Below, one piece after another: positions 1 to 64,000 of a DNA stretch of 64,000 nucleotides. Position 1 is the first letter of the stretch, and each line of letters opens with the position of its first letter. A program made the translations under genes and the position numbers. The notes beneath the pieces are model-generated. The model was not told the origin of the DNA, searched no databases, and worked only from the letters and a program-made list of their open reading frames with translations. Source of the stretch: Frankiales bacterium (GTDB lineage: Bacteria > Actinomycetota > Actinomycetes > S36-B12 > CAIYMF01); assembly GCA_016125335.1 (NCBI GenBank), contig WGLY01000003.1, forward strand, positions 62,001-126,000, given 5' to 3'.

Positions 1-199
1 TGTCGTCGCGCTTCCGGCCGGACCTGACCCAAGGATCGGCGAAGAAGGGGGACAGATTCGTCGGTGGGCGCGCGATCCCTTGCTACCGAAGGGAGATGGG
101 CGCTCGGTCGGGACGCGGTCTGAAGCGGGTGAGAGCCGCGCCGACCGCTCGGAGCCACCCGGACGGCGTACCGCGCCACCCGGACGGAGCAGCGGTGCG

Positions 200-1096
200 T
201 CAGACGCCGACGGGGTGCTCGTGGCGCAGGCGCTCGATGCTCTCGTCCGTGGCGGAGTCGAAGAAGCCGCCCACGACGTCGACGACCTCGCTCCACGACC
301 GGGCCGCGAACAGGATCGGCTGGTAGTGGGTGATGTCGTAGGTCTGCACGCCCATGCGCGCGATGTCGACCGGGCGCAGGTCCGCCTCGACGAACTCCTC
401 GATCTCGCCGTACGACGACAGCAGCCCGGCCCCGTAGGCCTTCGGGCCGTCGGGCTCGTGCACGACGCCGAACTCCAGCGAGAACCAGAACACCTTCGAC
501 ACGAACTCCAGCGCGTCGGCCGACTCCACCCGGCGGGCCGCGCGGCCGGCCGCGACGTACAGCTCGGCGAAGGTGGGCTCGGCGAGGGTGATCGCGTGGC
601 CGAGCACCTCGTGCACGACGTCCGGCTCCGGGGTGTACAGCGGCACGGAGTGGTGGCGGATGTACTGGGTCGACCAGAAGGACCGGTCGGCCAGCGACCC
701 GTAGAACTCGCGCAGCGGCACGAGCCCGGCCGCCGGCAGGTAGGTGAACCCCGTGAGCGGGGCGAGCGCGGCCGTGACGTCGGTGAGCTGCGGGATGTGG
801 TCCGTGGGCAGCTCGATGCGCTCGCGGCCGGCGCGCGCGGCGGCGCAGGCGAGCCGCTCGTGCTTGCGGGCGAGCTCGGCGCTCACCACGCGCCACACCT
901 CGTGCTCCTCGTCGGTATACTCCGCGACGGGCATGGGCCGCTCGGGGGTCCAGTCCAGCGCCAGCGAGGCGATGGTGTTGCGGCGCGCGCGGTACTCGGG
1001 GTCGCCGACACCGGGGTGGTCGGAGCCGAGCTCGACGACGACCTCGCCGCCCTCGGTGGTCACGACGGGTGCGTACAGCTGGCCCTCGTTGAACAT
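200..1096 (-). CDS. phhA: Phenylalanine 4-monooxygenase (aromatic amino acid hydroxylase)
   Basis: A pterin-dependent, non-haem iron enzyme that hydroxylates phenylalanine to tyrosine in the cytoplasm, the usual first step of phenylalanine breakdown. The 298-residue protein is close to the length of the monomeric bacterial enzymes and has only the catalytic domain, with no ACT regulatory domain. The iron site is clear: TPEPDVVHEVLGH gives His162 and His167, and FWFSLEFG gives Glu208. The ATG at 1096 follows AGGTGG. An inverted repeat sits just upstream (1108-1128). No pterin recycling enzyme or homogentisate-pathway gene is seen nearby. Family assignment is firm; the choice of Phe over Trp or Tyr as substrate is inferred from length and general similarity. 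Confidence 0.93.
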   Translation of the reverse strand: MFNEGQLYAPVVTTEGGEVVVELGSDHPGVGDPEYRARRNTIASLALDWTPERPMPVAEYTDEEHEVWRVVSAELARKHERLACAAARAGRERIELPTDHIPQLTDVTAALAPLTGFTYLPAAGLVPLREFYGSLADRSFWSTQYIRHHSVPLYTPEPDVVHEVLGHAITLAEPTFAELYVAAGRAARRVESADALEFVSKVFWFSLEFGVVHEPDGPKAYGAGLLSSYGEIEEFVEADLRPVDIARMGVQTYDITHYQPILFAARSWSEVVDVVGGFFDSATDESIERLRHEHPVGV

Positions 1097-1107
1097 CCAC
1101 CTAGGGC

Positions 1108-1128
1108 AGCATCACCTGACCTGATGCT
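1108..1128. promoter_or_regulatory. Inverted repeat upstream of phhA
   Basis: AGCATCA and TGATGCT form perfect 7-bp arms around a 7-base spacer, ending 12 bp upstream of the phhA start codon. The position suits an operator or a 5' leader stem. No regulator gene is adjacent, so its role is unassigned. Confidence 0.35.
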
Positions 1129-1216
1129 CAACACCTGGCCGACACGCTGGACAACCTGACCAGCCATCGAGGCTCTCCCGGCGTGAGTTGCGCAGCCGTG
1201 GCCGGAGCGGCGGCCG

Positions 1217-1408
1217 TCACCTGTCGTCGGTCGCCGGCCCCCCGTGCCCGGCCAGGCACCACGGCGTGCACAGCGGGCCGCACGGCTCGGGGACGACCAC
1301 CGCCCCCGCGCGGCACAGCCGGGGGTCGGAGTCGAGGTCGAGCGGGTCGCGGCGGCACAGGTCGGCCAGGGCCGGCCGGCCGGCGGTGCGGGTGCCGCTC
1401 GCGTCCAC
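1217..1408 (-). CDS. Small cysteine-rich hypothetical protein
   Basis: A possible 63-residue protein upstream of phhA on the same strand, starting with GTG. It has five cysteines, four of them in the C-terminal half (one in LCRAG, then PCGPLCTPWC), an arrangement that could bind a metal. I do not recognise a family. No good ribosome binding site is visible, and a random open frame is possible in such GC-rich DNA. The clustered cysteines and the proline/glycine turn-like C-terminus are the only reasons to keep it. Confidence 0.35.
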   Translation of the reverse strand: MDASGTRTAGRPALADLCRRDPLDLDSDPRLCRAGAVVVPEPCGPLCTPWCLAGHGGPATDDR

Positions 1409-1477
1409 GGGCCGAGTGTGGCGCGCCGGAAGCGGGGCGAGAAGGGGATTCGGCCGGATACGCCGCGGCCCGGCCGG

Positions 1478-2038
1478 TCAGGCCGGGCCGTGGTGTGTGG
1501 CCAGCGCCGCGGTCGACCCGGCCGCCAGCGCGTCGGCCACGTGGCCCAGGCCCGCCTCGATCGTGGCCCGGTAGCCGTCCTCGGGCAGGGCGTCGAGCGC
1601 CCCGCGCGCGAGGGCGAGGTGCTCGCGGGCGGCGGCCTCGTCGCCGAGCCGGCGGTGGTCGTCGGCGAGGTTGAGGTGCAGCGAGGGCAGGAAGCCGCGC
1701 ACCTGCAGAGTGGAGTGGTAGGCCCCGGCGCGCTCGTCGGTGAGATCGCCGGCGGCCTCGAGGGCGCGCCGGTCCCACGCGAGCTCGTCGACCGGGTCGT
1801 CCTGCAGGTCCGCCTGGTAGTGGGCGAGCACGCACCGGTGGAAGGGGTCGCCGTCGTCGCCGAGCTGCGCCCAGACCGCGTCGAGGGCCGCTCGGGCCGC
1901 GGCCCGCTCGCCCGAGCGGCCCGCCTCGACGGCGGCCATCACCCGCGCCATGACCTCGTCCGCAGCGGGAGGGGGCGCCTGGCCGGCGTCCCCGTCCGTC
2001 GCGCCCTGCCGATCCTCGCCCGCCGTCGTCCCGCTCAT
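1478..2038 (-). CDS. TPR-like hypothetical protein
   Basis: A 186-residue soluble protein. After a polar, low-complexity N-terminus (about residues 1-25) it is almost wholly helical, with alanine-rich repeats such as AAARAALDAVWAQLGD and LHLNLADDHRRLGDEAAAREHLALA. The second resembles a tetratricopeptide unit, so a protein-protein contact role is plausible. No catalytic motif is visible. The start chosen is the ATG at 2038, because upstream codons in this frame are an arginine-rich shadow of the next gene. It lies 80 bp downstream of the S9 peptidase on the same strand and may share its transcript. The function is unknown. Confidence 0.72.
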   Translation of the reverse strand: MSGTTAGEDRQGATDGDAGQAPPPAADEVMARVMAAVEAGRSGERAAARAALDAVWAQLGDDGDPFHRCVLAHYQADLQDDPVDELAWDRRALEAAGDLTDERAGAYHSTLQVRGFLPSLHLNLADDHRRLGDEAAAREHLALARGALDALPEDGYRATIEAGLGHVADALAAGSTAALATHHGPA

Positions 2039-2118
2039 CGCCCCGCCTCGTCGTCGACCGCCGGCGACGCTCGCCGGACCACGGGCCGCAGCCTGCCCGG
2101 CACCTCCGACGCTGCGGC

Positions 2119-4233
2119 TCAGCCGACACCGAGGGCGGCCAGCACCCAGGCGTGGACCTCCGCCTCGTACTCGAGCTCGGCGTAGCGCCCCGACGGCCCG
2201 CCGTGCGCGCCGGCCCCGGTCTCGCAGCGGAACAGCACCGTGCGCGGCGACACGGGCGAGGAGTCGTCGTCCCCCGCGCCGTTCCCGGGGTCGCTCGCCC
2301 GCAGCCGGGCGACCCAGCGGGCCGGCTCTCGCACGAGCACACGCGGGTCGTGCACGGCCCCGGTCACCAGCAGCGGCGGCCGCTCCGCGACGTCGGGCAG
2401 GTTCAGCACGGGCGAGTACGCCGCCATGAACTCGTGCTGGGCCGGGTCGCGCGGGTCGCCCCACTCCAGCAACTCCTGCGCCGTGAGGGGCAGGCTCGCG
2501 TCGAGCATCGTCGTGACGACGTCGACGAACGGCACCTCGGCCACCACGCCCGCCCACAGCCGCGGCCGGCGGCCGTACAGCGCGCCCTGGAGCAGCCCGC
2601 CCGCGGACAGCCCGCGGGTCACGACCGCGCGCACCCGGCCGTCGAGCAGGTGCTCGGCCACCGCCGCCTGGTCGTCGAACGTGTGGTGCTTGGCCGCGAG
2701 GTGGCCGTCCTCCCACCACCGGCGTCCCATCTCGCCGCCGCCGCGCGGGTGGCCGACGGCGAAGACGACGCCGCGGTCGAGCAGCGAGGGCAGCGAGCGC
2801 CACCAGTCGATGCCCCAGTCGGGGTCGCAGCAGGCCTCGTAGGAGCCGTAGCCGTACAGCAGGCAGGGGGCGGTGCCGTCCAGCGGCGTGTCCCGGTGCC
2901 GCACGACCACCACCGGCACCTCGACGCCGTCGGCGGGGGCGAGCAGCCGCTCGCAGACGTACGCGTCCAGGTCGACGCCGACGCTCTCGCGGCGGTGGCG
3001 CTCGGTGCGGCTGCCGTCCCAGCCCAGGCCGAGCTCGACGGTCGGGTGGACGAACGAGTCCGTGGCCACCACCACGACCTCGGCGTCCCAGTCCTCGTTG
3101 CGCGCCAGGCGCACCATGCCGCCGGCGTGCTCGGGCAGGACGTCGTACGCCGGGGCGTCGCGCGGCACCACGCGCACGGTGGCCGCGCCGTCGCGGCGAA
3201 GGCTGAGCACCACGCCGCGGGCGAACGCGTCGACGGCCCACACCCGCTGGGCGGGGTCCTCGTCGAGGTGGGGCAGCCAGGTGGCCACGTCGTCGACGGG
3301 CGCCCATGCCACCCGGAACTCCGCGGCGTCGAGGTTGGTGGTCACGAGGAACCCGTCGGCGCCGTCGGGCCCGTGGCCGGGCGCGTGCTCGACGGCGTAC
3401 TCCACGCCGAGCTCGCGCGGACGCACGAGCCGGGGCGGCGTCGTCACGTCCGCCGCCGGCACGAGCCACTCCTCGGTGAAGCCGCGACCGAGCAGCGTGA
3501 TCACGAGCCAGTCGCCGGACCGCGACGCGTGCACCGTCGCCTCGAGCCGCTCGTCGAGGTCCTCGAGCACCAGCACGTCCTGCTCCACCGGGGTGCCGAG
3601 CCGGTGGCGCCACACCTGGAAGGGCCGGTAGGCGTCGTCGTGCACCACGTAGAGGAACGTCGCGGAGTCGGCCGACCAGGCGCCGCCGTAGTAGGTGCGC
3701 GGCACGACCTCGTCGAGGTCGGTGCCCGTCGTCAGGTCCCGGAAGCGCAGGGCGTACACCTCGTCGCCCTCGTGGTCGACCGACCACGCCAGCCACCTGC
3801 CGTCCGGGCTCACCTCGAGCAGGCCCTCGTGCGTGTACTCGGCGCCCGCGTCGTCGTGGACCCGCTGAAGGTCCAGCAGCACCTCGGCGGCAGCGTCGGC
3901 CGCGCCCGCGGGCCGGCGCTCGAGCCGGTCGTACTCGGCCCCCGGCGGCGTGCGCCGGCGGTAGGTCCAGCCGCCCTGCTCCCACGGGGCCGAGGGCTCC
4001 TCGTCCGGCACGCGCGCGCGCATCTCGGCGGCCAGCCGCTCCCGGGTGCCGGCGAGCCCGGCCACGCGGGCGTCGTGGTAGTCGCGCTCGGCCTGCAGGT
4101 ACGCCGCGGTGACCGACTCGGCCGGGTCGGCGAGGCCGCCGTAGGGGTCGACGACGACCTGCCCGTGGACGGTCGTCGTCACGGGCAGGGACGGGGCGAT
4201 CGGCGGTCGGAGCACGGCCTGACCGTAATTCAT
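2119..4233 (-). CDS. Prolyl oligopeptidase family (S9A) serine peptidase, oligopeptidase B-like
   Basis: A cytoplasmic peptidase that cleaves short peptides, entered through a beta-propeller gate. The 704-residue length fits the S9A family. The propeller half (about residues 20-430) contains repeats such as VSPDGRWLAWS and ADSATFLYV. The alpha/beta-hydrolase half carries the full catalytic triad: Ser543 in RGLSAGG, Asp629 in GAVHDPRV, and His677 in GAGAHGG. The ATG at 4233 (MNYGQAV) was chosen because upstream sequence in frame lacks homologous character and runs into the divergent promoter region. The gene faces away from the peptide-type importer at 4397, so a role in processing imported peptides is possible but unproven. 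Confidence 0.9.
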   Translation of the reverse strand: MNYGQAVLRPPIAPSLPVTTTVHGQVVVDPYGGLADPAESVTAAYLQAERDYHDARVAGLAGTRERLAAEMRARVPDEEPSAPWEQGGWTYRRRTPPGAEYDRLERRPAGAADAAAEVLLDLQRVHDDAGAEYTHEGLLEVSPDGRWLAWSVDHEGDEVYALRFRDLTTGTDLDEVVPRTYYGGAWSADSATFLYVVHDDAYRPFQVWRHRLGTPVEQDVLVLEDLDERLEATVHASRSGDWLVITLLGRGFTEEWLVPAADVTTPPRLVRPRELGVEYAVEHAPGHGPDGADGFLVTTNLDAAEFRVAWAPVDDVATWLPHLDEDPAQRVWAVDAFARGVVLSLRRDGAATVRVVPRDAPAYDVLPEHAGGMVRLARNEDWDAEVVVVATDSFVHPTVELGLGWDGSRTERHRRESVGVDLDAYVCERLLAPADGVEVPVVVVRHRDTPLDGTAPCLLYGYGSYEACCDPDWGIDWWRSLPSLLDRGVVFAVGHPRGGGEMGRRWWEDGHLAAKHHTFDDQAAVAEHLLDGRVRAVVTRGLSAGGLLQGALYGRRPRLWAGVVAEVPFVDVVTTMLDASLPLTAQELLEWGDPRDPAQHEFMAAYSPVLNLPDVAERPPLLVTGAVHDPRVLVREPARWVARLRASDPGNGAGDDDSSPVSPRTVLFRCETGAGAHGGPSGRYAELEYEAEVHAWVLAALGVG

Positions 4234-4334
4234 CCGGCGGGAGGGCCGTAACGCCGACGAAACATTCGTCGGGAACGAACATGTCACAAACCTCCCCATT
4301 CGGGCCCCCATGAGGTAGGAATGCCGCACGCCGG

Positions 4335-4352
4335 ACTGACCCACGGGTCAGT
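4335..4352. promoter_or_regulatory. Candidate TetR operator, site 1 (importer promoter)
   Basis: ACTGACCCACGGGTCAGT is a perfect 8-bp inverted repeat with a 2-bp centre, 44 bp upstream of the importer start codon and inside the divergent region shared with the S9 peptidase. The pattern ACTGAC-N6-GTCAG recurs at 10353 and, less perfectly, at 14971 next to a TetR gene. This is the most symmetric copy. Confidence 0.68.
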
Positions 4353-4396
4353 TGCGACCGGGTGGAGGGCCCGGCGGCGTCACGGAGGGAACGAGC

Positions 4397-6313
4397 ATGA
4401 GAAGGCCGGCCCGCACCACCCGACTCCTGGCCGCGCTCGCGGTCACCACGCTCGCGACGGGGGTGCTGCTGACCGGACCGGCATCCGCCGACGACTCGTC
4501 GTCCCCGACCCCCGCCACATCAAGCGCCCCCACCGTCTTCACGGTCGGCATGACCGAGGACATCGACTCGGCGAACCCGTTCACCGGCATCGCCGCGGTC
4601 TCCTACGAGATCTTCCAGATGGAGTACCCGACGCTCACCGAGTACGCCGCGTCGGACTTCTCCACCGCACCGGGGCTCGCCGAGTCCTGGACGGAGTCGG
4701 CCGACCACAAGACCTGGACCTACAAGATCCGCTCCGGTCTCACGTGGTCCGACGGGCAGCCGCTGACCGCGCACGACGCGGCCTACACGTTCAACCGGAT
4801 CCTCAAGGGCAAGTACGAGCAGACCAACTACAGCTCGTACACCGACAACATCGTGAAGGCCGTGGCGCCCGACGACACCACGCTGGTGCTCACCGTCAAG
4901 CAGCCCTCGCCGATCATGGAGAAGCTCGCGGTCTACATCCTCCCCGAGCACATCTGGAAGAACATCGACGAGAAGGCCGTCAAGAGCTACAAGAACGAGG
5001 GCACGCCGGACTCCCCCACGGTGGGCGCCGGGCCCTACGTGATGGTCGAGCGCCGGGTCGGCCAGTTCATCCGGATGCAGGCCAACCCGAGCTTCTTCCG
5101 GGGCAAGCCCGCCGTGGACGAGGTCGTCTTCAAGATCTACAAGAACCAGGACGCCCTCGGGCAGGCGCTGAAGAAGGGCGAGATCGACTTCGCCGACTCG
5201 CTCGAGGCCAACGTCTTCAAGTCCCTGCAGAACCAGCCCGGAATCACCACGCTGTCCGCCACCTACTCGGGGTTCAACGAGCTCGCCTTCAACACCGGTG
5301 CGGCGCTCGACAACGGCACCCCCATCGGTGACGGCAACCCGCTGCTCAAGGACAAGAAGCTGCGCCAGGCGCTCGGCTGGGCCATCGACCGGCAGACCCT
5401 CGTCGACAAGGTGCTCGGCGGCGGCGGCTCGGTCGGCTCCACGATCATCCCGCCGATGTACGCCTCGCTCCACCTCGACCCGGCCGACCCGGTCACCTAC
5501 GACCCGGAGAAGGCCAAGACCCTCCTCGACGCCGCCGGCTACAAGGTGGGCCCAGACGGCATCCGCACGGACGCCAACGGCAACCGGCTCGAGTTCCGGC
5601 TCTTCGGCCGCACCGACTCCTCCGGGAACGCGTCGCAGAAGGCCGTGCAGTTCATCAAGGGCTACCTCAACGCCGTCGGCGTCGCCGTCGACGTGAAGAT
5701 GATGTCGTCGGACAACCTCACGACGATCATCGGCGAGGGCAACTTCGACATGTTCGAGTGGGGCTGGGTCGTCGAGCCCGACCCGAACTACCAGCTCTCG
5801 ACGTTCACCTGCGCGAACCGGTCGTACAAGGACGGCGGCACCATCTACGCCAACCTGTCCGACTCGTTCTACTGCAACCCGGCCTACGACAAGCTGTTCC
5901 AGCAGCAGTCCGTGACCACCGACGTCGCGGCGCGCACGGCGATCGTCAAGCAGATGCAGCAGATGCTGTACGACGACTCCCCGTACATCGTGACCTACTA
6001 CTACGACAACCTGGAGGCCTACCGGTCCGACCGGTTCACCGGGTTCGTCAACCAGCCCTCGCCCGACGGCTCCCTGCTCTTCCAGTACGGGACCTGGTCG
6101 TACGAGAACATGAAGCCGGTCGTGGCCTCGGCCCCAGCCTCGCCCACCCCGGGGCAGACCATCGCCCAGGGCGACGTCGTCCAGCCCACGTCCTCCACCA
6201 ACTGGGCGCTGATCATCGGCATCGTGGTGCTGGTGCTGCTGGCGCTCGGCGGCGGTGTGTGGCTCGGCCGCGGGCGCAACCGCGACTTCGCCGCCGACGA
6301 CGACCGCGAGTAG
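4397..6313 (+). CDS. ABC transporter substrate-binding protein, peptide/nickel type (SBP family 5)
   Basis: The extracytoplasmic receptor of a peptide-type importer. The ATG at 4397 follows a GGAGGGA site. Residues 1-31 form a signal peptide ending in GPASA, with no lipobox cysteine. The body (about 45-590) is family 5, with the typical segments LTEYAASDF, GLAESWTES and GLTWSDGQPLTAHDAAYTFNRI. Unusually for this family, the C-terminus has a proline/serine linker, one transmembrane helix (LIIGIVVLVLLALGGGVWL) and a charged tail. The receptor is therefore probably held by its C-terminus rather than by lipid. It heads a five-gene operon with two permeases and two ATPases. The substrate is unknown; dipeptides, oligopeptides or cationic amino-acid derivatives all fit the family. 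Confidence 0.9.
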   Translation: MRRPARTTRLLAALAVTTLATGVLLTGPASADDSSSPTPATSSAPTVFTVGMTEDIDSANPFTGIAAVSYEIFQMEYPTLTEYAASDFSTAPGLAESWTESADHKTWTYKIRSGLTWSDGQPLTAHDAAYTFNRILKGKYEQTNYSSYTDNIVKAVAPDDTTLVLTVKQPSPIMEKLAVYILPEHIWKNIDEKAVKSYKNEGTPDSPTVGAGPYVMVERRVGQFIRMQANPSFFRGKPAVDEVVFKIYKNQDALGQALKKGEIDFADSLEANVFKSLQNQPGITTLSATYSGFNELAFNTGAALDNGTPIGDGNPLLKDKKLRQALGWAIDRQTLVDKVLGGGGSVGSTIIPPMYASLHLDPADPVTYDPEKAKTLLDAAGYKVGPDGIRTDANGNRLEFRLFGRTDSSGNASQKAVQFIKGYLNAVGVAVDVKMMSSDNLTTIIGEGNFDMFEWGWVVEPDPNYQLSTFTCANRSYKDGGTIYANLSDSFYCNPAYDKLFQQQSVTTDVAARTAIVKQMQQMLYDDSPYIVTYYYDNLEAYRSDRFTGFVNQPSPDGSLLFQYGTWSYENMKPVVASAPASPTPGQTIAQGDVVQPTSSTNWALIIGIVVLVLLALGGGVWLGRGRNRDFAADDDRE

Positions 6314-6324
6314 GGCACCGGCGC

Positions 6325-7359
6325 GTGGCCCTGCTCACCGACGCACCGTCCCACTCCGCCGCCCCCGGGCGGCGGAGTGGGCGGCTGAGCCCCGGCGTCC
6401 GCTACGCCCTGCGGCGGACGCTCACCGCGATCAGCACGCTCGTGTTCGTCGTGCTGTTCAACTTCTTCCTCTTCCGTGTGATGCCCGGCGACCCGATCGG
6501 GCTCTACACGCGCGGGCGCAACGTCGACGCCGACCAGATCCGGGCGCTGCGCGAGGCGCTCGACAAGCCGCTGATCCAGCAGCTGTTCGAGTACCTCAAG
6601 AACCCGTTCTCCCAGGGCGTCGACTCGGTGAAGTACTCCCAGCCCGTCTGGGACGTCATCGGCCCGCGCGTGTGGCCCACGCTGCTGCTCGTGGGCAGCG
6701 CGACCGTCATCGCGACCGTCGTCGGCGTGTGGCTGGGCATCCGCAGCGGCTGGCGCCGCGGCGGCCGCTTCGACACGGTGGCCACCAACGTCACGCTGGT
6801 CCTGTACTCGATGCCCGAGTTCTGGTTCGGCATGATCATGCTGATCGTCTTCGCGGTCGGCGTCGGCCCGATCCCCGGCATCTTCCCGATCGGCGGGCTG
6901 TCGACCCCGGGCGTCGACACCTCGTCGCCGGCCGGCTGGCTCGACGTCGCGTTCCACCTCGTCCTGCCGGTCACCACCCTCGCGGTGATCTACCTCGCGG
7001 AGTACTCGCTGATCATGCGCGCGTCGATCATCGAGGAGACCTCCCAGGACTACCTCCAGACCGCACGGGCCAAGGGGCTCATGGACAAGCGCGTGCGCCA
7101 GCGCCACGCCGTGCCCAACGCGCTGCTGCCCACCATGACCCTGGTGTTCCTGAACCTCGGGTTCGTCGTGGGCGGCGCGATCACGATCGAGTACGTCTTC
7201 TCCATCGACGGGCTCGGCTCGCTGACCGTCGACGCGCTCCAGGGCCCCGACGTGCCCCTGCTCCAGGCGCTGTTCCTGCTCTTCTCGGCCGCCGTCATCT
7301 TCGCCAACCTGGTGGCCGACCTCATGTACGGCCTGCTCGACCCGCGGGTGCGCACGTGA
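6325..7359 (+). CDS. ABC transporter permease, DppB/OppB type
   Basis: The first membrane subunit of the peptide-type importer. The 344-residue protein has an N-terminal helix (LVFVVLFNFFLF), the conserved RVMPGDP motif after it, a periplasmic segment, and then five further helices. The cytoplasmic EAA loop that contacts the ATPases is near residues 235-265 (DYLQTARAKGLMDKRV). The GTG at 6325 was taken as start, 11 bp after the receptor stop; it gives a short hydrophilic N-terminus before the first helix. The stop overlaps the GTG of the next permease as GTGA, so the two are probably translated together. Confidence 0.92.
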   Translation: MALLTDAPSHSAAPGRRSGRLSPGVRYALRRTLTAISTLVFVVLFNFFLFRVMPGDPIGLYTRGRNVDADQIRALREALDKPLIQQLFEYLKNPFSQGVDSVKYSQPVWDVIGPRVWPTLLLVGSATVIATVVGVWLGIRSGWRRGGRFDTVATNVTLVLYSMPEFWFGMIMLIVFAVGVGPIPGIFPIGGLSTPGVDTSSPAGWLDVAFHLVLPVTTLAVIYLAEYSLIMRASIIEETSQDYLQTARAKGLMDKRVRQRHAVPNALLPTMTLVFLNLGFVVGGAITIEYVFSIDGLGSLTVDALQGPDVPLLQALFLLFSAAVIFANLVADLMYGLLDPRVRT

Positions 7360-8282
7360 GCGCGCCGGAGGCGGCGCCTCCCACCACCTCTCCCATGTCG
7401 GCCCGCGGGATCGTCTGGGCCCGTCGCCGGGCCGCGACCCGGCGGTTCCTCGCGGCGTTCGGCCGCAGCCGCAGCGGCATGTTCGGCCTCGCCGTGCTGG
7501 CGTTCTTCGTCGTCGTGGCGCTCATCGCCCCGATCGTGTTCCCGCGCAGCGTGCTCGACGTCATCAACGCCACCGGCGAGCCGTTCTCGCCGCCCTCGCT
7601 GGAGTTCCCCCTCGGCACCGACGACTCGGGCCTCAGCGTGCTCGCGCTGGTGATGTGGGGCGCCCGGATCTCGCTGCTCGTCGGCCTGGCCGCGACCGTG
7701 CTCTCCATGCTGATCGGCACGACCGTCGGGATCTCCGCGGGGCACTACCGCGGATGGGTCGGCGGCGCGCTGGACCGCCTCACGGACTGGTTCCTCGTCA
7801 TCCCCTACCTGCCGCTGGCGATCGTGCTGGCGACGGTGCTGGGCCGCTCGCTGCTCAACATCATCATCGTCATCGGCGTCACGTCGTGGCCGGGCACCGC
7901 GCGCATCATCCGGGCGCAGACCCTGTCCGTGGAGGGCCGGCCCTACCTCGAGCGCTCGAAGGCCCTCGGGGCGGGCAACGTCCACCAGATGACCCGGCAC
8001 GTGCTGCCGAACGTGATGCCGCTGGTCCTCGCCAACACCACGCTGGCGGTCTCGATCTCGATCCTGTCCGAGACCACGCTGTCCTTCCTCGGCCTCGGCG
8101 ACCCCGACAACGTGTCGTGGGGGTCGATCCTCGAGCAGGGCTTCGCGCAGGGCGCCATCTCGCAGGGCGCGTGGTGGTACCTCGGCGCACCCGGTGTGTG
8201 CGTCGTGCTCGTCGTCCTGGCGTTCAACCTCATCGGGCGCGCCATCGAGGGGATCCTCGACCCGCACGGAGAGGCTGCCTGA
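7356..8282 (+). CDS. ABC transporter permease, DppC/OppC type
   Basis: The second membrane subunit of the importer, 308 residues. It has the N-terminal DppC-type helix (FGLAVLAFFVVVALIAPIVF), a periplasmic region ending in PLGTDDSG, which is characteristic of OppC proteins, and five further helices. The EAA loop lies around residue 195 (YLERSKALGAGNVHQM). The gene starts with GTG overlapping the previous stop, and its own stop overlaps the ATG of the ATPase gene (TGATG). Tight coupling at both ends supports equal production of the complex. Confidence 0.92.
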   Translation: MSAPEAAPPTTSPMSARGIVWARRRAATRRFLAAFGRSRSGMFGLAVLAFFVVVALIAPIVFPRSVLDVINATGEPFSPPSLEFPLGTDDSGLSVLALVMWGARISLLVGLAATVLSMLIGTTVGISAGHYRGWVGGALDRLTDWFLVIPYLPLAIVLATVLGRSLLNIIIVIGVTSWPGTARIIRAQTLSVEGRPYLERSKALGAGNVHQMTRHVLPNVMPLVLANTTLAVSISILSETTLSFLGLGDPDNVSWGSILEQGFAQGAISQGAWWYLGAPGVCVVLVVLAFNLIGRAIEGILDPHGEAA

Positions 8283-9274
8283 TGGCCCTGCTCGAGTTCG
8301 ACGACGTCAGCGTCACCTACCGCTCGCGCGGCGCCGACGTGCCGGCGGTGCGCGGCGTCACGCTGTCGGTGGACGCCGGGGAGACCCTCGGCATCGCCGG
8401 GGAGTCCGGCTGCGGCAAGACGACGCTCACCAGCACCGTCCTGCGGCTGCAGCCCAAGTCGGCCCGGGTCACCGGCGAGGTGCGGCTCGACGGCAAGGAC
8501 GTCCAGAAGCTGAGCTGGGGCAAGGTGCGGGCGCTGCGCTGGGCCAAGGCCTCGATGGTGTTCCAGGGCGCCATGCACGCGCTCAACCCGGTGCAGCGCA
8601 TCGGCGACCAGCTCGCCGAGCCGATCCTGCTGCACGGGCGCGGCAGGGTGAGCCGGTCGGCCGCGGCCGCGCGCGTCGGCGAGCTGCTGGAGATGGTGGG
8701 GCTGCCCGCCCGCCGCGCGCGGGCCTACCCGCACCAGCTCTCGGGCGGCCAGAAGCAGCGCGTGATGATCGCCATGGCGCTCGCCTGCGAGCCCGCCCTC
8801 ATCGTCGCGGACGAGCCCACCACGGCGCTCGACGTCATGGTGCAGGCGCAGGTCCTCGACGTCCTCAGCGCGCTGGTGCGCGACCTCGGCGTCGGCATGG
8901 TGTTCATCAGCCACGACCTGTCCGTGCTGTCCAGCACCTGCGACCGGATCGCCGTCATGTACGCGGGCAAGGTGGTCGAGGAGGGGCCGGCCGGCTCGGT
9001 GTTCGACGAGCCCCGCCACCCCTACGCCGGTGCGCTCGCCGGCGCGTTCCCGCGCATCGGCGACACCCGCTACCGCTACGCCCCGGCCGGCCTGCCCGGC
9101 GACCCGCCGTTCCCAGGCGACCTGCCCGAGGGCTGCACGTTCCACCCGCGGTGCCCCGTCGCCGTCGACGCGTGCCGCACGACCGAGCCGCCGCTCGTCG
9201 AGCGCGACGGCCGGCGCACCGCGTGCCTGGTCGCCAACGGACAGGCCGCCCCGAGCCAGGAGGTGCCCGCGTGA
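8282..9274 (+). CDS. ABC transporter ATP-binding protein, DppD/OppD type
   Basis: One of the two importer ATPases, 330 residues. Walker A is GESGCGKT at residues 40-47, the signature is LSGGQKQR near 152, and Walker B is LIVADEPT near 173, followed by the switch histidine in FISHDLSVL. The C-terminal peptide-transporter extension is present, including the cysteine motif CTFHPRCPVAVDAC that in related proteins can hold an iron-sulfur cluster. The ATG overlaps the upstream stop, and the stop overlaps the GTG of the partner ATPase. Confidence 0.93.
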   Translation: MALLEFDDVSVTYRSRGADVPAVRGVTLSVDAGETLGIAGESGCGKTTLTSTVLRLQPKSARVTGEVRLDGKDVQKLSWGKVRALRWAKASMVFQGAMHALNPVQRIGDQLAEPILLHGRGRVSRSAAAARVGELLEMVGLPARRARAYPHQLSGGQKQRVMIAMALACEPALIVADEPTTALDVMVQAQVLDVLSALVRDLGVGMVFISHDLSVLSSTCDRIAVMYAGKVVEEGPAGSVFDEPRHPYAGALAGAFPRIGDTRYRYAPAGLPGDPPFPGDLPEGCTFHPRCPVAVDACRTTEPPLVERDGRRTACLVANGQAAPSQEVPA

Positions 9275-10272
9275 GCGCGCAGCCCACGACCGCCACGGCA
9301 GCCGCCCTCGAGGCGCGCGGGGTCGCAGTGGCCTTCCGCGGCCGGGGCGGCGGCGGGACCGCGTGGGCGGTCGACGGCGTCGACCTCGTGGTGGGCCGCG
9401 GCGAGATCGTGGCTCTGGTGGGCGAGAGCGGCTGCGGCAAGACGACCCTGGCCCGCACCCTGCTGGGGCTCGAGCAGCCGACGTCGGGGCAGGTGGCCGT
9501 CGACGGCGTGCCGCTCGCCTACTCCACGCGCGCGCTCAAGGCCGCCCGCCGCCGTCTCCAGCTCGTGCTCCAGGACCCCACCGGCGCGCTCAACCCGCGG
9601 CACACCGTGTACGAGGCCGTCGCGGAGGGCCTGCGCATCCACGGCGTGGAGGGCGACGAGCGCGAGCGGGTGGCGACCGCCCTCTCGCTGGCCGGGCTGC
9701 GCCCGCCGGAGCGGTTCTTCCTGCGCTACCCGCACGAGCTCTCCGGCGGCCAGCGCCAGCGCGTCGTCATCGCCGGCGCCCTCGTGCTCGAGCCCGAGGT
9801 GATCGTCGCCGACGAGCCCGTGTCGAGCCTCGACGCCTCCGTGCGCGGCGAGATCCTCGCCCTGCTGCTCCGGCTCCGCGACGAGCTCGGCCTCTCGCTG
9901 CTCGTGGTGACCCACGACCTCGGGCTGGCCTGGAACATCGCCGACCGCGTGGCGGTGATGTACCTCGGGCGCATCGTCGAGCAGGGCCCGACCGAGGAGC
10001 TGCTGTCCGACCCGCGCCACCCGTACACCCGCGCGCTGCTCTCGGTCGTGCCCGAGGTGGACCGCATCGAGCCGGTGGTGCTCACCGGGGAGCCGCCGGA
10101 CCCCACCAAGGTGCCCAGCGGCTGCCGGTTCCACCCGCGCTGCCCGGTCGTCGCCTCCGGGGAGGCGGCCCGGCTGGGGATCGAGGACCGCTGCCGCACG
10201 GTGGCGCTCGACGTCCTGCCCTCGGCCCCGGGCCACTCCGCCGCGTGCCACGCGCTGCAGCTCCAGGGCTGA
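9271..10272 (+). CDS. ABC transporter ATP-binding protein, DppF/OppF type
   Basis: The partner ATPase, 333 residues. Walker A is GESGCGKT near residue 51, the signature is LSGGQRQR near 156, and Walker B is VIVADEPV near 178, with the histidine switch in VVTHDLGLA. The DppF-type C-terminal extension has CRFHPRCPVV. It starts with GTG inside the stop of dppD and ends the importer operon; a 111-bp gap with its own promoter-like element follows. The full set of receptor, two permeases and two ATPases makes a complete importer. Confidence 0.93.
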   Translation: MSAQPTTATAAALEARGVAVAFRGRGGGGTAWAVDGVDLVVGRGEIVALVGESGCGKTTLARTLLGLEQPTSGQVAVDGVPLAYSTRALKAARRRLQLVLQDPTGALNPRHTVYEAVAEGLRIHGVEGDERERVATALSLAGLRPPERFFLRYPHELSGGQRQRVVIAGALVLEPEVIVADEPVSSLDASVRGEILALLLRLRDELGLSLLVVTHDLGLAWNIADRVAVMYLGRIVEQGPTEELLSDPRHPYTRALLSVVPEVDRIEPVVLTGEPPDPTKVPSGCRFHPRCPVVASGEAARLGIEDRCRTVALDVLPSAPGHSAACHALQLQG

Positions 10273-10352
10273 GTCCCGGCGACCGCCGGCGTCCAGAGCC
10301 CGGAGAGCAGGGCGGCGAGCCCTTCCGCAGGCGCCGAGGCAAGGCCATACTT

Positions 10353-10370
10353 ACTGACTGGTGAGTCAGC
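10353..10370. promoter_or_regulatory. Candidate TetR operator, site 2
   Basis: ACTGACTGGTGAGTCAGC matches site 1 in both half-sites (ACTGAC-N6-GTCAG). The inner palindrome CTGACT-GGTG-AGTCAG is perfect. It directly abuts the AGGAGGAGG ribosome binding site of the gene starting at 10384. CATACT at 10346-10351, just upstream, could be a -10 element, so a bound repressor would cover the transcription start. Confidence 0.65.
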
Positions 10371-10383
10371 AGGAGGAGGCCGG

Positions 10384-12021
10384 GTGACGCAGGAGTACGA
10401 CGTCGTCGTCGTCGGCGGCGGCCACAACGGGCTGGTCGCGGCCGCGTACCTCGCGCGTGAGGGGCTGCGCACCGTCGTGCTCGAGCGCCGTCACGTCGTC
10501 GGCGGCGCGGCCGTGAGCGAGCAGCCGTTCGGCCCGGACTTCACCCTCACGAGCCTGTCGTACGTCGTCTCGTGGCTGCCGCCCGCGCTCGTGCGCGACC
10601 TCGACCTCGTGCGCCACGGCTACCACGTCTACCCGCAGGGCCCGTACTTCGCGCCGCGCGTCGACGGCCGCTACCTCCAGCTGCCCGACGACCCGGCCGC
10701 GCGCCGGGAGCAGATCGCGAAGTTCTCCGTGCGCGACGCCGACGCGATGCCGCGCTGGGACGCCTGGATGGACGGCCTCGGGCGCGTGCTCGGCCCTCTG
10801 GTCACCGAGATCCCGCCGAAGGTCGGCTCGCGTCGTCCCGCCGACCTCGCGCGGCAGGCGCTGCTGCTGCGCCGGCTGCGCGGCGTGGACGAGCGCACCG
10901 CGGTCGACCTCACCCGCCTGCTCACCAGCAGCGCGGCCGACCTCATCGAGGACACCTTCGAGTCCGACGCCGTGCGCGGAGTGCTGTCGGTCTCCGCGGT
11001 GATCGGCTCGTGGGCCGGCCCGCGCACCCCGGGCACGGCGTACGTCATCGCGCACCACCACATCGGCGACCTCGGCGACGGGCGGATCGGCGCCTGGGGC
11101 TTCCCGCGCGGCGGCATGGGCGGGGTGACGCAGGCGCTCGCCGCGGCGGCCCGCTCGTTCGGTGCCGAGATCCGCACGCAGGCGCCGGTCGCCCGCATCA
11201 CGACCCGCGACGGCAGCGTCACCGGCGTCGCACTCGAGGACGGGACCGAGTTGACGGCGGGCACGGTCGTCACCACGGCGCACCCGCAGATCTCGTTCCT
11301 GCGCCTGCTCGACCCGGCCGAGCTGCCGCCCGGCTTCGTCGACGACATCCGCCGCTACAAGTCGCGCAGCGGCACGGTGAAGGTCAACGTGGCGCTCGAC
11401 CGGCTGCCGGAGTTCACCAGCCGGCCCGGCTTCGACCCCGCGGTCCACGGCGGCACCATCGTGCTGTCCGAGAGCCTCGACGAGGTCGAGGCGTCGTTCC
11501 AGGAGGCGGCCGCCGGGCAGCCGAGCACGCTGCCGTTCGCGGACATCTGCATCCCCAGCGTCTTCGACCCCACGCTGGCGCCCGAGGGCAAGCACGTCAT
11601 GAGCATGTTCACGCAGTGGGTCCCCCACACGTGGAACGCCGAGCCGCACCGGGCGGAGCTCGACGCCTACGCCGACCGCCTCTTCGCCCGCATGGACGCC
11701 GTGGCCCCCGGGTTCAGCGACTCCGTGCTGCACCGGCAGGTGATCGGGCCGTACGACATCGAGCACGAGTACGGCCTCGTGGGCGGCAACATCTTCCACG
11801 GCGAGCTGACGATGGGGCAGATGTTCCACGCCCGTCCGGCCGCGGGGTACGCGGACCTGCGCACGCCGGTGCGCGGCCTCTATCAGGCCGGCTCCGCCAC
11901 GCACGGGGGCGGCGGCGTCACCGGAGTCCCGGGGCGCAACGTCGTGCACCAGATCCTCGGCGACCGGCGCCGCGCGCAGTGGCGGTCCCGCGCGCACCTG
12001 CCGTCGCGGCGCGGGGGCTGA
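10384..12021 (+). CDS. FAD-dependent oxidoreductase, phytoene desaturase/PYROXD2-like
   Basis: A 545-residue amine-oxidase-fold flavoprotein. The N-terminus has the dinucleotide-binding glycine motif in VVVVGGGHNGLVAA, then the ERRHVVGGAA segment typical of phytoene-desaturase-like proteins. The C-terminal FAD-contact region is LYQAGSATHGGGGVTGVPGRNV. No carotenoid synthesis gene (crtB, crtE) is nearby, so carotenoid desaturation is unlikely here. The neighbours (importer, Rieske oxygenases, sarcosine-oxidase-like enzyme) favour oxidation of an imported small molecule. It starts with GTG after a strong AGGAGG, and heads a run of three genes spaced by 3 bp or overlapping. The reaction is unknown. 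Confidence 0.85.
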   Translation: MTQEYDVVVVGGGHNGLVAAAYLAREGLRTVVLERRHVVGGAAVSEQPFGPDFTLTSLSYVVSWLPPALVRDLDLVRHGYHVYPQGPYFAPRVDGRYLQLPDDPAARREQIAKFSVRDADAMPRWDAWMDGLGRVLGPLVTEIPPKVGSRRPADLARQALLLRRLRGVDERTAVDLTRLLTSSAADLIEDTFESDAVRGVLSVSAVIGSWAGPRTPGTAYVIAHHHIGDLGDGRIGAWGFPRGGMGGVTQALAAAARSFGAEIRTQAPVARITTRDGSVTGVALEDGTELTAGTVVTTAHPQISFLRLLDPAELPPGFVDDIRRYKSRSGTVKVNVALDRLPEFTSRPGFDPAVHGGTIVLSESLDEVEASFQEAAAGQPSTLPFADICIPSVFDPTLAPEGKHVMSMFTQWVPHTWNAEPHRAELDAYADRLFARMDAVAPGFSDSVLHRQVIGPYDIEHEYGLVGGNIFHGELTMGQMFHARPAAGYADLRTPVRGLYQAGSATHGGGGVTGVPGRNVVHQILGDRRRAQWRSRAHLPSRRGG

Positions 12022-12024
12022 CCC

Positions 12025-13182
12025 GTGGTCGCGATGCAGGCGGCGCTCCCCCGGGAGCACTACGTCGACGCCCGCCTGCACGCGGTCGAGCGCGACCGCG
12101 TGCTGGCCCTGGAGTGGACCTGCGTCGGCCGCCTCGACGACCTCGGCCTCACCGATCCCGGCTCCACCACGCTGCGCCCCGAGCGCCTCGCCGTGGTGGA
12201 CCTGCACGGCGAGTCCGTGCTCGTCACGACGGACGCCGACGCCGTCCTGCGCGCCCACTACAACGTGTGCCGCCATCGCGGCTCGCAGGTGGTGCCGGCG
12301 CCGCCGGACGAGCCGGCCCCCGCGCCGTGCGCGGCGCGGTCGCTGCGCTGCCCGTACCACTCCTGGACCTACGCCACCGACGGCCGGCTGCTGCACGCGC
12401 CGCACACGGACGGCGTCGACCTCGACCCCGCCGCCTTCGCGCTGCACCCGCTGCGCGCCGACCGCTGGGGCGGCTGGCTGTGGCTGAGCCTCGCCGCTGA
12501 CGCCCCGCCGGTGCGCGAGGCGCTCGCCCCCGTGCCCGAGCGCGTGCGCCGCTACCCGCTCGAGTCGCTCGTCGTCGGGCGCCGGCTGCGATACGAGGTG
12601 GCCGCCAACTGGAAGGTCGTCGCGGAGAACTACAACGAGTGCTACCACTGCGGGCCCGTGCACCCGGAGCTCTCGAGGCTGGTGCCCGCCTTCGCCGGCG
12701 GCGGCGCGGACCTCACCTGGGACGACGGCGTCCCGCACCGCGAGGGCGCCTGGACCTTCACCATGTCCGGCACCAGCGACCGTTCCCCGTTCCCCGACCT
12801 CGACGACAACGAGCGCGTGCGGCACAAGGGCGAGCTGGTCTACCCCAACCTGCTCCTGTCGCTGTCGGCCGACCACGTCGCGGCGTTCGTGCTGCGCCCT
12901 CTGGCCGTCGACCGCACCGAGGTGGTGTGCGACCTGCTGTTCGCCCCGGACGAGGCGGCGCGCGACGGCTTCGACCCCTCCGACGCCGAGGAGCTGTGGG
13001 ACCTCACCAACCGCCAGGACTGGCGGATCTGCGAGTCGGTGCAGCGCGGCATGACTTCGCGCGCCTACGCCCAGGGCTGGTACGCGCCCATGGAGGACGC
13101 GTCGCTGGACATCCGCCGCTGGCTGCTGCCGCGGCTCGCCGCCGCCGGCGTCCCGGCGTCCGACCCGGGGGAGCAGGCATGA
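12025..13182 (+). CDS. Rieske non-haem iron oxygenase, alpha subunit (GbcA/CntA-like)
   Basis: The terminal oxygenase of a two-component Rieske system, 385 residues. The [2Fe-2S] ligands are Cys82 and His84 (CRHRG) and Cys109 and His112 (CPYHSW). The mononuclear iron motif ENYNECYHCGPVHPE supplies His208 and His213, with the bridging acidic residue at Glu205. This motif style is shared with oxygenases that demethylate or cleave quaternary amines (glycine betaine, carnitine, proline betaine) as well as ring hydroxylases. Company with a sarcosine-oxidase-like enzyme favours the amine reading (inference). No beta subunit, ferredoxin or reductase gene is in the cluster. A GTG start is used; an ATG three codons later is possible. 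Confidence 0.88.
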   Translation: MVAMQAALPREHYVDARLHAVERDRVLALEWTCVGRLDDLGLTDPGSTTLRPERLAVVDLHGESVLVTTDADAVLRAHYNVCRHRGSQVVPAPPDEPAPAPCAARSLRCPYHSWTYATDGRLLHAPHTDGVDLDPAAFALHPLRADRWGGWLWLSLAADAPPVREALAPVPERVRRYPLESLVVGRRLRYEVAANWKVVAENYNECYHCGPVHPELSRLVPAFAGGGADLTWDDGVPHREGAWTFTMSGTSDRSPFPDLDDNERVRHKGELVYPNLLLSLSADHVAAFVLRPLAVDRTEVVCDLLFAPDEAARDGFDPSDAEELWDLTNRQDWRICESVQRGMTSRAYAQGWYAPMEDASLDIRRWLLPRLAAAGVPASDPGEQA

Positions 13183-14339
13183 GCGGCACGTACGACCTCG
13201 CGGTGGTGGGCCTGGGCGCGCTCGGCTCCTCGACCGCCTGGCACGCCGCGCGACGCGGCCTGTCCGTGGTGGGGCTCGAGCGCTTCGAGCTCGGTCACGA
13301 GCGCGGCGCCTCGCACGACTCCAGCCGGATCCTGCGCCACAGCTACCACACGCCCGCCTACGTCGACCTCACCTTCGCCGCCTACGACGACTGGGCCGAC
13401 CTCGAGGACGCGTCGGGCCGGTCGCTGGTCACCGTCACCGGCGGCGTCGACCTCTTCCCGCCCGGCGCGGTGATCGACGCCGCCGACTACACCTCGTCGA
13501 TGGACGCGCGCGGCGTCCCGCACGAGCGGCTCGGCGTCGCGGACGTCGCCGCCCGCTGGCCGCAGCTGCGCCTCCCGGACGGCACCACGACGTTGTTCCA
13601 GGCGCGCACCGCGATCGTGCCCGCGGCGCGCGGCACGGCCGCGATGCAGGAGCGCGCGAGGGCCCACGGCGCGGTGCTGCGCGACAGGGTGACCGTGCGC
13701 TCCCTCGCCCCGCGGGCCGACGGCGTCGACCTGCTCACCGACGACGGCGTCGTGTCGGCGGCCCGGGCGGTCGTGTGCGCGGATGCCTGGACCTCCGCCC
13801 TGGTGGAGCCGCTCGGCGCCCGGCTGCCGCTGACCGTCACCGAGGAGCAGGTGACCTACTTCGCGCCCGAGGACCCGGAGGCGTTCCGCCCCGGCCGCTT
13901 CCCCGTGTGGATCTGGATGGACGAGCCGAGCTTCTACGGCTTCCCGACCTACGGCGAGGACACCGTGAAGGCCGCGCAGGACTGCGGCGGTCCCGAGGTG
14001 ACCGGCGACGAGCGCTCGATGCACGAGGACGCCGCGATGCTCGAGCGCCTCGGCGGCTTCATGGCGCGAACGTTCCCCGGATCCGGGCGGCCGGTGCGCT
14101 CCAAGCGCTGCCTCTACACGCTCACCCCGGACCGCGACTTCGTCGTCTCGGCGGTGCCGGGCGTGCCCCAGGTGGTGGTGGGCCTGGGCGCCGCGCACGG
14201 GTTCAAGTTCGCCCCCACCTTCGGCCGGCTGCTGACCGACCTCGCCACCGAGGGCACGACGGCCGCGGACGTGTCCGCGTTCGGCCTGGACCGGCCCGGG
14301 CTCACCGACCCGGAGTTCGTCGCGAACTGGATGGTGTGA
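13179..14339 (+). CDS. Sarcosine oxidase/N-methyltryptophan oxidase-like flavoenzyme
   Basis: A DAO-family flavoprotein of 386 residues, the length of monomeric sarcosine oxidase. The FAD motif GLGALGSS is at residues 11-18. Cys311, in SKRCLYTLTPD, lies where the family attaches FAD covalently. Lys343, in GFKF near the C-terminus, aligns with the oxygen-activating lysine. Such enzymes oxidise secondary or tertiary N-methyl amines, releasing formaldehyde and peroxide. The ATG overlaps the Rieske gene stop (ATGA), which implies linked expression and suggests that the oxygenase product is the substrate of this enzyme (inference). The exact amine is unknown. Confidence 0.88.
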   Translation: MSGTYDLAVVGLGALGSSTAWHAARRGLSVVGLERFELGHERGASHDSSRILRHSYHTPAYVDLTFAAYDDWADLEDASGRSLVTVTGGVDLFPPGAVIDAADYTSSMDARGVPHERLGVADVAARWPQLRLPDGTTTLFQARTAIVPAARGTAAMQERARAHGAVLRDRVTVRSLAPRADGVDLLTDDGVVSAARAVVCADAWTSALVEPLGARLPLTVTEEQVTYFAPEDPEAFRPGRFPVWIWMDEPSFYGFPTYGEDTVKAAQDCGGPEVTGDERSMHEDAAMLERLGGFMARTFPGSGRPVRSKRCLYTLTPDRDFVVSAVPGVPQVVVGLGAAHGFKFAPTFGRLLTDLATEGTTAADVSAFGLDRPGLTDPEFVANWMV

Positions 14340-14358
14340 CGTGACGGGGACGGCCGCG

Positions 14359-14958
14359 TCAGGCGAGCAGTGCGGGGTCGACGCCCAGCTCGTGGGCCGC
14401 AGCCCCGCGCACCCACTCCGCGAGCTGCTTCTTGGTGAGGTTACGGTGCACCGTGACCTGCACGGCGAGACCGTCGAGCAGCGCCGAGAGCCGCCAGGCG
14501 GCGGAGTCCGGGTCCGGGCAGCGGAAGGTTCCGTTGTCATTGCCGCGGCGGATCATCTCGGCCAGGACGTCCTTCCACCGCACGTCGAGCCGGCGGCTCA
14601 TCGCGCGCATCTCCGGCTCGCGCAGCGACTCCGACCACGCGTCCACCCACACGGTCCAGCCGTTCGCACTGCCCTCGGGGGCCCACAGCCGCAGCATGCG
14701 GCGCACGCCGTCCACCGGATCGGTGGTGCGCTCCACCACACGGTCCAGCCGCGCCATGTCGCGGCGCACGGCGTGCTCGAGCGCCTCCGCGAACAGCTTC
14801 TCCTTGGTGCCGAAGTGGTAGAAGACCAGAGCCGTGCTCACGCCGAGCGCGTCGGCGACGTCGCCCACGCGCGTGCGGGCGAAGCCGCGTCGCGTCACCT
14901 CGGCCTCGGTCGCGGCGAGGATCTCCTCGCGGCGCACCTCGACCTTCCGTCTCGCCAC
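14359..14958 (-). CDS. TetR/AcrR family transcriptional regulator (BetI-like)
   Basis: A 199-residue repressor-type protein. The N-terminal helix-turn-helix is ARTRVGDVADALGVSTALVFYHFGTKEKLF, ending in the typical TetR recognition helix. The C-terminal part resembles the ligand-binding domain of BetI-like regulators, including a tryptophan-rich stretch (NGWTVWVDAWSESL). It starts with GTG and is transcribed away from the second Rieske gene, 41 bp apart; its stop faces the sarcosine-oxidase-like gene. The ACTG-N9-TCAG element in that gap and two stronger copies at 4335 and 10353 make it the likely controller of the whole cluster, itself included. The ligand is unknown. Confidence 0.9.
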   Translation of the reverse strand: MARRKVEVRREEILAATEAEVTRRGFARTRVGDVADALGVSTALVFYHFGTKEKLFAEALEHAVRRDMARLDRVVERTTDPVDGVRRMLRLWAPEGSANGWTVWVDAWSESLREPEMRAMSRRLDVRWKDVLAEMIRRGNDNGTFRCPDPDSAAWRLSALLDGLAVQVTVHRNLTKKQLAEWVRGAAAHELGVDPALLA

Positions 14959-14970
14959 GGTCGCGACGAT

Positions 14971-14988
14971 ACTGTCGCCCCGATCAGC
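14971..14988. promoter_or_regulatory. Candidate TetR operator, site 3 (divergent regulator/oxygenase promoter)
   Basis: ACTGTCGCCCCGATCAGC keeps ACTGnC on the left and TCAGC on the right at the same spacing as sites 1 and 2, with one change in each half. It fills the gap between the TetR gene and the second Rieske gene and abuts the AGGAG ribosome binding site of the latter. GATACT at 14968-14973 may be a -10 element. Confidence 0.5.
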
Positions 14989-14999
14989 AGGAGCAGCTC

Positions 15000-16163
15000 A
15001 TGAGCACTCTCGACGACGTGTCGTCGCTCTCACCGCTCGCACCGGTCGACGCCGACGGGCTCGGTCGCGCACTGCTCCCCTTCGGCCGCAGCACGATGCT
15101 CCCGGCCGAGTCCTACACCTCCCCCGAGGTGCTCGCCTGGGAACGGCGCAACCTGGTCGCGGGGTCGTGGGCGTGCGCCGGCCGGCTCGAGGACCTGCGC
15201 GCCGGCAAGGCCACGCAGAAGGCGCTCGTGCTCGGCGACATCCCCGTGCTGCTGACCTTCGACGGGGACTCGGTCCGGGCGTTCGCCAACACCTGCCGCC
15301 ACCGCGCCCACGTGCTGCTCGAGGACGACGCGTCGTCCACGAACCGGTCCGTCCTCTGCGTCTACCACGCGTGGACCTACCGGCTCGACGGGTCGCTGCA
15401 GGGCGCACCGGGCTTCCGCAACGACGTCAACCTCGACATGGACGCGCACGGCCTCGTGCCGCTGCCGCTCACGGTGTGGCGTGGCTGGGTGTTCGTCAAC
15501 GCCACCGGCACGGCGCCGCCGTGGGACGAGCACCTCGGCGTCCTCGACGAGCTCGTCGGCCCCTACCGGCCCGAGGACCTCGTGCTCCGGGCGCGGCACA
15601 CCTACGAGATCGCTGCCAACTGGAAGCTGGTCTCGGAGAACTACCACGAGTGCTACCACTGCCCGCTCATCCACCCCGAGCTGTGCCGCGTCTCGGTGCC
15701 GACGTCGGGCGACAACCTCACCCTGCCCGGCGCGTGGGTCGGCGGCACCATGCTCTTCCGCGACGACGCGGAGACGATGTCGATCGACGGCCGCTCGGCG
15801 GGTCGCCCGATCGAGGGGGCACCGCAGGACGTGGTGCTCTACGTGCAGCTGTTCCCCAACCTGCTCGTCTCGGCGCACCCCGACTACGTCATGACCCACC
15901 GCGTGCTGCCGCTGGCACCGGACCGCACCTGGATCGAGTGCAGCTGGTACTTCCCCGGCGAGGACGTCGACCCGTCGTACGCCGTCGACTTCTGGGACCT
16001 CACCAACACCCAGGACTGGAAGGCGTGCGAGCTCGTGCAGCGCGGGCTCACCTCGCCGCACTTCTCCCCCGGGCCGTTCGCGCCCAACGAGGACGCGGTG
16101 CACCAGTGGGTGCAGATGGTCGGCCGCGGCTACCTCGGGATCGCACCGCACGTCGCACCCTGA
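15000..16163 (+). CDS. Rieske non-haem iron oxygenase, alpha subunit (second copy)
   Basis: A second terminal oxygenase of 387 residues, homologous to the one at 12025 but clearly divergent. The cluster ligands are Cys99 and His101 (CRHRAH) and Cys120 and His123 (CVYHAW). The catalytic iron motif ENYHECYHCPLIHPE supplies His220 and His225 with Glu217. The C-terminal DLTNTQDWKACELVQRG matches the block in the first copy (DLTNRQDWRICESVQRG), so both belong to one subfamily. It is divergent from the TetR gene with a shared control element. Again no reductase is encoded nearby. Two oxygenases could act on successive methyl groups or on two related substrates. Confidence 0.88.
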   Translation: MSTLDDVSSLSPLAPVDADGLGRALLPFGRSTMLPAESYTSPEVLAWERRNLVAGSWACAGRLEDLRAGKATQKALVLGDIPVLLTFDGDSVRAFANTCRHRAHVLLEDDASSTNRSVLCVYHAWTYRLDGSLQGAPGFRNDVNLDMDAHGLVPLPLTVWRGWVFVNATGTAPPWDEHLGVLDELVGPYRPEDLVLRARHTYEIAANWKLVSENYHECYHCPLIHPELCRVSVPTSGDNLTLPGAWVGGTMLFRDDAETMSIDGRSAGRPIEGAPQDVVLYVQLFPNLLVSAHPDYVMTHRVLPLAPDRTWIECSWYFPGEDVDPSYAVDFWDLTNTQDWKACELVQRGLTSPHFSPGPFAPNEDAVHQWVQMVGRGYLGIAPHVAP

Positions 16164-16210
16164 CCGGACGACGCTCCCGCCGGCACCCGGCTCCGTGCCA
16201 GGATCTGCCG

Positions 16211-17401
16211 GTGGCGCAGAGCACCGGGACCGGCGTCGGCACCGTGCCCGTGGGCCGCGGCCAGGCGCTGGCCACCGCCGCCGTCTTCGCGCTCAACGGC
16301 ACGCTCATCGCCGCGTGGATCTCGCGCATCCCGGCGACCCGTGACCGCCTCGACGTCGAGGTCAGCACCCTCGGCGTCCTGCTGCTGCTCATCGGGCTCG
16401 GCTCGCTGCTCGCGATGCCGTTCGTGGGCCGGGCCGCGTCGCGGTTCGGCTCGCGCGCGGTGGTGACCGTGACCGCGCCCGTGGCGGGCCTCGCGCTGGT
16501 GTGCGCGGCCCTGGCCCCGGGGCCGATCGGCACCGGGGCCGCACTGCTGGCCATGGGCGCGGCGTACGGCTCGTGGGACGTCGCGATGAACATCCAGGGC
16601 TCGTACGTCGACCGCCGGCTCGGGCGCGACTACATGCCCCGCTACCACGCGTGCTGGAGCGTGGGCCTCGGCGTCGGCACGGCGTTCGGCGCCCTGGCCG
16701 CGCGCCTGGCCGTCCCGCTGCCGGCGCACTTCGCCGTGGCCGCGCTGGTGTCGGCGGGGGGAGGCGTCCTGGTGGCGCGACGCTGGTACGTCGACGACCG
16801 GGAGGGTCACCGGGCGCCGGCGCCCGGCCAGGCGAGCGACCGGCCGCACCGGCTGCTCACGCGGCGCGTGGTGCTCATCGGGCTGATCACGCTGTGCGGC
16901 ACGATGCTCGAGGGCTCGGCCGGCGACTGGCTGGCGCTGTTCCTCCACGACGAGCGCGGCGCGCTGCCGAGCACGGCCGCGCTGGGCTACGCGGTGTTCG
17001 CCGTCACCATGGCGGCGAGCCGCTTCGGGGGCACGCCGGTGATCGCACGGCTCGGCCGGGCGCGGGCCGTGCGGGTGGCCGGCCTGTCCGCGGCGCTCGG
17101 CGTCGTCGCGGCGCTGGCCCTGCCCGCGATGCCGGGGATCCTGATCGGGGTGGCGCTGTGGGGCGCGGGCACCGCGCTGGTGTTCCCCGCGGCGATGAGC
17201 GCGGGCGGCGAGCAGCCGGGGCGCGCGGCCGACGCGATCGCCACCGTGTCCACCATCGGCTACGGCGGCTTCCTCATCGGGCCGCCCCTCATCGGGTTCC
17301 TCGCCGGCGCGCTGGGGCTCGGCACGGCCCTGTGGGTGCTGCCGGTGCTCGCGGCCGGCGTCGTCGCGCTCGCTCCCGTCGTCGCCCCGCCGCCCCGGTG
17401 A
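16211..17401 (+). CDS. MFS transporter
   Basis: A 396-residue major facilitator protein with about 12 hydrophobic segments and the central polar loop near residues 195-220. The loop after helix 2 reads GRAASRFGSRAV, a variant of the family's GxxxDRxGRR motif. The second half repeats the pattern (VIARLGRARAVRVAGL). It lies 47 bp after the second Rieske gene on the same strand and could export a product or import a substrate of the pathway; direction and cargo cannot be read from sequence. The GTG at 16211 was chosen because it places a short polar N-terminus before the first helix. Confidence 0.85.
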   Translation: MAQSTGTGVGTVPVGRGQALATAAVFALNGTLIAAWISRIPATRDRLDVEVSTLGVLLLLIGLGSLLAMPFVGRAASRFGSRAVVTVTAPVAGLALVCAALAPGPIGTGAALLAMGAAYGSWDVAMNIQGSYVDRRLGRDYMPRYHACWSVGLGVGTAFGALAARLAVPLPAHFAVAALVSAGGGVLVARRWYVDDREGHRAPAPGQASDRPHRLLTRRVVLIGLITLCGTMLEGSAGDWLALFLHDERGALPSTAALGYAVFAVTMAASRFGGTPVIARLGRARAVRVAGLSAALGVVAALALPAMPGILIGVALWGAGTALVFPAAMSAGGEQPGRAADAIATVSTIGYGGFLIGPPLIGFLAGALGLGTALWVLPVLAAGVVALAPVVAPPPR

Positions 17402-17473
17402 CCGCGTCGTCAGTGCCCGGACGTCAGGAGGCCGTGCCGGTCTCCGAGGTGCGCGGCGGTGGCGTCGAGCGGC

Positions 17474-19513
17474 TTAGGCGAGGTCGCGGGGGAAGCGCCG
17501 CTCCCAGGTGCGCTCCCCCACCACGGTGTCGCCCTCCCGCGCGGTGAGCCGGATCGTCGCGTCATAGGTGACCGGGCCGGCGTGCACCTCGAGCACCGAG
17601 CGCACGTGCACCGACACCGGCTCGCCGGAGCCGTCGTCGTCGTAGCGCAGGGTGAACGACACGTCCGACGCCGCGGTCTGCGCGAACGAGCGCGTCCACA
17701 CCTGCACACGGCCGGCGTAGTGCTCGACGACGTCGCCGTAGGGCGCGTCGTAGGCGGACCCGTGGTCGACGACGCACGCCGTGGTGCGTGCGAGCACGTC
17801 GCGCTCGACGCGCCACACCACCCCGTGGGCGTCCTCGCCGGACGCCGGGTCCCCCGGCGAGAAGTCCGGCGGCGGGGGCGCCCCGGCGGGGTCGTACGCC
17901 GGGAGCTGCAACCGTGCCTCGCGCACCGTGAGGGTGACCGGCTCGGGCGGCACGGTGGTGTTGGGCCAGTCGGCGCCGGCGAGCGCGACGCGCAGCAGGT
18001 GCCCCGGACGCCACTGCCACGCCGTCGCCTCGAGCTCCACGACCACGTCGTAGGCACGGCCGGGCTCGAGCGGCTCGGCGGTGCCCATGCCTCCGCGCCG
18101 GGTCAGGTTGAGCACGCCGCGGGTGACCAGCGTGGACGTGCCGTCGCGCGCGACGTCGGTGAGCCGCACCGCAACCGTGGCCACCGGGGCCGACGCCGAC
18201 ACCGAGAGGAGCAGCCGCGGGTTGCCGGCGATCTCGAGGCCGTCCGGGTCGAGCTCCCAGGTGAGCGAGTCCGCGTCGTCGTGCCGCTGGTCGAGCGGCT
18301 GCCCGTAGGGCAAGTGGCCCGCGCACGAGATCCATGCGGCGGTGCCGACGTCGGGACGCACGTCGTAGGGCGGCTTGCCGGTGAGCGGGTACTCGACCCA
18401 CGAGGAGCGCGCGGAGGGCCAGGAGTCGGCGCGCCACTGCCCGGGCACCTCGTCGAGGTCCGGCTCGGGCCGGTGCGACGCCCGGCTGTACCAGACCGCC
18501 TCGGGCTCGCGGTCGACCCCGTTGTCGACGCCGCGCAGCCACCGGTCCCACCAGCGCACCATCTCCGGCACGAGGTCGATGCGCGGTCCCGGCAGCGACG
18601 ACGACGTCGCGGCGTGCGACCACGGTCCGGCGAGCAGGCGCCGCGGAGTGCCGTTCTCGCCCAGCCGCTCCATCGTGCGGAACGTGTTGTTGCGGTACCC
18701 GTCCGCCCAGCCCGCGACGATCATCGTGGGGCCGGCGATGCGGTCGTACGCCGGACGCACCGAGCCGTGGCGCCAGTAGTCGTCGTCGCGGGGGTGCGCG
18801 AGCCAGGTGAACAGCCACGGCTCGTGCTCCGCGATGCGCGCGCGCCACTCGTCGCGCCAGGTGGGGCCGAAGACGGCCGGCACCGGCGGGAGGGCGTTCA
18901 TCGGCGTCATGTAGTGGCAGTAGTCGACGAGGTCGAGCCAGCGGCGCAGGCCGCCCATGAGGTGCACGTCGTCCGTGTGCCGGTCGTCGGTGGCGTAGAT
19001 GGCGATGACGGCCTTGAGCTCGGGCGGTCGCTCGCAGGCCATCTGGAGCGAGTTGAACCCCGAGTAGGACGTGCCGTACATGCCGATGCTGCCGTCGCAC
19101 CACGGCTGCGCCGCGAGCCAGGCGAGCACCTCGGCGAGGTCGCGCTGCTCCTGCTCGGGGTACTCGTCGGTGGCGCGGCCGCCGCTGCTGCCCGTGCCCC
19201 GCAGGTCCAGGCGCGCGACGGCGTAGGAGTGCTCGTCGCGGAGCCGGACGTACTCGGGGCGGTAGGACGAGGTGAGGTCGTCCTTGCGGTAGGGCAGGGC
19301 CTCGAGCACGCACGGCTGCGGTCCCAGGGCCGGATCCGGGAGGTAGAGCGTGACGGCGAGGAACACGCCGTCGCTCATGGGGATCCAGGCGTCGGCCTTG
19401 GTGCCCGGTCGGGCGGCGCGGCGCTCGCCGGCGCCGGGCTGCGCGACGGTGCCCGACGCGGTCGAGGACTCGGCCGCGGACCCGTCCGCGCTCTCGTGCA
19501 GGTGCTCGGTCAC
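17474..19513 (-). CDS. CocE/NonD family hydrolase
   Basis: An alpha/beta-hydrolase with a C-terminal jelly-roll domain, the architecture of cocaine esterase and X-Pro dipeptidyl peptidase (family S15). The length of 679 residues is normal. The nucleophile serine lies in GMYGTSYSGFNS, the acid in GWADGYRNN and the histidine in GPWSHA. The C-terminal beta-rich region contains DWPNTTVPPEP, typical of the S15 C-terminal domain. Such enzymes cleave esters, amides or N-terminal X-Pro dipeptides. It starts with GTG and overlaps the P1 peptidase gene by 4 bp on the same strand, so the two are co-expressed. The real substrate is unknown. Confidence 0.9.
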   Translation of the reverse strand: MTEHLHESADGSAAESSTASGTVAQPGAGERRAARPGTKADAWIPMSDGVFLAVTLYLPDPALGPQPCVLEALPYRKDDLTSSYRPEYVRLRDEHSYAVARLDLRGTGSSGGRATDEYPEQEQRDLAEVLAWLAAQPWCDGSIGMYGTSYSGFNSLQMACERPPELKAVIAIYATDDRHTDDVHLMGGLRRWLDLVDYCHYMTPMNALPPVPAVFGPTWRDEWRARIAEHEPWLFTWLAHPRDDDYWRHGSVRPAYDRIAGPTMIVAGWADGYRNNTFRTMERLGENGTPRRLLAGPWSHAATSSSLPGPRIDLVPEMVRWWDRWLRGVDNGVDREPEAVWYSRASHRPEPDLDEVPGQWRADSWPSARSSWVEYPLTGKPPYDVRPDVGTAAWISCAGHLPYGQPLDQRHDDADSLTWELDPDGLEIAGNPRLLLSVSASAPVATVAVRLTDVARDGTSTLVTRGVLNLTRRGGMGTAEPLEPGRAYDVVVELEATAWQWRPGHLLRVALAGADWPNTTVPPEPVTLTVREARLQLPAYDPAGAPPPPDFSPGDPASGEDAHGVVWRVERDVLARTTACVVDHGSAYDAPYGDVVEHYAGRVQVWTRSFAQTAASDVSFTLRYDDDGSGEPVSVHVRSVLEVHAGPVTYDATIRLTAREGDTVVGERTWERRFPRDLA

Positions 19514-20592
19514 CGCTGCCGCCCTTCCGCCAGGATCCGGCGCACGTCGTCGACCGGCAGCGCCGGCACTGTCCGACCGTGCGCGCCCGTCACGTCGTGC
19601 GCGGCGAGCATCGAGGCCAGCACCGCCTCCTCGCTCGCGTCGACCACGGCCTCGAAGTAGCGGTCGAGCAGGCGCCCCGCCACGGTCGGGCCGGTGGGCG
19701 GGCCGCTCTCGCGCGGCGCGCGCAGCCCGAGCGCCGCCGCGAGGAAGATCTCGCCGGAGCCGTGCGTGGCCACCGAGCCGGTGCGCGCGAGCCCGAGCCC
19801 CACCCGGCGCGCGAGCCGCTCGCAGGCGGCGTGGTCGAGCGGCGCGTCGGTCACGACGACGCCGAGGCAGGACCCCGCCGGAGGCGGCGGGACGTGCGCC
19901 GGGCGGCCCAGCGCGCGGCCCACCGCGACCCCGTCGACGGTGAGGCGGTCCCACGAGCCGAAGTTCGTGAGCAGCACGACGCCGACGACGTGCCCGTCCG
20001 GCAGCACGCGCGACGAGGTGCCGATCCCGCCCTTGTGGTCGAACACCGACATCCCGGTGCCTGCACCGACCGCGCCCTGCTCGGGCGCGGTCGCGGACCC
20101 CGCGCTGCTGCGGGCCGCGGCGAGCGCCGCCGCGACGTGCTCGTCCGTCACGTGCATGTGGCGGGCGTCGTTGAGCCAGGAGTCGTCGCACTCGCCCACC
20201 GCCGGGATAACGACGTCGTCGACGCCGATCCGCGGCTGCTCGGCCATGAGCAGGCGGCAGGCGGCGTCGTAGACGCGCCCGGTCTGCATCGTCGAGGTGA
20301 GGAACACCGGCGTCTCGAGCAGCCCCCACTCGTCGATCTGGGTCCGCGCCGTGAGCTCGCCCGCGCCGTTGAGCACGGCGACCCCGGCGACGACGGGCTC
20401 GGCCCACGCGTCGCGGCCGAGGTCGACCACCGTCACCCCGGTGCGCGCGACCCCGCGGCCGAAGGGCGGCGGCGGGTCGTCGTACACGACGGTGGCGTGA
20501 CCGAGACCGACACCGGGGACGTCGACGACCGAGTTGGTCGGCCCGGTCGGCAGCGACCCGATCCTGACTCCCAGATCAGCAACGGAGGTCAT
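19510..20592 (-). CDS. P1 family peptidase (DmpA/BapA-like, self-processing aminopeptidase)
   Basis: An N-terminal-nucleophile hydrolase of 360 residues. The proenzyme cleaves itself to expose a serine; the likely site is Gly-Ser in PPPPAGSCLGVVVTDAPLDH, where the following VVVTDAPL block is diagnostic for DmpA and beta-peptidyl aminopeptidases. The N-terminal TNSVVDVPGVGLGHATV is also typical of the family. These enzymes release N-terminal residues from peptides, D-amino-acid amides or beta-peptides. The start ATG at 20592 follows a weak site; upstream in-frame codons are less conserved. It is the first gene of a two-gene operon with the CocE/NonD hydrolase. Confidence 0.9.
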   Translation of the reverse strand: MTSVADLGVRIGSLPTGPTNSVVDVPGVGLGHATVVYDDPPPPFGRGVARTGVTVVDLGRDAWAEPVVAGVAVLNGAGELTARTQIDEWGLLETPVFLTSTMQTGRVYDAACRLLMAEQPRIGVDDVVIPAVGECDDSWLNDARHMHVTDEHVAAALAAARSSAGSATAPEQGAVGAGTGMSVFDHKGGIGTSSRVLPDGHVVGVVLLTNFGSWDRLTVDGVAVGRALGRPAHVPPPPAGSCLGVVVTDAPLDHAACERLARRVGLGLARTGSVATHGSGEIFLAAALGLRAPRESGPPTGPTVAGRLLDRYFEAVVDASEEAVLASMLAAHDVTGAHGRTVPALPVDDVRRILAEGRQR

Positions 20593-20657
20593 CCCCGCAT
20601 CCTGCCGCAGCACCCGGCCGCCGCGGGAGGGGCGCGCGGCAGGGTCGCCGGTTTGCC

Positions 20658-21734
20658 ATGCTGACCCGCGTGACCCCCTGCCCCGTCGTGCGCAGCGACG
20701 CCTGCCTGCTCCACGTGCCGTCCGCCGAGATCTGGGTGGGGGTGCGCACGCCGGGCACCGAGGTTCCCGAGCGCGCGACGGCGATCGAGGCGGCGCTGCG
20801 CGAGGCGGGTCACGACATGCGCGACGCCGTGCCGCACGGCGACGACGTGCTCCTGCGCGTGCACGAGCCGCGGCTCGTGGAGCACCTGCGCACCGTCCAC
20901 GCCCGGTGGATGGCGTCCGGGATCCCGGAGCTGGTGGGCCAGGACCGCGTGGTGCCCTACGTGATGCCCACCGCCGGCATGCTCGACGGCCTGCCCGAGC
21001 GCGAGCCGGCCGCCGTGCACGGCGCGGCAGGCCGCTACTGCTACGACACGATGACCCTCGTCGGCCCCGGGACGTGGGAGGCGGCCCGGGCCGCGGTGGA
21101 CGTGACGCTCACGGCGGTCGACGCCGTCGTCGGCGGCGAGCCGCTCGCCTACGCGCTGGTGCGCCCTCCCGGGCACCACGCGACCCGCGCGGCGTACGGC
21201 GGCTCGTGCTACCTCAACAACGCGGCGGTCGCGGCCGACGCGTTGCGGGGGTCCGGGCACGAGCGCGTCGCCGTCATCGACCTGGACGCCCACCACGGCA
21301 ACGGCACGCAGGCGGTGTTCTACGAGCGGCCCGACGTTCTGTACGCGTCGCTGCACGTCGACCCCGCGGCGGGCTGGTTCCCCCACTACGCCGGCTACGC
21401 GGACGAGACCGGTCGCGGCGCCGGCGCCGGCGCGAACCTCAACCTCCCGCTCGCGGAGGGCACGGGCGACGCACCCTGGCTCGACGCCGTGGAGGCGCTC
21501 TGCGACGCCGTCGCCCGGCACCGCAGCACGGCGCTCGTGGTGAGCCTCGGGGTGGACGCCGCCGCGGACGACCCGGAGTCGCCGCTGCGGGTGACCGCCG
21601 AGGGGTACGCCGAGGCGGGGCACAGACTCGCGGCGCTCGGCCTGCCCACCGTGGCGGTGCAGGAGGGCGGCTACCACCTGGCGACGGTGGGCCCGCTGGT
21701 GCGCTCGGCCCTGGCCGGGCTCGCCTCCCGCTAG
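20658..21734 (+). CDS. Histone deacetylase-fold amidohydrolase (acetylpolyamine amidohydrolase-like)
   Basis: A zinc-dependent deacetylase of 358 residues. The active-site pair is His173-His174 in LVRPPGHHA. The zinc ligands are Asp210 and His212 in VIDLDAHHGNGTQ and Asp300 in LGVDAAADDPE. The GGY segment in QEGGYHL supplies the transition-state tyrosine. Bacterial members remove acetyl or acyl groups from amines such as polyamines and from N-acyl compounds. It is divergent from the P1 peptidase across 65 bp. Three amide-splitting enzymes in a row beside an amine-oxidising cluster suggest work on acylated amines (inference). The ATG at 20658 is used; a GTG at 20670 is an alternative. Confidence 0.9.
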   Translation: MLTRVTPCPVVRSDACLLHVPSAEIWVGVRTPGTEVPERATAIEAALREAGHDMRDAVPHGDDVLLRVHEPRLVEHLRTVHARWMASGIPELVGQDRVVPYVMPTAGMLDGLPEREPAAVHGAAGRYCYDTMTLVGPGTWEAARAAVDVTLTAVDAVVGGEPLAYALVRPPGHHATRAAYGGSCYLNNAAVAADALRGSGHERVAVIDLDAHHGNGTQAVFYERPDVLYASLHVDPAAGWFPHYAGYADETGRGAGAGANLNLPLAEGTGDAPWLDAVEALCDAVARHRSTALVVSLGVDAAADDPESPLRVTAEGYAEAGHRLAALGLPTVAVQEGGYHLATVGPLVRSALAGLASR

Positions 21735-21780
21735 CGCGCCGCCCTCAGCCCGGGCCGCGGCGTACGGCATCCTGACGCCC

Positions 21781-22395
21781 ATGCCGGAGCGCGTGGTGGG
21801 TCACCGCCCCGACGTCGTCGACCCCGACCGTCCCGACATCCTGCTGCTCGGCACGCTGCGCGGCGGCCTGCGCGTGGCCATCCGGCCCCTGCACCCGCAG
21901 GACCGAGAGCAGCTCGCCGACGGCTTCGAGGGCCTGTCCGAGCGCAGCCGCTACCTGCGGTTCCTCACCGGCAAGGGCCGGCTGTCCGAGACCACCCTGC
22001 GCTCGATGGTCGACCAGGTCGACCAGCACGACCACGTGGCGCTCGCCATGTGGTGGGTGCGCCGCTCGCGGGCCGACATCCTGCTCGGGGACGCCCGGTT
22101 CATCCGGCTCGCCGACGACCCGGAGACGGCGGACGTCGCCGTCACCATCGCCGACGAGCTGCACGGCCAGGGCGGTGCCGGCCTCATGCTGCAGGCGCTC
22201 GTGCTGCGCGCCCACCAGGAGGGGGTGCGCCGCTTCTCGGCCGTGATGGCCCCGGACAACGCGGCCTCGCACCGGATGATCGCCCGCCTGGGCACGGTGC
22301 TGCGCGACGAGATCACCGACGGCGTCCGCGAGATGCTCGTCGAGCTCGACGTGCCCTCGGTGCTCGGCGACCTGCTCGCGCCGGCGGGACCCTGA
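21781..22395 (+). CDS. GNAT family N-acetyltransferase
   Basis: A 204-residue acetyltransferase-fold protein. The N-terminal beta strand and helix (RPLHPQDREQLADGFEGLSERSRYLRF) resemble the GNAT domains found in protein acetyltransferases of the Pat type, but there is no cyclic-nucleotide or ligase domain here. The acetyl-CoA loop is in DELHGQGGAGLMLQAL, and the C-terminal NAASHRMIARLG is the usual helix-turn that holds the cofactor. The acceptor is unknown. It stands alone, followed by a strong inverted repeat at 22401-22445. Confidence 0.85.
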   Translation: MPERVVGHRPDVVDPDRPDILLLGTLRGGLRVAIRPLHPQDREQLADGFEGLSERSRYLRFLTGKGRLSETTLRSMVDQVDQHDHVALAMWWVRRSRADILLGDARFIRLADDPETADVAVTIADELHGQGGAGLMLQALVLRAHQEGVRRFSAVMAPDNAASHRMIARLGTVLRDEITDGVREMLVELDVPSVLGDLLAPAGP

Positions 22396-22400
22396 GGGTC

Positions 22401-22445
22401 CACCCCGGCCCGGCCCGCGGGCCGGCTCAGGGACGGGCCGGGGTG
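22401..22445 (+). terminator. Probable transcription terminator after the GNAT gene
   Basis: CACCCCGGCCCG at 22401-22412 pairs perfectly with CGGGCCGGGGTG at 22434-22445, and the loop contains a further palindromic GC block. It begins 5 bp after the stop. There is no T tract, as is common for actinobacterial terminators. Confidence 0.65.
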
Positions 22446-22489
22446 CTACCCGGTGGCGATGCGGACCGCCGGGGTGATGGGCTGGGGCC

Positions 22490-23446
22490 ATGACCGACGC
22501 ACCCACCACGGCCGGGGCGCCCCCGGCGCCAGGTGTCGCGGCGCAGCCGGGCGAGCCGATCGAGGTCAGCGGCCTCACCAAGCGGTTCGGCTCCGTGCTC
22601 GCCGTCGACGACCTCACGTTCTCCGTCGCGCCCGGCCGGGTCACCGGCTTCCTGGGGCCCAACGGCGCGGGCAAGACCACCACGCTGCGCTGCCTGCTCG
22701 GCCTGGTCACCCCCACCTCGGGCCAGGCCACCATCGGCGGGCGGCGCTACGACCACATCCCCGCGCCGGTGCGCACGGTGGGCTCGGCGCTCGAGGCGAC
22801 CGGCTTCCACCCCGGCCGCAGCGCCCGCAACCACCTCCGCATCCTGGCCCGCGCCGGCGGCGTGGAGGAGCGCCGGGCCGACGAGACCCTCGCCCTCGTG
22901 GGGCTCGAGGACTCCGCGTCCCGCGCGGTCGGCGGCTTCTCCCTGGGGATGCGCCAGCGGCTCCAGCTCGCCGCGGCGCTGCTCGGCGACCCCGGCGTCC
23001 TCGTGCTCGACGAGCCCGCGAACGGCCTCGATCCCGAGGGCATCGCGTGGCTGCGCGCGTTCCTGCGCCACCTCGCCGGCCAGGGCCGCACCATCCTGGT
23101 GTCGAGCCACGTGCTCAGCGAGGTCGAGCAGACCGTCGACGACGTCGTGATCATCGCCCGCGGGCGGCTGGTGCGGCAGTGCCCGCTCACGGAGCTGACC
23201 GAGTCCAGCCACGGCGTGGTGGTGCGCACGCCGCAGACCACGGAGCTGGCCGCCGCGCTCGCCGCGGCCGTCCCCGGCGCCACGGTCGACCCGCAGCCCG
23301 ACGGCTCGCTGCTCGTGCACGGCGTGGACGCGCCGGCCGTGGGCCGGGCGGCCCTGGCCGCCGGCGCCGAGCTGCACGAGCTGCGCGCCGCGACCTCGGA
23401 CCTCGAGCAGGTCTTCCTGTCCCTCACGAGCGGAGCCGCGTCATGA
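22490..23446 (+). CDS. ABC-2 type exporter ATP-binding protein
   Basis: The ATPase of an ABC-2 exporter, 318 residues. Walker A is GPNGAGKTTT near residue 61, the signature block is GGFSLGMRQRLQLAAAL, and Walker B is VLVLDEPANGLDPEG, followed by VSSHVLSEVEQ. The C-terminal extension of about 80 residues is typical of drug- and bacteriocin-type ABC-2 ATPases. It overlaps the permease gene by 4 bp (ATGA). The N-terminal 25 residues are alanine/proline-rich and probably disordered. The cargo is unknown; this family often exports antibiotics or peptides. Confidence 0.92.
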   Translation: MTDAPTTAGAPPAPGVAAQPGEPIEVSGLTKRFGSVLAVDDLTFSVAPGRVTGFLGPNGAGKTTTLRCLLGLVTPTSGQATIGGRRYDHIPAPVRTVGSALEATGFHPGRSARNHLRILARAGGVEERRADETLALVGLEDSASRAVGGFSLGMRQRLQLAAALLGDPGVLVLDEPANGLDPEGIAWLRAFLRHLAGQGRTILVSSHVLSEVEQTVDDVVIIARGRLVRQCPLTELTESSHGVVVRTPQTTELAAALAAAVPGATVDPQPDGSLLVHGVDAPAVGRAALAAGAELHELRAATSDLEQVFLSLTSGAAS

Positions 23447-24243
23447 CCGCCCTCGCCCCCGCCGCCGCCCCGCTGCGCCACCGCCCCCGGCTGGTGAGCG
23501 CCGAGCTGCTCAAGGTGACCAGCACCAAGATGTGGCTCGGGATGCTCGGCGGCGTCCTGGCCTTCATCGCGCTGGGGATCGTCTCGAGCATCTTCGCCCC
23601 GGACCCGCAGGGCAGCGGGGTGACCGTGCCGCGGCTGAGCACCGACGCCGGCATGCGCAACCTGTTCGCCAGCGCGGGTGCGGCGTACGTCTTCGCGATC
23701 ATCATCGGCGCCCTCGGCATGACCCAGGAGATCCGCCACCAGACGCTGTCCTCCACGTTCCTGGCGCAGCCGCACCGCAACCGGGTGTCGGCCGCCAAGA
23801 TGGCCGCCTACCTCGGGGTCGGGGCGTTCTACGGCCTCGTGGGGGTGGTGTGGGGCTACGCCCTCGCCTTCGCGCTGCTGCCGCTCAAGGAGCACGCGGA
23901 CATCCCGGTGACCGCGCTGTGGCAGATCGCCGGCGGCGCCGTGCTGGGCTCGGCCCTGTTCGCCGTGCTGGGGGTGGCGGTCGGCACCCTCGTGCGCAAC
24001 CAGATCGCCGCGATCCTCGGCATCCTCGTGTGGGTGCTGCTGGTCGAGCGCCTGATCGTGGCCTTCCTCCCCGACGTCGGCAAGTGGCTGCCCGGCGGCG
24101 CGCTCGACGGCGTCCTGCAGACCACGGGCATCAACAACACGACCTACCTGCCGGTGTGGGGGGCCGCCCTGGTCCTGGTCGCCTACGCCGTGGGGTTCGC
24201 GGTCGTCGCGGCCCTCACCACCCAGCGCCGCGACATCACCTGA
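23443..24243 (+). CDS. ABC-2 type exporter permease
   Basis: A 266-residue membrane protein with six hydrophobic helices, the first at about residues 31-49 ([18 protein letters not shown]) and the last near the C-terminus ([17 protein letters not shown]). [13 protein letters not shown] before helix 1 and [17 protein letters not shown] after helix 2 are typical of ABC-2 permeases, the latter being the coupling region with the ATPase. The start overlaps the stop of the ATPase gene. Together the two genes form a minimal exporter with no regulator of their own. Confidence 0.9.
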
Positions 24244-24250
24244 GCGTCCG

Positions 24251-24288
24251 GGGGGCGTCCGTGTGGCCGGTGCCACCCGGGCGCCCCC
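24251..24288 (+). terminator. Nested stem-loop after the ABC-2 permease gene
   Basis: GGGGGCG at 24251-24257 pairs with CGCCCCC at 24282-24288, enclosing a second stem, GTGGC/GCCAC (24263-24276). It lies just after the permease stop and before the kgd promoter, so a terminator role is likely. Confidence 0.5.
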
Positions 24289-24326
24289 GCCCGCCCCGCC
24301 GCGGCCGGGCGTAGGCTCGTGGCCTG

Positions 24327-24346
24327 GCCCGGCGGATCCGCCGGGC
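24327..24346. promoter_or_regulatory. 20-bp perfect palindrome in the kgd leader
   Basis: GCCCGGCGGATCCGCCGGGC is a perfect palindrome ending 30 bp before the kgd ATG. TAGGCT at 24312-24317 is a plausible -10, which would place the transcription start at about 24324, so the palindrome would form the first hairpin of the mRNA or an operator over the start site. Confidence 0.45.
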
Positions 24347-24376
24347 TCTCCACGGTGGTCAGCGAGGGATCGTCGG

Positions 24377-27300
24377 ATGTCGACGTCAGAAGTGTCGGAG
24401 CGCGCGTCCTCGAGCGGGAACGGCGGCGGTGACGCCGCGGCCCGCATGGCGACGTTCGGGCCCAACGAGTGGCTCGTCGACGAGATCTACCAGCAGTACC
24501 TGAGCGACCCGTCCAGCGTCGACCAGGCGTGGTGGGACTTCTTCGCGGACTACGTGCCCACCGAGCACGCCAGCGCCGACCTGGTGGCGGCCTCCGCCGC
24601 CGTGCGGGCCGCGGCCAAGAAGCAGGCCGAGGCCGCCGAGCTCGCCTCCGACGCCGAGATCGCCGCGCACGAGGCGCCCCGCACGGTCGTCGCGCCCCCG
24701 GTCGAGACCCCTCCCCCGCCGCCCGCGCCGGTGGTGCCGGCCCCGGCCGCCCCGGCACCCACCGCCGTTGTGGCGGAGGCCGTCGAGCCCGCGGTCCTCA
24801 AGGGCGCCGCGGCCCGCGTCGTGGCCAACATGGAGTCCAGCCTCACCGTCCCGACGGCCACCAGCGTCCGCGCGGTGCCGGTGAAGCTGCTCGTCGACAA
24901 CCGCGTCGTCATCAACAACCACCTCGCCCGCGGCCGCGGCGGCAAGGTCTCGTTCACCCACCTCATCGGCTGGGCCATGGTGCAGTCGCTGCTGGCCCAC
25001 CCGGAGATGAACCACGGCTTCGCCGAGGTCGGCGGCAAGCCCGCCGTGGTGCGCAACGAGGCGATCAACCTCGGCATCGCCATCGACCTGGCCAAGCCGG
25101 ACGGCACCCGCCAGCTGCTGGTGCCCAACATCAAGAACGCGCAGGCGATGGACTTCGCCACCTTCTGGTCCACGTACGAGGAGGTCGTGCGCAAGGCCCG
25201 CGCGGGCAAGCTGGAGGTCAGCGACTTCCAGGGCACCACCGCCAGCCTCACCAACCCCGGCGGGATCGGCACCGTCCACTCGGTGCCCCGGCTCATGCAG
25301 GGCCAGGGGCTGATCGTGGGCGTGGGCGCCATGGAGTACCCGGCCGAGTGGCAGGGCGCCGCCGCCGAGACCCTGTCCCGCCACGCGATCAGCAAGATCA
25401 CCACGCTCACGTCCACGTACGACCACCGCATCATCCAGGGCGCGCAGTCCGGCGAGTTCCTCCGCCACATGCACCAGCTGCTGCTCGGCGACCACGGCTT
25501 CTACGACGGCGTGTTCCAGGCGCTGCGCATCCCTTACGAGCCCATCCGCTGGGCCGCCGACATCGCGACCGCCCACGACGACGACCTCGACAAGACCTCC
25601 CGCGTCCACGAGCTCATCCACGCGTTCCGCGTGCGCGGCCACCTCATGGCCGACACCGACCCGCTCGAGTACAAGCAGCGCAGCCACTCCGACCTCGACG
25701 TCTCCAGCCACGGCCTCACGCTCTGGGACCTCGACCGCGAGTTCGCCACCGGAGGGTTCGGCGGCAAGCCGTTCATGCGGCTGCGCGACATCCTCGGCGT
25801 CCTGCGCGACGCGTACTGCCGCACCATCGGCATCGAGTACATGCACATGCAGGACCCGGAGCAGCGCGCGTGGATCCAGTCCCGCGTCGAGCGCCGCTAC
25901 GACAAGCCGGTCCGCACCGAGCAGCTGCGCATCCTGCGCCGGCTCAACGCGGCCGAGGCGTTCGAGACGTTCCTCCAGACCAAGTACGTCGGGCAGAAGC
26001 GCTTCTCGCTCGAGGGCGCCGAGTCGGTGATCCCGCTCATGGACGCCGTGCTCACCGCGGCCGCCGAGGACGACATCGACGAGGCGTGCATCGGCATGCC
26101 GCACCGGGGCCGCCTCAACGTGCTCGCCAACATCGCCGGCAAGTCCTACGGGCAGATCTTCCGCGAGTTCGAGGGCGACTACGAGGTCGAGGGCTCGGTG
26201 CAGGGCTCCGGTGACGTGAAGTACCACCTCGGCACGAGCGGGGTGTTCCGCACCGAGGACGGCCTGGAGATCCCGGTCTACCTCGCCGCGAACCCGTCCC
26301 ACCTCGAGGCGGTCAACCCGGTGCTCGAGGGCATCGTGCGCGCCAAGCAGGACCTCCTGCCCCGCGGCCGGATCTTCTCCGTGCTGCCGATCCTGCTGCA
26401 CGGCGACGCCGCGTTCGCCGGCCAGGGCGTCGTCACCGAGACGCTCAACCTCTCGCAGCTGCGCGGCTACCGCACCGGCGGCACCGTGCACATCGTCGTC
26501 AACAACCAGGTCGGGTTCACCACCGCCCCGGAGGCCTCGCGGTCCTCGGTCTACGCCACCGACGTCGCGCGCATGGTGCAGGCGCCGATCTTCCACGTGA
26601 ACGGCGACGACCCCGAGGCGGTCGTGCGCGTGGGTCGCCTCGCGTTCGAGTTCCGCCAGGCGTTCAACAAGGACGTCGTCATCGACATGGTGTGCTACCG
26701 CCGGCGCGGCCACAACGAGGCCGACGACCCGTCGCTCACGCAGCCGCTGATGTACAACCTCATCGACGCGAAGCGCTCCACCCGCAAGCTCTACACCGAG
26801 GCCCTCATCGGTCGTGGCGACATCACGATGGACGAGGCCGAGGCCGCGCTGCGCGACTACCAGGAGCAGCTCGAGCGGGTCTTCACCGAGACCCGCGACG
26901 CGATGGCGCACCCCACCGAGAAGAAGCACCCGGTGCCGCGGCCGTTCCCCGCCGTCGTCGACACGGCGATCACCCGTGAGGCCGTCGACCGCATCGTCGC
27001 GACCCAGGTCGAGATGCCCGAGGGCTTCACGGTCCACCCGCGCCTCGCGCCGCAGCTGCAGCGCCGCGCGCAGATGGTGCGGGACGGCGCGATCGACTGG
27101 GCCATGGGCGAGACCCTCGCCTTCGGGTCGCTGCTCATCGACGGGCGCACGATCCGCCTCGCCGGCCAGGACTCGCGGCGCGGCACGTTCGGCCAGCGCC
27201 ACGCGGTGATCGTCGACCGGGTCACCGGCAAGGAGCACACGCCGCTCAAGCAGCTCACCGACCGGTCCGCGATGCAGTTCTTCTTCATCTACGACTCGCT

Positions 27301-28117
27301 GCTGTCCGAGTACGCCGCCATGGGCTTCGAGTACGGCTACTCCGTCGCGCGGCCGGACGCGCTGGTGCTCTGGGAGGCCCAGTTCGGCGACTTCGCCGAC
27401 GGCGCGCAGACGATCATCGACGAGTTCATCACCAGCGGTGAGCAGAAGTGGGGGCAGACCTCCGGCGTCGTCCTGCTGCTCCCCCACGGCTACGAGGGGC
27501 AGGGGCCCGACCACTCCTCCGCCCGCATCGAGCGCTACCTGCAGATGTGCGCGCAGGACAACATGACCGTCGCCATGCCGTCCACGCCGGCGTCGTACTT
27601 CCACCTGCTGCGCTGGCAGGCGATCGCGCCGCACCACAAGCCGCTGGTGGTGTTCACGCCCAAGTCCATGCTGCGGCTCAAGGCGGCGACGTCCACCGTG
27701 GAGGACTTCACCACCGGCACGTTCCAGCCCGTGGTCACCGACTCCGCCGTCGACCCGGCCTCGGTCACCCGGGTGATCATCGCCTCGGGCAAGGTCGTCT
27801 ACGACCTGCTCGCCGAGCGTGAGCGCACCGGCCGCACCGACGTCGCCATCGTCCGGCTCGAGCGCCTCGCGCCGCTGCCCGTGGAGGAGCTCACCGCGGC
27901 GCTGGGCACCTACCCGCGCGACGCGCGGATCGTGTTCGTGCAGGAGGAGCCGGCGAACCAGGGCGCCTGGCCGTTCGTCGCACTCAACCTGCACGAGCAC
28001 CTCGACGGCCGGCTCCTCGGGCGGGTCTCGCGGCCCCCGGCGTCCTCGCCGGCGGTCGGCACCCACAAGGTCCACGAGCGCGAGCAGGCCTCGCTCGTCG
28101 CCGCCGCCTTCGGGTAG
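24377..28117 (+). CDS. kgd: Multifunctional 2-oxoglutarate dehydrogenase E1/E2-like, 2-oxoglutarate decarboxylase
   Basis: The actinobacterial fusion enzyme of the TCA cycle (Kgd/OdhA), 1246 residues. Order: an N-terminal E1-type segment ([16 protein letters not shown]), an Ala/Pro linker, an E2-like succinyltransferase domain with the active-site block [15 protein letters not shown] near residue 348, then the thiamine-diphosphate E1 domains with [20 protein letters not shown] and GHNEADDP. As usual for this type there is no lipoyl domain, so lipoyl groups come from another E2 protein. In relatives the enzyme is held in check by the FHA protein GarA/OdhI, which is not in this window. A palindrome precedes the gene and a short DUF6104 gene follows it by 6 bp. 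Confidence 0.96.
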
Positions 28118-28123
28118 GCCGCG

Positions 28124-28300
28124 ATGTACTTCACCGACCGCGGCATCGAGGAGCTCGAGGCCCGGCGCGGCGACGAGCAGGTGACCCTGGCGTGGGTCGC
28201 CGAGCAGCTGCGCACCTTCGTCGACCTCAACCCGGAGTTCGAGACCCCGGTGGAGCGCCTGGCCGTGTGGCTGGCCCGCCTCGACGACGACGAGGACTGA
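28124..28300 (+). CDS. DUF6104 family small protein
   Basis: A 58-residue acidic protein, MYFTDRGIEELEARRGDEQV at its start, that I recognise as a conserved actinobacterial family often found near kgd. It is probably helical, with the central stretch LAWVAEQLRTFVDLNPEFETP followed by an acidic tail. No catalytic or metal-binding residues are evident. It starts 6 bp after the kgd stop with the same orientation, so it is almost certainly on the same transcript. The function is unknown. Confidence 0.85.
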   Translation: MYFTDRGIEELEARRGDEQVTLAWVAEQLRTFVDLNPEFETPVERLAVWLARLDDDED

Positions 28301-28380
28301 CGCGGTGTCGCAGGTGCCGGCCACGGTGGGGGCGTGACCGCACCGGACCAGCAGCGGCGCGACGCCCCGGGCCGAGCACC

Positions 28381-30000
28381 GTGTGGGTGCCCACGCCGCG
28401 CCCGGAGTCCGTCGTCGCCGGGATCGAGGAGCGCGCGCCGCGCTGGGTGTGGTGGTCGGCCCGCGACACCGCCACGCACCTGGTGGCCGCCGGGGTGCGT
28501 CCGAGGGCCTGCTGGGACCTCGCGGCGGTCGGCCGCCTGGTGCACGGCTCCGCCCGTGACGACCCGGGCGCGGTCTGGGCCGCCGCGCACGACCTGCCGG
28601 AGCCCCCGCCCGGCGGCGGCGAGCTCACCCTGCTCGACCTCGCCGGCGAGGGCGGCGAGGCGGTGCGCCCCGACGGCCAGCTCAGCCGCGAGTGGGCCCG
28701 CGGGCACTGGTGCGACTCGCCGGCCGCGGCGCGGCGTTGGGCCGCGCTGGCGCTGGAGGTCCGGGCCCGTCAGGAGGCGGCCGTGCGCGCCCTGCCGGAC
28801 CCACGGCCCGCGCCGGGGGCCACCTCGCTGCCCTGGCTCACGGCGCTGTCGGAGAGCATGGCCGCCCTGCTCGCCGTGGAGCTCGGGCACGACGGGCTCG
28901 CCGTCGACCGCGGAGTGCTCGACGAGCTGCTGACCGCCACGGTCGGCCCGGCGCCGCGCTCGGAGGCGGAGGAGGCGGCGTCGCGGCGCGTGCGCGACGA
29001 GCGGGTGTGGGCGCACTTCCCCGGCGACCCGGTCGACCTGCGCAACCCGGCGGCGGTGCGCGACCTGCTCGCCCGGGCCGGCATCGCGGTGCCCGACACG
29101 CGCTCGTGGCGCCTCGAGCCTTACGCCGCGTCCTCCCCCGGGGTGGCCGCCCTGCTGGCGTGGCGCAAGGCCGAGCGCGTCGCGACCACCTACGGCTGGG
29201 GGTGGGCCGGGCGCGACATCGGGCCCGACGACCGGCTGCGCGGGCAGTGGGGCGCGAGCGAGGGGGCCGGGCGGATGACGGCGTCGGCCGGGCTGCACAA
29301 CCTGCCCGCCGAGCTGCGCCCGGCCGTGCGGGCACCGCACGGGCGCCTGCTGGTGCGCGCCGACCTCGGCCAGGTGGAGCCGCGCGTGCTGGCGGCGGTC
29401 TCCGGTGATCGCGCCCTCGCGGCGGCCGCCCGCGAGCCCGACATGTACGCCCCGGTGGCGGCGGCCCTGGGCAGCGACCGGCCCACCGCCAAGGTCGCCG
29501 TCCTCGCGGCGATGTACGGGCAGACGACCGGCCCCGCGGGTGCGGCGCTCGCGGACATGGACCGCGCCTACCCCGCCGCCATGGCGTTCCTGCGCGCGGC
29601 CGAGGAGCGCGGCCGGCACGGCACGGACCTGCGCACGTACGGCGGCCGGCTCCTGCGGCTGTCGCGGCTGCGCGAGGCGCTCGAGGAGGCCGGCTCGGAG
29701 TCGACGCTGGCCCACTCCTACGGCCGGTTCGCCCGCAACGCGGTGGTGCAGGGCGCGGCGGCCGAGCTGTTCAAGGCCTGGGCCGCCACGGTCCGCGCCG
29801 GCATCGCCGGGCTCGACGCCAGGATCGTGCTCTGCCTGCACGACGAGCTCCTCGTCGAGGCGGACGCCGGCTGCGCCGCCGCGGTGGCCGAGGTGGTGGA
29901 GTGCTCGCTCCAGGCGACCGCCGCGTGGTGGTGCTCGGGCAGCGGCGTGCGCTTCGTGGCCGACACCGCCGTGATCGAGAGCTGGGACCTCGCGCACTGA
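28381..30000 (+). CDS. Family A DNA polymerase homologue (3'-5' exonuclease/polymerase-like)
   Basis: A 539-residue protein of the actinobacterial group annotated as bifunctional exonuclease/DNA polymerase. The polymerase palm is clear: motif A is LLVRADLGQVEPRVLAAVSGD (aspartate near 325), motif B is AKVAVLAAMYGQTTG, and motif C is LCLHDELLVEA (HDE near 487). The N-terminal exonuclease-like part is short and I see no complete DEDD set, so proofreading activity is doubtful. Its cellular role is not settled; repair or damage tolerance is a reasonable guess. The start is uncertain: the GTG at 28381 gives MWVPTPRP, while upstream in-frame sequence is arginine-rich and unlike coding DNA. Confidence 0.82.
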   Translation: MWVPTPRPESVVAGIEERAPRWVWWSARDTATHLVAAGVRPRACWDLAAVGRLVHGSARDDPGAVWAAAHDLPEPPPGGGELTLLDLAGEGGEAVRPDGQLSREWARGHWCDSPAAARRWAALALEVRARQEAAVRALPDPRPAPGATSLPWLTALSESMAALLAVELGHDGLAVDRGVLDELLTATVGPAPRSEAEEAASRRVRDERVWAHFPGDPVDLRNPAAVRDLLARAGIAVPDTRSWRLEPYAASSPGVAALLAWRKAERVATTYGWGWAGRDIGPDDRLRGQWGASEGAGRMTASAGLHNLPAELRPAVRAPHGRLLVRADLGQVEPRVLAAVSGDRALAAAAREPDMYAPVAAALGSDRPTAKVAVLAAMYGQTTGPAGAALADMDRAYPAAMAFLRAAEERGRHGTDLRTYGGRLLRLSRLREALEEAGSESTLAHSYGRFARNAVVQGAAAELFKAWAATVRAGIAGLDARIVLCLHDELLVEADAGCAAAVAEVVECSLQATAAWWCSGSGVRFVADTAVIESWDLAH

Positions 30001-30085
30001 GGCCGGCCCGCGGGGTGACGGCCGCCGGCCGGGTTGCGTCGTCTGACACGATGGGCGCCACACGTCGCGCAGAGGAAGGAACGCC

Positions 30086-30676
30086 GTGAGCACCGCGGAG
30101 ACGACCCCCTCGACGAACGGGGCCGACCAGGACCTGCTGCAGGTGCGGATCAACGCCCGCCTCGGCGGCCCGCAGCGGGGCGACCGCTACGAGGACCCGC
30201 TCGCCTACTGGCTCGAGCAGCGCGCGCCGGGCAGCCGGGTCACCGGCGGCGGCACGCTGCGCAGCCCCGAGGGCGAGCCGCTCGGGTGCGGGATCGACGC
30301 GCGCGTGGTGGGGGCGACCGACGACCTGCTCGACGCCCTCGTCGTCTACCTCGAGGAGATCGGGGCCCCGCGCGGCTCGGTCGTCTCGCTCGGGGGGCAG
30401 ACCCGCCCGCTCGGCCGGGCGGAGGGGCTCGCGATCTACCTCGACGGCACCGGCCTGCCCGACGAGGTGTACGCCGCGCACGACGTCAACGAGTTCTTCG
30501 ACCGCCTGCACGAGGCAGTGGCGGGCGTCGGGCGCCTCCAGTCGTTCTGGGAGGGACCGACCACGACCGCCGGCTACGTCTACGGGCCCTCGTACGACGC
30601 GATGCGGGCGGCGGTCGAGCCGCTCGTGACGGCCCACCCCCTGGCGCAGGGCTGCCGGGTCGAGCAGATCGCCTAG
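30086..30676 (+). CDS. Conserved hypothetical protein
   Basis: A 196-residue soluble protein with balanced composition and normal codon use, starting with GTG after GGAAGGA. It has an alpha/beta feel: LQVRINARLGG and GCGIDARVVG as strands, LLDALVVYLEEIG and NEFFDRLHEAVAGVG as helices, and a C-terminal GYVYGPSYDAMRAAVEPLV. I recognise no family and no active-site motif. It ends 36 bp before a strong bidirectional terminator. Confidence 0.8.
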   Translation: MSTAETTPSTNGADQDLLQVRINARLGGPQRGDRYEDPLAYWLEQRAPGSRVTGGGTLRSPEGEPLGCGIDARVVGATDDLLDALVVYLEEIGAPRGSVVSLGGQTRPLGRAEGLAIYLDGTGLPDEVYAAHDVNEFFDRLHEAVAGVGRLQSFWEGPTTTAGYVYGPSYDAMRAAVEPLVTAHPLAQGCRVEQIA

Positions 30677-30712
30677 GGCGACCCGGGGCGAGCCGGCCCC
30701 GGACATGACGAG

Positions 30713-30762
30713 GGGCTCTCAGGGGCGGGGCGTCGGACCCCCCGCCGCGCCCCTGAGAGCCC
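30713..30762. terminator. Bidirectional terminator between convergent genes
   Basis: GGGCTCTCAGGGGCG at 30713-30727 pairs perfectly over 15 bp with CGCCCCTGAGAGCCC at 30748-30762. It sits between the plus-strand gene ending at 30676 and the minus-strand gene ending at 30802, so it can serve both. Confidence 0.8.
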
Positions 30763-30801
30763 GGTCAGTCGGCGCCACCAGGCAGCGCCGGCCGTGAGAC
30801 C

Positions 30802-31260
30802 TCAGCCGCCGACGCCGAGGTCCACGCAGTAGGCGTCGTACACGACTGCGCGTGCGCGACGCTGGTAGGAGCGGAACAGCGCGATGACCTCGGTGGTCGC
30901 CGCGATCACGCGGGCGACTCCGCCGGACTCGCCGACCGACTGGCTGACGAGCATCCGCAGGGCGGTGAACTCGTCGACGAGCGCGAGGCGGTCGGCCTCG
31001 AGCCGGGCGAGGACGGGGGCGAGGCGGGGCTGCTCCGCCTTGATCTCCTCGTGCAGGGCCATCGTGCCCTCCGGAGCGGCGCGGTCGGCCCAGATGGCGT
31101 CGATGGTCGCCTCGACGCGGCGGGCCATCGCGGACCACCACATCCCGCTGCCCGAGCGGTCGACGAGCAGCTCCTCGAGGCGGGTGAGCTCGCGCTCCTC
31201 GGCAAGGCTGCCGACGAGCCTGTCGGGGGCTCCAGGCATGGCACCGGTGACAGCAGTCAT
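30802..31260 (-). CDS. Hypothetical helical protein
   Basis: A 152-residue protein predicted to be nearly all helix: LAEERELTRLEELLVDR, WWSAMARRVEATIDAIW, and a long helix of about 40 residues containing LHEEIKAEQPRLAPVLARL. A histidine and several glutamates in these helices recall hemerythrin-type bundles, but I do not see the ordered set of iron ligands. The ATG at 31260 was chosen because GGAGA precedes it at good spacing; an upstream start at 31317 is less likely. It is divergent from the response-regulator gene, which hints at common control. The function is unknown. Confidence 0.68.
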   Translation of the reverse strand: MTAVTGAMPGAPDRLVGSLAEERELTRLEELLVDRSGSGMWWSAMARRVEATIDAIWADRAAPEGTMALHEEIKAEQPRLAPVLARLEADRLALVDEFTALRMLVSQSVGESGGVARVIAATTEVIALFRSYQRRARAVVYDAYCVDLGVGG

Positions 31261-31417
31261 GTCGGGGGTCTCCTTCCGTGCGGGTCGAGCTCGGTCCCCT
31301 CGACTATCACCGATCACGGACGGCTATGGGTGGTCGACAGGTCGTCGTTGTGTCGCAGTTGTGTCACCCGCCCGGCCGTCGTCCGGGGGGCCCGCAGGGG
31401 GATGGTCCAATAGGGCC

Positions 31418-32098
31418 ATGTCCCGCTCCGTCATGCTGGTCGAGGACGACCCGGCCATCCGCATGGTCCTGCGCGTGGCGCTCGAGGACGCCGGCTACGA
31501 GGTGCTCGAGGCCGAGACCGGCGAGCAGGCCCTGATCCTGGCCATGGACGAGGCCGCCGACGTCATGCTGGTGGACCTGCGCCTGCCCGGGATCCACGGG
31601 CTCGACGTCGTCCGCACCGTGCGGGGGTCGAGCCGGGTGCCGATCATCATCCTCACCGCGCAGACCGAGAGCCAGGACGTCGTGGCCGGCCTCGAGGCCG
31701 GCGCCGACGACTACGTGACCAAGCCCTTCGTCACCAGCGAGCTGCTGGCCCGCATCGGCGCCCAGCTGCGGCGCTCGCAGACCCCGGAGGACAGCGGCGG
31801 CACGCTCGAGTGCGGCCCGCTCGTCCTGAGCCCGGACGTCGGCGCCCTGTATGTGAACGGGACGGCGATCCCGCTCACCCGCACCGAGTTCAAGGTCCTC
31901 CAGGAGCTCATGGTCGCGCGCGAGCGGGTGCTCAGCCGCGACTACCTGCTCAAGCACGTGTGGGGCTACCAGCACGCGGGCGACGGGCGGATCGTCGACA
32001 ACCTCATGTACCGCCTCCGGAACAAGATCGAGGCCGACCCGGCGCAGCCCGAGCACCTCGTGACCGTCCGCGGCTTCGGGTACCGGCTGAAGGCCTGA
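31418..32098 (+). CDS. OmpR/PhoB-family response regulator
   Basis: A DNA-binding response regulator of 226 residues. The receiver has Asp10 and Asp11, the phospho-acceptor Asp53 (LVDLRLPG), Thr80 and Lys102 (TKPF). The winged-helix domain ends in VRGFGYRLKA with the typical LSRDYLLKHVWGY. It is followed 3 bp later by the kinase gene, making a normal pair. Gene order with the kinase and a GerMN lipoprotein resembles MtrA-MtrB-LpqB and also CseB-CseC. I cannot decide between a true MtrA orthologue and a paralogue from this window alone. Confidence 0.93.
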   Translation: MSRSVMLVEDDPAIRMVLRVALEDAGYEVLEAETGEQALILAMDEAADVMLVDLRLPGIHGLDVVRTVRGSSRVPIIILTAQTESQDVVAGLEAGADDYVTKPFVTSELLARIGAQLRRSQTPEDSGGTLECGPLVLSPDVGALYVNGTAIPLTRTEFKVLQELMVARERVLSRDYLLKHVWGYQHAGDGRIVDNLMYRLRNKIEADPAQPEHLVTVRGFGYRLKA

Positions 32099-32101
32099 GC
32101 C

Positions 32102-33439
32102 ATGCAGCTGGGGCTGAGGTCCCGCGTCGCGCTGGCCTTCGGCCTCATGAGCTGCGCGGTGGCGGTGGTGGTGTCGCTGTCGACCTACGCCGTCGCGCGC
32201 AACTACCTCGTGGCGCAGCGCGAGTCGTCCTCGCTCACCCGGGCCCTGCTCGACGCCCGCGCCGTGGAGGCGGACCTCGCCAACGGCACCGAGCCCGGCG
32301 ACGCGCTGGCCGCGGTGCCCTCGATCGGCGAGTCCCAGGCCATGGGCCGGGTCAACGGCGTCTGGTACGGCGGAGGGGTCACGGTCTCGCCGTCGGACCT
32401 GCCCGCGAGCCTGCTGTCGGAGGCGGCCGCCTCCGGCGCGGCACAGCAGCGCTTCCTCGTCCAGGGCGTGCCGTTCTTCGGCGTCGCGGTCTCCGCGCAG
32501 CACGGCCTCTACCTCGAGCTGTTCCCGCTCGACGCGTTGGACCGGTCGCTGCGCATCGGAGCGTGGTTCCTCAGCTTCCTCGCCCTGCTCGCCCTCGCCG
32601 GCGGCATCCTCGTGGGCCGCTGGATGGCCGCACGCCTCATGCGGCCGGTGGCCTCGCTCGGCTCCGGTGCCACGACGATCGCGTCGGGCGACCTCACCGC
32701 ACGGATCGAGCCCACCGGCGACCCGGACCTCGACCCGCTCGGCCAGGCGTTCAACGAGATGGCCGACTCCGTGCAGGACCGCATCAACCGCGAGCGCAGG
32801 TTCGTCGCGAACGTCAGCCACGAGCTGCGCTCGCCGGTCACCGCGATCGTGGGCACGGCGTCGCTGCTGGAGGACCACAGCGCCACGTTCGCCCCGCGCG
32901 ACGCCGAGCTGGTGAGCAGCCTGGCCTCACGGGCCCGCGCGCTGTCCAAGACGCTCGTCGACCTCCTCGAGCTCGGCAGCGGCCCCGGGTCCGCGCCGGT
33001 CCAGGAGGAGCCCATCGACGTCGCCGCGCTCACCGAGCGGCTGCTCGAGGAGCGCGGGATCCCCTTGCTCATCAAGGGTGATCGGCCCATAGTGCGCACC
33101 GATCCCCGCCGGGTCGAGCGGGTGATCGGCAACCTCGTCGACAACGCCGAGCGCCACGGCGAGGGGCTCACGATGGTGACGATCGAGCGCTACGCCGACA
33201 AGGTGGAGATCCACGTCGACGACGCCGGCCCCGGCATCGACCCGGTGGACTACGACCGGCTCTTCGAGCCCTTCGTGCGCGGCGAGCACAGCGGCCCGGT
33301 GGCGCGCAGCGGCGGAGCCGGGCTCGGCCTGGCCATCTCGCGCGAGTGCGCCGACGCCATGGGCGGCGAGGTGCTCGTGGGCGCCTCCCCCGAGGGCGGG
33401 TCGCGCTTCACCCTCGTGCTCCAGGACGGCGTCTCGTGA
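32102..33439 (+). CDS. Sensor histidine kinase (HAMP-containing)
   Basis: A 445-residue membrane kinase. An N-terminal helix (about 8-30) and a second one (about 155-177) flank an extracytoplasmic sensor of about 125 residues, shorter than that of MtrB. HAMP follows (MRPVASLGSGATTIASGDL), then HisKA with the phospho-acceptor histidine near residue 240 in NVSHELRSPVTAI, and HATPase_c with the N box VIGNLVDNAERH and G boxes DDAGPGID and GGAGLGLAISRE. Its stop overlaps the start of the lipoprotein gene (GTGA), so signal input and lipoprotein are made together. Confidence 0.93.
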   Translation: MQLGLRSRVALAFGLMSCAVAVVVSLSTYAVARNYLVAQRESSSLTRALLDARAVEADLANGTEPGDALAAVPSIGESQAMGRVNGVWYGGGVTVSPSDLPASLLSEAAASGAAQQRFLVQGVPFFGVAVSAQHGLYLELFPLDALDRSLRIGAWFLSFLALLALAGGILVGRWMAARLMRPVASLGSGATTIASGDLTARIEPTGDPDLDPLGQAFNEMADSVQDRINRERRFVANVSHELRSPVTAIVGTASLLEDHSATFAPRDAELVSSLASRARALSKTLVDLLELGSGPGSAPVQEEPIDVAALTERLLEERGIPLLIKGDRPIVRTDPRRVERVIGNLVDNAERHGEGLTMVTIERYADKVEIHVDDAGPGIDPVDYDRLFEPFVRGEHSGPVARSGGAGLGLAISRECADAMGGEVLVGASPEGGSRFTLVLQDGVS

Positions 33440-34038
33440 GGCGGCTCGTGGCCCGGGCCCTGGCCGGCACCGCCGCGGTGGTCGCCGCGGCCGTCCTGGC
33501 CGGCTGCGGGGTGCCCGTCTCCGACACGGCCGAGCCCGTGAAGGACTACCAGCCGCCGCCCACCGCACCGCCGAGCGCGTCGAGCACGGCGGGCGCCAAC
33601 GAGGTGTCGCTGTGGTTCGTCAACGGCGACCACCTCGAGCGCGCCCGGACCGCCGCACCCGTGCCGGTGACCCCCACCGAGCTGCTCACCCTGCTCGCGG
33701 AGCCGCCGGCCTCCGGCGACCTGCAGACCCTCGTGGGCGACCCGCAGGGCGGTGCCCCGCTGGCCTCGGTCGAGCCGACGCCGGCCACTCCCGTGCCCGC
33801 GGGCACGGTCGTCGTGGCGCTGTCCGACACGTTCCTGCGCCTGGCCCCGCCGCAGCAGATGCTGCTCATCGGGCAGGTCGTGCTCACCCTCACCGACGCG
33901 GGCGCGACCTCCGTGGTGTTCAACGACGTCCACGGTGCGTCGGTGACCGTCCCGCTGCCCGACGGCCGGCTGGTGGAGGCGCCCGTCACCCGGGCCGACT
34001 ACCTCACCCTCACCAGCGCGGCACCCAGCAGTCCCTGA
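33436..34038 (+). CDS. GerMN-domain lipoprotein (short LpqB-like)
   Basis: A 200-residue exported lipoprotein. The signal peptide ends in the lipobox LAGC at about residues 20-23, followed by a Pro/Ser linker. The mature part is a single GerMN-like domain: EVSLWFVNGDHLERARTA, LLTLLAEPP, and VALSDTFLRLAPPQQMLLIGQVVLTL. In the Mtr system, LpqB couples a GerMN domain to a large beta-propeller and acts on MtrB. Here the propeller is absent and the protein stops soon after the domain. The GTG start overlaps the kinase stop, which supports a direct functional link to the kinase (inference). Confidence 0.85.
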   Translation: MRRLVARALAGTAAVVAAAVLAGCGVPVSDTAEPVKDYQPPPTAPPSASSTAGANEVSLWFVNGDHLERARTAAPVPVTPTELLTLLAEPPASGDLQTLVGDPQGGAPLASVEPTPATPVPAGTVVVALSDTFLRLAPPQQMLLIGQVVLTLTDAGATSVVFNDVHGASVTVPLPDGRLVEAPVTRADYLTLTSAAPSSP

Positions 34039-34083
34039 TCCCGGGGCCGGGTTCCCGCGCCCGCGCCGGGCAGTGCGCTCGCC

Positions 34084-35058
34084 CTACGCGGCGCGGGTGA
34101 GGACCAGCTTGCCCATGACGTCGCCGGAGGCCATGCGCGCGAGCGCGTCCCGCGCCTCGGTCAGCGCGAACGTGGAGTCGATCGTCGGCCGCAGGCCGGT
34201 GTCGACGAGCAGCGCCATGAGCGCCTCGAGCTCGTCGCGGGTGCCCATCGTCGACCCGTGCACGTTGAGCTGGAGGAAGTACACGCGCGAGAGCTCCGCG
34301 CTCGGGTTGAAGCCGCTGGTCGCACCGGACACGACGACGGTGCCGCCGGGGCGCAGCGACCGCAGCGAGTGCGGCCACGTCGCCTCCCCCACGGTCTCGA
34401 TCACCGCGTCGACCCGCTCCGGCAGCCGGGCTCCCGACTCGAACGCCTGGTCGGCGCCGAGCTCGAGCGCGCGGGCGCGCTTGGCCTCGTCGCGGGAGGT
34501 GGCCCACACCCGGTAGCCCATGGCGTCCGCCAGCTGGATCGCCGCGGTCGCGACCCCGCCGCCCGCGCCCTGCACGAGCACGGTGTCGCCCACCCGCAGC
34601 CCGGACCTGGTCGCGATCATGCGGTAGGCGGTGAGCCACGCCGTGGGCAGGCAGGCCGCCTCCTCGAACGTGAGGTCGTCGGGCTTGGGCAGCACGTTGC
34701 GCGCCGGCACGGCGACGGTGTCGGCGAAGGTGCCGGGGTGCAGCTCCGAGAGCAGGGTGCGCCGCGGGTCGAGCGTCTCGTCGCCGCCGCCCGCCTCGGG
34801 ATCGCCGATGACGCCGTGCACCACGACGGCCGAGCCGTCGTCCAGCACCCCGGCGGCGTCGCAGCCCAGGATCATCGGCAGCCGCTCGGCGGGCAGGCCC
34901 ACCCCGCGCAGGCTCCAGAGGTCGTGGTGGTTGAGGCTGGCCGCGCTCACGTGCACGCGGACCCAGCCCTCGGGCACCTCGGTGTCGGGCAGCTCCCCGA
35001 CGGTGAGCCCCGCCAGCGGGTCGTCGGGATGGAGCGAGGATGCGTAGACGGCGAGCAC
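34084..35058 (-). CDS. Zinc-type alcohol dehydrogenase-like/quinone oxidoreductase (MDR family)
   Basis: A medium-chain dehydrogenase/reductase of 324 residues. The N-terminal GroES-like domain contains ASLNHHDLWSLRGVGLP and ILGCDAAGVLDDGS. The Rossmann domain has GDTVLVQGAGGGVATAAIQLA, the quinone-oxidoreductase form of the NAD(P)H motif. The usual cysteine/histidine set of zinc alcohol dehydrogenases is missing, so it probably reduces enones or quinones without zinc. GTG at 35058 (MLAVYASSLHPDDP) was chosen as the first residue matching the family. It stands alone, divergent from an acetyltransferase. Confidence 0.88.
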   Translation of the reverse strand: MLAVYASSLHPDDPLAGLTVGELPDTEVPEGWVRVHVSAASLNHHDLWSLRGVGLPAERLPMILGCDAAGVLDDGSAVVVHGVIGDPEAGGGDETLDPRRTLLSELHPGTFADTVAVPARNVLPKPDDLTFEEAACLPTAWLTAYRMIATRSGLRVGDTVLVQGAGGGVATAAIQLADAMGYRVWATSRDEAKRARALELGADQAFESGARLPERVDAVIETVGEATWPHSLRSLRPGGTVVVSGATSGFNPSAELSRVYFLQLNVHGSTMGTRDELEALMALLVDTGLRPTIDSTFALTEARDALARMASGDVMGKLVLTRAA

Positions 35059-35186
35059 GTCCCGACAGTACCGACGCGCGGCCCCCGGGGCACCGGCGCC
35101 GTCCTGGGCCGGGCGGTTACGGCGTCGACGGGGCATCGCGACGCACCTACGCTCGGCGGCGCGGGTCGTCGGACGGAGGGGTTCGC

Positions 35187-35776
35187 GTGGCAGAGGCGCT
35201 GCGGGACGCGCGGGTACGCCCGGTGCTCGGCACGGATGCGGCGGCGGTGCGCCGGGTGGTCGAGGCGGCCTTCGGCGACGAGGGCCTGGCCGTCGCGGCC
35301 CTCGCCGAGGCGCTGGCCGCGCGCCCCCGCGGCGCCGGCTTCGTCGCCGAGCACGACGGCGAGGTGGTCGGCCACGTGCACCTGAGCTGGGGCTGGCTCG
35401 ACGCCCCGGACCGGCTCGTCGACGTGCTCGTGCTGAGCCCGCTGTCGGTCGCACCCGCGGTGCAGCGCCGCGGGCTCGGGGGCGCCCTGGTGGGCCGCGC
35501 GATCTCCGCCGCCGAGGAGCTGGGCGCGCCGCTGCTGTTCCTCGAGGGCGACCCGGCCTACTACTCGCGGTTCGGCTTCGTGCACGCGCGGCCGCTCGGG
35601 CTGGTGCGGCCGTCGGTGCGTGTGCCGCACTCCGCGTTCCAGGTCGTCGTCCTGCCCGCCTACGACGGCAGCATGACCGGGGCGCTCGTGTACCCCGACA
35701 CGTTCTGGGCCCACGACTGCGTCGGGCTGCGCGGGGAGCGGCTCGCCGCCGTGCGCGCGGCCAGCGGCGAGGACGC

Positions 35777-35780
<4 letters not shown>
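35187..35780 (+). CDS. GNAT family N-acetyltransferase
   Basis: A 197-residue acetyltransferase of the YhbS-like type. The acetyl-CoA loop is in VAPAVQRRGLGGALVGRAISAA, and LFLEGDPAYYSRFGFVHA is the classic block near the C-terminus in this subfamily. The GTG at 35187 follows GGAGGG. The last base lies inside the stop region of the convergent malic enzyme gene, so the two genes meet tail to tail. The acceptor is unknown. Confidence 0.87.
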
Positions 35781-37117
<1,337 letters not shown>

Positions 37118-37162
37118 GGCACAGGGCGCTCCCCCGCGCCGTGGGCCGGCGCGTCGCCCTCG

Positions 37163-37507
37163 TCACACCCGACGGGGCCGGGGCCACAGCCGCAGGACGA
37201 CCCGCGCGACGACCGCGGAGTCGGGCACCGGGCCGAACACCCACGAGTCGTGCGAGCCCTGCTCGTGGTCGCCCTCGAGCCACCACCCGCCGCGGTCGCG
37301 GTGCACGGCGCGCTTGACCACGAGCAGTCCCGGCCGGTCCGGCCGGTGCGCGACGACGACCTGCCCGGGACGCACCTCGCCGCCGTCGGTCGTGCGGCAC
37401 AGCAGCCGGTCGCCGGCGCGCAGGGTGGGCTGCATCGACGAGCCCTCGACGCGGGCGAGGCTCCACGGCAGCAGCGGTCGCGGACCCTCGTCCCCGCGCG
37501 TCCGCAC
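37163..37507 (-). CDS. sodX: Nickel-type superoxide dismutase maturation protease
   Basis: A small S26-type signal-peptidase-like protein of 114 residues that trims the N-terminus of Ni-SOD to expose its metal-binding histidine. Ser24 in VEGSSMQPTLRAGD and Lys65 in LLVVKRAVH form the Ser-Lys dyad, and GDHEQGSHDSWVFGPV is the C-terminal substrate-side block. No membrane helix is present, as expected for this cytoplasmic branch. The GTG at 37507 follows a perfect AGGAGG. It is divergent from sodN across 90 bp, which agrees with the known pairing of sodN and sodX. Confidence 0.9.
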   Translation of the reverse strand: MRTRGDEGPRPLLPWSLARVEGSSMQPTLRAGDRLLCRTTDGGEVRPGQVVVAHRPDRPGLLVVKRAVHRDRGGWWLEGDHEQGSHDSWVFGPVPDSAVVARVVLRLWPRPRRV

Positions 37508-37597
37508 CGCTGCCTCCTGCCGCTGCCGTCGTGCACCGTCGGGGGTAGTGTCGCCGAGAGAGTCCCTGGATCGTCCGACCCCCGACGAAAGGCCACC

Positions 37598-37999
37598 ATG
37601 ATGCGCCGTCTGCTCGCCCCGACCGTGACCGTGCACGCGCACTGCGACCTCCCGTGCGGCGTCTACGACCCTGCCCAGGCACGGATCGAGGCGCAGTCCG
37701 TCAAGGCGTGCATCGAGAAGTACCACGCCAGCGACGACCAGGTGTTCAAGGACCGGGCCGTCTCCATCAAGGAGGAGCGCTCGGACCTCGTGAAGCACCA
37801 CCTCTGGGTGCTGTGGACCGACTACTTCAAGGCCCCGCACTTCGAGAAGTACCCGCAGCTCAACTCGCTGTTCAACGAGGCGACCAAGCTCGCGGGCGCG
37901 GGCGGCACCAAGGGCTCGCTCGACGTCGCCGTCGCCGACCAGCTGCTCGCGAAGATCGACGAGATCGCCGAGATCTTCTGGGAGACCAAGAAGGCCTGA
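37598..37999 (+). CDS. sodN: Superoxide dismutase, Ni type
   Basis: Destroys superoxide using nickel held by the N-terminal hook. The precursor has 133 residues. A 14-residue leader ending in VTVHA precedes the mature start HCDLPCGVYDPAQARIEA, whose His1, Cys2 and Cys6 bind nickel. The rest is the four-helix domain, including LVKHHLWVLWTDYFK. A second ATG follows directly, so the start could be one codon later. TAGTGT at 37546-37551 is a candidate -10. The divergent sodX makes the unit self-contained. In relatives, nickel (via Nur) controls these genes; I see no certain Nur box here. Confidence 0.95.
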   Translation: MMRRLLAPTVTVHAHCDLPCGVYDPAQARIEAQSVKACIEKYHASDDQVFKDRAVSIKEERSDLVKHHLWVLWTDYFKAPHFEKYPQLNSLFNEATKLAGAGGTKGSLDVAVADQLLAKIDEIAEIFWETKKA

Positions 38000-38016
38000 T
38001 CCGACCTGCTCGTCCT

Positions 38017-38049
38017 GGAGCCCCGTACCGCTCGTCGGTGCGGGGCTCC
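38017..38049 (+). terminator. Terminator after sodN
   Basis: GGAGCCCCGTACCG at 38017-38030 pairs with CGGTGCGGGGCTCC at 38036-38049 over 14 bp with one G-T wobble and a 5-base loop. It starts 17 bp after the sodN stop and also lies before the end of the convergent epimerase gene. Confidence 0.75.
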
Positions 38050-38084
38050 GTCGTGGTACCGGGGTGCATGCTCCCGATGCGTCC

Positions 38085-38978
38085 TCAGAGCCCCGCGGTG
38101 TAGAGACCGGCGTCGAGGTCGGCGATCAGGCCGGGGTTCGTCGGACGCCAGCCGAGCAGGGCCTGGGTGCGCTCGCTCGAGGCCGGCACATCGGCACCGA
38201 AGAACATCCCGATCCAACCGAAGTGGTCCGTCGCGCGCTCGCGAGGGACCGAGACCACCGGCAGGCCGAGGTTGCGCCCGATCGCCTCGGCGATCTCCCG
38301 GCTCGGGATCCCCGGCTCCGCCGTGGCGTGCACCGCCGAGCCGGGGGGCGCCTGCTCCACCGCGAGACGCACCAGCTCCGCCGCGTCGAGGCGGTGCACC
38401 GCGGGCCACCTGTTCGCGCCGTCGTCGACGTACGCCGACACGCCCCGCTCACGGGCGGCCGCGACGAGCGCCGCGACGAAGCCGCGGTCGCCCGGGCCGT
38501 GCACGGTGGGGGCGAACCGCACGACCACTCCGCGCACGCCACGATCGGCGAGGGCCGCGACGGCGTAGGCGCTCGCCGAGCGCGGATGCGCGCTCGGGTC
38601 GGGCACGTCCCCCTCGGTCCCGACCCGGCCGGGTGCCAGGCCCATCGTTCCGGAGGCCACGACCAGCGGGCGCCCGCTGCCCTCGAGTGCCTCGCCGAGT
38701 GCCGTGATCGCCTCGAGATCCAGCCGCGCCGCGTCGGCGATCCGGGAGAAGTCGTGCAGATAGGCGAGGTGCACGACGCCGTCGGAGTCCGCGGCGCCGG
38801 CGCGCAGCGAGTCGAGGTCGGTGAGGTCGCCCCTGCGGGCCCTGGCACCGAGCCGTTCCACGGTCTCGGCAGATCCGGTCGAGCGTGCCAGGCCGACGAC
38901 CTCGTGACCTGCAGCGAGCAGTGAGCGGACGGTGGCCGAACCGATCCAGCCGGACGCTCCGGTGACGAACAGACGCAT
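38085..38978 (-). CDS. NAD-dependent epimerase/dehydratase family protein (extended SDR)
   Basis: A 297-residue extended short-chain dehydrogenase. The N-terminal nucleotide motif is FVTGASGWIGSATVRSL, followed by HEVVGLARS. The usual YxxxK catalytic pair is not obvious; the central region reads SASAYAVAALADRGVRGVVVR, where the expected lysine is missing. It may therefore be an atypical reductase or an NmrA-like sensor. It is divergent from a TetR gene with a repeat-rich 97-bp gap, a common layout in which the regulator controls its neighbour. The substrate is unknown. Confidence 0.85.
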   Translation of the reverse strand: MRLFVTGASGWIGSATVRSLLAAGHEVVGLARSTGSAETVERLGARARRGDLTDLDSLRAGAADSDGVVHLAYLHDFSRIADAARLDLEAITALGEALEGSGRPLVVASGTMGLAPGRVGTEGDVPDPSAHPRSASAYAVAALADRGVRGVVVRFAPTVHGPGDRGFVAALVAAARERGVSAYVDDGANRWPAVHRLDAAELVRLAVEQAPPGSAVHATAEPGIPSREIAEAIGRNLGLPVVSVPRERATDHFGWIGMFFGADVPASSERTQALLGWRPTNPGLIADLDAGLYTAGL

Positions 38979-39012
38979 GAGTCCCTCCAGGTCCGCGCTG
39001 GGCGCGAAGCGA

Positions 39013-39058
39013 TGTCATTGTGTGTCATCACTCTAAACCTGATGTCACATCATGTCAT
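39013..39058. promoter_or_regulatory. Four phased TGTCAY repeats in a divergent promoter
   Basis: TGTCAT at 39013, 39023 and 39053 and TGTCAC at 39043 face the same way at exact 10-bp steps (one slot, 39033, empty), so all lie on one face of the helix. On the minus strand, TGACAT (39052-39057) and TAGAGT (39030-39035) with a 16-bp spacer form a candidate promoter for the epimerase gene. On the plus strand, TAGGAT at 39063-39068 may drive a leaderless TetR mRNA starting at 39076. Confidence 0.6.
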
Positions 39059-39075
39059 CCCCTAGGATCTCGGCC

Positions 39076-39702
39076 ATGGCGAGATGGGAACCGGACGCGC
39101 GCGGCCGCCTGGCCGTCGCGGCCCTGGACCTGTTCGAGGAGCGCGGCTACGACGACACGACGGTCGCCGACATCGCCGAGCGCGCCGGAGTGACGGCACG
39201 CACCTTCTTCCGGCACTTCCCGGACAAGAAGGAGGTGCTGTTCTCCGGCTCCGACCGGCTCCAGGAGGGGCTCGTGGCCGCCGCCGAGGACGCCGCCCGC
39301 ACGGGCGGTGCGCTCGACGCCGTCGCCGCCACGCTGGACGTGGCCGCGGAGCTCCTGGGCGCGGACCGCGACTTCTCGCGACGTCGCCACGCGGTGGTCT
39401 CGGCCAACGCCGAGCTTCGGGAGCGCGAGCTCATCAAGATGTCCCGCATCGCCGACGGCCTAGCCGCCGCGCTGGGTCGGCAGGGCATCCCGACGGCCGA
39501 TGCCCGCCTCGCGGCTGAGTCAGGCATCGCGGTGCTGCGCGTCTCCTTCGAGCAGTGGGTCGCCGCACGGCGCGGGCCGGCGCTCGCGGCGCTCATGCGC
39601 ACCAACCTCGGGCGGCTCACTGACCTCGCCGCGGCGGCGGCGGGCGCCGCACCAGGTGCCGACCCGCGCCGGCACGGCCGCCCGGGCGCCGGCACGCGCT
39701 GA
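39076..39702 (+). CDS. TetR/AcrR family transcriptional regulator
   Basis: A 208-residue regulator. The helix-turn-helix is TTVADIAERAGVTARTFFRHFPDKKEVLF, a typical TetR form. The C-terminal domain is alanine-rich and helical (VAATLDVAAELL, LAAESGIAVLRVSFEQWV), with a disordered basic tail. It starts with the ATG at 39076; a purine-rich ribosome site is lacking, consistent with a leaderless transcript from TAGGAT at 39063. It is divergent from the epimerase-like gene and very likely binds the phased repeats between them. Its stop is 5 bp from the end of the convergent amidase gene. Confidence 0.9.
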   Translation: MARWEPDARGRLAVAALDLFEERGYDDTTVADIAERAGVTARTFFRHFPDKKEVLFSGSDRLQEGLVAAAEDAARTGGALDAVAATLDVAAELLGADRDFSRRRHAVVSANAELRERELIKMSRIADGLAAALGRQGIPTADARLAAESGIAVLRVSFEQWVAARRGPALAALMRTNLGRLTDLAAAAAGAAPGADPRRHGRPGAGTR

Positions 39703-39707
39703 CCCGG

Positions 39708-41108
39708 TCACAGCGGGGGGAGCTCCCAGGGCTGCGCGGTCTGCACGGCCTGCGCGACGCGCAGCACGAGCCGGTCGTCGAAGTGGCGGCCGACGACCTG
39801 CATCGAGAGCGGGAGGCCTTCCGTGGAGAGACCGACCGGCACCGCGGCCGCGGGGTGCCGCGTCATGTTCACCGGGTACGTGAACGGCGTCCAGTCGATC
39901 CAGTGCTCCTGGGTGCTCGGGTCGGCGACGTCCTGGCCCACCGGGAAGGCCTGCACCGGCACGGTGGGCGACACGAGGACGTCGTAGCGGGTGAGCAGCG
40001 TGGAGAAGCGCAGCGTCGACTCGGCGCGCACCGCGTCCGCGTCGAGGAAGGCGTCGGCGCTCAGCGACTCGCGACGCCGGGTGGTCGCCACGAGCCCGGG
40101 GTCGCTGCGCTCGAGCGCCTCAGGCGGCAGGCCGCGCAGCGCGCGGCCGAGGGCGCCGTCCCACAGCGCGAGGAACGCGTCGCGCACGTCGGCGCCGGGC
40201 GCCTCGACCTCGTCCACCTCCGCGCCGAGCCCGGCGAGCACGTCGACCGTGCGGCGCACGGCGTCGGCCACCTGGGGGTCGACCTGCGCGCGCGGCCACG
40301 TCGGGGTGAACGCCACGCGCAGACCGCGCACGCCGTCGTCGAGACCCTCGATCCAGGACCGCCCGTCGAGCTGCGACGGGTACACGTCGCGGTGGTCCGG
40401 ACGCGCGATCGCCGCCATGAGGTGCGCGGCGTCGCGGACGTGGCGCGTGATCGGCCCGACGTGGCTGAGCAGGCCCGAGACGGCGGCCGGGTGGATCGGC
40501 ACGACGGAGTGGGTCGGCTTGAGCCCGAAGACGCCGCAGAAGGCCGAGGGCATGCGCACCGACCCGCCGCCGTCGGTGCCGACGTGCAGGACTCCCATGC
40601 CGGTCGCGGCCGCCGCGGCGGCGCCCGCCGACGACCCGCCGGTGGTGCGCGAGGTGTCCCAGGGGTTGCGGGTGATGCCGGTGAGCGGGGAGTCGCCACC
40701 GCCCTTCCAGCCGAACTCCGGCGTGGTGGTGGCTCCGAGGACGACGGCGCCCGCCTCGCGCAGCCGCTCGACCGTCGGCGCCTCCTCGGTGGCCGGCTCG
40801 GTCGAGGTGTGCACCGACCCCTTGCGGGTGGGGCGCCCCCGCCAGGGCAGCAGGTCCTTGACCGTGGTGGGCACGCCGTCGATCGGCGAGCGCGGCGTGC
40901 CGGCCCGCCAGCGCTCCTCGCTGGCCCGCGCCTGCTCGAGCGCGTCGTCGCCGTCCACCCAGACGAACGCGTTGACCACGGGGTCGACCCGCGCGATGCG
41001 ATCCAGCGCGGCACGCGTCGCCTCCACCGGCGACACGACGCCGGACCTGAAGGCGAGGGTGAGCGCGTCGACGCTCCAGGTCCGCGGGTCGTCCGCCAGG
41101 TCGGGCAC
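39708..41108 (-). CDS. Amidase (amidase signature family)
   Basis: A 466-residue amide hydrolase with the Ser-cisSer-Lys triad: Lys84 in TTVKDLLPW, Ser159 in TTGGSSAGA and Ser183 in GTDGGGSVRMP. The 24-residue gap between the two serines is that of the family. The signature block is complete and the length normal. It is not GatA: no gatB or gatC gene is adjacent. It probably hydrolyses small aliphatic or aryl amides for nitrogen. It lies alone between a TetR gene (convergent) and a DUF2510 gene (divergent). The specificity is unknown. Confidence 0.9.
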   Translation of the reverse strand: MPDLADDPRTWSVDALTLAFRSGVVSPVEATRAALDRIARVDPVVNAFVWVDGDDALEQARASEERWRAGTPRSPIDGVPTTVKDLLPWRGRPTRKGSVHTSTEPATEEAPTVERLREAGAVVLGATTTPEFGWKGGGDSPLTGITRNPWDTSRTTGGSSAGAAAAAATGMGVLHVGTDGGGSVRMPSAFCGVFGLKPTHSVVPIHPAAVSGLLSHVGPITRHVRDAAHLMAAIARPDHRDVYPSQLDGRSWIEGLDDGVRGLRVAFTPTWPRAQVDPQVADAVRRTVDVLAGLGAEVDEVEAPGADVRDAFLALWDGALGRALRGLPPEALERSDPGLVATTRRRESLSADAFLDADAVRAESTLRFSTLLTRYDVLVSPTVPVQAFPVGQDVADPSTQEHWIDWTPFTYPVNMTRHPAAAVPVGLSTEGLPLSMQVVGRHFDDRLVLRVAQAVQTAQPWELPPL

Positions 41109-41294
41109 GAGCCCTCCTCCACCTCGTCCGGCGTCCCGTCGACGCCGGCTCCCGACCGAGCATGCCGCACGTGCCGCCGGCCGCAGGCGCGGACGCCGCG
41201 GTCACCCGCACGGTGGTCCGGTGGCCGGGTGCGCCGGGCGACGGAGCCGGGCCGCTACGGTGGCCGGGACCACCGAGTCGTGAGGGGGGACGCG

Positions 41295-42216
41295 ATGAGC
41301 GACGACACCGGGCGAGCGCCGGCCGATCCGGTCGAGGGCGGCGACCCGATCGACCCCTGGACACCGCCCGTGGCCGGAGGCGCCCCCTCCCCGCCGCCCC
41401 CTCCGCCGCCGCCCGCCTCGTCACCGTCTCCCGCGCCCGGCGCCCCGCCTGCGGCGGTCGCCCCGCCCGCGGCGTACTACCCGGACCCCACCGACCCGAC
41501 GGTCGAGCGGTTCTGGGACGGGACCGCGTGGACGGCGGTCTGGCGCTACCCCCGACCGCCGCCCGGACTACTGGACGCGCTACCGCCGGCGGTGGGGATG
41601 GTCGGTGCTGGGCTGGTCCGCGCTGGTGTCGGCGACCTTCGCCCTGCGCACGGACCTCTACCCGGGCACCGCGGTCCAGGGCGAGCAGGCCGCGTTCCTC
41701 ATCGGCGGGCTGGTCGGCCTGCTCATCGCGGGCAGCGCTGTCGCGCTCCTCGTCGCGATCCCGCGCGGCGGTGCGCCGGGCGGGACGCCGACACCGCTGT
41801 GGCGGTTCCCGGCCGTGGGGGCGGTCACCGGTGCGGTGCTGCTGGCCGTGGTCCTGGGCTGGTGGACCGGTCGCGCACCCGAGACGCGGACCTTCGTCAT
41901 CGGCAGCCCCGCGGACGGGTGCCGCTCGTTCACCGCGCTGCTCCTCGGAGCCGTGAAGGACCACGAGTCCGACGCCGCCATGCGCGCCGACGTCACGGCG
42001 CTGCGCGACGCGGCGCAGATCCACGACCCGGACCTGGCCACCGATCTCGAACCCCTCCTGGCCGACCTGTCCGACCCTGCTCTCGCCGGCGCCGTCCAGG
42101 CCGACTCGCAGACCGCCGCGAAGAACATCTACGGCCGCTGCCTCAAGGAGGGCTGGATGACCCCGCAGGAGGTGACGGCGGTCGGCGACCAGCTCAACAG
42201 CCTGCTCGGGCGATAG
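41295..42216 (+). pseudogene. DUF2510 domain membrane protein, frameshifted
   Basis: One gene split by a frame change. The first part, from ATG 41295 after a GGGGGGA site, encodes an acidic, proline-rich stretch and the DUF2510 motif YYPDPTDPTVERFWDGTAW. The sense then moves to the +1 frame, which continues with DYWTRYRRRWGWSVLGW, two hydrophobic helices and a soluble C-terminal domain (ADGCRSFTALLLGAV to the stop at 42216). The switch falls at a run of five C residues at 41549-41553; a sixth C would restore one frame. It could be a sequencing or assembly error, a true mutation, or slippage. DUF2510 proteins are actinobacterial and their function is mostly unknown. Confidence 0.72.
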
Positions 42217-42230
42217 CGCAGGATGTGCCC

Positions 42231-42842
42231 GTGACCGACGACACCACGGGCCGCGTGCGCCCGGCGCTGCCGGGCGACGTCCCCGAGATCCTGGCGATGA
42301 TCCGCGAGCTGGCCGAGTACGAGCGCGCGGCGCACGAGGTCGAGTCGACCGAGGAGCAGCTCACGGCGCTGCTGTTCGGCGGCACGGCGCACGCGCCGGG
42401 CACGGAGTCCACCACGCCCAGCGGCGCGCCTGCCGCGTACGCGCACGTGGTCGAGCACCCGGACGCCGAACACGGCACCCGCCTGGGGGCGTTCGCGCTG
42501 TGGTTCCTCAACACCTCCACGTGGACGGGGACCCACGGGGTCTACCTCGAGGACCTCTACGTGCGCCCCCACCTGCGCGGCACGGGCTACGGCACCGCGC
42601 TGCTGCGCACGCTGGCCGCGGTGTGCGAGGAGCGCGGCTACCGCCGGCTCGAGTGGTGGGTGCTGGACTGGAACGAGCCCGCGCTCGGCTTCTACCGCTC
42701 GATCGGCGCGGTGCCCATGGACGAGTGGACGGTCCACCGCGTCACCGGGGAGGCGCTGACGGCGCTCGCGCGCGGCGGTGCGGTGCCCGGCGCGGCGCCG
42801 CAGCCGGGCGACGACGGCGACGCAGGGGCCGCGGCGCGTTAG
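42231..42842 (+). CDS. GNAT family N-acetyltransferase (diamine acetyltransferase-like)
   Basis: A 203-residue acetyltransferase. The start VRPALPGDVPEILAMIRELAEYE, the block GVYLEDLYVRPHLRGTGYGTALLRTLA with the acetyl-CoA loop, and WWVLDWNEPALGFYRSIGA are close to the SAT/diamine acetyltransferase branch, so polyamine acetylation is a fair guess. It starts with GTG, 14 bp after the DUF2510 gene, and is followed 9 bp later by the anti-sigma gene, but the company looks incidental. The C-terminal 25 residues are Gly/Ala/Asp-rich and probably disordered. Confidence 0.87.
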   Translation: MTDDTTGRVRPALPGDVPEILAMIRELAEYERAAHEVESTEEQLTALLFGGTAHAPGTESTTPSGAPAAYAHVVEHPDAEHGTRLGAFALWFLNTSTWTGTHGVYLEDLYVRPHLRGTGYGTALLRTLAAVCEERGYRRLEWWVLDWNEPALGFYRSIGAVPMDEWTVHRVTGEALTALARGGAVPGAAPQPGDDGDAGAAAR

Positions 42843-42851
42843 CCTCGCGGC

Positions 42852-43241
42852 GTGAGCTCCCCGATCCGGCTGCGGCTCCCGGCGTCGAGCGCCTGGGTGG
42901 TCCTGGCCCGCACCACGGCCACCGCCTGCTGCGCCCGGCTCGACTTCGACATCGACCGGCTCGAGGACGTGCGGCTGGCCGTCGACGAGGTCGTGAGCAT
43001 GCTCATCGACCGCGTGGAGCCCGGCGCGGACCTGCAGTGCGTGTTCACGCCGCACGACGACGGCCGGCTCGACATCGCGATCTCCGCGCGCACCTCGCGC
43101 GGGAGCCTGCCCGAGACCGGCACCTTCGCGTGGGCGGTGCTCACCGCCCTCGTCGACGACATCACCGCCACCGTCGACGCCCACGACGTCACCGTGGTGC
43201 TGCGCACGTCGCGGTCGGCGGCGAGCGCGGTCGAGGCATGA
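42852..43241 (+). CDS. RsbW-like anti-sigma factor (GHKL ATPase fold)
   Basis: A 129-residue protein of the serine-kinase/anti-sigma family. The N box-like helix is DVRLAVDEVVSMLIDR, where the usual asparagine of active RsbW kinases is replaced by Ser-Met, and the later glycine-rich ATP lid is weak (SRGSLPETGTF). Binding to the sigma factor is likely, while kinase activity is doubtful. It starts with GTG and overlaps the sigma gene by 4 bp (ATGA), the classic anti-sigma/sigma arrangement. No anti-anti-sigma gene is adjacent. Confidence 0.82.
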   Translation: MSSPIRLRLPASSAWVVLARTTATACCARLDFDIDRLEDVRLAVDEVVSMLIDRVEPGADLQCVFTPHDDGRLDIAISARTSRGSLPETGTFAWAVLTALVDDITATVDAHDVTVVLRTSRSAASAVEA

Positions 43242-44230
43242 GCGCCGGCGACGAGGACGACCGCGTGGCGTCCGTGCCGGCGCAGGCGCGGCGCGACGAC
43301 GGGCAGGCCGCGGTGACGGAGCCCGTCACCGACGGGACCGGCGACGAGACCGGCACCACCACCGAGACCGAGACCGAGACCGCCACGGGCACGGACAGCG
43401 ACGCCGACGCCGAGCCGGGCCCGGACGCCGACGCCGCGGTCCCCGAGCAGCGCACCTCGCGGTGGGGACCCGAGCAGCGCCGCCGCGAGCGCGAGCTCAT
43501 CGACGTCATCGCCTCGACCCCGCCGGACGACCCGGCACGCCGCCGGGCACGCGACGAGCTGGTCACGCTGCACCTGCCGCTGGTGCAGTACCTGGCGCGG
43601 CGCTTCCGCGACCGCGGCGAGCCGCTCGAGGACCTCGTGCAGGTGGGCACGATCGGACTGATCAAGGCCGTCGACAGGTTCGAGCCCGAGCGCGGGCTCG
43701 AGCTCTCGACGTACGCCACGCCCACGATCGTGGGCGAGATCAAGCGCCACTTCCGCGACAAGGGCTGGGCCATCCGCGTGCCCCGCCGGCTCCAGGAGCT
43801 GCGCATCGCGCTGGGCCGGGCCACCGCCGAGCTCGCGCAGAAGACCGGGCACTCGCCGACGGTGGCCGAGCTCGCCGCGCACCTCGAGATCACCGAGGAC
43901 GAGGTGATCGAGGGGCTCGAGGGGGCGCAGGCCTACAGCACCCACAGCCTCGACGCCCAGCTCGGCGACGGCAGCGACGACGGGGTGAGCCTGGCCGACC
44001 GGCTCGGGGCGGACGACGTCGACCTCGAGGCGGTGGAGTACCGCGAGTCGCTCAAGCCGCTGCTGGCCGCGCTGCCCTCGCGCGAGCGGCGGATCCTCGC
44101 CCTGCGCTTCTTCCACGGCATGACGCAGAGCCAGATCGCGGAGGAGGTCGGGATCTCGCAGATGCACGTGTCGCGGCTGCTGGCCCGCTCGCTGGCCACC
44201 CTGCGCGAGGGCATGACGCAGGACGACTGA
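43238..44230 (+). CDS. SigB/SigF/SigG-family RNA polymerase sigma factor
   Basis: An alternative sigma factor of 330 residues. Region 2 is LHLPLVQYLARRFRDRGEPLEDLVQVGTIGL with the -10 reading block STYATPTIVGEIKRHFRDKGW. Region 3 covers LAQKTGHSPTVAELAAHLEI, and region 4 ends in FHGMTQSQIAEEVGISQMHVSRLL. The first 75 residues are an unusual acidic extension with a TETETETATGTDSDADAE repeat, absent from typical SigF. The ATG overlaps the stop of the anti-sigma gene. In relatives this class controls stress, sporulation or motility genes. Confidence 0.93.
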   Translation: MSAGDEDDRVASVPAQARRDDGQAAVTEPVTDGTGDETGTTTETETETATGTDSDADAEPGPDADAAVPEQRTSRWGPEQRRRERELIDVIASTPPDDPARRRARDELVTLHLPLVQYLARRFRDRGEPLEDLVQVGTIGLIKAVDRFEPERGLELSTYATPTIVGEIKRHFRDKGWAIRVPRRLQELRIALGRATAELAQKTGHSPTVAELAAHLEITEDEVIEGLEGAQAYSTHSLDAQLGDGSDDGVSLADRLGADDVDLEAVEYRESLKPLLAALPSRERRILALRFFHGMTQSQIAEEVGISQMHVSRLLARSLATLREGMTQDD

Positions 44231-44276
44231 GACCCGGGGACGGGCTCCTCGCCCTGCCTGTCCCGCTCGGCTCGAC

Positions 44277-44708
44277 CTAGCGGTCGAGCTCCTCGCCGAG
44301 CGCCGGGCTCACCACGAGCGCGATCCCGAGCACCGACACCGCGAGCACGGCGTACCCCACCCGATGGGTGAGGTCGCCGTCCCCCTGGGTGAGCGTCCAG
44401 CCCACCACGAGGCCGAACAGCTGGATGACGCCGAAGGGCGTGCGCGCCGCGCGGCGCCGCTGCGCGAGGGCCCGGCCGCACACGGCGATCCCCGCGGCGA
44501 AGGCCAGGTAGATCACGGCGAGCACCGGCGTGGCGGCCACCGAGCCCGGTTCGCGTGCGCCGGACACCACGATGCCCACGGTGTAGCCGACGATGGCCAG
44601 CGCCTCCACCCAGGCCACCACCACGGCGGCGAGCAGCGCGCCCGGCATCCGCCGGCCGGCACCGGCCGGAGCCGCGGTCGGCTCGTCCTCGGGGTCGTGT
44701 CGGGCCAC
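44277..44708 (-). CDS. Hypothetical membrane protein
   Basis: A 143-residue protein with four hydrophobic segments (LLAAVVVAWVEALAIVGYTVGIVV, VLAVIYLAFAAGIAVCG, FGVIQLFGLVVGWTL, VGYAVLAVSVLGIALVV) and a short acidic N-terminus. Small four-helix proteins like this are common in actinobacteria and have no assigned role. The GTG at 44708 was chosen over an ATG at 44747 because the longer form runs close to the divergent lipid-kinase gene. No motif suggests an enzyme. Confidence 0.75.
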   Translation of the reverse strand: MARHDPEDEPTAAPAGAGRRMPGALLAAVVVAWVEALAIVGYTVGIVVSGAREPGSVAATPVLAVIYLAFAAGIAVCGRALAQRRRAARTPFGVIQLFGLVVGWTLTQGDGDLTHRVGYAVLAVSVLGIALVVSPALGEELDR

Positions 44709-44763
44709 GCGGCCACCCTGCCAGACGCCGGGGCGCCCCGGCGTCACCGGTTACCCTCGTCCC

Positions 44764-45702
44764 GTGCGTGGTCTGCTGGTGGTCAACCCGAGGGCCACGA
44801 CCACGAGCGCCCGCACCCGTGAGGTGATCGTCCACGCGCTCTCCTCCGCGCTCGACCTCGACGTCGCCGACACCACCCACCGCCGCCACGCCACCGCGCT
44901 GGCCCGGCAGGCGCGCCGCGACGGGCTCGACGTCGTCCTCACGCTCGGCGGCGACGGCACTGTCAACGAGGTGGTCAACGGGCTGCTCGCCGACGGCCCC
45001 GGCCACGACGTGCCCACCCTGGGCACCGTCCCCGGCGGCAGCGCCAACGTCTTCGCCCGGTCGATCGGGCTGCCGGAGGACCCGGTCGAGGCCACGGGCG
45101 CGCTGATCGAGTCGATCGAGCACAAGCGCTCGCGCACCATCGGCCTGGGCACCGCCGCCTACGACGGACGCACCCGGTGGTTCCTGTGCAACGCGGGCCT
45201 CGGCGTCGACGCCGAGATCGTCGAGGAGATGGAGCGCCAGCGGGCCGAGGGCAAGGAGGCCACGCCGGCGCGCTACTTCCAGACCGCCGTGCGCCAGGTG
45301 CTGCTGCGCACCGAGCGGCGCGAGCCCGCGCTCACCGTCCGCCGGGCCGGGGTCGCCGACGTCGAGGGCCTGTTCCTCACGATCATCGCCAACTCCTCGC
45401 CGTGGACCTTCCTCGGCCCGCTGCCGGTCGACCCCTGCCCGCACGCGTCCTTCGACACCGGGCTCGACGTGTTCGCCCCGCGCAGCCTCGCGGTGCTCCA
45501 CGCCCTCGGCCACGTGCGGCAGATGCTGGTGCGGCGCCCCCGCCGCTACCCGTTCGGCGGCCTGCTCACCCTGCACGACCAGTCCGAGCTCGAGGTGCTC
45601 GCCTCGCGGCCGACGTCGCTGCAGATCGACGGGGAGGCGGTGGGCGCCGTGGCGTCGGTCACGTTCCGTTCGCGCCCCCGCGCGCTCAGCGTGCTCGTGT
45701 AG
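44764..45702 (+). CDS. Diacylglycerol kinase family protein (lipid kinase-like)
   Basis: A 312-residue protein with the DAGK catalytic fold. The ATP-binding block is LTLGGDGTVNEVVNGL and the second is GTVPGGSANVFARSIGLP, both intact. The C-terminal domain (QIDGEAVGAVASVTFRSRPRALSV) is the typical beta sandwich. Such enzymes phosphorylate diacylglycerol or related lipids, or act in glycolipid synthesis, at the inner face of the membrane. It starts with GTG and stands alone, followed by a short stem at 45711-45724. The lipid substrate cannot be read from sequence. Confidence 0.9.
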   Translation: MRGLLVVNPRATTTSARTREVIVHALSSALDLDVADTTHRRHATALARQARRDGLDVVLTLGGDGTVNEVVNGLLADGPGHDVPTLGTVPGGSANVFARSIGLPEDPVEATGALIESIEHKRSRTIGLGTAAYDGRTRWFLCNAGLGVDAEIVEEMERQRAEGKEATPARYFQTAVRQVLLRTERREPALTVRRAGVADVEGLFLTIIANSSPWTFLGPLPVDPCPHASFDTGLDVFAPRSLAVLHALGHVRQMLVRRPRRYPFGGLLTLHDQSELEVLASRPTSLQIDGEAVGAVASVTFRSRPRALSVLV

Positions 45703-45710
45703 GCGGGGCC

Positions 45711-45724
45711 GGCGGAGTTCCGCC
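45711..45724 (+). terminator. Small hairpin after the lipid kinase gene
   Basis: GGCGGA and TCCGCC pair perfectly around a 2-base gap, 9 bp after the stop. Short for a terminator and without a T tract. Confidence 0.3.
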
Positions 45725-45730
45725 ACTCTC

Positions 45731-45746
45731 TGTGAGCAAGGTGACA
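45731..45746. promoter_or_regulatory. Candidate Crp/Fnr-type site upstream of whiB1
   Basis: TGTGA-GCAAGG-TGACA matches the Crp consensus TGTGA-N6-TCACA at 9 of 10 positions. It lies about 240 bp before the whiB1 start. Crp-family control of whiB1 is established in mycobacteria; whether this site is used here is inference. Confidence 0.35.
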
Positions 45747-45942
45747 GCGGTTCAGAGCGTGCTCTCAGCGAAAAGTCTGGACGCGGCCCCCGCGGTGTGT
45801 GAGGGTCGTACCCGTCGGCCGGCCCCGCTCGGGCGTGCCGGCGTCCACGCGCGCTCCGTCGACGGCGACCTGCCGCCGGGCCGCGCGCGGGGACGGGCTC
45901 GTGACGGCATTCACAAGGTGCCGGAGCGGACCCCCGCACCCA

Positions 45943-45966
45943 CCGGGAGCAACCCCCCGCTCCCGG
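45943..45966 (+). promoter_or_regulatory. Leader hairpin directly before the whiB1 ribosome binding site
   Basis: CCGGGAGC at 45943-45950 pairs with GCTCCCGG at 45959-45966 around an 8-base loop rich in C. The AGGAGG site begins 6 bases later, so the stem could affect whiB1 translation or mRNA stability. Confidence 0.45.
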
Positions 45967-45986
45967 CTCACCAGGAGGACGCACGC

Positions 45987-46244
45987 ATGGACTGGCGCCA
46001 CGAGGCAGCCTGCCGTGACGAGGACCCGGAGCTGTTCTTCCCGATCGGGAACACCGGCCCGGCACTCATGCAGATCGAGGAGGCGAAGGCCGTGTGCCGT
46101 CGCTGCCCCGTGATGGAGACGTGCCTGGCCTGGGCCCTCGAGAGCGGCCAGGACGCCGGTGTCTGGGGCGGGCTGTCGGAGGACGAGCGCCGCGCTCTCA
46201 AGCGCCGCAACGCCCGCGCCCGCGCAGCCCGCGCAGGCCTGTAG
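45987..46244 (+). CDS. whiB1: WhiB-family iron-sulfur transcription factor WhiB1
   Basis: An 85-residue regulator that binds a nitric-oxide-sensitive [4Fe-4S] cluster and the main sigma factor. The four cysteines are Cys9, Cys37, Cys40 and Cys46 (AACRDEDPELFFP and AVCRRCPVMETC). The GVWGG turn at 58-62 and the basic KRRNARARAARAG tail for DNA contact are present. The length and the FFPIGNTGPAL segment point to WhiB1 rather than other paralogues. It has a strong AGGAGG and a long leader of up to 280 bp with a Crp-like site and a hairpin. A perfect terminator follows. Confidence 0.95.
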   Translation: MDWRHEAACRDEDPELFFPIGNTGPALMQIEEAKAVCRRCPVMETCLAWALESGQDAGVWGGLSEDERRALKRRNARARAARAGL

Positions 46245-46258
46245 AGACCGACGTCGCA

Positions 46259-46290
46259 GGAGGGCCGGGACCACAGGGTCCCGGCCCTCC
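46259..46290. terminator. Bidirectional terminator between whiB1 and the histidine kinase gene
   Basis: GGAGGGCCGGGACC at 46259-46272 pairs perfectly over 14 bp with GGTCCCGGCCCTCC at 46277-46290 around the loop ACAG. It serves the convergent whiB1 and kinase genes. Confidence 0.85.
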
Positions 46291-46322
46291 GCGCGTGTCC
46301 TGACCCGCCCGACCCGGTCCGG

Positions 46323-47762
46323 TCAGCGCCCCAGCGGCACGACCACCTGGGCGCGCGTGCCGCGCCCGTCCGGGCCCGGTCCCAGCTCCAGCGTCCCGCC
46401 GAGCTCCTCGGTCACCAGCGTGCGCACGATCTGCAGTCCCAGGCGGTGGGTGGCGAACGGGTCGGCGCCCTCGGGGAGGCCGGGCCCCTCGTCGTCGACG
46501 GACACCGAGAGCCGGCCGTCCTCGCGCGCGGCGACCAGCCGCACGTCGGCGCCCTTGCCGTGCTCCACGGCGTTCTGCAGCAGCTCGCCGAGGGCCATCG
46601 CCAGCGGGGTGACCACCTCGGCGGACAGGATGCCGAAGGAGCCCACCCGGGTGACCGACACCGCGCGCGAGGTGACGGCCATGTCGCGCACGAGCGCGAC
46701 GAGCCGGTCGGCGATCTCGTCGGCGTCGACCTTCTCCCCCGGGGTGTGCGCGAGCGTCTCGTGCACCGCGGCGATCGCGCCGACGCGGCGCACGGCCTCC
46801 TCGAGAGCGGCCCTGGCCTCCGGGGTGTCGATGCGGCGCGCCTGGAGCCGCAGCAGGGCGGCGACGGTCTGCAGGTTGTTCTTCACGCGGTGGTGGATCT
46901 CGCGGATGGTGGCGTCCTTGCTCAGGATCTGCCGGTCGCGGCGCCGGATCTCGGTGGCGTCGCGCACCAGCACCAGCGCCCCCACGTGCACGCCGGACCG
47001 GCGCAGCGGCACGCCGCGCAGGGTCACCACGGCACCCGCGTTCTCCACCTCGGCGCCGCCGGCCGCGCGGCCGGACGCGACCACGGCCAGCGCCTCGTCG
47101 ACCGGTCCCGGCCGGCGCGCGAGCTTGGCGCTCGTGCGGGCGAGGTGCACGCCGAGCAGGTCGGTCGCCAGCCCGAGCCGGTGGTAGGCCGAGCGGGCGT
47201 TGGGGCTGGCGAAGACGACCATCCCGTCGGGGTCGACGCGCACGAGCCCGTCCCCCACACGGGGCGGAGAGCCGGTGCGGGCCAGCGGCTGCGCGGGCGG
47301 GAACGTGCCGTCCACCACCATCACGGCCAGCTCGTCGGCCGCCTCGAGGTAGTGCTGCTCGAGCGCCCCGACGTCGCGGCCGGACAGCCCGGAGTGGCGC
47401 TCCACGACGCCGAGCAGCCGGCCGGACCGGATGACCGGGATCGCCTCCACGGGCGCCGGCCCGGACACGCCGCGGTCGGCCACGACGGCCCGCGCGGCCA
47501 CCGCGCGGTCGAGCAGGGGACGGCGTCCCCGCGCGGCGTACTGGCCCACGATGTCGTCGAAGAGCACGGTCGGCCCGGTGGTGGGACGCACCTGGTCCGC
47601 CGCCACGAAGCCGCCGCCGTGCCACGTGGGCAGCCAGAGCACGAGGTCGGCGAAGGCGAGGTCCGAGAGCAGGGTCCAGTCCGCGACCAGGGCGCGCAGG
47701 TGGTCGAGGTCGGCCTCGGACAGGTCCGTCCGGTCCCGCGCGACGTCGTCGAACCTGGCCAC
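46323..47762 (-). CDS. pdtaS: PdtaS-type sensor histidine kinase (HisKA_2)
   Basis: A cytosolic histidine kinase of 479 residues. Residues 1-150 form a GAF-like input domain and about 165-275 a PAS-like domain (GLVRVDPDGMVVFASPNARSAY). The HisKA_2 dimerisation block is REIHHRVKNNLQTVAALLRL, with the phospho-histidine at 290 or 291. The ATPase domain has LGELLQNAVEHG and DDEGPGLP. This layout is that of PdtaS, whose partner PdtaR carries an RNA-binding ANTAR domain; no such gene lies in the window. It starts with GTG. The ligand is not evident. Confidence 0.88.
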   Translation of the reverse strand: MARFDDVARDRTDLSEADLDHLRALVADWTLLSDLAFADLVLWLPTWHGGGFVAADQVRPTTGPTVLFDDIVGQYAARGRRPLLDRAVAARAVVADRGVSGPAPVEAIPVIRSGRLLGVVERHSGLSGRDVGALEQHYLEAADELAVMVVDGTFPPAQPLARTGSPPRVGDGLVRVDPDGMVVFASPNARSAYHRLGLATDLLGVHLARTSAKLARRPGPVDEALAVVASGRAAGGAEVENAGAVVTLRGVPLRRSGVHVGALVLVRDATEIRRRDRQILSKDATIREIHHRVKNNLQTVAALLRLQARRIDTPEARAALEEAVRRVGAIAAVHETLAHTPGEKVDADEIADRLVALVRDMAVTSRAVSVTRVGSFGILSAEVVTPLAMALGELLQNAVEHGKGADVRLVAAREDGRLSVSVDDEGPGLPEGADPFATHRLGLQIVRTLVTEELGGTLELGPGPDGRGTRAQVVVPLGR

Positions 47763-47875
47763 GCCGCAACGCTACTGGTCCACCGCAGGGCGGGCGGCAC
47801 CGCGCGCGCGGGAACCAGGTCGACGCCGCGGCCCGCGGCAGGCGACCATCGCCGCACCAGGACAGGGGGTACCTC

Positions 47876-48700
47876 GTGGAGCTGCGCACCTCGCCCGACG
47901 CCCGGGCGTTCCTCGCGGAGACAGCGGCCTACCGCGCCGCCGACCCGGTACGCACCAACGTGCTCGGGTCGGTGGCGACCGGCGTGGCGCAGGGCCGGCG
48001 CTACGAGAGCGAGACGTGGTACGTCGTCGAGCACGACGGCGCGGTGGCCGGCGCGGCGCTGTGGACCGAGCCCTACCGCCTGCTCGTCGGGCCCATGGAC
48101 GCCGCTGCCGCGGACGCGCTCGCGGCGGGGATCCTCGCCTCGGGCCGCCGTCCGCCCGGCGTCATCGGCCCCTCCGAGGTCGCCCACCGGGTCGCCGCGT
48201 CGGCCGGCTGGGTCACCGCCCCGCGGATGCGCGAACGGCTGCTCGTGCTCGGCGAGTTCGTCCCGGCCGCCGGGGTGCCCGGCGAAGCCCGGGCGCTCGG
48301 CGAGGACGACGTCGACCTCGCCGCCGACTGGATGCGCCGGTTCGCCGAGGACGCCGGGACCTTCCTGCCGGACCCGCGCGAGTCCGTGCTCGCCCGGCTG
48401 GACAGCTTCCGCTTCTGGGAGGTCGACGGCGTCCCGGTGTCGATGGCCGGGCACGCGCCCCTCGTGGACTACCCCGGCGGCGCGGTCGCGCGGATCGGGC
48501 CGGTCTACACGCCGGCCGAGCACCGCCGGCAGGGCTACGCCGCGGCGGTCACCTCCGCGGTGGTGGCCGACGTCCTCGGGCGCGCGAGCACCGTGATGCT
48601 CTACACCGACGCCGCCAACCCCACGAGCAACGGCGTCTACGAGCGGCTCGGCTTCGCCGTGGTCGCCGAGGTCGCCGACCTCGACGTGACAGGACCCTGA
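47876..48700 (+). CDS. GNAT family N-acetyltransferase (two-lobed)
   Basis: A 274-residue protein. Residues 1-130 are a degenerate GNAT-like lobe (VVEHDGAVAGAALWTEPYRLLVG). The C-terminal lobe is complete, with GPVYTPAEHRRQGYAAAVTSAV as the acetyl-CoA loop and NPTSNGVYERLGF as the closing block. It starts with GTG and is divergent from the PdtaS-like gene. The end lies 33 bp before the next gene on the same strand. The acceptor is unknown. Confidence 0.85.
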   Translation: MELRTSPDARAFLAETAAYRAADPVRTNVLGSVATGVAQGRRYESETWYVVEHDGAVAGAALWTEPYRLLVGPMDAAAADALAAGILASGRRPPGVIGPSEVAHRVAASAGWVTAPRMRERLLVLGEFVPAAGVPGEARALGEDDVDLAADWMRRFAEDAGTFLPDPRESVLARLDSFRFWEVDGVPVSMAGHAPLVDYPGGAVARIGPVYTPAEHRRQGYAAAVTSAVVADVLGRASTVMLYTDAANPTSNGVYERLGFAVVAEVADLDVTGP

Positions 48701-48710
48701 CCCCGCTCGT

Positions 48711-48722
48711 TACCCGCGGGTA
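48711..48722. promoter_or_regulatory. 12-bp perfect palindrome before the TPP enzyme gene
   Basis: TACCCGCGGGTA lies between the acetyltransferase stop (48700) and the ATG at 48734. Perfect symmetry and this position suggest a binding site for a dimeric regulator, probably over the promoter. No regulator gene is adjacent. Confidence 0.45.
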
Positions 48723-48733
48723 GGTTGTCGGCC

Positions 48734-50413
48734 ATGACGGACGAGACCCTCCACGGCCACGGCGGCACGCACGCGGTGGCGGCCGCCGCCGCGCACGGCG
48801 TCACCACGATGTTCACCCTCTCCGGGGCGCACGTGTTCCCGCTCTACGACGCCGCCGTCGGCGGCAAGGAGGGCGTCGCGTCCGGGCAGGCGCCGTTGCG
48901 GCTGGTCGACGTGCGCCACGAGCAGACCGCCGTGTTCGCCGCCGAGGGCACCGCCAAGCTCACCCGCACGCCCGGGCTCGCGGTGGTCACCGCGGGTCCC
49001 GGCGTCACCAACGCCGTCAGCGGCATCACCACCGCGCACTTCAACGGCTCGCCGCTCGTGGTGCTGGGCGGGCGCTCGCCGGACAACCGCTGGGGCTCCG
49101 GGGCGCTCCAGGAGCTCGACCAGCCGCCGCTGCTCGCCCCGGTCACCAAGCACGCGGCGACCGTGCACGACCCCGCTGCGGTCGGGTCCGCGGTCGCCGA
49201 CGCGTTCGCCACGGCCGCCGCGCCCCACCGCGGGCCGGTGTTCCTCGACGTCCCGATGGACGTGCTCTTCTCCTACGCCGACTCCCCGGCCCCGGTCGCG
49301 GCGGCTCCCGCCCCCCAGGCGCCGGACCCCGACGACGTCGACGAGGCGGTGCGGCTGCTCGCCGAGGCCGCGCACCCGGTGCTCGTGCTGGGCGGTGACG
49401 TCTGGGCGGGTGGCGCGGAGGACGCCGCCGTGCGCCTGGCCGAGGGGGCCGGCATCCCGGTGATCGCCAACGGCATGGGGCGCGGCGTCCTCCCCGCCCG
49501 GCACCCATTGCTGGTCACCCGGGCCCGCGGCGCCGCGTTCGCCGGCGCCGACGTCGTCGTCGTGGTGGGCACGCCGCTGGACTTCCGCCTCGGCTACGGC
49601 GTCTTCGGGGGCAAGGACGGGTCCGCGCCGGCGCGCGTGGTGCACGTCGTCGACGCACCGGACCAGCTCGCGGCGCACCTCGAGCTCGGCGCGGGCGTCG
49701 TCGGCGACCTCGGGCTCGCCCTCGACGCCCTGCGCGAGGGCCTCGAGCACCAGCTGCGGACGCCGTCGTACGCCGACTGGGCCGGGCACCTCGCCGGCAT
49801 CGCGGCGGCGGCGCTCGACAAGGACGCCGACGACCTGCGCAGCGACCGCGACCCCATCCACCCGGCCCGCATCTACGGCGAGCTGCTGCCCCGCCTCGCC
49901 GAGGACGCCGTCGTCATCGGCGACGGCGGCGACTTCGTCTCCTACGCCGGCAGGTACGTCGAGCCGTCCCGCCCCGGCGGCTGGCTCGACCCCGGCCCCT
50001 ACGGGTGCCTCGGCACCGGGCTCGGGTACGCAGTGGCGGCGCGCGTCGCCCGGCCCTCCAGCCAGGTGGTGCTGCTGCTCGGCGACGGCGCGGCCGGGTT
50101 CTCGCTGATGGACGTCGACACCCTCGTGCGCCACGGGCTGCCCGTGGTGATGGTCGTGGGCAACAACGGCATCTGGGGCCTGGAGAAGCACCCCATGCAG
50201 TTCCTGTACTCCTACGACGTGGCGGCCGAGCTGACCCCGGGCACCCGCTACGACCAGGTGGTCACCGCGCTCGGCGGGGGCGGCGAGACGGTCACCGACC
50301 CGGCCGAGGTCGGGCCCGCGCTCGACCGCGCGTTCGCCAGCGGGATCCCCTACCTCGTCAACGTGCTCACGGACCCGGCGATCGCCTACCCGCGCTCGAC
50401 CACCGGGATCTGA
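48734..50413 (+). CDS. Thiamine diphosphate-dependent enzyme, acetolactate synthase-like
   Basis: A 559-residue enzyme of the acetolactate synthase/oxalyl-CoA decarboxylase superfamily. The N-terminal domain carries the activating glutamate in DVRHEQTAVFAAEGTAKLTR. The middle domain is the FAD/ADP-type fold. The C-terminal domain has the TPP motif from GDGAAGFSLMD to VVGNN. The ilvN small subunit is absent and no branched-chain genes are near, so it is unlikely to be the main biosynthetic enzyme. Actinobacterial relatives sit near acyl-CoA genes. The ATG at 48734 is used; a TTG three codons upstream is possible. A palindrome precedes it. Confidence 0.85.
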   Translation: MTDETLHGHGGTHAVAAAAAHGVTTMFTLSGAHVFPLYDAAVGGKEGVASGQAPLRLVDVRHEQTAVFAAEGTAKLTRTPGLAVVTAGPGVTNAVSGITTAHFNGSPLVVLGGRSPDNRWGSGALQELDQPPLLAPVTKHAATVHDPAAVGSAVADAFATAAAPHRGPVFLDVPMDVLFSYADSPAPVAAAPAPQAPDPDDVDEAVRLLAEAAHPVLVLGGDVWAGGAEDAAVRLAEGAGIPVIANGMGRGVLPARHPLLVTRARGAAFAGADVVVVVGTPLDFRLGYGVFGGKDGSAPARVVHVVDAPDQLAAHLELGAGVVGDLGLALDALREGLEHQLRTPSYADWAGHLAGIAAAALDKDADDLRSDRDPIHPARIYGELLPRLAEDAVVIGDGGDFVSYAGRYVEPSRPGGWLDPGPYGCLGTGLGYAVAARVARPSSQVVLLLGDGAAGFSLMDVDTLVRHGLPVVMVVGNNGIWGLEKHPMQFLYSYDVAAELTPGTRYDQVVTALGGGGETVTDPAEVGPALDRAFASGIPYLVNVLTDPAIAYPRSTTGI

Positions 50414-50440
50414 CCGCGCCGGCCGGGACCGGGTGCGTTC

Positions 50441-50708
50441 ATGACCGCCGGCCCCTCGAACCCCGCTTGCGGGCCGGGCACGGCGTACGAGCGGATCGGC
50501 CACGGCTACGGCGGCCGGCGGCGCGAGGACCCCACCTGGCGTGCCCTCATCGGGTCCGCGCTCGGCCCCGTCGGGTGCTCAACGTCGGCGCGGGCGCCGG
50601 GTCCTACGAGCCCCGCGACCGCGCCGTCGTGGCGGTCGAGCCCTCGCGCGTCATGCTCGCCCAGCGCCCGCCGGGCAGCGCGCCCGCCTCTCGGGCCGTG
50701 GCCGATGC
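50441..50708 (+). pseudogene. SAM-dependent methyltransferase, frameshifted and truncated
   Basis: The N-terminal part of a class I methyltransferase. Frame one gives TAYERIGHGYGGRRREDPTW from ATG 50441. At about 50575 the sense moves to a second frame with VLNVGAGAGSYEPRDRAVVA, the SAM-binding motif I and its acidic follow-up, and then SRVMLAQRPPG. Similarity ends at about 50708 in VADA, where the full-length family would continue for some 150 residues. The DNA that follows has plainly lower GC and different genes, so the junction is likely an insertion or deletion boundary. A fragment at 53841-53912 may be its tail. Confidence 0.72.
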
Positions 50709-50779
50709 GCAACACGGCAAACTACATATGTGAGTGGGGCCCCAATCCCTGGGTCTCCTCAACGCGCGGAGGAGCCCTG

Positions 50780-50992
50780 ATGGCGAGCCAGTCCTGCCCC
50801 ATCCGTGGGGACGAGGTAGAGGTGCCTGCGACCGAAAACAGGTGGGATTCCGACCCCCATGGCCACCTCTCGTACTCGGACGATCACCGCTGCGCGGTCT
50901 GCGGTGTACCTGCCGGTGAACACCCGCTCGCATACGACGTGCAAGGGGATCGGCTGAAGGACGTAGATCACGAGTTCGAGGGCGGGATCTGA
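50780..50992 (+). CDS. Hypothetical small protein with a CxxC pair
   Basis: A 70-residue acidic protein with a GGAGG site before the ATG at 50780. The core is RCAVCGVPAGEHPLAYDV, where a CxxC and a nearby His could bind zinc, and an N-terminal SCPI adds another cysteine. Such mini-proteins are common on actinobacterial phages and integrative elements. The stop overlaps the start of the next gene (TGATG), so it is the first gene of a small operon reaching the UDG homologue. No family was recognised. Confidence 0.68.
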   Translation: MASQSCPIRGDEVEVPATENRWDSDPHGHLSYSDDHRCAVCGVPAGEHPLAYDVQGDRLKDVDHEFEGGI

Positions 50993-51252
50993 TGACCAAG
51001 ATCATGACTCCCCGGACTGACGCAATCGTCAAGGTCTCCCTGGCGCTGGTGCCTGTGGCAGCGTCGCTTGTGGCGTGGAAGTGGCCATCGGCGCGCAAGG
51101 CAGCGACCGTGGTCGCAGTGGCAGCCGCCGCGGCCCCGCTGGCTTTGCCCGCGCCCGAGGGTGCCACTGCGCTGCTGAACGACGGCACGTACTCGTTCGC
51201 GCGGGGCCACGGGACCGGCAGCCACCACGGCGGCGTGAAGGAATGGCTGTGA
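50992..51252 (+). CDS. DUF3761-like membrane or exported small protein
   Basis: An 86-residue protein. Residues 14-30 are hydrophobic (IVKVSLALVPVAASLVAW), followed by a second Ala-rich segment (TVVAVAAAAAPLALPA) that may be a membrane helix or export signal. The C-terminus, ALLNDGTYSFARGHGTGSHHGG, resembles DUF3761, although the usual cysteines are replaced by Leu and Gly. The start overlaps the stop of the upstream gene. It is 25 bp before the UDG homologue. The function is unknown; location at or outside the membrane is likely. Confidence 0.62.
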   Translation: MTKIMTPRTDAIVKVSLALVPVAASLVAWKWPSARKAATVVAVAAAAAPLALPAPEGATALLNDGTYSFARGHGTGSHHGGVKEWL

Positions 51253-51277
51253 GACCGGCTGCGGCTGCCGAGAGTTC

Positions 51278-51994
51278 GTGGTGAGCATTGACTTCGAGGC
51301 CCTGGACGGCCTGCCCGCCGAGGAAGCCGACGACATCGCCGCCCACGCTGCCGCTCGGTGGCCCTGGTACGGCGTGCTGCCAGAGCCGGTGAAGGAACTG
51401 CACCATGTACGACAGGCGCGGCACCGCGGTCCGGTGTACCCGAGGGACGGGCTGGAGTTCGCCGCGCTCAACGCGACGGCCTTCGAGGACGTGCGGGTGG
51501 TGCTTCTCGGCATCGACCCGTACCCGGATGAGCGGGCCGCCATCGGCCTTGCATTCAGCCTGCCCGCCGGGATGCCGTTTGGACGCCGTGCTGCGGTCCG
51601 TAACCTGCGCAAGGCCGTGCTCCACGACTTCCCAATCGACAGCAGCCCCGTGCCGAACCTGAATGGCGATCTGTCGGCCTGGGCAGGTCAGGGCGTGCTG
51701 CTGCTGAACCGTGCGCTGACCTACTCGCCCGCCGAGGGCACCTACGGTCACGCGCACATCTGGGAGACCTACACCGACCGGATCATCCGGCTGCTGGACG
51801 AGCGCCCGGATCCGCCCGTGTTTGTGTTGCTGGGTGAGCCCGCCAAGCGGATTAGCCCCCTGATCCGGTACGGCGCAATGGTCGAGCGATGCCACCCGAG
51901 TGCGCCAGGGCTCCAGCGTGAGTTCGTCGCCAGCGGTCTATACCGCGAGATCGACTCCCACGTGAGCGGCGAGCGGATCGATTGGTGGCAGTGA
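51278..51994 (+). CDS. Uracil-DNA glycosylase family 1-like protein, altered active site
   Basis: A 238-residue protein with the family 1 UDG fold. Motif A reads GIDPYPDERAAIGLAFS (Asp80, Tyr82), where family 1 has GQDPYH: the glutamine is Ile79 and the histidine Pro83. The WAGQGVLLLNRALT block keeps Asn144, and HPSAPG keeps His206. The water-activating Asp and the leaving-group His thus remain, while uracil-contact residues differ, so specificity may be changed. It lies in lower-GC DNA inside a decayed mobile patch, and its stop overlaps the broken recombinase start (TGATGA). It may act in DNA repair, element biology or defence; none is proven. Confidence 0.85.
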   Translation: MVSIDFEALDGLPAEEADDIAAHAAARWPWYGVLPEPVKELHHVRQARHRGPVYPRDGLEFAALNATAFEDVRVVLLGIDPYPDERAAIGLAFSLPAGMPFGRRAAVRNLRKAVLHDFPIDSSPVPNLNGDLSAWAGQGVLLLNRALTYSPAEGTYGHAHIWETYTDRIIRLLDERPDPPVFVLLGEPAKRISPLIRYGAMVERCHPSAPGLQREFVASGLYREIDSHVSGERIDWWQ

Positions 51995-52274
51995 TGAGCG
52001 AGACGCCGAAGCTCCGCATCGGGGTTACACCCGCATCTCCAAGGACCGCGAGGGCGCGGGTCTCGGCGTCGAGCGCCAGGAGACCGAGGGCCCGGCGCCG
52101 GCTCGTCGGCTCGGCTGGGAGGTCGTGGCGACCTTCTCCGACAACGACCTCAGCGCGTACTCCGGCGAGCCCCGGCCTGGCTGCCGGGCGCTGCTAGACG
52201 CGGTGCGCTCCGGCCAGGTGCAGGGCGTGCTCGCCCGGCACACCGATCGGAGCGGGTCAGTTCGGCAGTCCTAG
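51994..52274 (+). pseudogene. Serine recombinase N-terminal fragment, frameshifted
   Basis: The remains of a large serine recombinase. ATG 51994 gives MSETPKLRIGV, and then one base is missing before the catalytic region, so the sense continues in another frame: YTRISKDREGAGLGVERQE (with the arginine of the resolvase start), GWEVVATFSDNDLSAYSG, and RALLDAVRSGQVQGVLARH. The frame stops at 52274 near residue 90. The catalytic serine region is damaged and the recombinase and zinc-ribbon domains are missing. The start overlaps the UDG homologue stop, so the two were once co-expressed. Confidence 0.85.
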
Positions 52275-52295
52275 CGACCCTTCGCTCGTGGCCGC

Positions 52296-52560
52296 TGTGC
52301 GGCCTACATCGCCGCGAGCCGGTGGACGTTCCCCAGCACGAGGCCCGACATCCCGCACTGGTACGTGGTGCGGCAGCCAGCCCGCGCGGCCGGGCTAGGC
52401 GACGGCCACGAGGCGCTGTACGTGCTGATCGTGGACCACGGGTTCGATCGGTAGTGGCGGTTCCGCTACTGGCGCTCGATCGACACTCGACGGGGTCCTC
52501 TACTGGTGGCACACGAACGGCATGGTCATCAACCGCCGTCGAAGGACTGGGACGTTTGGG
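52296..52560 (+). pseudogene. Degenerate hypothetical gene of mobile-element type
   Basis: A readable but broken frame: AAYIAASRWTFPSTRPDIPH, then WYVVRQPARAAGLGDGHEAL, YVLIVDHGFDR, a stop codon, WRFRYWRSID, and a further frame change to LYWWHTNGMVINRRR. The pattern of a Pro-His-Trp/Tyr N-terminus, a DHG block, and a W-Y-W C-terminus with INR is that of hypothetical proteins seen on actinobacterial elements. At least one nonsense and one frameshift change are present. I infer it decayed together with the recombinase. Confidence 0.5.
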
Positions 52561-52613
52561 GTCGGACGCGCAAACCCGGCGCTGGGCTTCCCTCACGCAC
52601 GCGGGGCTGCCTC

Positions 52614-53201
52614 TCAGTCGGACGGCATCGGAGCTGTGTGTTCAGTCCAGCCGGAGCCGTCCCAGTAACGCTGCACCTCGGCGGCAGAGTCGAGGTACCA
52701 GCCAGCGGGAACACCGGGGGGCGGAGGTGGTGATGCCGATGCAGCCGACTGCGGAGGTGTTGCAGGGCCGGCCGGTGCGGAGCCAGCTGCCATCTGTCGG
52801 CGGATGGCCGTGACGATCCGCTCCCCCTCCTTACCGAAGATGCCCTCTGCGTTCAATGCACCGCCTGCAGTGCCGATCAGGAGAGCCCCGCTTCGCGTAG
52901 CCCCCCACTTGCTCTCGAAGTTGACGGCGGTGATCTGGGAAAGTTGCACCTCGGTCTGAGACTTGTTCCCGACGTGATGCCAGGACAGCAGGACTCGCCG
53001 GTCGGTGACGACCAGAATCGCCGGGCCGCCACGATTGGCCACCGTCATTGCCGTGACGGTTTCCCCCGGGGCGAGCAGAGACTCCAGGTTGTCGACGGCC
53101 TTGCTGATTCCGACGGTTCCCTTGTTAGTGATCGCAGCGCGGGCCGCTGCAATGTCTGGACGCAGGCCACCGCTGTCGCCCTTGCTTCCGAAAAGCGGCA
53201 T
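52614..53201 (-). CDS. PH-like domain protein with C-terminal DUF2510
   Basis: A 195-residue protein. Residues about 35-140 form a bacterial PH-like fold of the YokE type (LLAPGETVTAMTVAN, AILVVTDRRVLLSWHH, LSQITAVNFESKWGATRSGA). A Pro/Ala/Ser linker leads to DUF2510 at the C-terminus: PAGWYLDSAAEVQRYWDGSG. The ATG at 53201 follows GGAGA at good spacing. It lies in the lower-GC patch. Proteins with this PH fold are thought to bind other proteins or lipids. The function is unknown. Confidence 0.8.
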   Translation of the reverse strand: MPLFGSKGDSGGLRPDIAAARAAITNKGTVGISKAVDNLESLLAPGETVTAMTVANRGGPAILVVTDRRVLLSWHHVGNKSQTEVQLSQITAVNFESKWGATRSGALLIGTAGGALNAEGIFGKEGERIVTAIRRQMAAGSAPAGPATPPQSAASASPPPPPGVPAGWYLDSAAEVQRYWDGSGWTEHTAPMPSD

Positions 53202-53279
53202 CACGTCTCCGGGTGTGCGTCGTCGACGACTGTCGATCGAAAAGGTACTGCTATCGCCGAAAGTGGGACCGGTCGAGGA

Positions 53280-53480
53280 TCAGAGCGGGCCGCGGAGAGG
53301 CGAACGCCCGAAGTCGACCATCTCCTGCGCCTCGTCCTCTTCCAGCCGCACGACACCCGACCCGTCGCAGTCCTCGCAGTCCTCGGGAAGAACCCGACCG
53401 TCAACCTGGATGACGTCCACGATCCCCTTCCCATCGCAGTCCATGCAGGTGAACTCATACTCACCGGGGGCCAGCGCCAT
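53280..53480 (-). CDS. Small zinc-finger-like protein (DnaJ-type CxxCxGxG repeats)
   Basis: A 66-residue acidic protein with two CxxCxGxG-type units, CMDCDGKG and CEDCDGSG, that resemble half of the DnaJ zinc-finger domain. They could form one zinc site. The ATG at 53480 has an ideal GAGGAG site 8 bp upstream, which decides the start against longer options. No J domain or chaperone gene is near. Probably an element-borne metal-binding mini-protein. Confidence 0.7.
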   Translation of the reverse strand: MALAPGEYEFTCMDCDGKGIVDVIQVDGRVLPEDCEDCDGSGVVRLEEDEAQEMVDFGRSPLRGPL

Positions 53481-53568
53481 GCTGAGCTCTCCTCGTGCTT
53501 CGGTCTGGGCGTGGCGCATCTCGGACATGCCGCGTCGAGGTGCCCGGCGAGAACGCGACGCGATTACA

Positions 53569-53709
53569 TCAGTCGTCGTCGCCGTCCCACATCGTGTTCT
53601 CCGTGCCGCAGTGAGGGCACCGAACGTAGGCGTGAGGGTTGTTGCCGTCTGCCCATGCCTCAGTTCTGTCGCCGCCCCGGAGCGGTAGTTGGCAGTTGAT
53701 GCAGTCCAT
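53569..53709 (-). CDS. 46-residue zinc-ribbon-like micro-protein
   Basis: A 46-residue protein. It starts MDCINCQLPLRGGDRTEAWA and later has YVRCPHCGTENTMW, giving two CxxC pairs spaced as in a zinc ribbon, then an acidic tail. GGAG lies a few bases before the ATG. The next minus-strand gene (53280) also encodes a CxxC micro-protein, so the two may be one unit. Such proteins are frequent in phages and integrative elements. Confidence 0.66.
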   Translation of the reverse strand: MDCINCQLPLRGGDRTEAWADGNNPHAYVRCPHCGTENTMWDGDDD

Positions 53710-53840
53710 CGTTCTCCATCTCGCGCACGTCGCGGGTATTCACTCAACCACACGACGAGCCGGGATGGGCACCGACACCACCACGCCGGACGAGTGATGG
53801 GTTCGCGCCCTCTCCTTACCCCGCACCGTGACCAACTGGC

Positions 53841-53912
53841 ACGGAGCGGGCTTCGTCACCGCGTACCGACCTGCTCGACTCGGAGTCCCTCGACCTCGGC
53901 ACCGGCGCGTGA
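53841..53912 (+). other. Possible methyltransferase C-terminal remnant
   Basis: One frame reads RTDLLDSESLDLGTGA before a stop at 53910-53912. Short ends of the form DLL-x4-LDLG resemble the C-terminus of actinobacterial class I methyltransferases, and the 5' part of such a gene lies truncated at 50441. The match is short and could be chance. Apart from this, 53710-53992 holds nothing I recognise. Confidence 0.25.
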
Positions 53913-53992
53913 CGACCGGCCGGCGCCGGATGAGGCCGGGCCCCCGGCACCGGGGGGTCGTGTGCCGGGGACCCGACGTCGCGGGTGCCGCG

Positions 53993-55042
53993 TCAGCAGA
54001 GCCGGCGCAGCAGCGGGGCGGGGTCCACGGCGGCGGACTCGCCGCCGCTGGCCCAGTACTCGAAGTGCAGGTGCACGGCACCGGGGCTGCCGGTGTCGCC
54101 CATGAGCCCGATGACCTGGCCGCGGCGCACGTGGGCGCCGGCGTGCACGAGGTCGGTGTCCATGTGGCCGTAGTAGAACTTCGACCCGCTCACGCCCTGG
54201 AGCACGATGCGCAGCGCGCCGTTGGACTAGCGGCCCTCACGGATGACGACGGCGTCCTCGATGGCCAGGATCGGCGAGCCGCGGCGGCCCATGAGGTCCT
54301 GGCCCTGGTGGCTGTGGCCGGCACGCGGTGCCCCCCAGCCCTGGCCGAACGCGGCACCAGGGGCGGGGCAGATGCGGCCCGCGACGACCGGCGAGGCGGG
54401 TGCCGCGGGGCGCGGTGCGGTCGTCCGGGTCGCCGGCGCGCGCCTCGCGCTCGGGGCCCGGGTGGCCAGCAGCGCCTTCCAGGTGAGCGGGCCCACCTGG
54501 CCGACCCGCGGCAGGCCGTGCGCCGCCTGGAAGCGGCTGACCGCCGCCCTCGTGAGCGGCCCGAAGTAGCCGGTGCGCGACACCCCGAGCTTGCGCTGCA
54601 CCGCGGTGACCCAGGTGCCGGTGGAGCCCACGCGCAGCACCGGCAGGCGGGCGTAGAACGGCCGCGGACCGGACCTGCTGCGCGTGGCGCCGGCTGCCTG
54701 CGCGCTGCGGGCCGTGGCAGGTGCGGCGGCGGGCCGGGCCGCCGGCGTCGCACCGGGTCGCGACCGTGCGGACGAGACGAGGCGCGCCGCGGTCACGCTG
54801 GTGAGCACGGGGCGGAACGTCGCGGCGAGCACGAGGTCGTCGCCGACGCGCAACGGGTCGGGCTGGGCGGCGTCCGACTCCTCGAGCATGCCGCTCGCGG
54901 GCAGGGCGCTCGCGCCGTCGGTGGGCGCGGCCACGAGGTGGCCGGCGAGCAGCACGGCGCCGAGGGCGCCGAGCGCCACCGCGCTGCGCCCCGGCAGGCG
55001 TGACGGGAGCCGGCGCATCAGGCGCACAGGCCGAGCACGCAT
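53993..55042 (-). pseudogene. M23-family peptidase with peptidoglycan-binding domain, in-frame amber codon
   Basis: A cell-wall peptidase gene interrupted by TAG at 54227-54229. Start ATG 55042 has GGAGG at good spacing. After a membrane anchor or signal (ALGALGAVLLAGHLVAA) and a low-complexity linker comes a PG_binding_1 domain (LRVGSTGTWVTAVQRKLGV, FGPLTRAAVSRFQAAHGL), then the M23 domain: GHSHQGQDLMG supplies the first zinc ligands. After the stop the same frame continues with SNGALRIVLQGVSGSKFYYG and HLHFEYW, the second ligand motif. A single change, for instance from TTG, explains it. Without readthrough the product lacks half its active site. Confidence 0.85.
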
Positions 55043-55284
55043 GACAGAACCTCCGGCGACGTCTGCGGGGTCAGCTGTCGGGTTCGGCCCGGAGTCGGCC
55101 GGCCGAGACGTGCTCGGCTTCACCCCGAGGACGCAGTGGCTCTGCGCCCAGAATGGGTCCCCCGCTGCTGCCCGGAGCGGATGCTCGGGGGTGCGCCGGC
55201 CGGGGCAGCACTCGACGTCGGCCGGTGCGGGCGCCCGGGACCCCGGACGACCGGGCCCGACGCTACCAGGGCAGGATCGGGCCC

Positions 55285-55848
55285 GTGCCCGCCTCCGCCT
55301 CCTCCCCCGTCCCACCTGCGCCCGGCGGCCCGGGGCACGGCAGCGGCCTCGAGATCCGCCCGGCGCGCCCGGAGGAGTACGCCGAGGCCGGCGCCCTCGT
55401 GGAGACGGCGTACGCCACCGGCGGCCTGCTCGACAACGACCGCGGCTACGGCGAGCACCTGCGCGACGTCGCCGGGCGCGCGGACGACCACGAGGTGCTC
55501 GTCGCCGTGCGCGACGGCCGGATCGTGGGCTCCGTGACGGTGACGCCCTACGGCACGCCGCAGTCGGAGATGGCCCGCGAGGGCGAGTCGGAGTTCCGCT
55601 ACCTCGGCGTCGCGCCCGACGCCCGGGGCACGGGGGTGGGCGAGGCGCTCGTGGCCGCGTGCGAGGAGCGGGCCGCAGCCGATGGGGCGACCCGCATCGT
55701 CATCTGCGTGATCTCGGACAACACCCGGGCGCACCGGTTCTACGACCGGCTGGGGTTCGCCCGCGCCCCCGAGCGCGACTGGGTCCCCGTCCCGGAGGTC
55801 ACCCTGTGGGCCTTCACGCGCGAGGTGGGGTCGGCTCCGGCGGGCTGA
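55285..55848 (+). CDS. GNAT family N-acetyltransferase
   Basis: A 187-residue acetyltransferase. EIRPARPEEYAEAGALVETAY opens the fold, FRYLGVAPDARGTGVGEALVAACEE holds the acetyl-CoA loop, and ISDNTRAHRFYDRLGFARAPE closes it. The GTG at 55285 was chosen; residues 1-25 are Pro/Ser-rich and the start is uncertain. The 3' end overlaps the convergent thioesterase-like gene by 35 bp, so the transcripts are antisense at their tails. The acceptor is unknown. Confidence 0.85.
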   Translation: MPASASSPVPPAPGGPGHGSGLEIRPARPEEYAEAGALVETAYATGGLLDNDRGYGEHLRDVAGRADDHEVLVAVRDGRIVGSVTVTPYGTPQSEMAREGESEFRYLGVAPDARGTGVGEALVAACEERAAADGATRIVICVISDNTRAHRFYDRLGFARAPERDWVPVPEVTLWAFTREVGSAPAG

Positions 55849-56230
55849 GCCGGGCCAGGAAGCGCGCGCGGTCCACGACCACCCGCGTCACCGTCCCGGC
55901 GGCGACGACCGCGCCGTCTCCGTGGGTGGCCGCCACCTCGAGGCGCACCAGCCGCCCGTCCACGTGGGACACCGACGCCGCCAGCCGCACCCGCGCGCCC
56001 ACCGGCGACGCCGTGCGGTGCTCGACGTCGACCCGCGTGCCCACGCTGGTCGACCCCTCCGGCAGGGCGCCGGCCAGCGCCGCCACCGTCGCCGCCTCGA
56101 GCCAGGCGACCAGCCGTGGCGTCGCCAGCACGGGCACGTCACCGCTGCCGAGCGACGTCGCGGTGTCGGCGTCGCCGACGGTGCGCTCGAGCTCTGCCGA
56201 CAGCCCGGGGACGAGGGAGGAGTCGCTCAC
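55814..56230 (-). CDS. Thioesterase family protein (hotdog fold, FlK-like)
   Basis: A 138-residue hotdog-fold protein. LATPRLVAWLEAATVAAL and GSTSVGTRVDVEHRTASPVGA are the typical FlK-like thioesterase blocks, including a Thr in the first strand region, a Glu on the central helix and a His in VEHRTASPVG, candidates for the Thr-Glu-His catalytic set. It probably hydrolyses a small acyl-CoA. GTG start. The gene ends inside the convergent acetyltransferase gene and its start is 33 bp from the end of pilT. Confidence 0.85.
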   Translation of the reverse strand: MSDSSLVPGLSAELERTVGDADTATSLGSGDVPVLATPRLVAWLEAATVAALAGALPEGSTSVGTRVDVEHRTASPVGARVRLAASVSHVDGRLVRLEVAATHGDGAVVAAGTVTRVVVDRARFLARLSPPEPTPPRA

Positions 56231-56263
56231 CCGGCGGAGCCTAGGCGAGCGTCGGGCCCGCGG

Positions 56264-57430
56264 TCAGGCGACGAGACCGAGCCGCTGGAGCTCGACCATG
56301 AGGTCGTGCGGGCTGGTCGAGGCGTCCATCGCCGCCTCGAGGGTGATGACTCCGTCACGGAACAGCGCGACCAGGTGCTGGTCGAACGTCTGCATGCCGT
56401 AGAAGCCGCCCTCGGTGATGAGCTGGTGGATCGTGGCGGTCTTGTCCGGGTCGACGATCGCGTCCGCGACGCGGCCGGTGTTGACGCAGACCTCCATGGC
56501 GACGCAGCGTCCGAGCCCGTCGGCCCGGGGCACCAGGCGCTGGCAGATCACGCCACGCAGCGCACCGGCGAGCGCGATGCGGATCTGCATCTGCTCGTGC
56601 GGGGCGAAGAAGTCGATGATCCGGCTCACGGTCTCCTGCGCGTCGGTGGTGTGCAGGGTCGACATGACGAAGTGGCCGGTCTCCGCGGCGCTGAGCGCGG
56701 CCTTGACGGTCTCCTGGTCGCGCATCTCGCCGACGAGGATGACGTCGGGGTCCTGCCGCATCGCGGCGCGCAGCGCGGTGGAGAAGTCCTTGGTGTCGAC
56801 GCGGACCTCACGCTGGTTGATCATCGCGCGCTTGTCGTGGTGGAGGATCTCGATCGGGTCCTCGATCGTCACGACGTGGACGTCGCGGTGCTGGTTGATG
56901 TTGTCCACCATGCCCGCGAGGGTCGTGGTCTTGCCCGACCCGGTCGGGCCGGTCACCAGCACCAGGCCGCGCGGCTCGAGCGAGAGCGGCCCGATGACGG
57001 CGGGAAGCCCGAGGTCGCTGAGCGGGATGGCGCCGACGGCGACCCGGCGGAACACCAGGCCCGCGCTGCCGCGCTGGCGGAAGACGTTGACGCGGAAGCG
57101 GCCGACGCCGTCGATCCCGTAGGCGAAGTCGGCCTCGTTGGTGCGCGCGAACTCCTCGATGAGGTCGCCGCGCAGCACCTCGCGGACGAAGTGCTCGGTG
57201 TCGTCGGGGCGCAGGTCGGGCACCTGGAGCCGGCGCAGCTGGCCGTCCACCCGCACGCGCGGGGCCGACCCGACCTTGCAGTGCAGGTCCGAGCCGCCGC
57301 TCTCGACGAGCGCGCGCAGCAGCGGGATGACGGAGACGGGCGGCGGCGCGGCGGCGGGCGCCGGGGCGGCGACGGGGTCGCTGTCCGGCGGCGGCGCGAG
57401 GACGGGTTCGAAGGTCTGCGTCACCCCCAT
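56264..57430 (-). CDS. pilT: Type IV pilus retraction ATPase PilT-like
   Basis: A hexameric secretion-type ATPase of 388 residues. LVLVTGPTGSGKTTTLAGMVD is Walker A, EDPIEILHHDKRAMINQREV the Asp box, ILVGEMRDQET Walker B and GHFVMSTLHTTDAQETV the His box. The C-terminal ICQRLVPRADG and AIRNLI-like region (VADAIVDPDKTATIHQLI) match PilT, which depolymerises pilin. The N-terminus has an Ala/Pro extension of about 40 residues. No pilB, pilC, pilin or prepilin peptidase genes are in the window. It lies next to a biotin-carrier gene and, beyond an acetyltransferase, two HD-domain genes. Confidence 0.9.
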   Translation of the reverse strand: MGVTQTFEPVLAPPPDSDPVAAPAPAAAPPPVSVIPLLRALVESGGSDLHCKVGSAPRVRVDGQLRRLQVPDLRPDDTEHFVREVLRGDLIEEFARTNEADFAYGIDGVGRFRVNVFRQRGSAGLVFRRVAVGAIPLSDLGLPAVIGPLSLEPRGLVLVTGPTGSGKTTTLAGMVDNINQHRDVHVVTIEDPIEILHHDKRAMINQREVRVDTKDFSTALRAAMRQDPDVILVGEMRDQETVKAALSAAETGHFVMSTLHTTDAQETVSRIIDFFAPHEQMQIRIALAGALRGVICQRLVPRADGLGRCVAMEVCVNTGRVADAIVDPDKTATIHQLITEGGFYGMQTFDQHLVALFRDGVITLEAAMDASTSPHDLMVELQRLGLVA

Positions 57431-57479
57431 GGCATCGGCCGTACGGGGGCCCCTCTTGAGCCCGAGGAGGGCCGGTGCG

Positions 57480-57695
57480 TCAGTCGACGACGACGAGGAC
57501 GTCGCCCTCCTGGACGACGTCACCCTCCGTGACCCGCACCTCCCGGACCCGGCCGCCGACCTCGGCCACGACGGGGATCTCCATCTTCATGGACTCGAGC
57601 ACGAGCAGGGTGTCGCCCGACGCGATCTCGCCGCCGGCGGCCACCACCACCTGCACGACGTTCGCCACCATCTCGGCGCAGACCTCGGTGGCCAT
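57480..57695 (-). CDS. Biotin/lipoyl carrier domain protein (stand-alone)
   Basis: A 71-residue single-domain carrier. The biotinylation motif is VLESMKMEIPV, with the Lys that receives biotin, and the flanking beta hairpins (GGRVREVRVTEGDVVQEGDV) complete the hammerhead fold. It starts at ATG 57695 after AGGAG. Stand-alone carriers of this type are paired with biotin carboxylases in actinobacteria, but no carboxylase or transcarboxylase is near. It lies 49 bp upstream of pilT on the same strand, so a common transcript is likely. Confidence 0.9.
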   Translation of the reverse strand: MATEVCAEMVANVVQVVVAAGGEIASGDTLLVLESMKMEIPVVAEVGGRVREVRVTEGDVVQEGDVLVVVD

Positions 57696-57814
57696 CGATG
57701 CTCCTGACGTGCGGTTCCACGGGACGGCCCATCCTGGCACGGCGCCGCCGCCCCGGGACCGGTGCCCGCGCAACCCGCGCGTCGCGCCGTCGCCGCGACG
57801 GTACGGTCGCCGCC

Positions 57815-58279
57815 GTGGGTGCCGCGGTGGTCCGGCGCGCCGACGCCTCCGACGCCGAGGCGGTGGCGCTGGTCTCGGCCCGCTCCCGCGCCGCCGCGAT
57901 GCCGTGGCTGCCGGTGCTGCACACGCCCGAGGAGGACGTCGCGTTCTTCCGGCGCGAGCTGGCCGCAGGCACCGGGTGGGTCGTCGTCGACGGCGACCGG
58001 GTGCTCGGGTTCGCAGTGGTCGACGACGCCGCCGGCGAGCTCGGCCACCTCTACCTCGAGCCGGACGCGCGCCGACGGGGACTGGGCACCGCGCTGGTGG
58101 CGGTGGCTCGCGCGCACCACCCCGGTCCGTTGCGGCTGTGGTGCTTCCGCGACAACACCGGTGCCCGGGCGTTCTACGCCGCGCTCGGCGCGGTGCAGGT
58201 GGGGCAGACCGACGGCAGCGGCAACGAGGAGGGTCTGCCGGACGTGCTGCTCGAGCTGCCCGCGACCACTACGGCCTGA
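57815..58279 (+). CDS. GNAT family N-acetyltransferase
   Basis: A 154-residue minimal GNAT domain: VVRRADASDAEAVALVSARS at the start, LYLEPDARRRGLGTALVAVARA as the acetyl-CoA loop, and LWCFRDNTGARAFYAALGA as the closing block. The GTG at 57815 was chosen since the upstream frame is arginine-rich non-coding-like sequence. The 3' end is 3 bp from the end of the convergent HD-domain gene. The acceptor is unknown. Confidence 0.85.
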   Translation: MGAAVVRRADASDAEAVALVSARSRAAAMPWLPVLHTPEEDVAFFRRELAAGTGWVVVDGDRVLGFAVVDDAAGELGHLYLEPDARRRGLGTALVAVARAHHPGPLRLWCFRDNTGARAFYAALGAVQVGQTDGSGNEEGLPDVLLELPATTTA

Positions 58280-58282
58280 GGG

Positions 58283-59554
58283 TCAGTAGGCGTACTCGGT
58301 CTGGCGCTCGATGATGCGCGAGAGCGTGTCGACGACGGCGGGGTCGTACTCGCGGTCGATGCCCAGCTGGAGGCGCTCGATGGCGCGCAGCTTGCGGTCG
58401 CTCTCGAGCGAGGCGCCCACGAGGTCGTCGTAGGCGTTGACAGCCTTGATGATCCGGCTCTCCAGCGGCAGCGTGGTGTCGAGGTGGCCGCGGTGCGGGC
58501 GGTACGGATCGGCCTGCCGCTCGACGATGAGCGCGGCGCGGTCGAGCACGCCGGCCTGCCGGATGACCTCGGCGCCGAGCTCGGCGATGCGCCGCTGGTC
58601 GACCGGGGCGACCATCGTGGTGGCGCCGCCGGGGATCGGCTCGGGCAGCGAGAGCTGGCCGATGTCGTGCATGAGCGCGGCGTACTCGAGGTCGGTGAGG
58701 TCGCGCTCGCTCACGCCCATCTCGCGGCCGATCGTCACCGCGAGGCGCGAGACGCGGCGCGAGTGGCCCGTCTCGGTGTAGCCGCCCACCTCGGTGACCT
58801 TCGACAGCGAGCGGATCGTCTGGAGGTAGGTCGCGTCGATGGTCGCGTAGCGACGGAACGAGAACTGCGTGAGCAGCAGCGGGACGGCGAACACGGGCAG
58901 CGCCCACAGGTCCATGCGCGGCGTGGCGAGGGCGATCAGGACGCCGGTGGCCGCGATCGCGGAGGCGATCCCGAGCAGGGCTCGGAACTCGTCGACGACG
59001 GCCGTGCCGAACGGGGCGTGCGACTGCGCGGCGCGGGTGCCGGCGGCGAGGATCGCGTCGGCAGCCCCGCCGATGGCCGCGGTGACGGTCATCGCGAGCG
59101 CGAGCTTCCAGGCGGTCTCGTCCGGCGCCGGCTGCACGTGCGGGTAGACCAGGCCGAACAGCGTCGCCGCGAGCAGGGTGGTGAGCACGCGCCGGGCCAG
59201 CTCGTCGATGTGGATGCCGCGGCCCACGAGCGCGCTGGGGAACGCCCCCACGATCGAGCCGATGGTGACGACGGTGACCGCGAGCGCCACGCTGTACGCG
59301 ACGTCGTCGACGCGGTGCAGGCTGGGCAGCAGGGCGAACGCGAGCGCACCCGCCGCGGCCAGGGGCGCCGCCTGGCGGCCGCCGGGCAGGGTGATGCGCA
59401 GCACCTCGCCGATGGCGATGAAGGCCGTGAACGCCAGCGCGATCGCGAGGTTCGCGATGCCGGCCTGCGCCGTCTTGGCGATCGAGGCGACGACGACGAG
59501 CCCCGCCGCCACGAGAAGGGGCCCGCTGGAGCGCAGCTCGCGGTCGCCGGTCAC
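58283..59554 (-). CDS. HD-domain membrane protein, GYP motif degenerate
   Basis: A 423-residue protein. The first 195 residues hold several membrane helices ([44 protein letters not shown] and more). The C-terminal HD domain keeps the metal pair in YAALMHDIGQLSLPEP and ends with IIKAVNAYDDLVG. In the GYP position, where cyclic-di-GMP phosphodiesterases have HHExxDGxGYP, this protein reads YRPHRGHLD. It is therefore probably not a normal HD-GYP enzyme; a binding or other phosphohydrolase role is possible. The GTG start overlaps the upstream paralogue by 4 bp. Confidence 0.82.
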   Translation of the reverse strand: MTGDRELRSSGPLLVAAGLVVVASIAKTAQAGIANLAIALAFTAFIAIGEVLRITLPGGRQAAPLAAAGALAFALLPSLHRVDDVAYSVALAVTVVTIGSIVGAFPSALVGRGIHIDELARRVLTTLLAATLFGLVYPHVQPAPDETAWKLALAMTVTAAIGGAADAILAAGTRAAQSHAPFGTAVVDEFRALLGIASAIAATGVLIALATPRMDLWALPVFAVPLLLTQFSFRRYATIDATYLQTIRSLSKVTEVGGYTETGHSRRVSRLAVTIGREMGVSERDLTDLEYAALMHDIGQLSLPEPIPGGATTMVAPVDQRRIAELGAEVIRQAGVLDRAALIVERQADPYRPHRGHLDTTLPLESRIIKAVNAYDDLVGASLESDRKLRAIERLQLGIDREYDPAVVDTLSRIIERQTEYAY

Positions 59555-60969
59555 GACGCGTCCTCGCCGGGGCCGCCGACCGAGGCGTCGTCGACCAGCT
59601 CGGAGGCGTCGTCGGGGGCCGCGGAGGGCAGCCCGAGCTGGCCGGCCGCGGTCGGGTCGTCGTCGTCGCTGGCGAAGGAGGGCAGGGCGTCGATGGGCAC
59701 CGGCGGCACCGCGGGCAGCGTGTCGGCGACGTCCCAGCCCTCGGCGTCGACGGCCTCGACGAGCGCCTCGACCATCACCGGGTCGAACTGCGAGCCCTTG
59801 CAGTTCCGAAGCTCGACGACGGCGTCCTCGATGCTGCGCGCGCCGCGGTAGGAGCGCGTGGTGGTCATCGAGTCGAAGGCGTCGGCCACCGCGATGATCC
59901 GGGCGAACTCGGGGATCTCGGCGCCCTTGAGGCCCAGCGGGTAGCCGCGGCCGTCGATGCGCTCGTGGTGCAGGTGGATGCCCTCGATGGCCTCGCCGAG
60001 GAACTCGAGGTCCTTGGTGATCTCGCGGCCGCGCACGGTGTGCTGCTGGATCGCCTCGTACTCCTCCTCGGTGAGGCGCCCGGCCTTCTGCAGCACGGTG
60101 GTGGGCACGCCGAGCTTGCCGACGTCGTGCAGCATCCCGGCGTAGCGCAGGCTCGCCACCCGGTCCTCGCGCATCCCGGCGCGGCGGCCGATGAGCACCG
60201 ACGCGCGCGACACCCGCTCGGAGTGGCCGCGGGTGTACAGGTCCTTGGTCTCGACGGACTTGATGAGCGAGCGCATCGTGGCCTCGTAGGCCTCCTGGCG
60301 CGCGGCGAACTCCGCGAACACCCAGCGCGCCACCATGAGGGGCGCGAGCACCAGCAGCGCCGAGATGGGGCCGGCGTAGCTCCACACCACGGCGAGCATG
60401 AGGCCGAAGATCGAGTAGATGAACATCGGCAGGGCCGACTCGGCCAACGTGCCGTACCAGACCCGCAGCGGCGAGACGTGCTCGGAGAGGGCGATCATCG
60501 CGACCAGCAGCAGGCCGTTGGTCACCTCGAGGACGGCGGCGGCCACCAGGCTGGGGACGACCACCTGCCACACGGTGAGGCTCGCGGGCGGTCCGAGCAG
60601 CGTCGTGCCCAGGTGCTCGTAGACGAGGCCGGACACCGTGGCGGTGATGGCGAACATGGCGGCGTTGAACAGCCGGGTGGAGAAGCGCGCGGCCGCCGGC
60701 GCGAACACCACGGCGGCCATGACGAGGGTGGCGCCCTCGGCGCCGAGGAGGATCACCGACGCGATGGCGATCGGCATGCCCACGCTGATGTTGACGTGGG
60801 CCCTCAGGTCGCTGGCGAACCACTTGGCCAGGATCACCAGTGCGGCCAGCGGCAGCACGGCCAGCCACTCCTCGCGCGAGAGCCGCAGCGAGCTGAAGAC
60901 GACGAGGCCGGCGCCGACGGCGACCACCAGGATCAGGTAGAGCCGTGCGGGCACGGGAAGATCACGCAC
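59551..60969 (-). CDS. HD-GYP domain membrane protein (candidate c-di-GMP phosphodiesterase)
   Basis: A 472-residue protein. About eight hydrophobic helices (residues 10-240, for example LYLILVVAVGAGLVVFSSL and LLLVAMIAL) precede an intact HD-GYP domain: GHSERVSRASVLIG, MLHDVGKLGVPTTVLQ, HHERIDGRGYPLGL and VADAFDSMTTTRSYR. It should cleave cyclic-di-GMP at the inner membrane. The acidic C-terminal 60 residues look disordered. The GTG at 60969 follows GAGGGGA at good spacing. Its stop overlaps the degenerate paralogue, and pilT is 2 kb downstream, so a link between c-di-GMP and pili is conceivable. Confidence 0.88.
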   Translation of the reverse strand: MRDLPVPARLYLILVVAVGAGLVVFSSLRLSREEWLAVLPLAALVILAKWFASDLRAHVNISVGMPIAIASVILLGAEGATLVMAAVVFAPAAARFSTRLFNAAMFAITATVSGLVYEHLGTTLLGPPASLTVWQVVVPSLVAAAVLEVTNGLLLVAMIALSEHVSPLRVWYGTLAESALPMFIYSIFGLMLAVVWSYAGPISALLVLAPLMVARWVFAEFAARQEAYEATMRSLIKSVETKDLYTRGHSERVSRASVLIGRRAGMREDRVASLRYAGMLHDVGKLGVPTTVLQKAGRLTEEEYEAIQQHTVRGREITKDLEFLGEAIEGIHLHHERIDGRGYPLGLKGAEIPEFARIIAVADAFDSMTTTRSYRGARSIEDAVVELRNCKGSQFDPVMVEALVEAVDAEGWDVADTLPAVPPVPIDALPSFASDDDDPTAAGQLGLPSAAPDDASELVDDASVGGPGEDAS

Positions 60970-61077
60970 GATCGTCCCCTCCCCACTCACGCGCCTGGTG
61001 CGCCGATAGATGTCGGCAGGATCGGGATCGGCAGCAGAGGCCCAAACTTGAACTCCCAGGGGCCTGTCAACCACCGG

Positions 61078-61149
61078 CTAGCGGCGGTTCCAGTCCCACA
61101 TGGGCTCGGTCGAGAGCAGACGCTCCACGACCTTGACGATCTTGCTCAT
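61078..61149 (-). CDS. Putative 23-residue micro-protein
   Basis: A complete short frame, MSKIVKVVERLLSTEPMWDW plus Asn-Arg-Arg, read from ATG 61149 and ending with TAG at 61078-61080. GAGGAG lies 12 bases before the ATG, a little far. The first half is an amphipathic helix and the second is aromatic and basic. It is 108 bp upstream of the HD-GYP gene on the same strand, so it may be a leader peptide or an independent small protein. Coding is not proven. Confidence 0.4.
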   Translation of the reverse strand: MSKIVKVVERLLSTEPMWDWNRR

Positions 61150-61459
61150 TGTTGGGATCAACTCCTCGCGATGCATGTCACAGGCACCGCTGGTCGCCTG
61201 CGCGCTCTCCGCTCCGCTCGCGAAGGACACCGCAGGCCGGATCTCGCCGGACCTGCGGGGTGGGAAGATCGAGTTTCACCGCGTCACCGAGCACGCCGAG
61301 GTGCACCCGGAGGCCGCGGCAGTCCCTCTCCTCGGCTGCCGATCCCGTTCCTGCCGCTGTTGAGTTGTGCCGCCGGCTCGCGCCGACCGTGCCGCGGGCC
61401 CGCCCCCGGGCCCGACCGGGACGTGCGCCCACGCCCAGTGTGGACCCTCCCGACGGGTC

Positions 61460-61652
61460 GGTGACGCACCGTCACCCGAACGTCACCGTCAGGACCAGCC
61501 CGTGCGGACTCACTGTGGCAGGCGTGAACGGTGTTCCGTCAAGTCCCTCGTGTCCGTTTCCTCCCCCGGCTGCCCGCCGGTCACCGGTGCGTCGAGCGCC
61601 GGTCACCGCGGGCGGCGTCCGTGGACCGGACGAGTGATCACCTGTCGTCACC
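61460..61652. repeat. Cluster of GTCACC repeats
   Basis: GTCACC occurs at 61471, 61482, 61580, 61602 and 61647, and its complement GGTGAC at 61460. The first pair forms a perfect palindrome, GGTGACG-CAC-CGTCACC (61460-61476). Steps of 11 and 22 bp are close to whole helix turns. They lie in the gene-free stretch 61150-61777 upstream of the plus-strand gene at 61778. A regulator binding region is possible. Confidence 0.4.
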
Positions 61653-61687
61653 GTGTCCCCCGTTCGGAGCAGCGCCGGGTGCCGCTG

Positions 61688-61716
61688 CTGACGCCGTGTG
61701 ACCTCTTCCCTAGTCT
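61688..61716 (+). promoter_or_regulatory. Candidate promoter for the gene at 61778
   Basis: CTGACG (61688-61693) and TAGTCT (61711-61716) with a 17-bp spacer fit a housekeeping-type promoter, giving a start near 61723 and a leader of about 55 bases. Confidence 0.45.
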
Positions 61717-61777
61717 TCACCCACACCGGGCCGCCACGCCCGGCCGGCATCGGCGCGCCGCGAGGGGGTGCGGGACA

Positions 61778-62728
61778 GTGGACGGCTCTGCGCGGGCGTC
61801 GGCGTACGCCGACCTGCTCTCTGCGCTGCTCGCGCTGCGCACCGACCCCGCCACGGCCCGGTTCGACGCCGAGCTGGCGGCGGCCGAGGCCGCCGGCCTG
61901 GTCGACGGGCAGGTGGCCCGCACGCTGCGCTGGTGGCAGCGCGAGTCGATGCGCGGGCTGGCCGACCACCTCGCGGCCGTGCTCCCCGACCTGCTCACCG
62001 AGCTGCGCGACGCCGACCGCGCCGCCGTCGACACCGTCGAGGCCGCGCGGGCCTCCTGGGCGGAGGCGACCGCCCCCGTCACCGGGCACCTGCCGCCGTC
62101 CCCCGGCACGGAGCCCGGCCCGGGGCCGACGACGCCGCCCTCGGCACCGGCTCCCGGCGGCTCGCCGTTCACGCCCGGTCCGCACCTGCGCCCGGTCGAC
62201 GACCTCGGCACCGCCCGCCCCGCCGACGACCCCCGCGACACCCGGCCCTCCCTGCGCAAGGCAGGGCCGGACCTCGGGCCGCCCCCGGTCGACCGCCCGA
62301 TCGTGCCCGGACCCGGCACCGGGAGCGCCGGCGACGACCGCCCCGGCCCGGCCGCACCGGTCCTGCGCGCCGGCTTCGCCCCCGGCCCGGACTCCCCCGG
62401 CCCGGAATCCCCCGCCGGGGGGACGCCGGTCGTGCCCGTGCGTCCCGGGCAGCCGGGCAGCTGGGCGCCCCCGCCCCGCCCGCGCACCGGGATGTACGGC
62501 CCCGACCCCGTACCGGCCGGTGGGGACGACGCCCCGGCCGACCCGGCCGCGAGCGAGCCCTCCCGGTCCGGCGCGCCCCGGCGCCGATTGCTCGTCGCGG
62601 GGCTTACCGTCCTGACCGGAGGCGTCGAGGACCCTCCGCCGCCGGCCGGCCCGGGCGCCACCGGGGCCGACGGCGGCGAGCACGACGCCCGCCCGGGCGA
62701 TCCCGACCCGGACGAGCACGACCGATGA
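61778..62728 (+). CDS. Hypothetical protein with long proline-rich disordered region
   Basis: A 316-residue protein. Residues 1-105 are helical (YADLLSALLALRTDP, LRWWQRESMRGLADHLAAVL, LLTELRDADRAAVDTVEAARASW). From about 110 to the end it is Pro/Gly/Asp-rich and certainly disordered, with a short possible helix near 270 (RRRLLVAGLTVLTGG). The GTG at 61778 has a GGGGG-type site. Its stop overlaps a 25-codon frame that in turn overlaps the next gene. I recognise no family. Confidence 0.7.
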   Translation: MDGSARASAYADLLSALLALRTDPATARFDAELAAAEAAGLVDGQVARTLRWWQRESMRGLADHLAAVLPDLLTELRDADRAAVDTVEAARASWAEATAPVTGHLPPSPGTEPGPGPTTPPSAPAPGGSPFTPGPHLRPVDDLGTARPADDPRDTRPSLRKAGPDLGPPPVDRPIVPGPGTGSAGDDRPGPAAPVLRAGFAPGPDSPGPESPAGGTPVVPVRPGQPGSWAPPPRPRTGMYGPDPVPAGGDDAPADPAASEPSRSGAPRRRLLVAGLTVLTGGVEDPPPPAGPGATGADGGEHDARPGDPDPDEHDR

Positions 62729-62802
62729 CCCGAGCAGCGACGACTCGCAGCGAGCGGCGGGGGGACGGCGTCCGCCCCGCCCTGGACCCGGAGGACACAT
62801 GA
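62725..62802 (+). CDS. Possible 25-residue coupling peptide
   Basis: A small frame, MTRAATTRSERRGDGVRPAL plus five residues, that starts in the stop of the upstream gene (ATGA) and ends in the start of the next gene (ATGA). It contains the GGAGG site of that gene. Ribosomes finishing the first gene could restart here and be carried to the next start. Coding as such is uncertain. Confidence 0.3.
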   Translation: MTRAATTRSERRGDGVRPALDPEDT

Positions 62803-63479
62803 CCGCCCTGCGCCTGCTCCCCGAGTTCGAGGCCGCGCTGCGCGCGGTGCCGGGGATCCGCGAGGCGAGCGTGCGCACCAGCCCGGACGCCCTGCCGATC
62901 GAGGTGCACGTCGTCTCGCGCGGCACCAAGCCGGCCAAGCAGGTGGTGCGCGACGTCCAGTCGGTCGCGATGGCTCAGTTCGACCTCGACATCGACCACC
63001 GCATCGTCAGCGTCGTCCAGATCCCCGACGAGCCCGCCGCCGCGGGGTCCGCGGAGGGCGAGGAGCAGGCGCAGCAGGAGGCCGCGGCCGAGGCCGACGA
63101 CCAGCAGCCCCGCCCTGCGCTCACCAGCATCACCGTGCGCAACTCCGACGGCGAGAGCCAGGTCGACGTCACGCTCGCCATCGCCGGCTCGGTGTTCTCC
63201 GGCCAGGCCGGCGGCCCGGCGTCGCCGCTGCACCGTCCGCGCATCGTCGCCACCGCCACCCTCGCCGCGCTGGGCGAGCTGCTCGGGATCCAGGCCCAGG
63301 TGGAGAGCTCGCAGGTGCTCGAGGTGGGCAACCGCGAGGTCGCGCTCACCACGCTCAGCCTGGTCATCCCGCGCCTCGGCGAGCAGACCCTGTGCGGGAG
63401 CGCCCTCGTGCGCGGCGACGAGGAGGACGCGGTCGCGCGCTCCGTGCTCGCCGCGGTGAACCGCCGCCTCGCAGGCTGA
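62799..63479 (+). CDS. Conserved hypothetical protein
   Basis: A 226-residue protein with two alpha/beta parts. Residues 1-80 contain LRLLPEFEAALRAVPGIREA and VVRDVQSVAMAQFDLDIDHRIVSVVQI, a ferredoxin-like pattern. After a Glu/Ala/Gln linker (about 88-108), residues 108-226 read LTSITVRNSDGESQVDVTLA and IVATATLAALGELLGIQAQV. It begins at an ATG with a GGAGG site. No enzyme motif is seen. It is probably co-transcribed with the upstream gene. Confidence 0.78.
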   Translation: MTALRLLPEFEAALRAVPGIREASVRTSPDALPIEVHVVSRGTKPAKQVVRDVQSVAMAQFDLDIDHRIVSVVQIPDEPAAAGSAEGEEQAQQEAAAEADDQQPRPALTSITVRNSDGESQVDVTLAIAGSVFSGQAGGPASPLHRPRIVATATLAALGELLGIQAQVESSQVLEVGNREVALTTLSLVIPRLGEQTLCGSALVRGDEEDAVARSVLAAVNRRLAG

Positions 63480-63597
63480 CCCCGGCGAGGGGCCGGCGGC
63501 GATTCGGCCCGCCCGGCCGCGTGTGGGAGACTGCTCGGCGGACGCGACCGTGCCGGCGGCCCGGTCCGCAGCACCCGTCAGCACCCGAGGAGTCCCC

Positions 63598-63672
63598 ATG
63601 AGCAAGCGCGCCCGCAAGCGCCGCAGCCGCAAGAAGAGCAACGCGAACGGCGGCAACCGTCCGAACGCCTGA
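63598..63672 (+). CDS. Small basic ribosomal protein bL37 (AURKAIP1/COX24-type)
   Basis: A 24-residue peptide, MSKRARKRRSRKKSNANGGN plus four residues, nearly all basic, after a GAGGAG site. This matches the actinobacterial protein seen in mycobacterial 70S ribosome structures as bL37 and known by its AURKAIP1/COX24 C-terminal motif. It is normally encoded close to rsrA, as here. A perfect terminator follows. Confidence 0.9.
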   Translation: MSKRARKRRSRKKSNANGGNRPNA

Positions 63673-63685
63673 GACGCAGCACGCA

Positions 63686-63717
63686 CGAAGGCCCGCCCCC
63701 TCGGGGGCGGGCCTTCG
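63686..63717. terminator. Terminator between bL37 and rsrA
   Basis: CGAAGGCCCGCCCCC at 63686-63700 pairs perfectly over 15 bp with GGGGGCGGGCCTTCG at 63703-63717; the loop is only two bases if fully paired, four in practice. It lies between convergent genes and can serve both. Confidence 0.85.
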
Positions 63718-63738
63718 GTGTGTCCGGGGGGCGGCGCG

Positions 63739-64000
63739 TCAGGCGTCCGGGGTCTCCGCCCGCAGCGACACGGTGACCGACCGGATCCGTGTCACCACAC
63801 GCTCGCGCACGGCGTCGGGCATCCGCTCGTCGCCGCAGCAGCGGTGCACCAGGAGCTTGACCTCCTGGTAGATGCCGAACTCCTGGAGGCACGGAGCGCA
63901 CTCGTCGAAGTGCTGGGCGATGTGCAGCGCGTCGTCGGCCGGGACCTCGCCGTCGAGGTAGGCCGACACCGCGTCGAGGACCTCGCTGCACGGCGTGTCG
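63739..64000 (-). CDS. rsrA: Mycothiol-system anti-sigma-R factor RsrA (5' end beyond the window)
   Basis: A zinc-binding anti-sigma factor that holds the thiol-stress sigma factor SigR until oxidised. The visible part has 87 codons. The ZAS motif is HFDECAPC (His-x3-Cys-x2-Cys), preceded by TPCSEVLDAVSAYLDGEVP with the N-terminal conserved Cys, and followed by the extra HRCCGDER cysteines. The true start lies past position 64000, only a few codons away judging by relatives. The sigR gene would be expected further upstream on the minus strand, outside the window. Confidence 0.9.
   Translation of the reverse strand, partial: DTPCSEVLDAVSAYLDGEVPADDALHIAQHFDECAPCLQEFGIYQEVKLLVHRCCGDERMPDAVRERVVTRIRSVTVSLRAETPDA

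Follow-up and report, generated by a model that had tools for sequence, protein, structure and literature searches.

The window, by which we mean the whole stretch of 64,000 nucleotides that was analysed, carries a gene cluster in which two Rieske oxygenases, two flavoproteins and a TetR-family repressor lie among a peptide-type ABC transporter and several hydrolases. The genes and the predicted regulatory sites are as follows.

4334..4353, no strand: GACTGACCCACGGGTCAGTT, possible TetR operator upstream of the transporter operon (12 of 16)
4397..6313, + strand: substrate-binding protein (SBP) of a peptide-type (Opp/Dpp) ABC transporter (PF00496, 5.3e-92)
6325-7359 and 7395-8282, + strand: transporter permeases (reading frames named from sequence reading, no Pfam scan)
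8282-9274 and 9271-10272, + strand: transporter ATPases (reading frames named from sequence reading, no Pfam scan)
10352..10371, no strand: TACTGACTGGTGAGTCAGCA, putative TetR operator upstream of DES (15 of 16)
10384..12021, + strand: DES, FAD protein with a CrtI/monoamine-oxidase fold (PF01593)
12025..13182, + strand: RO1, group V Rieske oxygenase alpha subunit (PF00355, PF00848); its start is perhaps the ATG at 12034
13179..14339, + strand: SOX, monomeric sarcosine oxidase-like covalent flavoenzyme (NF008425)
14359..14958, - strand: TetR-family repressor with a BetI-type C-terminal domain (PF13977, 1e-22)
14970..14989, no strand: TACTGTCGCCCCGATCAGCA, possible TetR operator between TetR and RO2 (11 of 16)
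15000..16163, + strand: RO2, group V Rieske oxygenase alpha subunit (PF00355, PF00848)
16160..17401, + strand: MFS transporter, start codon not fixed (PF07690)
17474..19378, - strand: CocE/NonD (peptidase S15) hydrolase (PF02129, PF08530, TIGR00976); its real start may be upstream of the annotated one
19510..20592, - strand: peptidase of family S58, DmpA type (PF03576, 1.5e-91)
20562..20581, no strand: TCCTGACTCCCAGATCAGCA, possible TetR operator near the divergent S58/HDAC starts (12 of 16, weak alone)
20658..21734, + strand: histone-deacetylase-fold (HDAC-like) amidohydrolase (PF00850, 1.1e-67)

Reading frames and domain scans place DES, RO1, SOX and RO2 between 10384 and 16163, where a first-pass annotation had described them, and this interval encodes no reductase domain, as that annotation had also said. 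The start of SOX overlaps the stop of RO1. The first-pass annotation was silent on the TetR gene, the transporter (4397-10272), the hydrolases that extend to 21734 and the operator-like palindromes that these genes share.

In a Pfam scan, both oxygenases contain Rieske and Ring_hydroxyl_A domains, and the solved structures closest to them are 3n0q, CntA and Stc2. They carry the hallmarks of group V. The bridging residue is Glu (E205 in RO1, E217 in RO2), where BenA and BphA1 have Asp, and a pair of cysteines lies near the iron (C206/C209 in RO1, which also has H208, H213 and D332; C218/C221 in RO2). At CntA position 203, both have the aromatic residue that marks group Va, the group of CntA, choline monooxygenase and OxyBAC (Y203 in RO1, Y215 in RO2), and not the Asn of group Vb (GbcA, Stc2). 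One source describes the Cys206/Cys209 pair for CntA and Stc2, and links an aromatic residue at position 203 with enzymes acting on carnitine, choline or benzalkonium, and Asn with GbcA and Stc2 (PMC7948474). Glu205, Tyr203 and the CxxC pair are present in every motif-bearing sequence, 77 of RO1 type and 29 of RO2 type, counts that keep copies of the same gene and leave 7 further RO1-type and 2 RO2-type sequences off-pattern.

Phylogeny sets both proteins apart from enzymes with aromatic substrates, an affiliation that the first-pass annotation had named among the findings that would refute its reading. In a tree of 42 rows, four aromatic-ring oxygenase rows separate from group V at 100/100, on a long branch for which the program flags a risk of long-branch attraction, with the order among the group V clades unresolved. 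A Novosphingobium row labelled aromatic clustered with GbcA/Stc2, so the aromatic rows number four and not five. An AlphaFold model of RO1 (9 rows) was poor, with a pLDDT of 52.3, and was set aside.

The Cys311 of SOX aligns with Cys315, the flavin-attaching residue of monomeric sarcosine oxidase (MSOX). R50, R53, K264, C311, Y313 and K343 are kept in 46 of 46 distinct homologues, the window included. SOX retains the whole hallmark of MSOX and N-methyltryptophan oxidase (MTOX), that is, the flavin Cys and, in the active site, two Arg and two Lys, but it has Asp in place of His269 of MSOX. It passes the cut-off of NF008425 (293.6 bits against 257) and misses that of TIGR01377 (227.1 against 479.65). 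Among the 80 loci of a scan with RO1, SOX adjoins RO1 in 47, and a DMGDH-type gene takes its place in 10 (8 called at 81% or more to the protein of relatives, 2 partial at 28-29%). The two never occur together, and an N-methyl oxidase of one type or the other shares the locus with RO1 in 57 of the 80. Of the 29 loci flanked by 9 kb at each end, 6 carry neither a SOX nor a DMGDH nor a TMADH-like label, and the Streptomyces locus described below is among these 6.

The first-pass annotation had proposed stepwise N-demethylation of a quaternary amine. The group V hallmarks, the tree and the SOX/DMGDH-type neighbours fit the stepwise route, but the cluster's peptide-type transporter and several amide/ester hydrolases cast doubt on a free simple quaternary amine as its substrate. 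Moreover, Tyr203 is of the CntA type and betaine N-demethylases have Asn there, so betaine demethylation is not assured, and the reaction may instead be C-N cleavage or hydroxylation at another position. RO1 and RO2 could be CntA-like enzymes that hydroxylate a quaternary amine or cleave its C-N bond, with SOX acting on a different product. CntA/CntB (YeaW/YeaX) do have the Rieske and catalytic domains, Glu205, Cys206/Cys209 and Tyr203 in common with RO1/RO2, but YeaX adjoins YeaW, whereas here SOX, DES and hydrolases are found instead of a reductase. The high frequency of N-methyl oxidases at RO1 loci argues against CntA-like chemistry, as does a Priestia oxygenase (30% to RO1) that has Phe at this position and lies beside solA, a DMGDH-type gene and a BCCT transporter, and we regard it as unlikely.

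Less probable still is an ordinary glycine betaine pathway, running from betaine through dimethylglycine and sarcosine to glycine. The BetI-type domain of the TetR protein, SOX residues that suit sarcosine-like substrates and two DMGDH-type genes at other genomic positions would accord with it, and among NCBIfam models both oxygenases match the GbcA equivalog NF058607 best. Their 169.3 and 154.2 bits, however, lie below its cut-off of 670 (which a Burkholderia row taken as GbcA likewise misses, at 472.2), Tyr replaces Asn203, and the cluster contains the peptide-type transporter and the hydrolases. The betaine demethylases of GbcA/GbcB and Stc2/Stc4 are, like RO1/RO2, group V oxygenases, and N-methyl oxidases act next in their known pathways, a further likeness to this cluster. 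They differ in the Asn at 203, in an adjacent reductase and in falling in a different clade of the tree.

DES is a probable amine (de)hydrogenase that binds FAD. Structural searches with its predicted model (pLDDT 86.2) yielded a fold only and no function: the best was the carotenoid desaturase 4rep (Z 31.9), with amine oxidases next. DES has the fold of carotenoid desaturase and monoamine oxidase, but it is only 16% identical to 4rep and misses the NCBIfam cut-offs of CrtO (228.1 against 1000 bits) and crtI_fam (116.4 against 238.1), and its neighbourhood suggests amine oxidation. Paralogues at 40-43% identity adjoin GcvT-like genes in 13 of 13 genomes examined in the order (Candidatus Nanopelagicales, to judge from the relatives of this genome). 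This pairing is not general. Among the DES proteins at 53-55%, one has a GcvT-like neighbour (G004), one a fused DMGDH-type gene (G011) and one neither in its stretch (G003). Outside the order, the DES of L200 lies with a GcvT-like gene, partial DMGDH-type matches lie beside DES in L216 and L245, and no GcvT-like or DMGDH-type match was seen beside it in L226, L229 and L248.

The suggestion that DES itself might hand electrons to the oxygenases has fared poorly. The genes are adjacent, and 35 of the 39 genomes with DES matches are among the 45 with oxygenase matches (166 genomes, kinship uncorrected). Nevertheless, any DES label occurs in just 19 of the 80 RO1 loci (and in 5 of the 29 flanked by 9 kb at each end), and DES at 60% or more in 12. 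Its Pfam matches include no NAD(P)H-reductase or iron-sulphur domain, its fold is that of amine oxidases and desaturases, and its paralogues pair with GcvT-like genes. We therefore consider DES a very improbable donor.

The search for GbcB/CntB-like reductases that the first-pass annotation called for found no dedicated reductase. Only one frame in the genome has both FNR and plant-type ferredoxin domains, and it is unlinked (C17:321525-322496). This CntB/YeaX-like protein is 39% identical to YeaX and is encoded in a P450 operon, with a P450 gene on one side and a VanA-like Rieske gene on the other. Other reductase-family frames were rejected as candidates because the second domain is absent; on a reading of their sequences, some of these single-domain frames look like ferric reductase, PyrK, xanthine/CO dehydrogenase small subunit, SdhB or NuoG. 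Several relatives have Fer2-bearing frames of about 620-640 aa.

Of 25 genomes with an oxygenase, 14 contain no C17-reductase homologue and no frame that joins PF00175 to PF00111, and 8 of these 14 are 90% complete or better (pairing read by hand; G036, with a broken fragment of a C17-type reductase, is not among the 14, and G111 was counted as reductase-bearing on its C17-homologue match). Reductase labels occur in none of the 80 RO1 loci. The reductase encoded alongside the oxygenase in the two-component GbcAB and CntAB systems is absent here, and from these two counts the lack of a dedicated reductase is a family trait.

A shared reductase, the other donor that the first-pass annotation had offered, thus has a candidate in this genome, but that candidate has no match at 1e-15 in the sister genomes G005, G006, G008 and G010, which carry the cluster in whole or in part, and so does not qualify as a conserved partner (a different frame of the PF00175+PF00111 class is present in G006 and G010). 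It could still serve RO1 and RO2 in trans here. A precedent exists in the caffeine system, where two Rieske N-demethylases, NdmA and NdmB, use a reductase, NdmD, that is not paired with them one to one (PMC12445004). RO1/RO2 resemble that arrangement, but NdmD belongs to the Ndm system and no such linked reductase accompanies RO1/RO2. Given also the P450 context of the gene and its distribution (homologues in 17 of the 45 oxygenase genomes; co-occurrence over 166 genomes not significant, Fisher p 0.25), service in trans seems rather improbable. Electrons probably reach RO1/RO2 from a general ferredoxin and ferredoxin-NADP reductase pair. One lead to the donor comes from Streptomyces sp. NEAU-Y11, where the genes for a protein homologous to RO1 (55%), for a TrxR-like ferredoxin reductase and for a Fer4 ferredoxin lie within 3.4 kb, at a locus without SOX/DMGDH/TMADH-like, transporter or hydrolase labels. 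The Priestia locus has a reductase homologous (42%) to the Streptomyces one, on the opposite strand behind a transporter gene.

Palindromes may link the genes of the cluster to the TetR repressor. The site upstream of DES had no match in 100 shuffles. The site before the transporter operon, located at the promoter of that cluster operon, is weak alone (0.23 sites of at least 12 expected per window under a Markov model), and the site beside RO2 is not significant by count (2.8 sites of at least 11 expected). The pattern TACTGNC-N7-TCAGYA, composed after the DES and TetR/RO2 sites had been seen, is common to both and has two matches in the window and none in 100 shuffles. Among relatives, all 13 loci with TetR have a palindrome of at least 13 of 16 upstream of DES or RO1, and none of the 50 loci without TetR has one. 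This comparison used 77 of the 80 loci (3 were dropped for an RO1 match below 45% or too near the contig start) and left out 14 of the 77 whose contigs were too short to show the place of TetR; two of these 14 have sites of 15 (L171) and 13 (L249). The consensus was built from the sequence upstream of DES in the window, in L171-L176, in L183 and in L213, so only L188, L191, L207, L212, L214 and L244 are independent, and the palindrome accompanies TetR in all six. At the other promoters, the best matches in relatives are weak, and missing in many (8-12, once 14, for SBP; 8-13 for RO2; 8-14 for HDAC). The recurring palindromes suggest that the predicted TetR binding sites define one regulon that may include the peptide-type transporter and the amide/ester hydrolases.

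Gene content, conservation, motifs, the co-occurrence of TetR with palindromes and the distribution of reductases were computed, and from them we infer a substrate type, an order of steps, an electron route and TetR binding. The resulting proposal, a TetR-controlled catabolic regulon for a conjugated N-methyl compound, stands at about an even chance of being right. The peptide-type transporter would bring in the conjugate, and the CocE/S15, S58 and HDAC-like enzymes would free an N-methylated amine or amino acid. Judging by family and motifs, RO1 and RO2 would each oxidise an N-methyl group with release of formaldehyde, drawing on the general ferredoxin pair, and SOX, to judge from its residues, would oxidise the last secondary N-methyl group with its covalent FAD. 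DES would be a further flavin amine dehydrogenase, its paralogues being tied to folate-type GcvT-like partners. As substrates, we considered a dimethylamide, an N-methyl cyanopeptide and a cocaine-like compound. A more tentative extension, which we would not favour as it stands, is a widespread, undescribed regulon for N-methylated peptides or amide/ester-linked N-methyl amines, in which two Rieske N-demethylases, adapted in evolution to the general ferredoxin system of the cell, receive their substrate from the peptide transporter and peptidases, and the flavin oxidases were originally paired as RO1-SOX and RO2-DES.

If this is correct, some quaternary-amine-type Rieske oxygenases function without a cognate reductase, and bacteria have more routes from methylated nitrogen compounds to formaldehyde and C1 units. 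A limited search of titles and abstract openings found no description of this module, and no title that fits peptide-type uptake of proline betaine, which has reportedly been published. The cluster is common to aquatic actinobacteria, mycobacteria, Nocardioides, Kineosporia and others, and would gain an assigned function. Its cultured hosts (Nocardioides, Mycolicibacterium stellerae) make the questions of regulon and donor directly testable.

The composition of the cluster varies among relatives, most of which are incomplete drafts. A CocE label occurs in 53 of the 80 RO1 loci, and at least three of the five transporter genes in 47. Of the sister genomes, G005 lacks SOX but keeps both oxygenases and DES, and G008 has DES and RO2 without RO1 or SOX. 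G012 and G014 keep a transporter ATPase, SOX, TetR and MFS at one place without RO1, RO2 and DES, which argues for SOX as the last step; both have a distant oxygenase (about 30%) elsewhere.

The gene cluster most likely serves stepwise N-demethylation, with flavin enzymes acting after two Rieske oxygenases (RO1 and RO2). The four genes described in the first-pass annotation are real and correctly placed according to reading frames and family searches: the two oxygenases, a sarcosine-oxidase-like flavoenzyme (SOX) and an amine-oxidase/desaturase-fold flavoprotein (DES). The window corresponds to G000:C3:62001-126000, where G000 is its genome and C3 a contig. Features were assigned from reading frames and families, and the oxygenases from their Rieske and catalytic domains:

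4397-10272, peptide-type ABC transporter
10384-12021, DES
12025-13182, RO1
13179-14339, SOX, its start overlapping the RO1 stop
14359-14958, TetR gene, opposite strand to SOX
15000-16163, RO2
after RO2 to 17401, MFS transporter
17474-19378, minus strand, CocE/S15 hydrolase
19510-20592, minus strand, peptidase S58
20658-21734, histone-deacetylase-fold protein (HDAC)

The closest solved structures to RO1 and RO2 are 3n0q, CntA and Stc2. Alignment with Escherichia coli YeaW, Sinorhizobium meliloti Stc2, a Burkholderia GbcA-type protein and BphA1/BenA indicates that the Cys pair and iron ligands are present, and that a bridging Glu replaces Asp. A tree of the kind suggested in the first-pass annotation, built with 42 rows, makes RO1 and RO2 one clade each (100/100) and splits four aromatic-ring enzymes from the rest at 100/100; it does not resolve the order of the remaining clades, and the program flags long branches. 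In the CntA paper PMC7948474, residue 203 divides CntA's group: enzymes acting on carnitine, choline and benzalkonium have an aromatic residue there, and the demethylases for glycine betaine and stachydrine have Asn. Both RO1 and RO2 have Tyr at this position, like the CntA-side enzymes and unlike GbcA and Stc2. The residue counts against a GbcA/Stc2 assignment, which is also disfavoured by scores of 169.3 and 154.2 against the GbcA model cut-off of 670.

In SOX, the equivalents of MSOX R49, R52, K265, C315, Y317 and K348 (located by alignment to MSOX) are invariant in all 46 distinct homologues, the window's included; among them is the flavin-attaching Cys named in the first-pass annotation (Cys311, at the C315 position). 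Residue numbers and roles follow the MSOX active site. The SOX substrate is likely to be a small carboxylate-bearing N-methyl amino acid or amine. Two genomes, G012 and G014, have a transporter ATPase, SOX, TetR and MFS at one place without RO1, RO2 or DES, an arrangement that points to SOX as the final step; in both, a distant oxygenase (about 30%) lies elsewhere. Stepwise N-demethylation, as originally proposed, stands as the most likely use, but a conjugated N-methyl compound is a more likely substrate than a free betaine.

The DES structure model (pLDDT 86.2) best matches carotenoid desaturase 4rep (Z 31.9), followed by amine oxidases and renalase, and no reductase or iron-sulphur domain occurs among its Pfam matches. 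DES paralogues of 40-43% identity adjoin a GcvT-like gene (~399 aa) in all 13 genomes of the order with loci inspected, as though a DMGDH-type enzyme had been divided into its flavin and folate parts; outside the order, more distant DES proteins have this neighbour in some cases and lack it in others. Given its fold, domain content and this pairing, DES looks more like an amine dehydrogenase than a carrier of electrons to the oxygenases, and is unlikely to be their donor.

As first noted, no reductase lies beside the oxygenases in the window, and YeaX, Stc4, GbcB, PDR and C17 reductase labels occur in none of the best 80 of 97 candidate loci. The search for a CntB/GbcB-like reductase in the window's genome found a single frame that combines an FNR with a plant-type ferredoxin domain (C17:321525-322496; 39% identity to YeaX), unlinked to the cluster, with a P450 gene on one side and a VanA-like Rieske gene on the other. 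These three form an operon (G000:C17:320261-323565, or L021:7261-10565) that reads as a trio with its own substrate. This C17 reductase is one candidate for a shared reductase, but a search at 1e-15 gave no match to it in the sister genomes G005, G006, G008 and G010, and its co-occurrence with the oxygenases across 166 genomes of the order is not significant (17/45, Fisher p 0.25). G006 and G010 each carry a different two-domain frame. Among 25 oxygenase-bearing genomes searched by family, with domains paired by hand, 14 have neither a C17 homologue nor a two-domain frame (G001, G004, G005, G008, G034, G035, G039, G041, G048, G050, G054, G055, G057 and G060), eight of them at least 90% complete. 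PF14759, marking another oxygenase-reductase class, is found in 21 of the 25 (three matches in the window's genome) and is absent from G036, G048, G054 and G074. Consequently, G048 (97% complete) and G054 (95%) carry RO1 adjoining SOX, plus RO2, yet neither reductase class.

Lack of the reductase is a trait of the family, for which reliance on a general ferredoxin system is the best explanation. In L222, from Streptomyces sp. NEAU-Y11, the genes after an RO1 homologue (55%) are an opposite-strand TetR, a ferredoxin reductase of TrxR-like type and a ferredoxin (Fer4 match, reading like the 7Fe type), in a locus without SOX, transporter or hydrolases. On a Priestia plasmid, a locus that brings together an oxygenase, solA, a DMGDH-type gene and a BCCT transporter carries a homologous reductase (42%) on the opposite strand. 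Together these reductases offer a lead to the electron donor rather than proof.

Shared regulation probably ties parts of the cluster together. The site 5' of DES in the window is TACTGACTGGTGAGTCAGCA, and across the scanned loci sites with at least 13/16 matches precede DES or RO1 in 13 of 13 loci with TetR (six independent of consensus building) and 0 of 50 without. Weaker sites are predicted in the window at the promoters of RO2 (11/16), the transporter's substrate-binding protein gene (12/16) and S58/HDAC (12/16), where a window is expected to hold 2.8 sites scoring at least 11 and 0.23 scoring at least 12; in relatives, weaker sites occur at some of these promoters and are missing at others. 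The pattern TACTGNC-N7-TCAGYA, drawn up after both sites had been seen, occurs twice in the window (5' of DES and of RO2) and in none of 100 shuffles. From this co-occurrence, the weaker sites and the shared pattern, the DES/RO1 operon is very likely under the control of one TetR, RO2 probably so, and the transporter and hydrolases perhaps as well, as parts of a single pathway.

The best 80 of the 97 loci, from a genome scan with an RO1 alignment, belong to records whose titles name Nanopelagicales, Mycobacteriaceae, Nocardioides, Kineosporia, Geodermatophilaceae, Streptomyces, Acidimicrobiia, Chloroflexi, Acidobacteria and Proteobacteria. Since many contigs are short, counts among these 80 are lower bounds: SOX adjoins RO1 in 47, at least three transporter genes occur in 47, CocE in 53, S58 in 18, HDAC in 19, DES (at least 60%) in 12, RO2 (at least 55%) in 13, and a DMGDH-type gene in 10 (eight strong, two partial), never with SOX. 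Of the 29 loci with 9 kb on each side, six lack any SOX, DMGDH or TMADH-like label. Among 31 loci examined, an S9-like peptidase recurs in 14 and an M20-like one in 8, both named by reading of sequence. RO1-SOX stands without RO2 or window-type DES in the mycobacterial loci and in most of those from Nocardioides, and G008 has DES-RO2 without RO1 or SOX.

Relatives from a different family of the order (L111, L113, L114, L115 and L117) also carry RO2 homologues, there within a second conserved cluster that has a varying mix of class III aminotransferase, acyl-CoA dehydrogenase, ADP-forming CoA ligase, cupin, PotABCD-type transporter and DMGDH-type genes; L111, L113 and L114 add DES and a GcvT-like gene. 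In the window's genome, G000:C4:78001-98000 (L025) reads like an aromatic meta-cleavage degradation cluster, with Rieske, small Rieske ferredoxin-like, PEP-synthase-like and glyoxalase-like genes. An RO1-like and an Stc2-like frame are broken in L119 (Rhizobium sp. RCAM05350 plasmid) and L121 (S. meliloti ml21 pSymA). Some database records are themselves irregular: NZ_CP077849.1 (Acinetobacter baumannii, 3.66 Mb) is entered as a plasmid, and the Nanopelagicales-like RO1 clusters L187, L192, L198 and L203 come from records titled Bifidobacterium breve, titles that look wrong.
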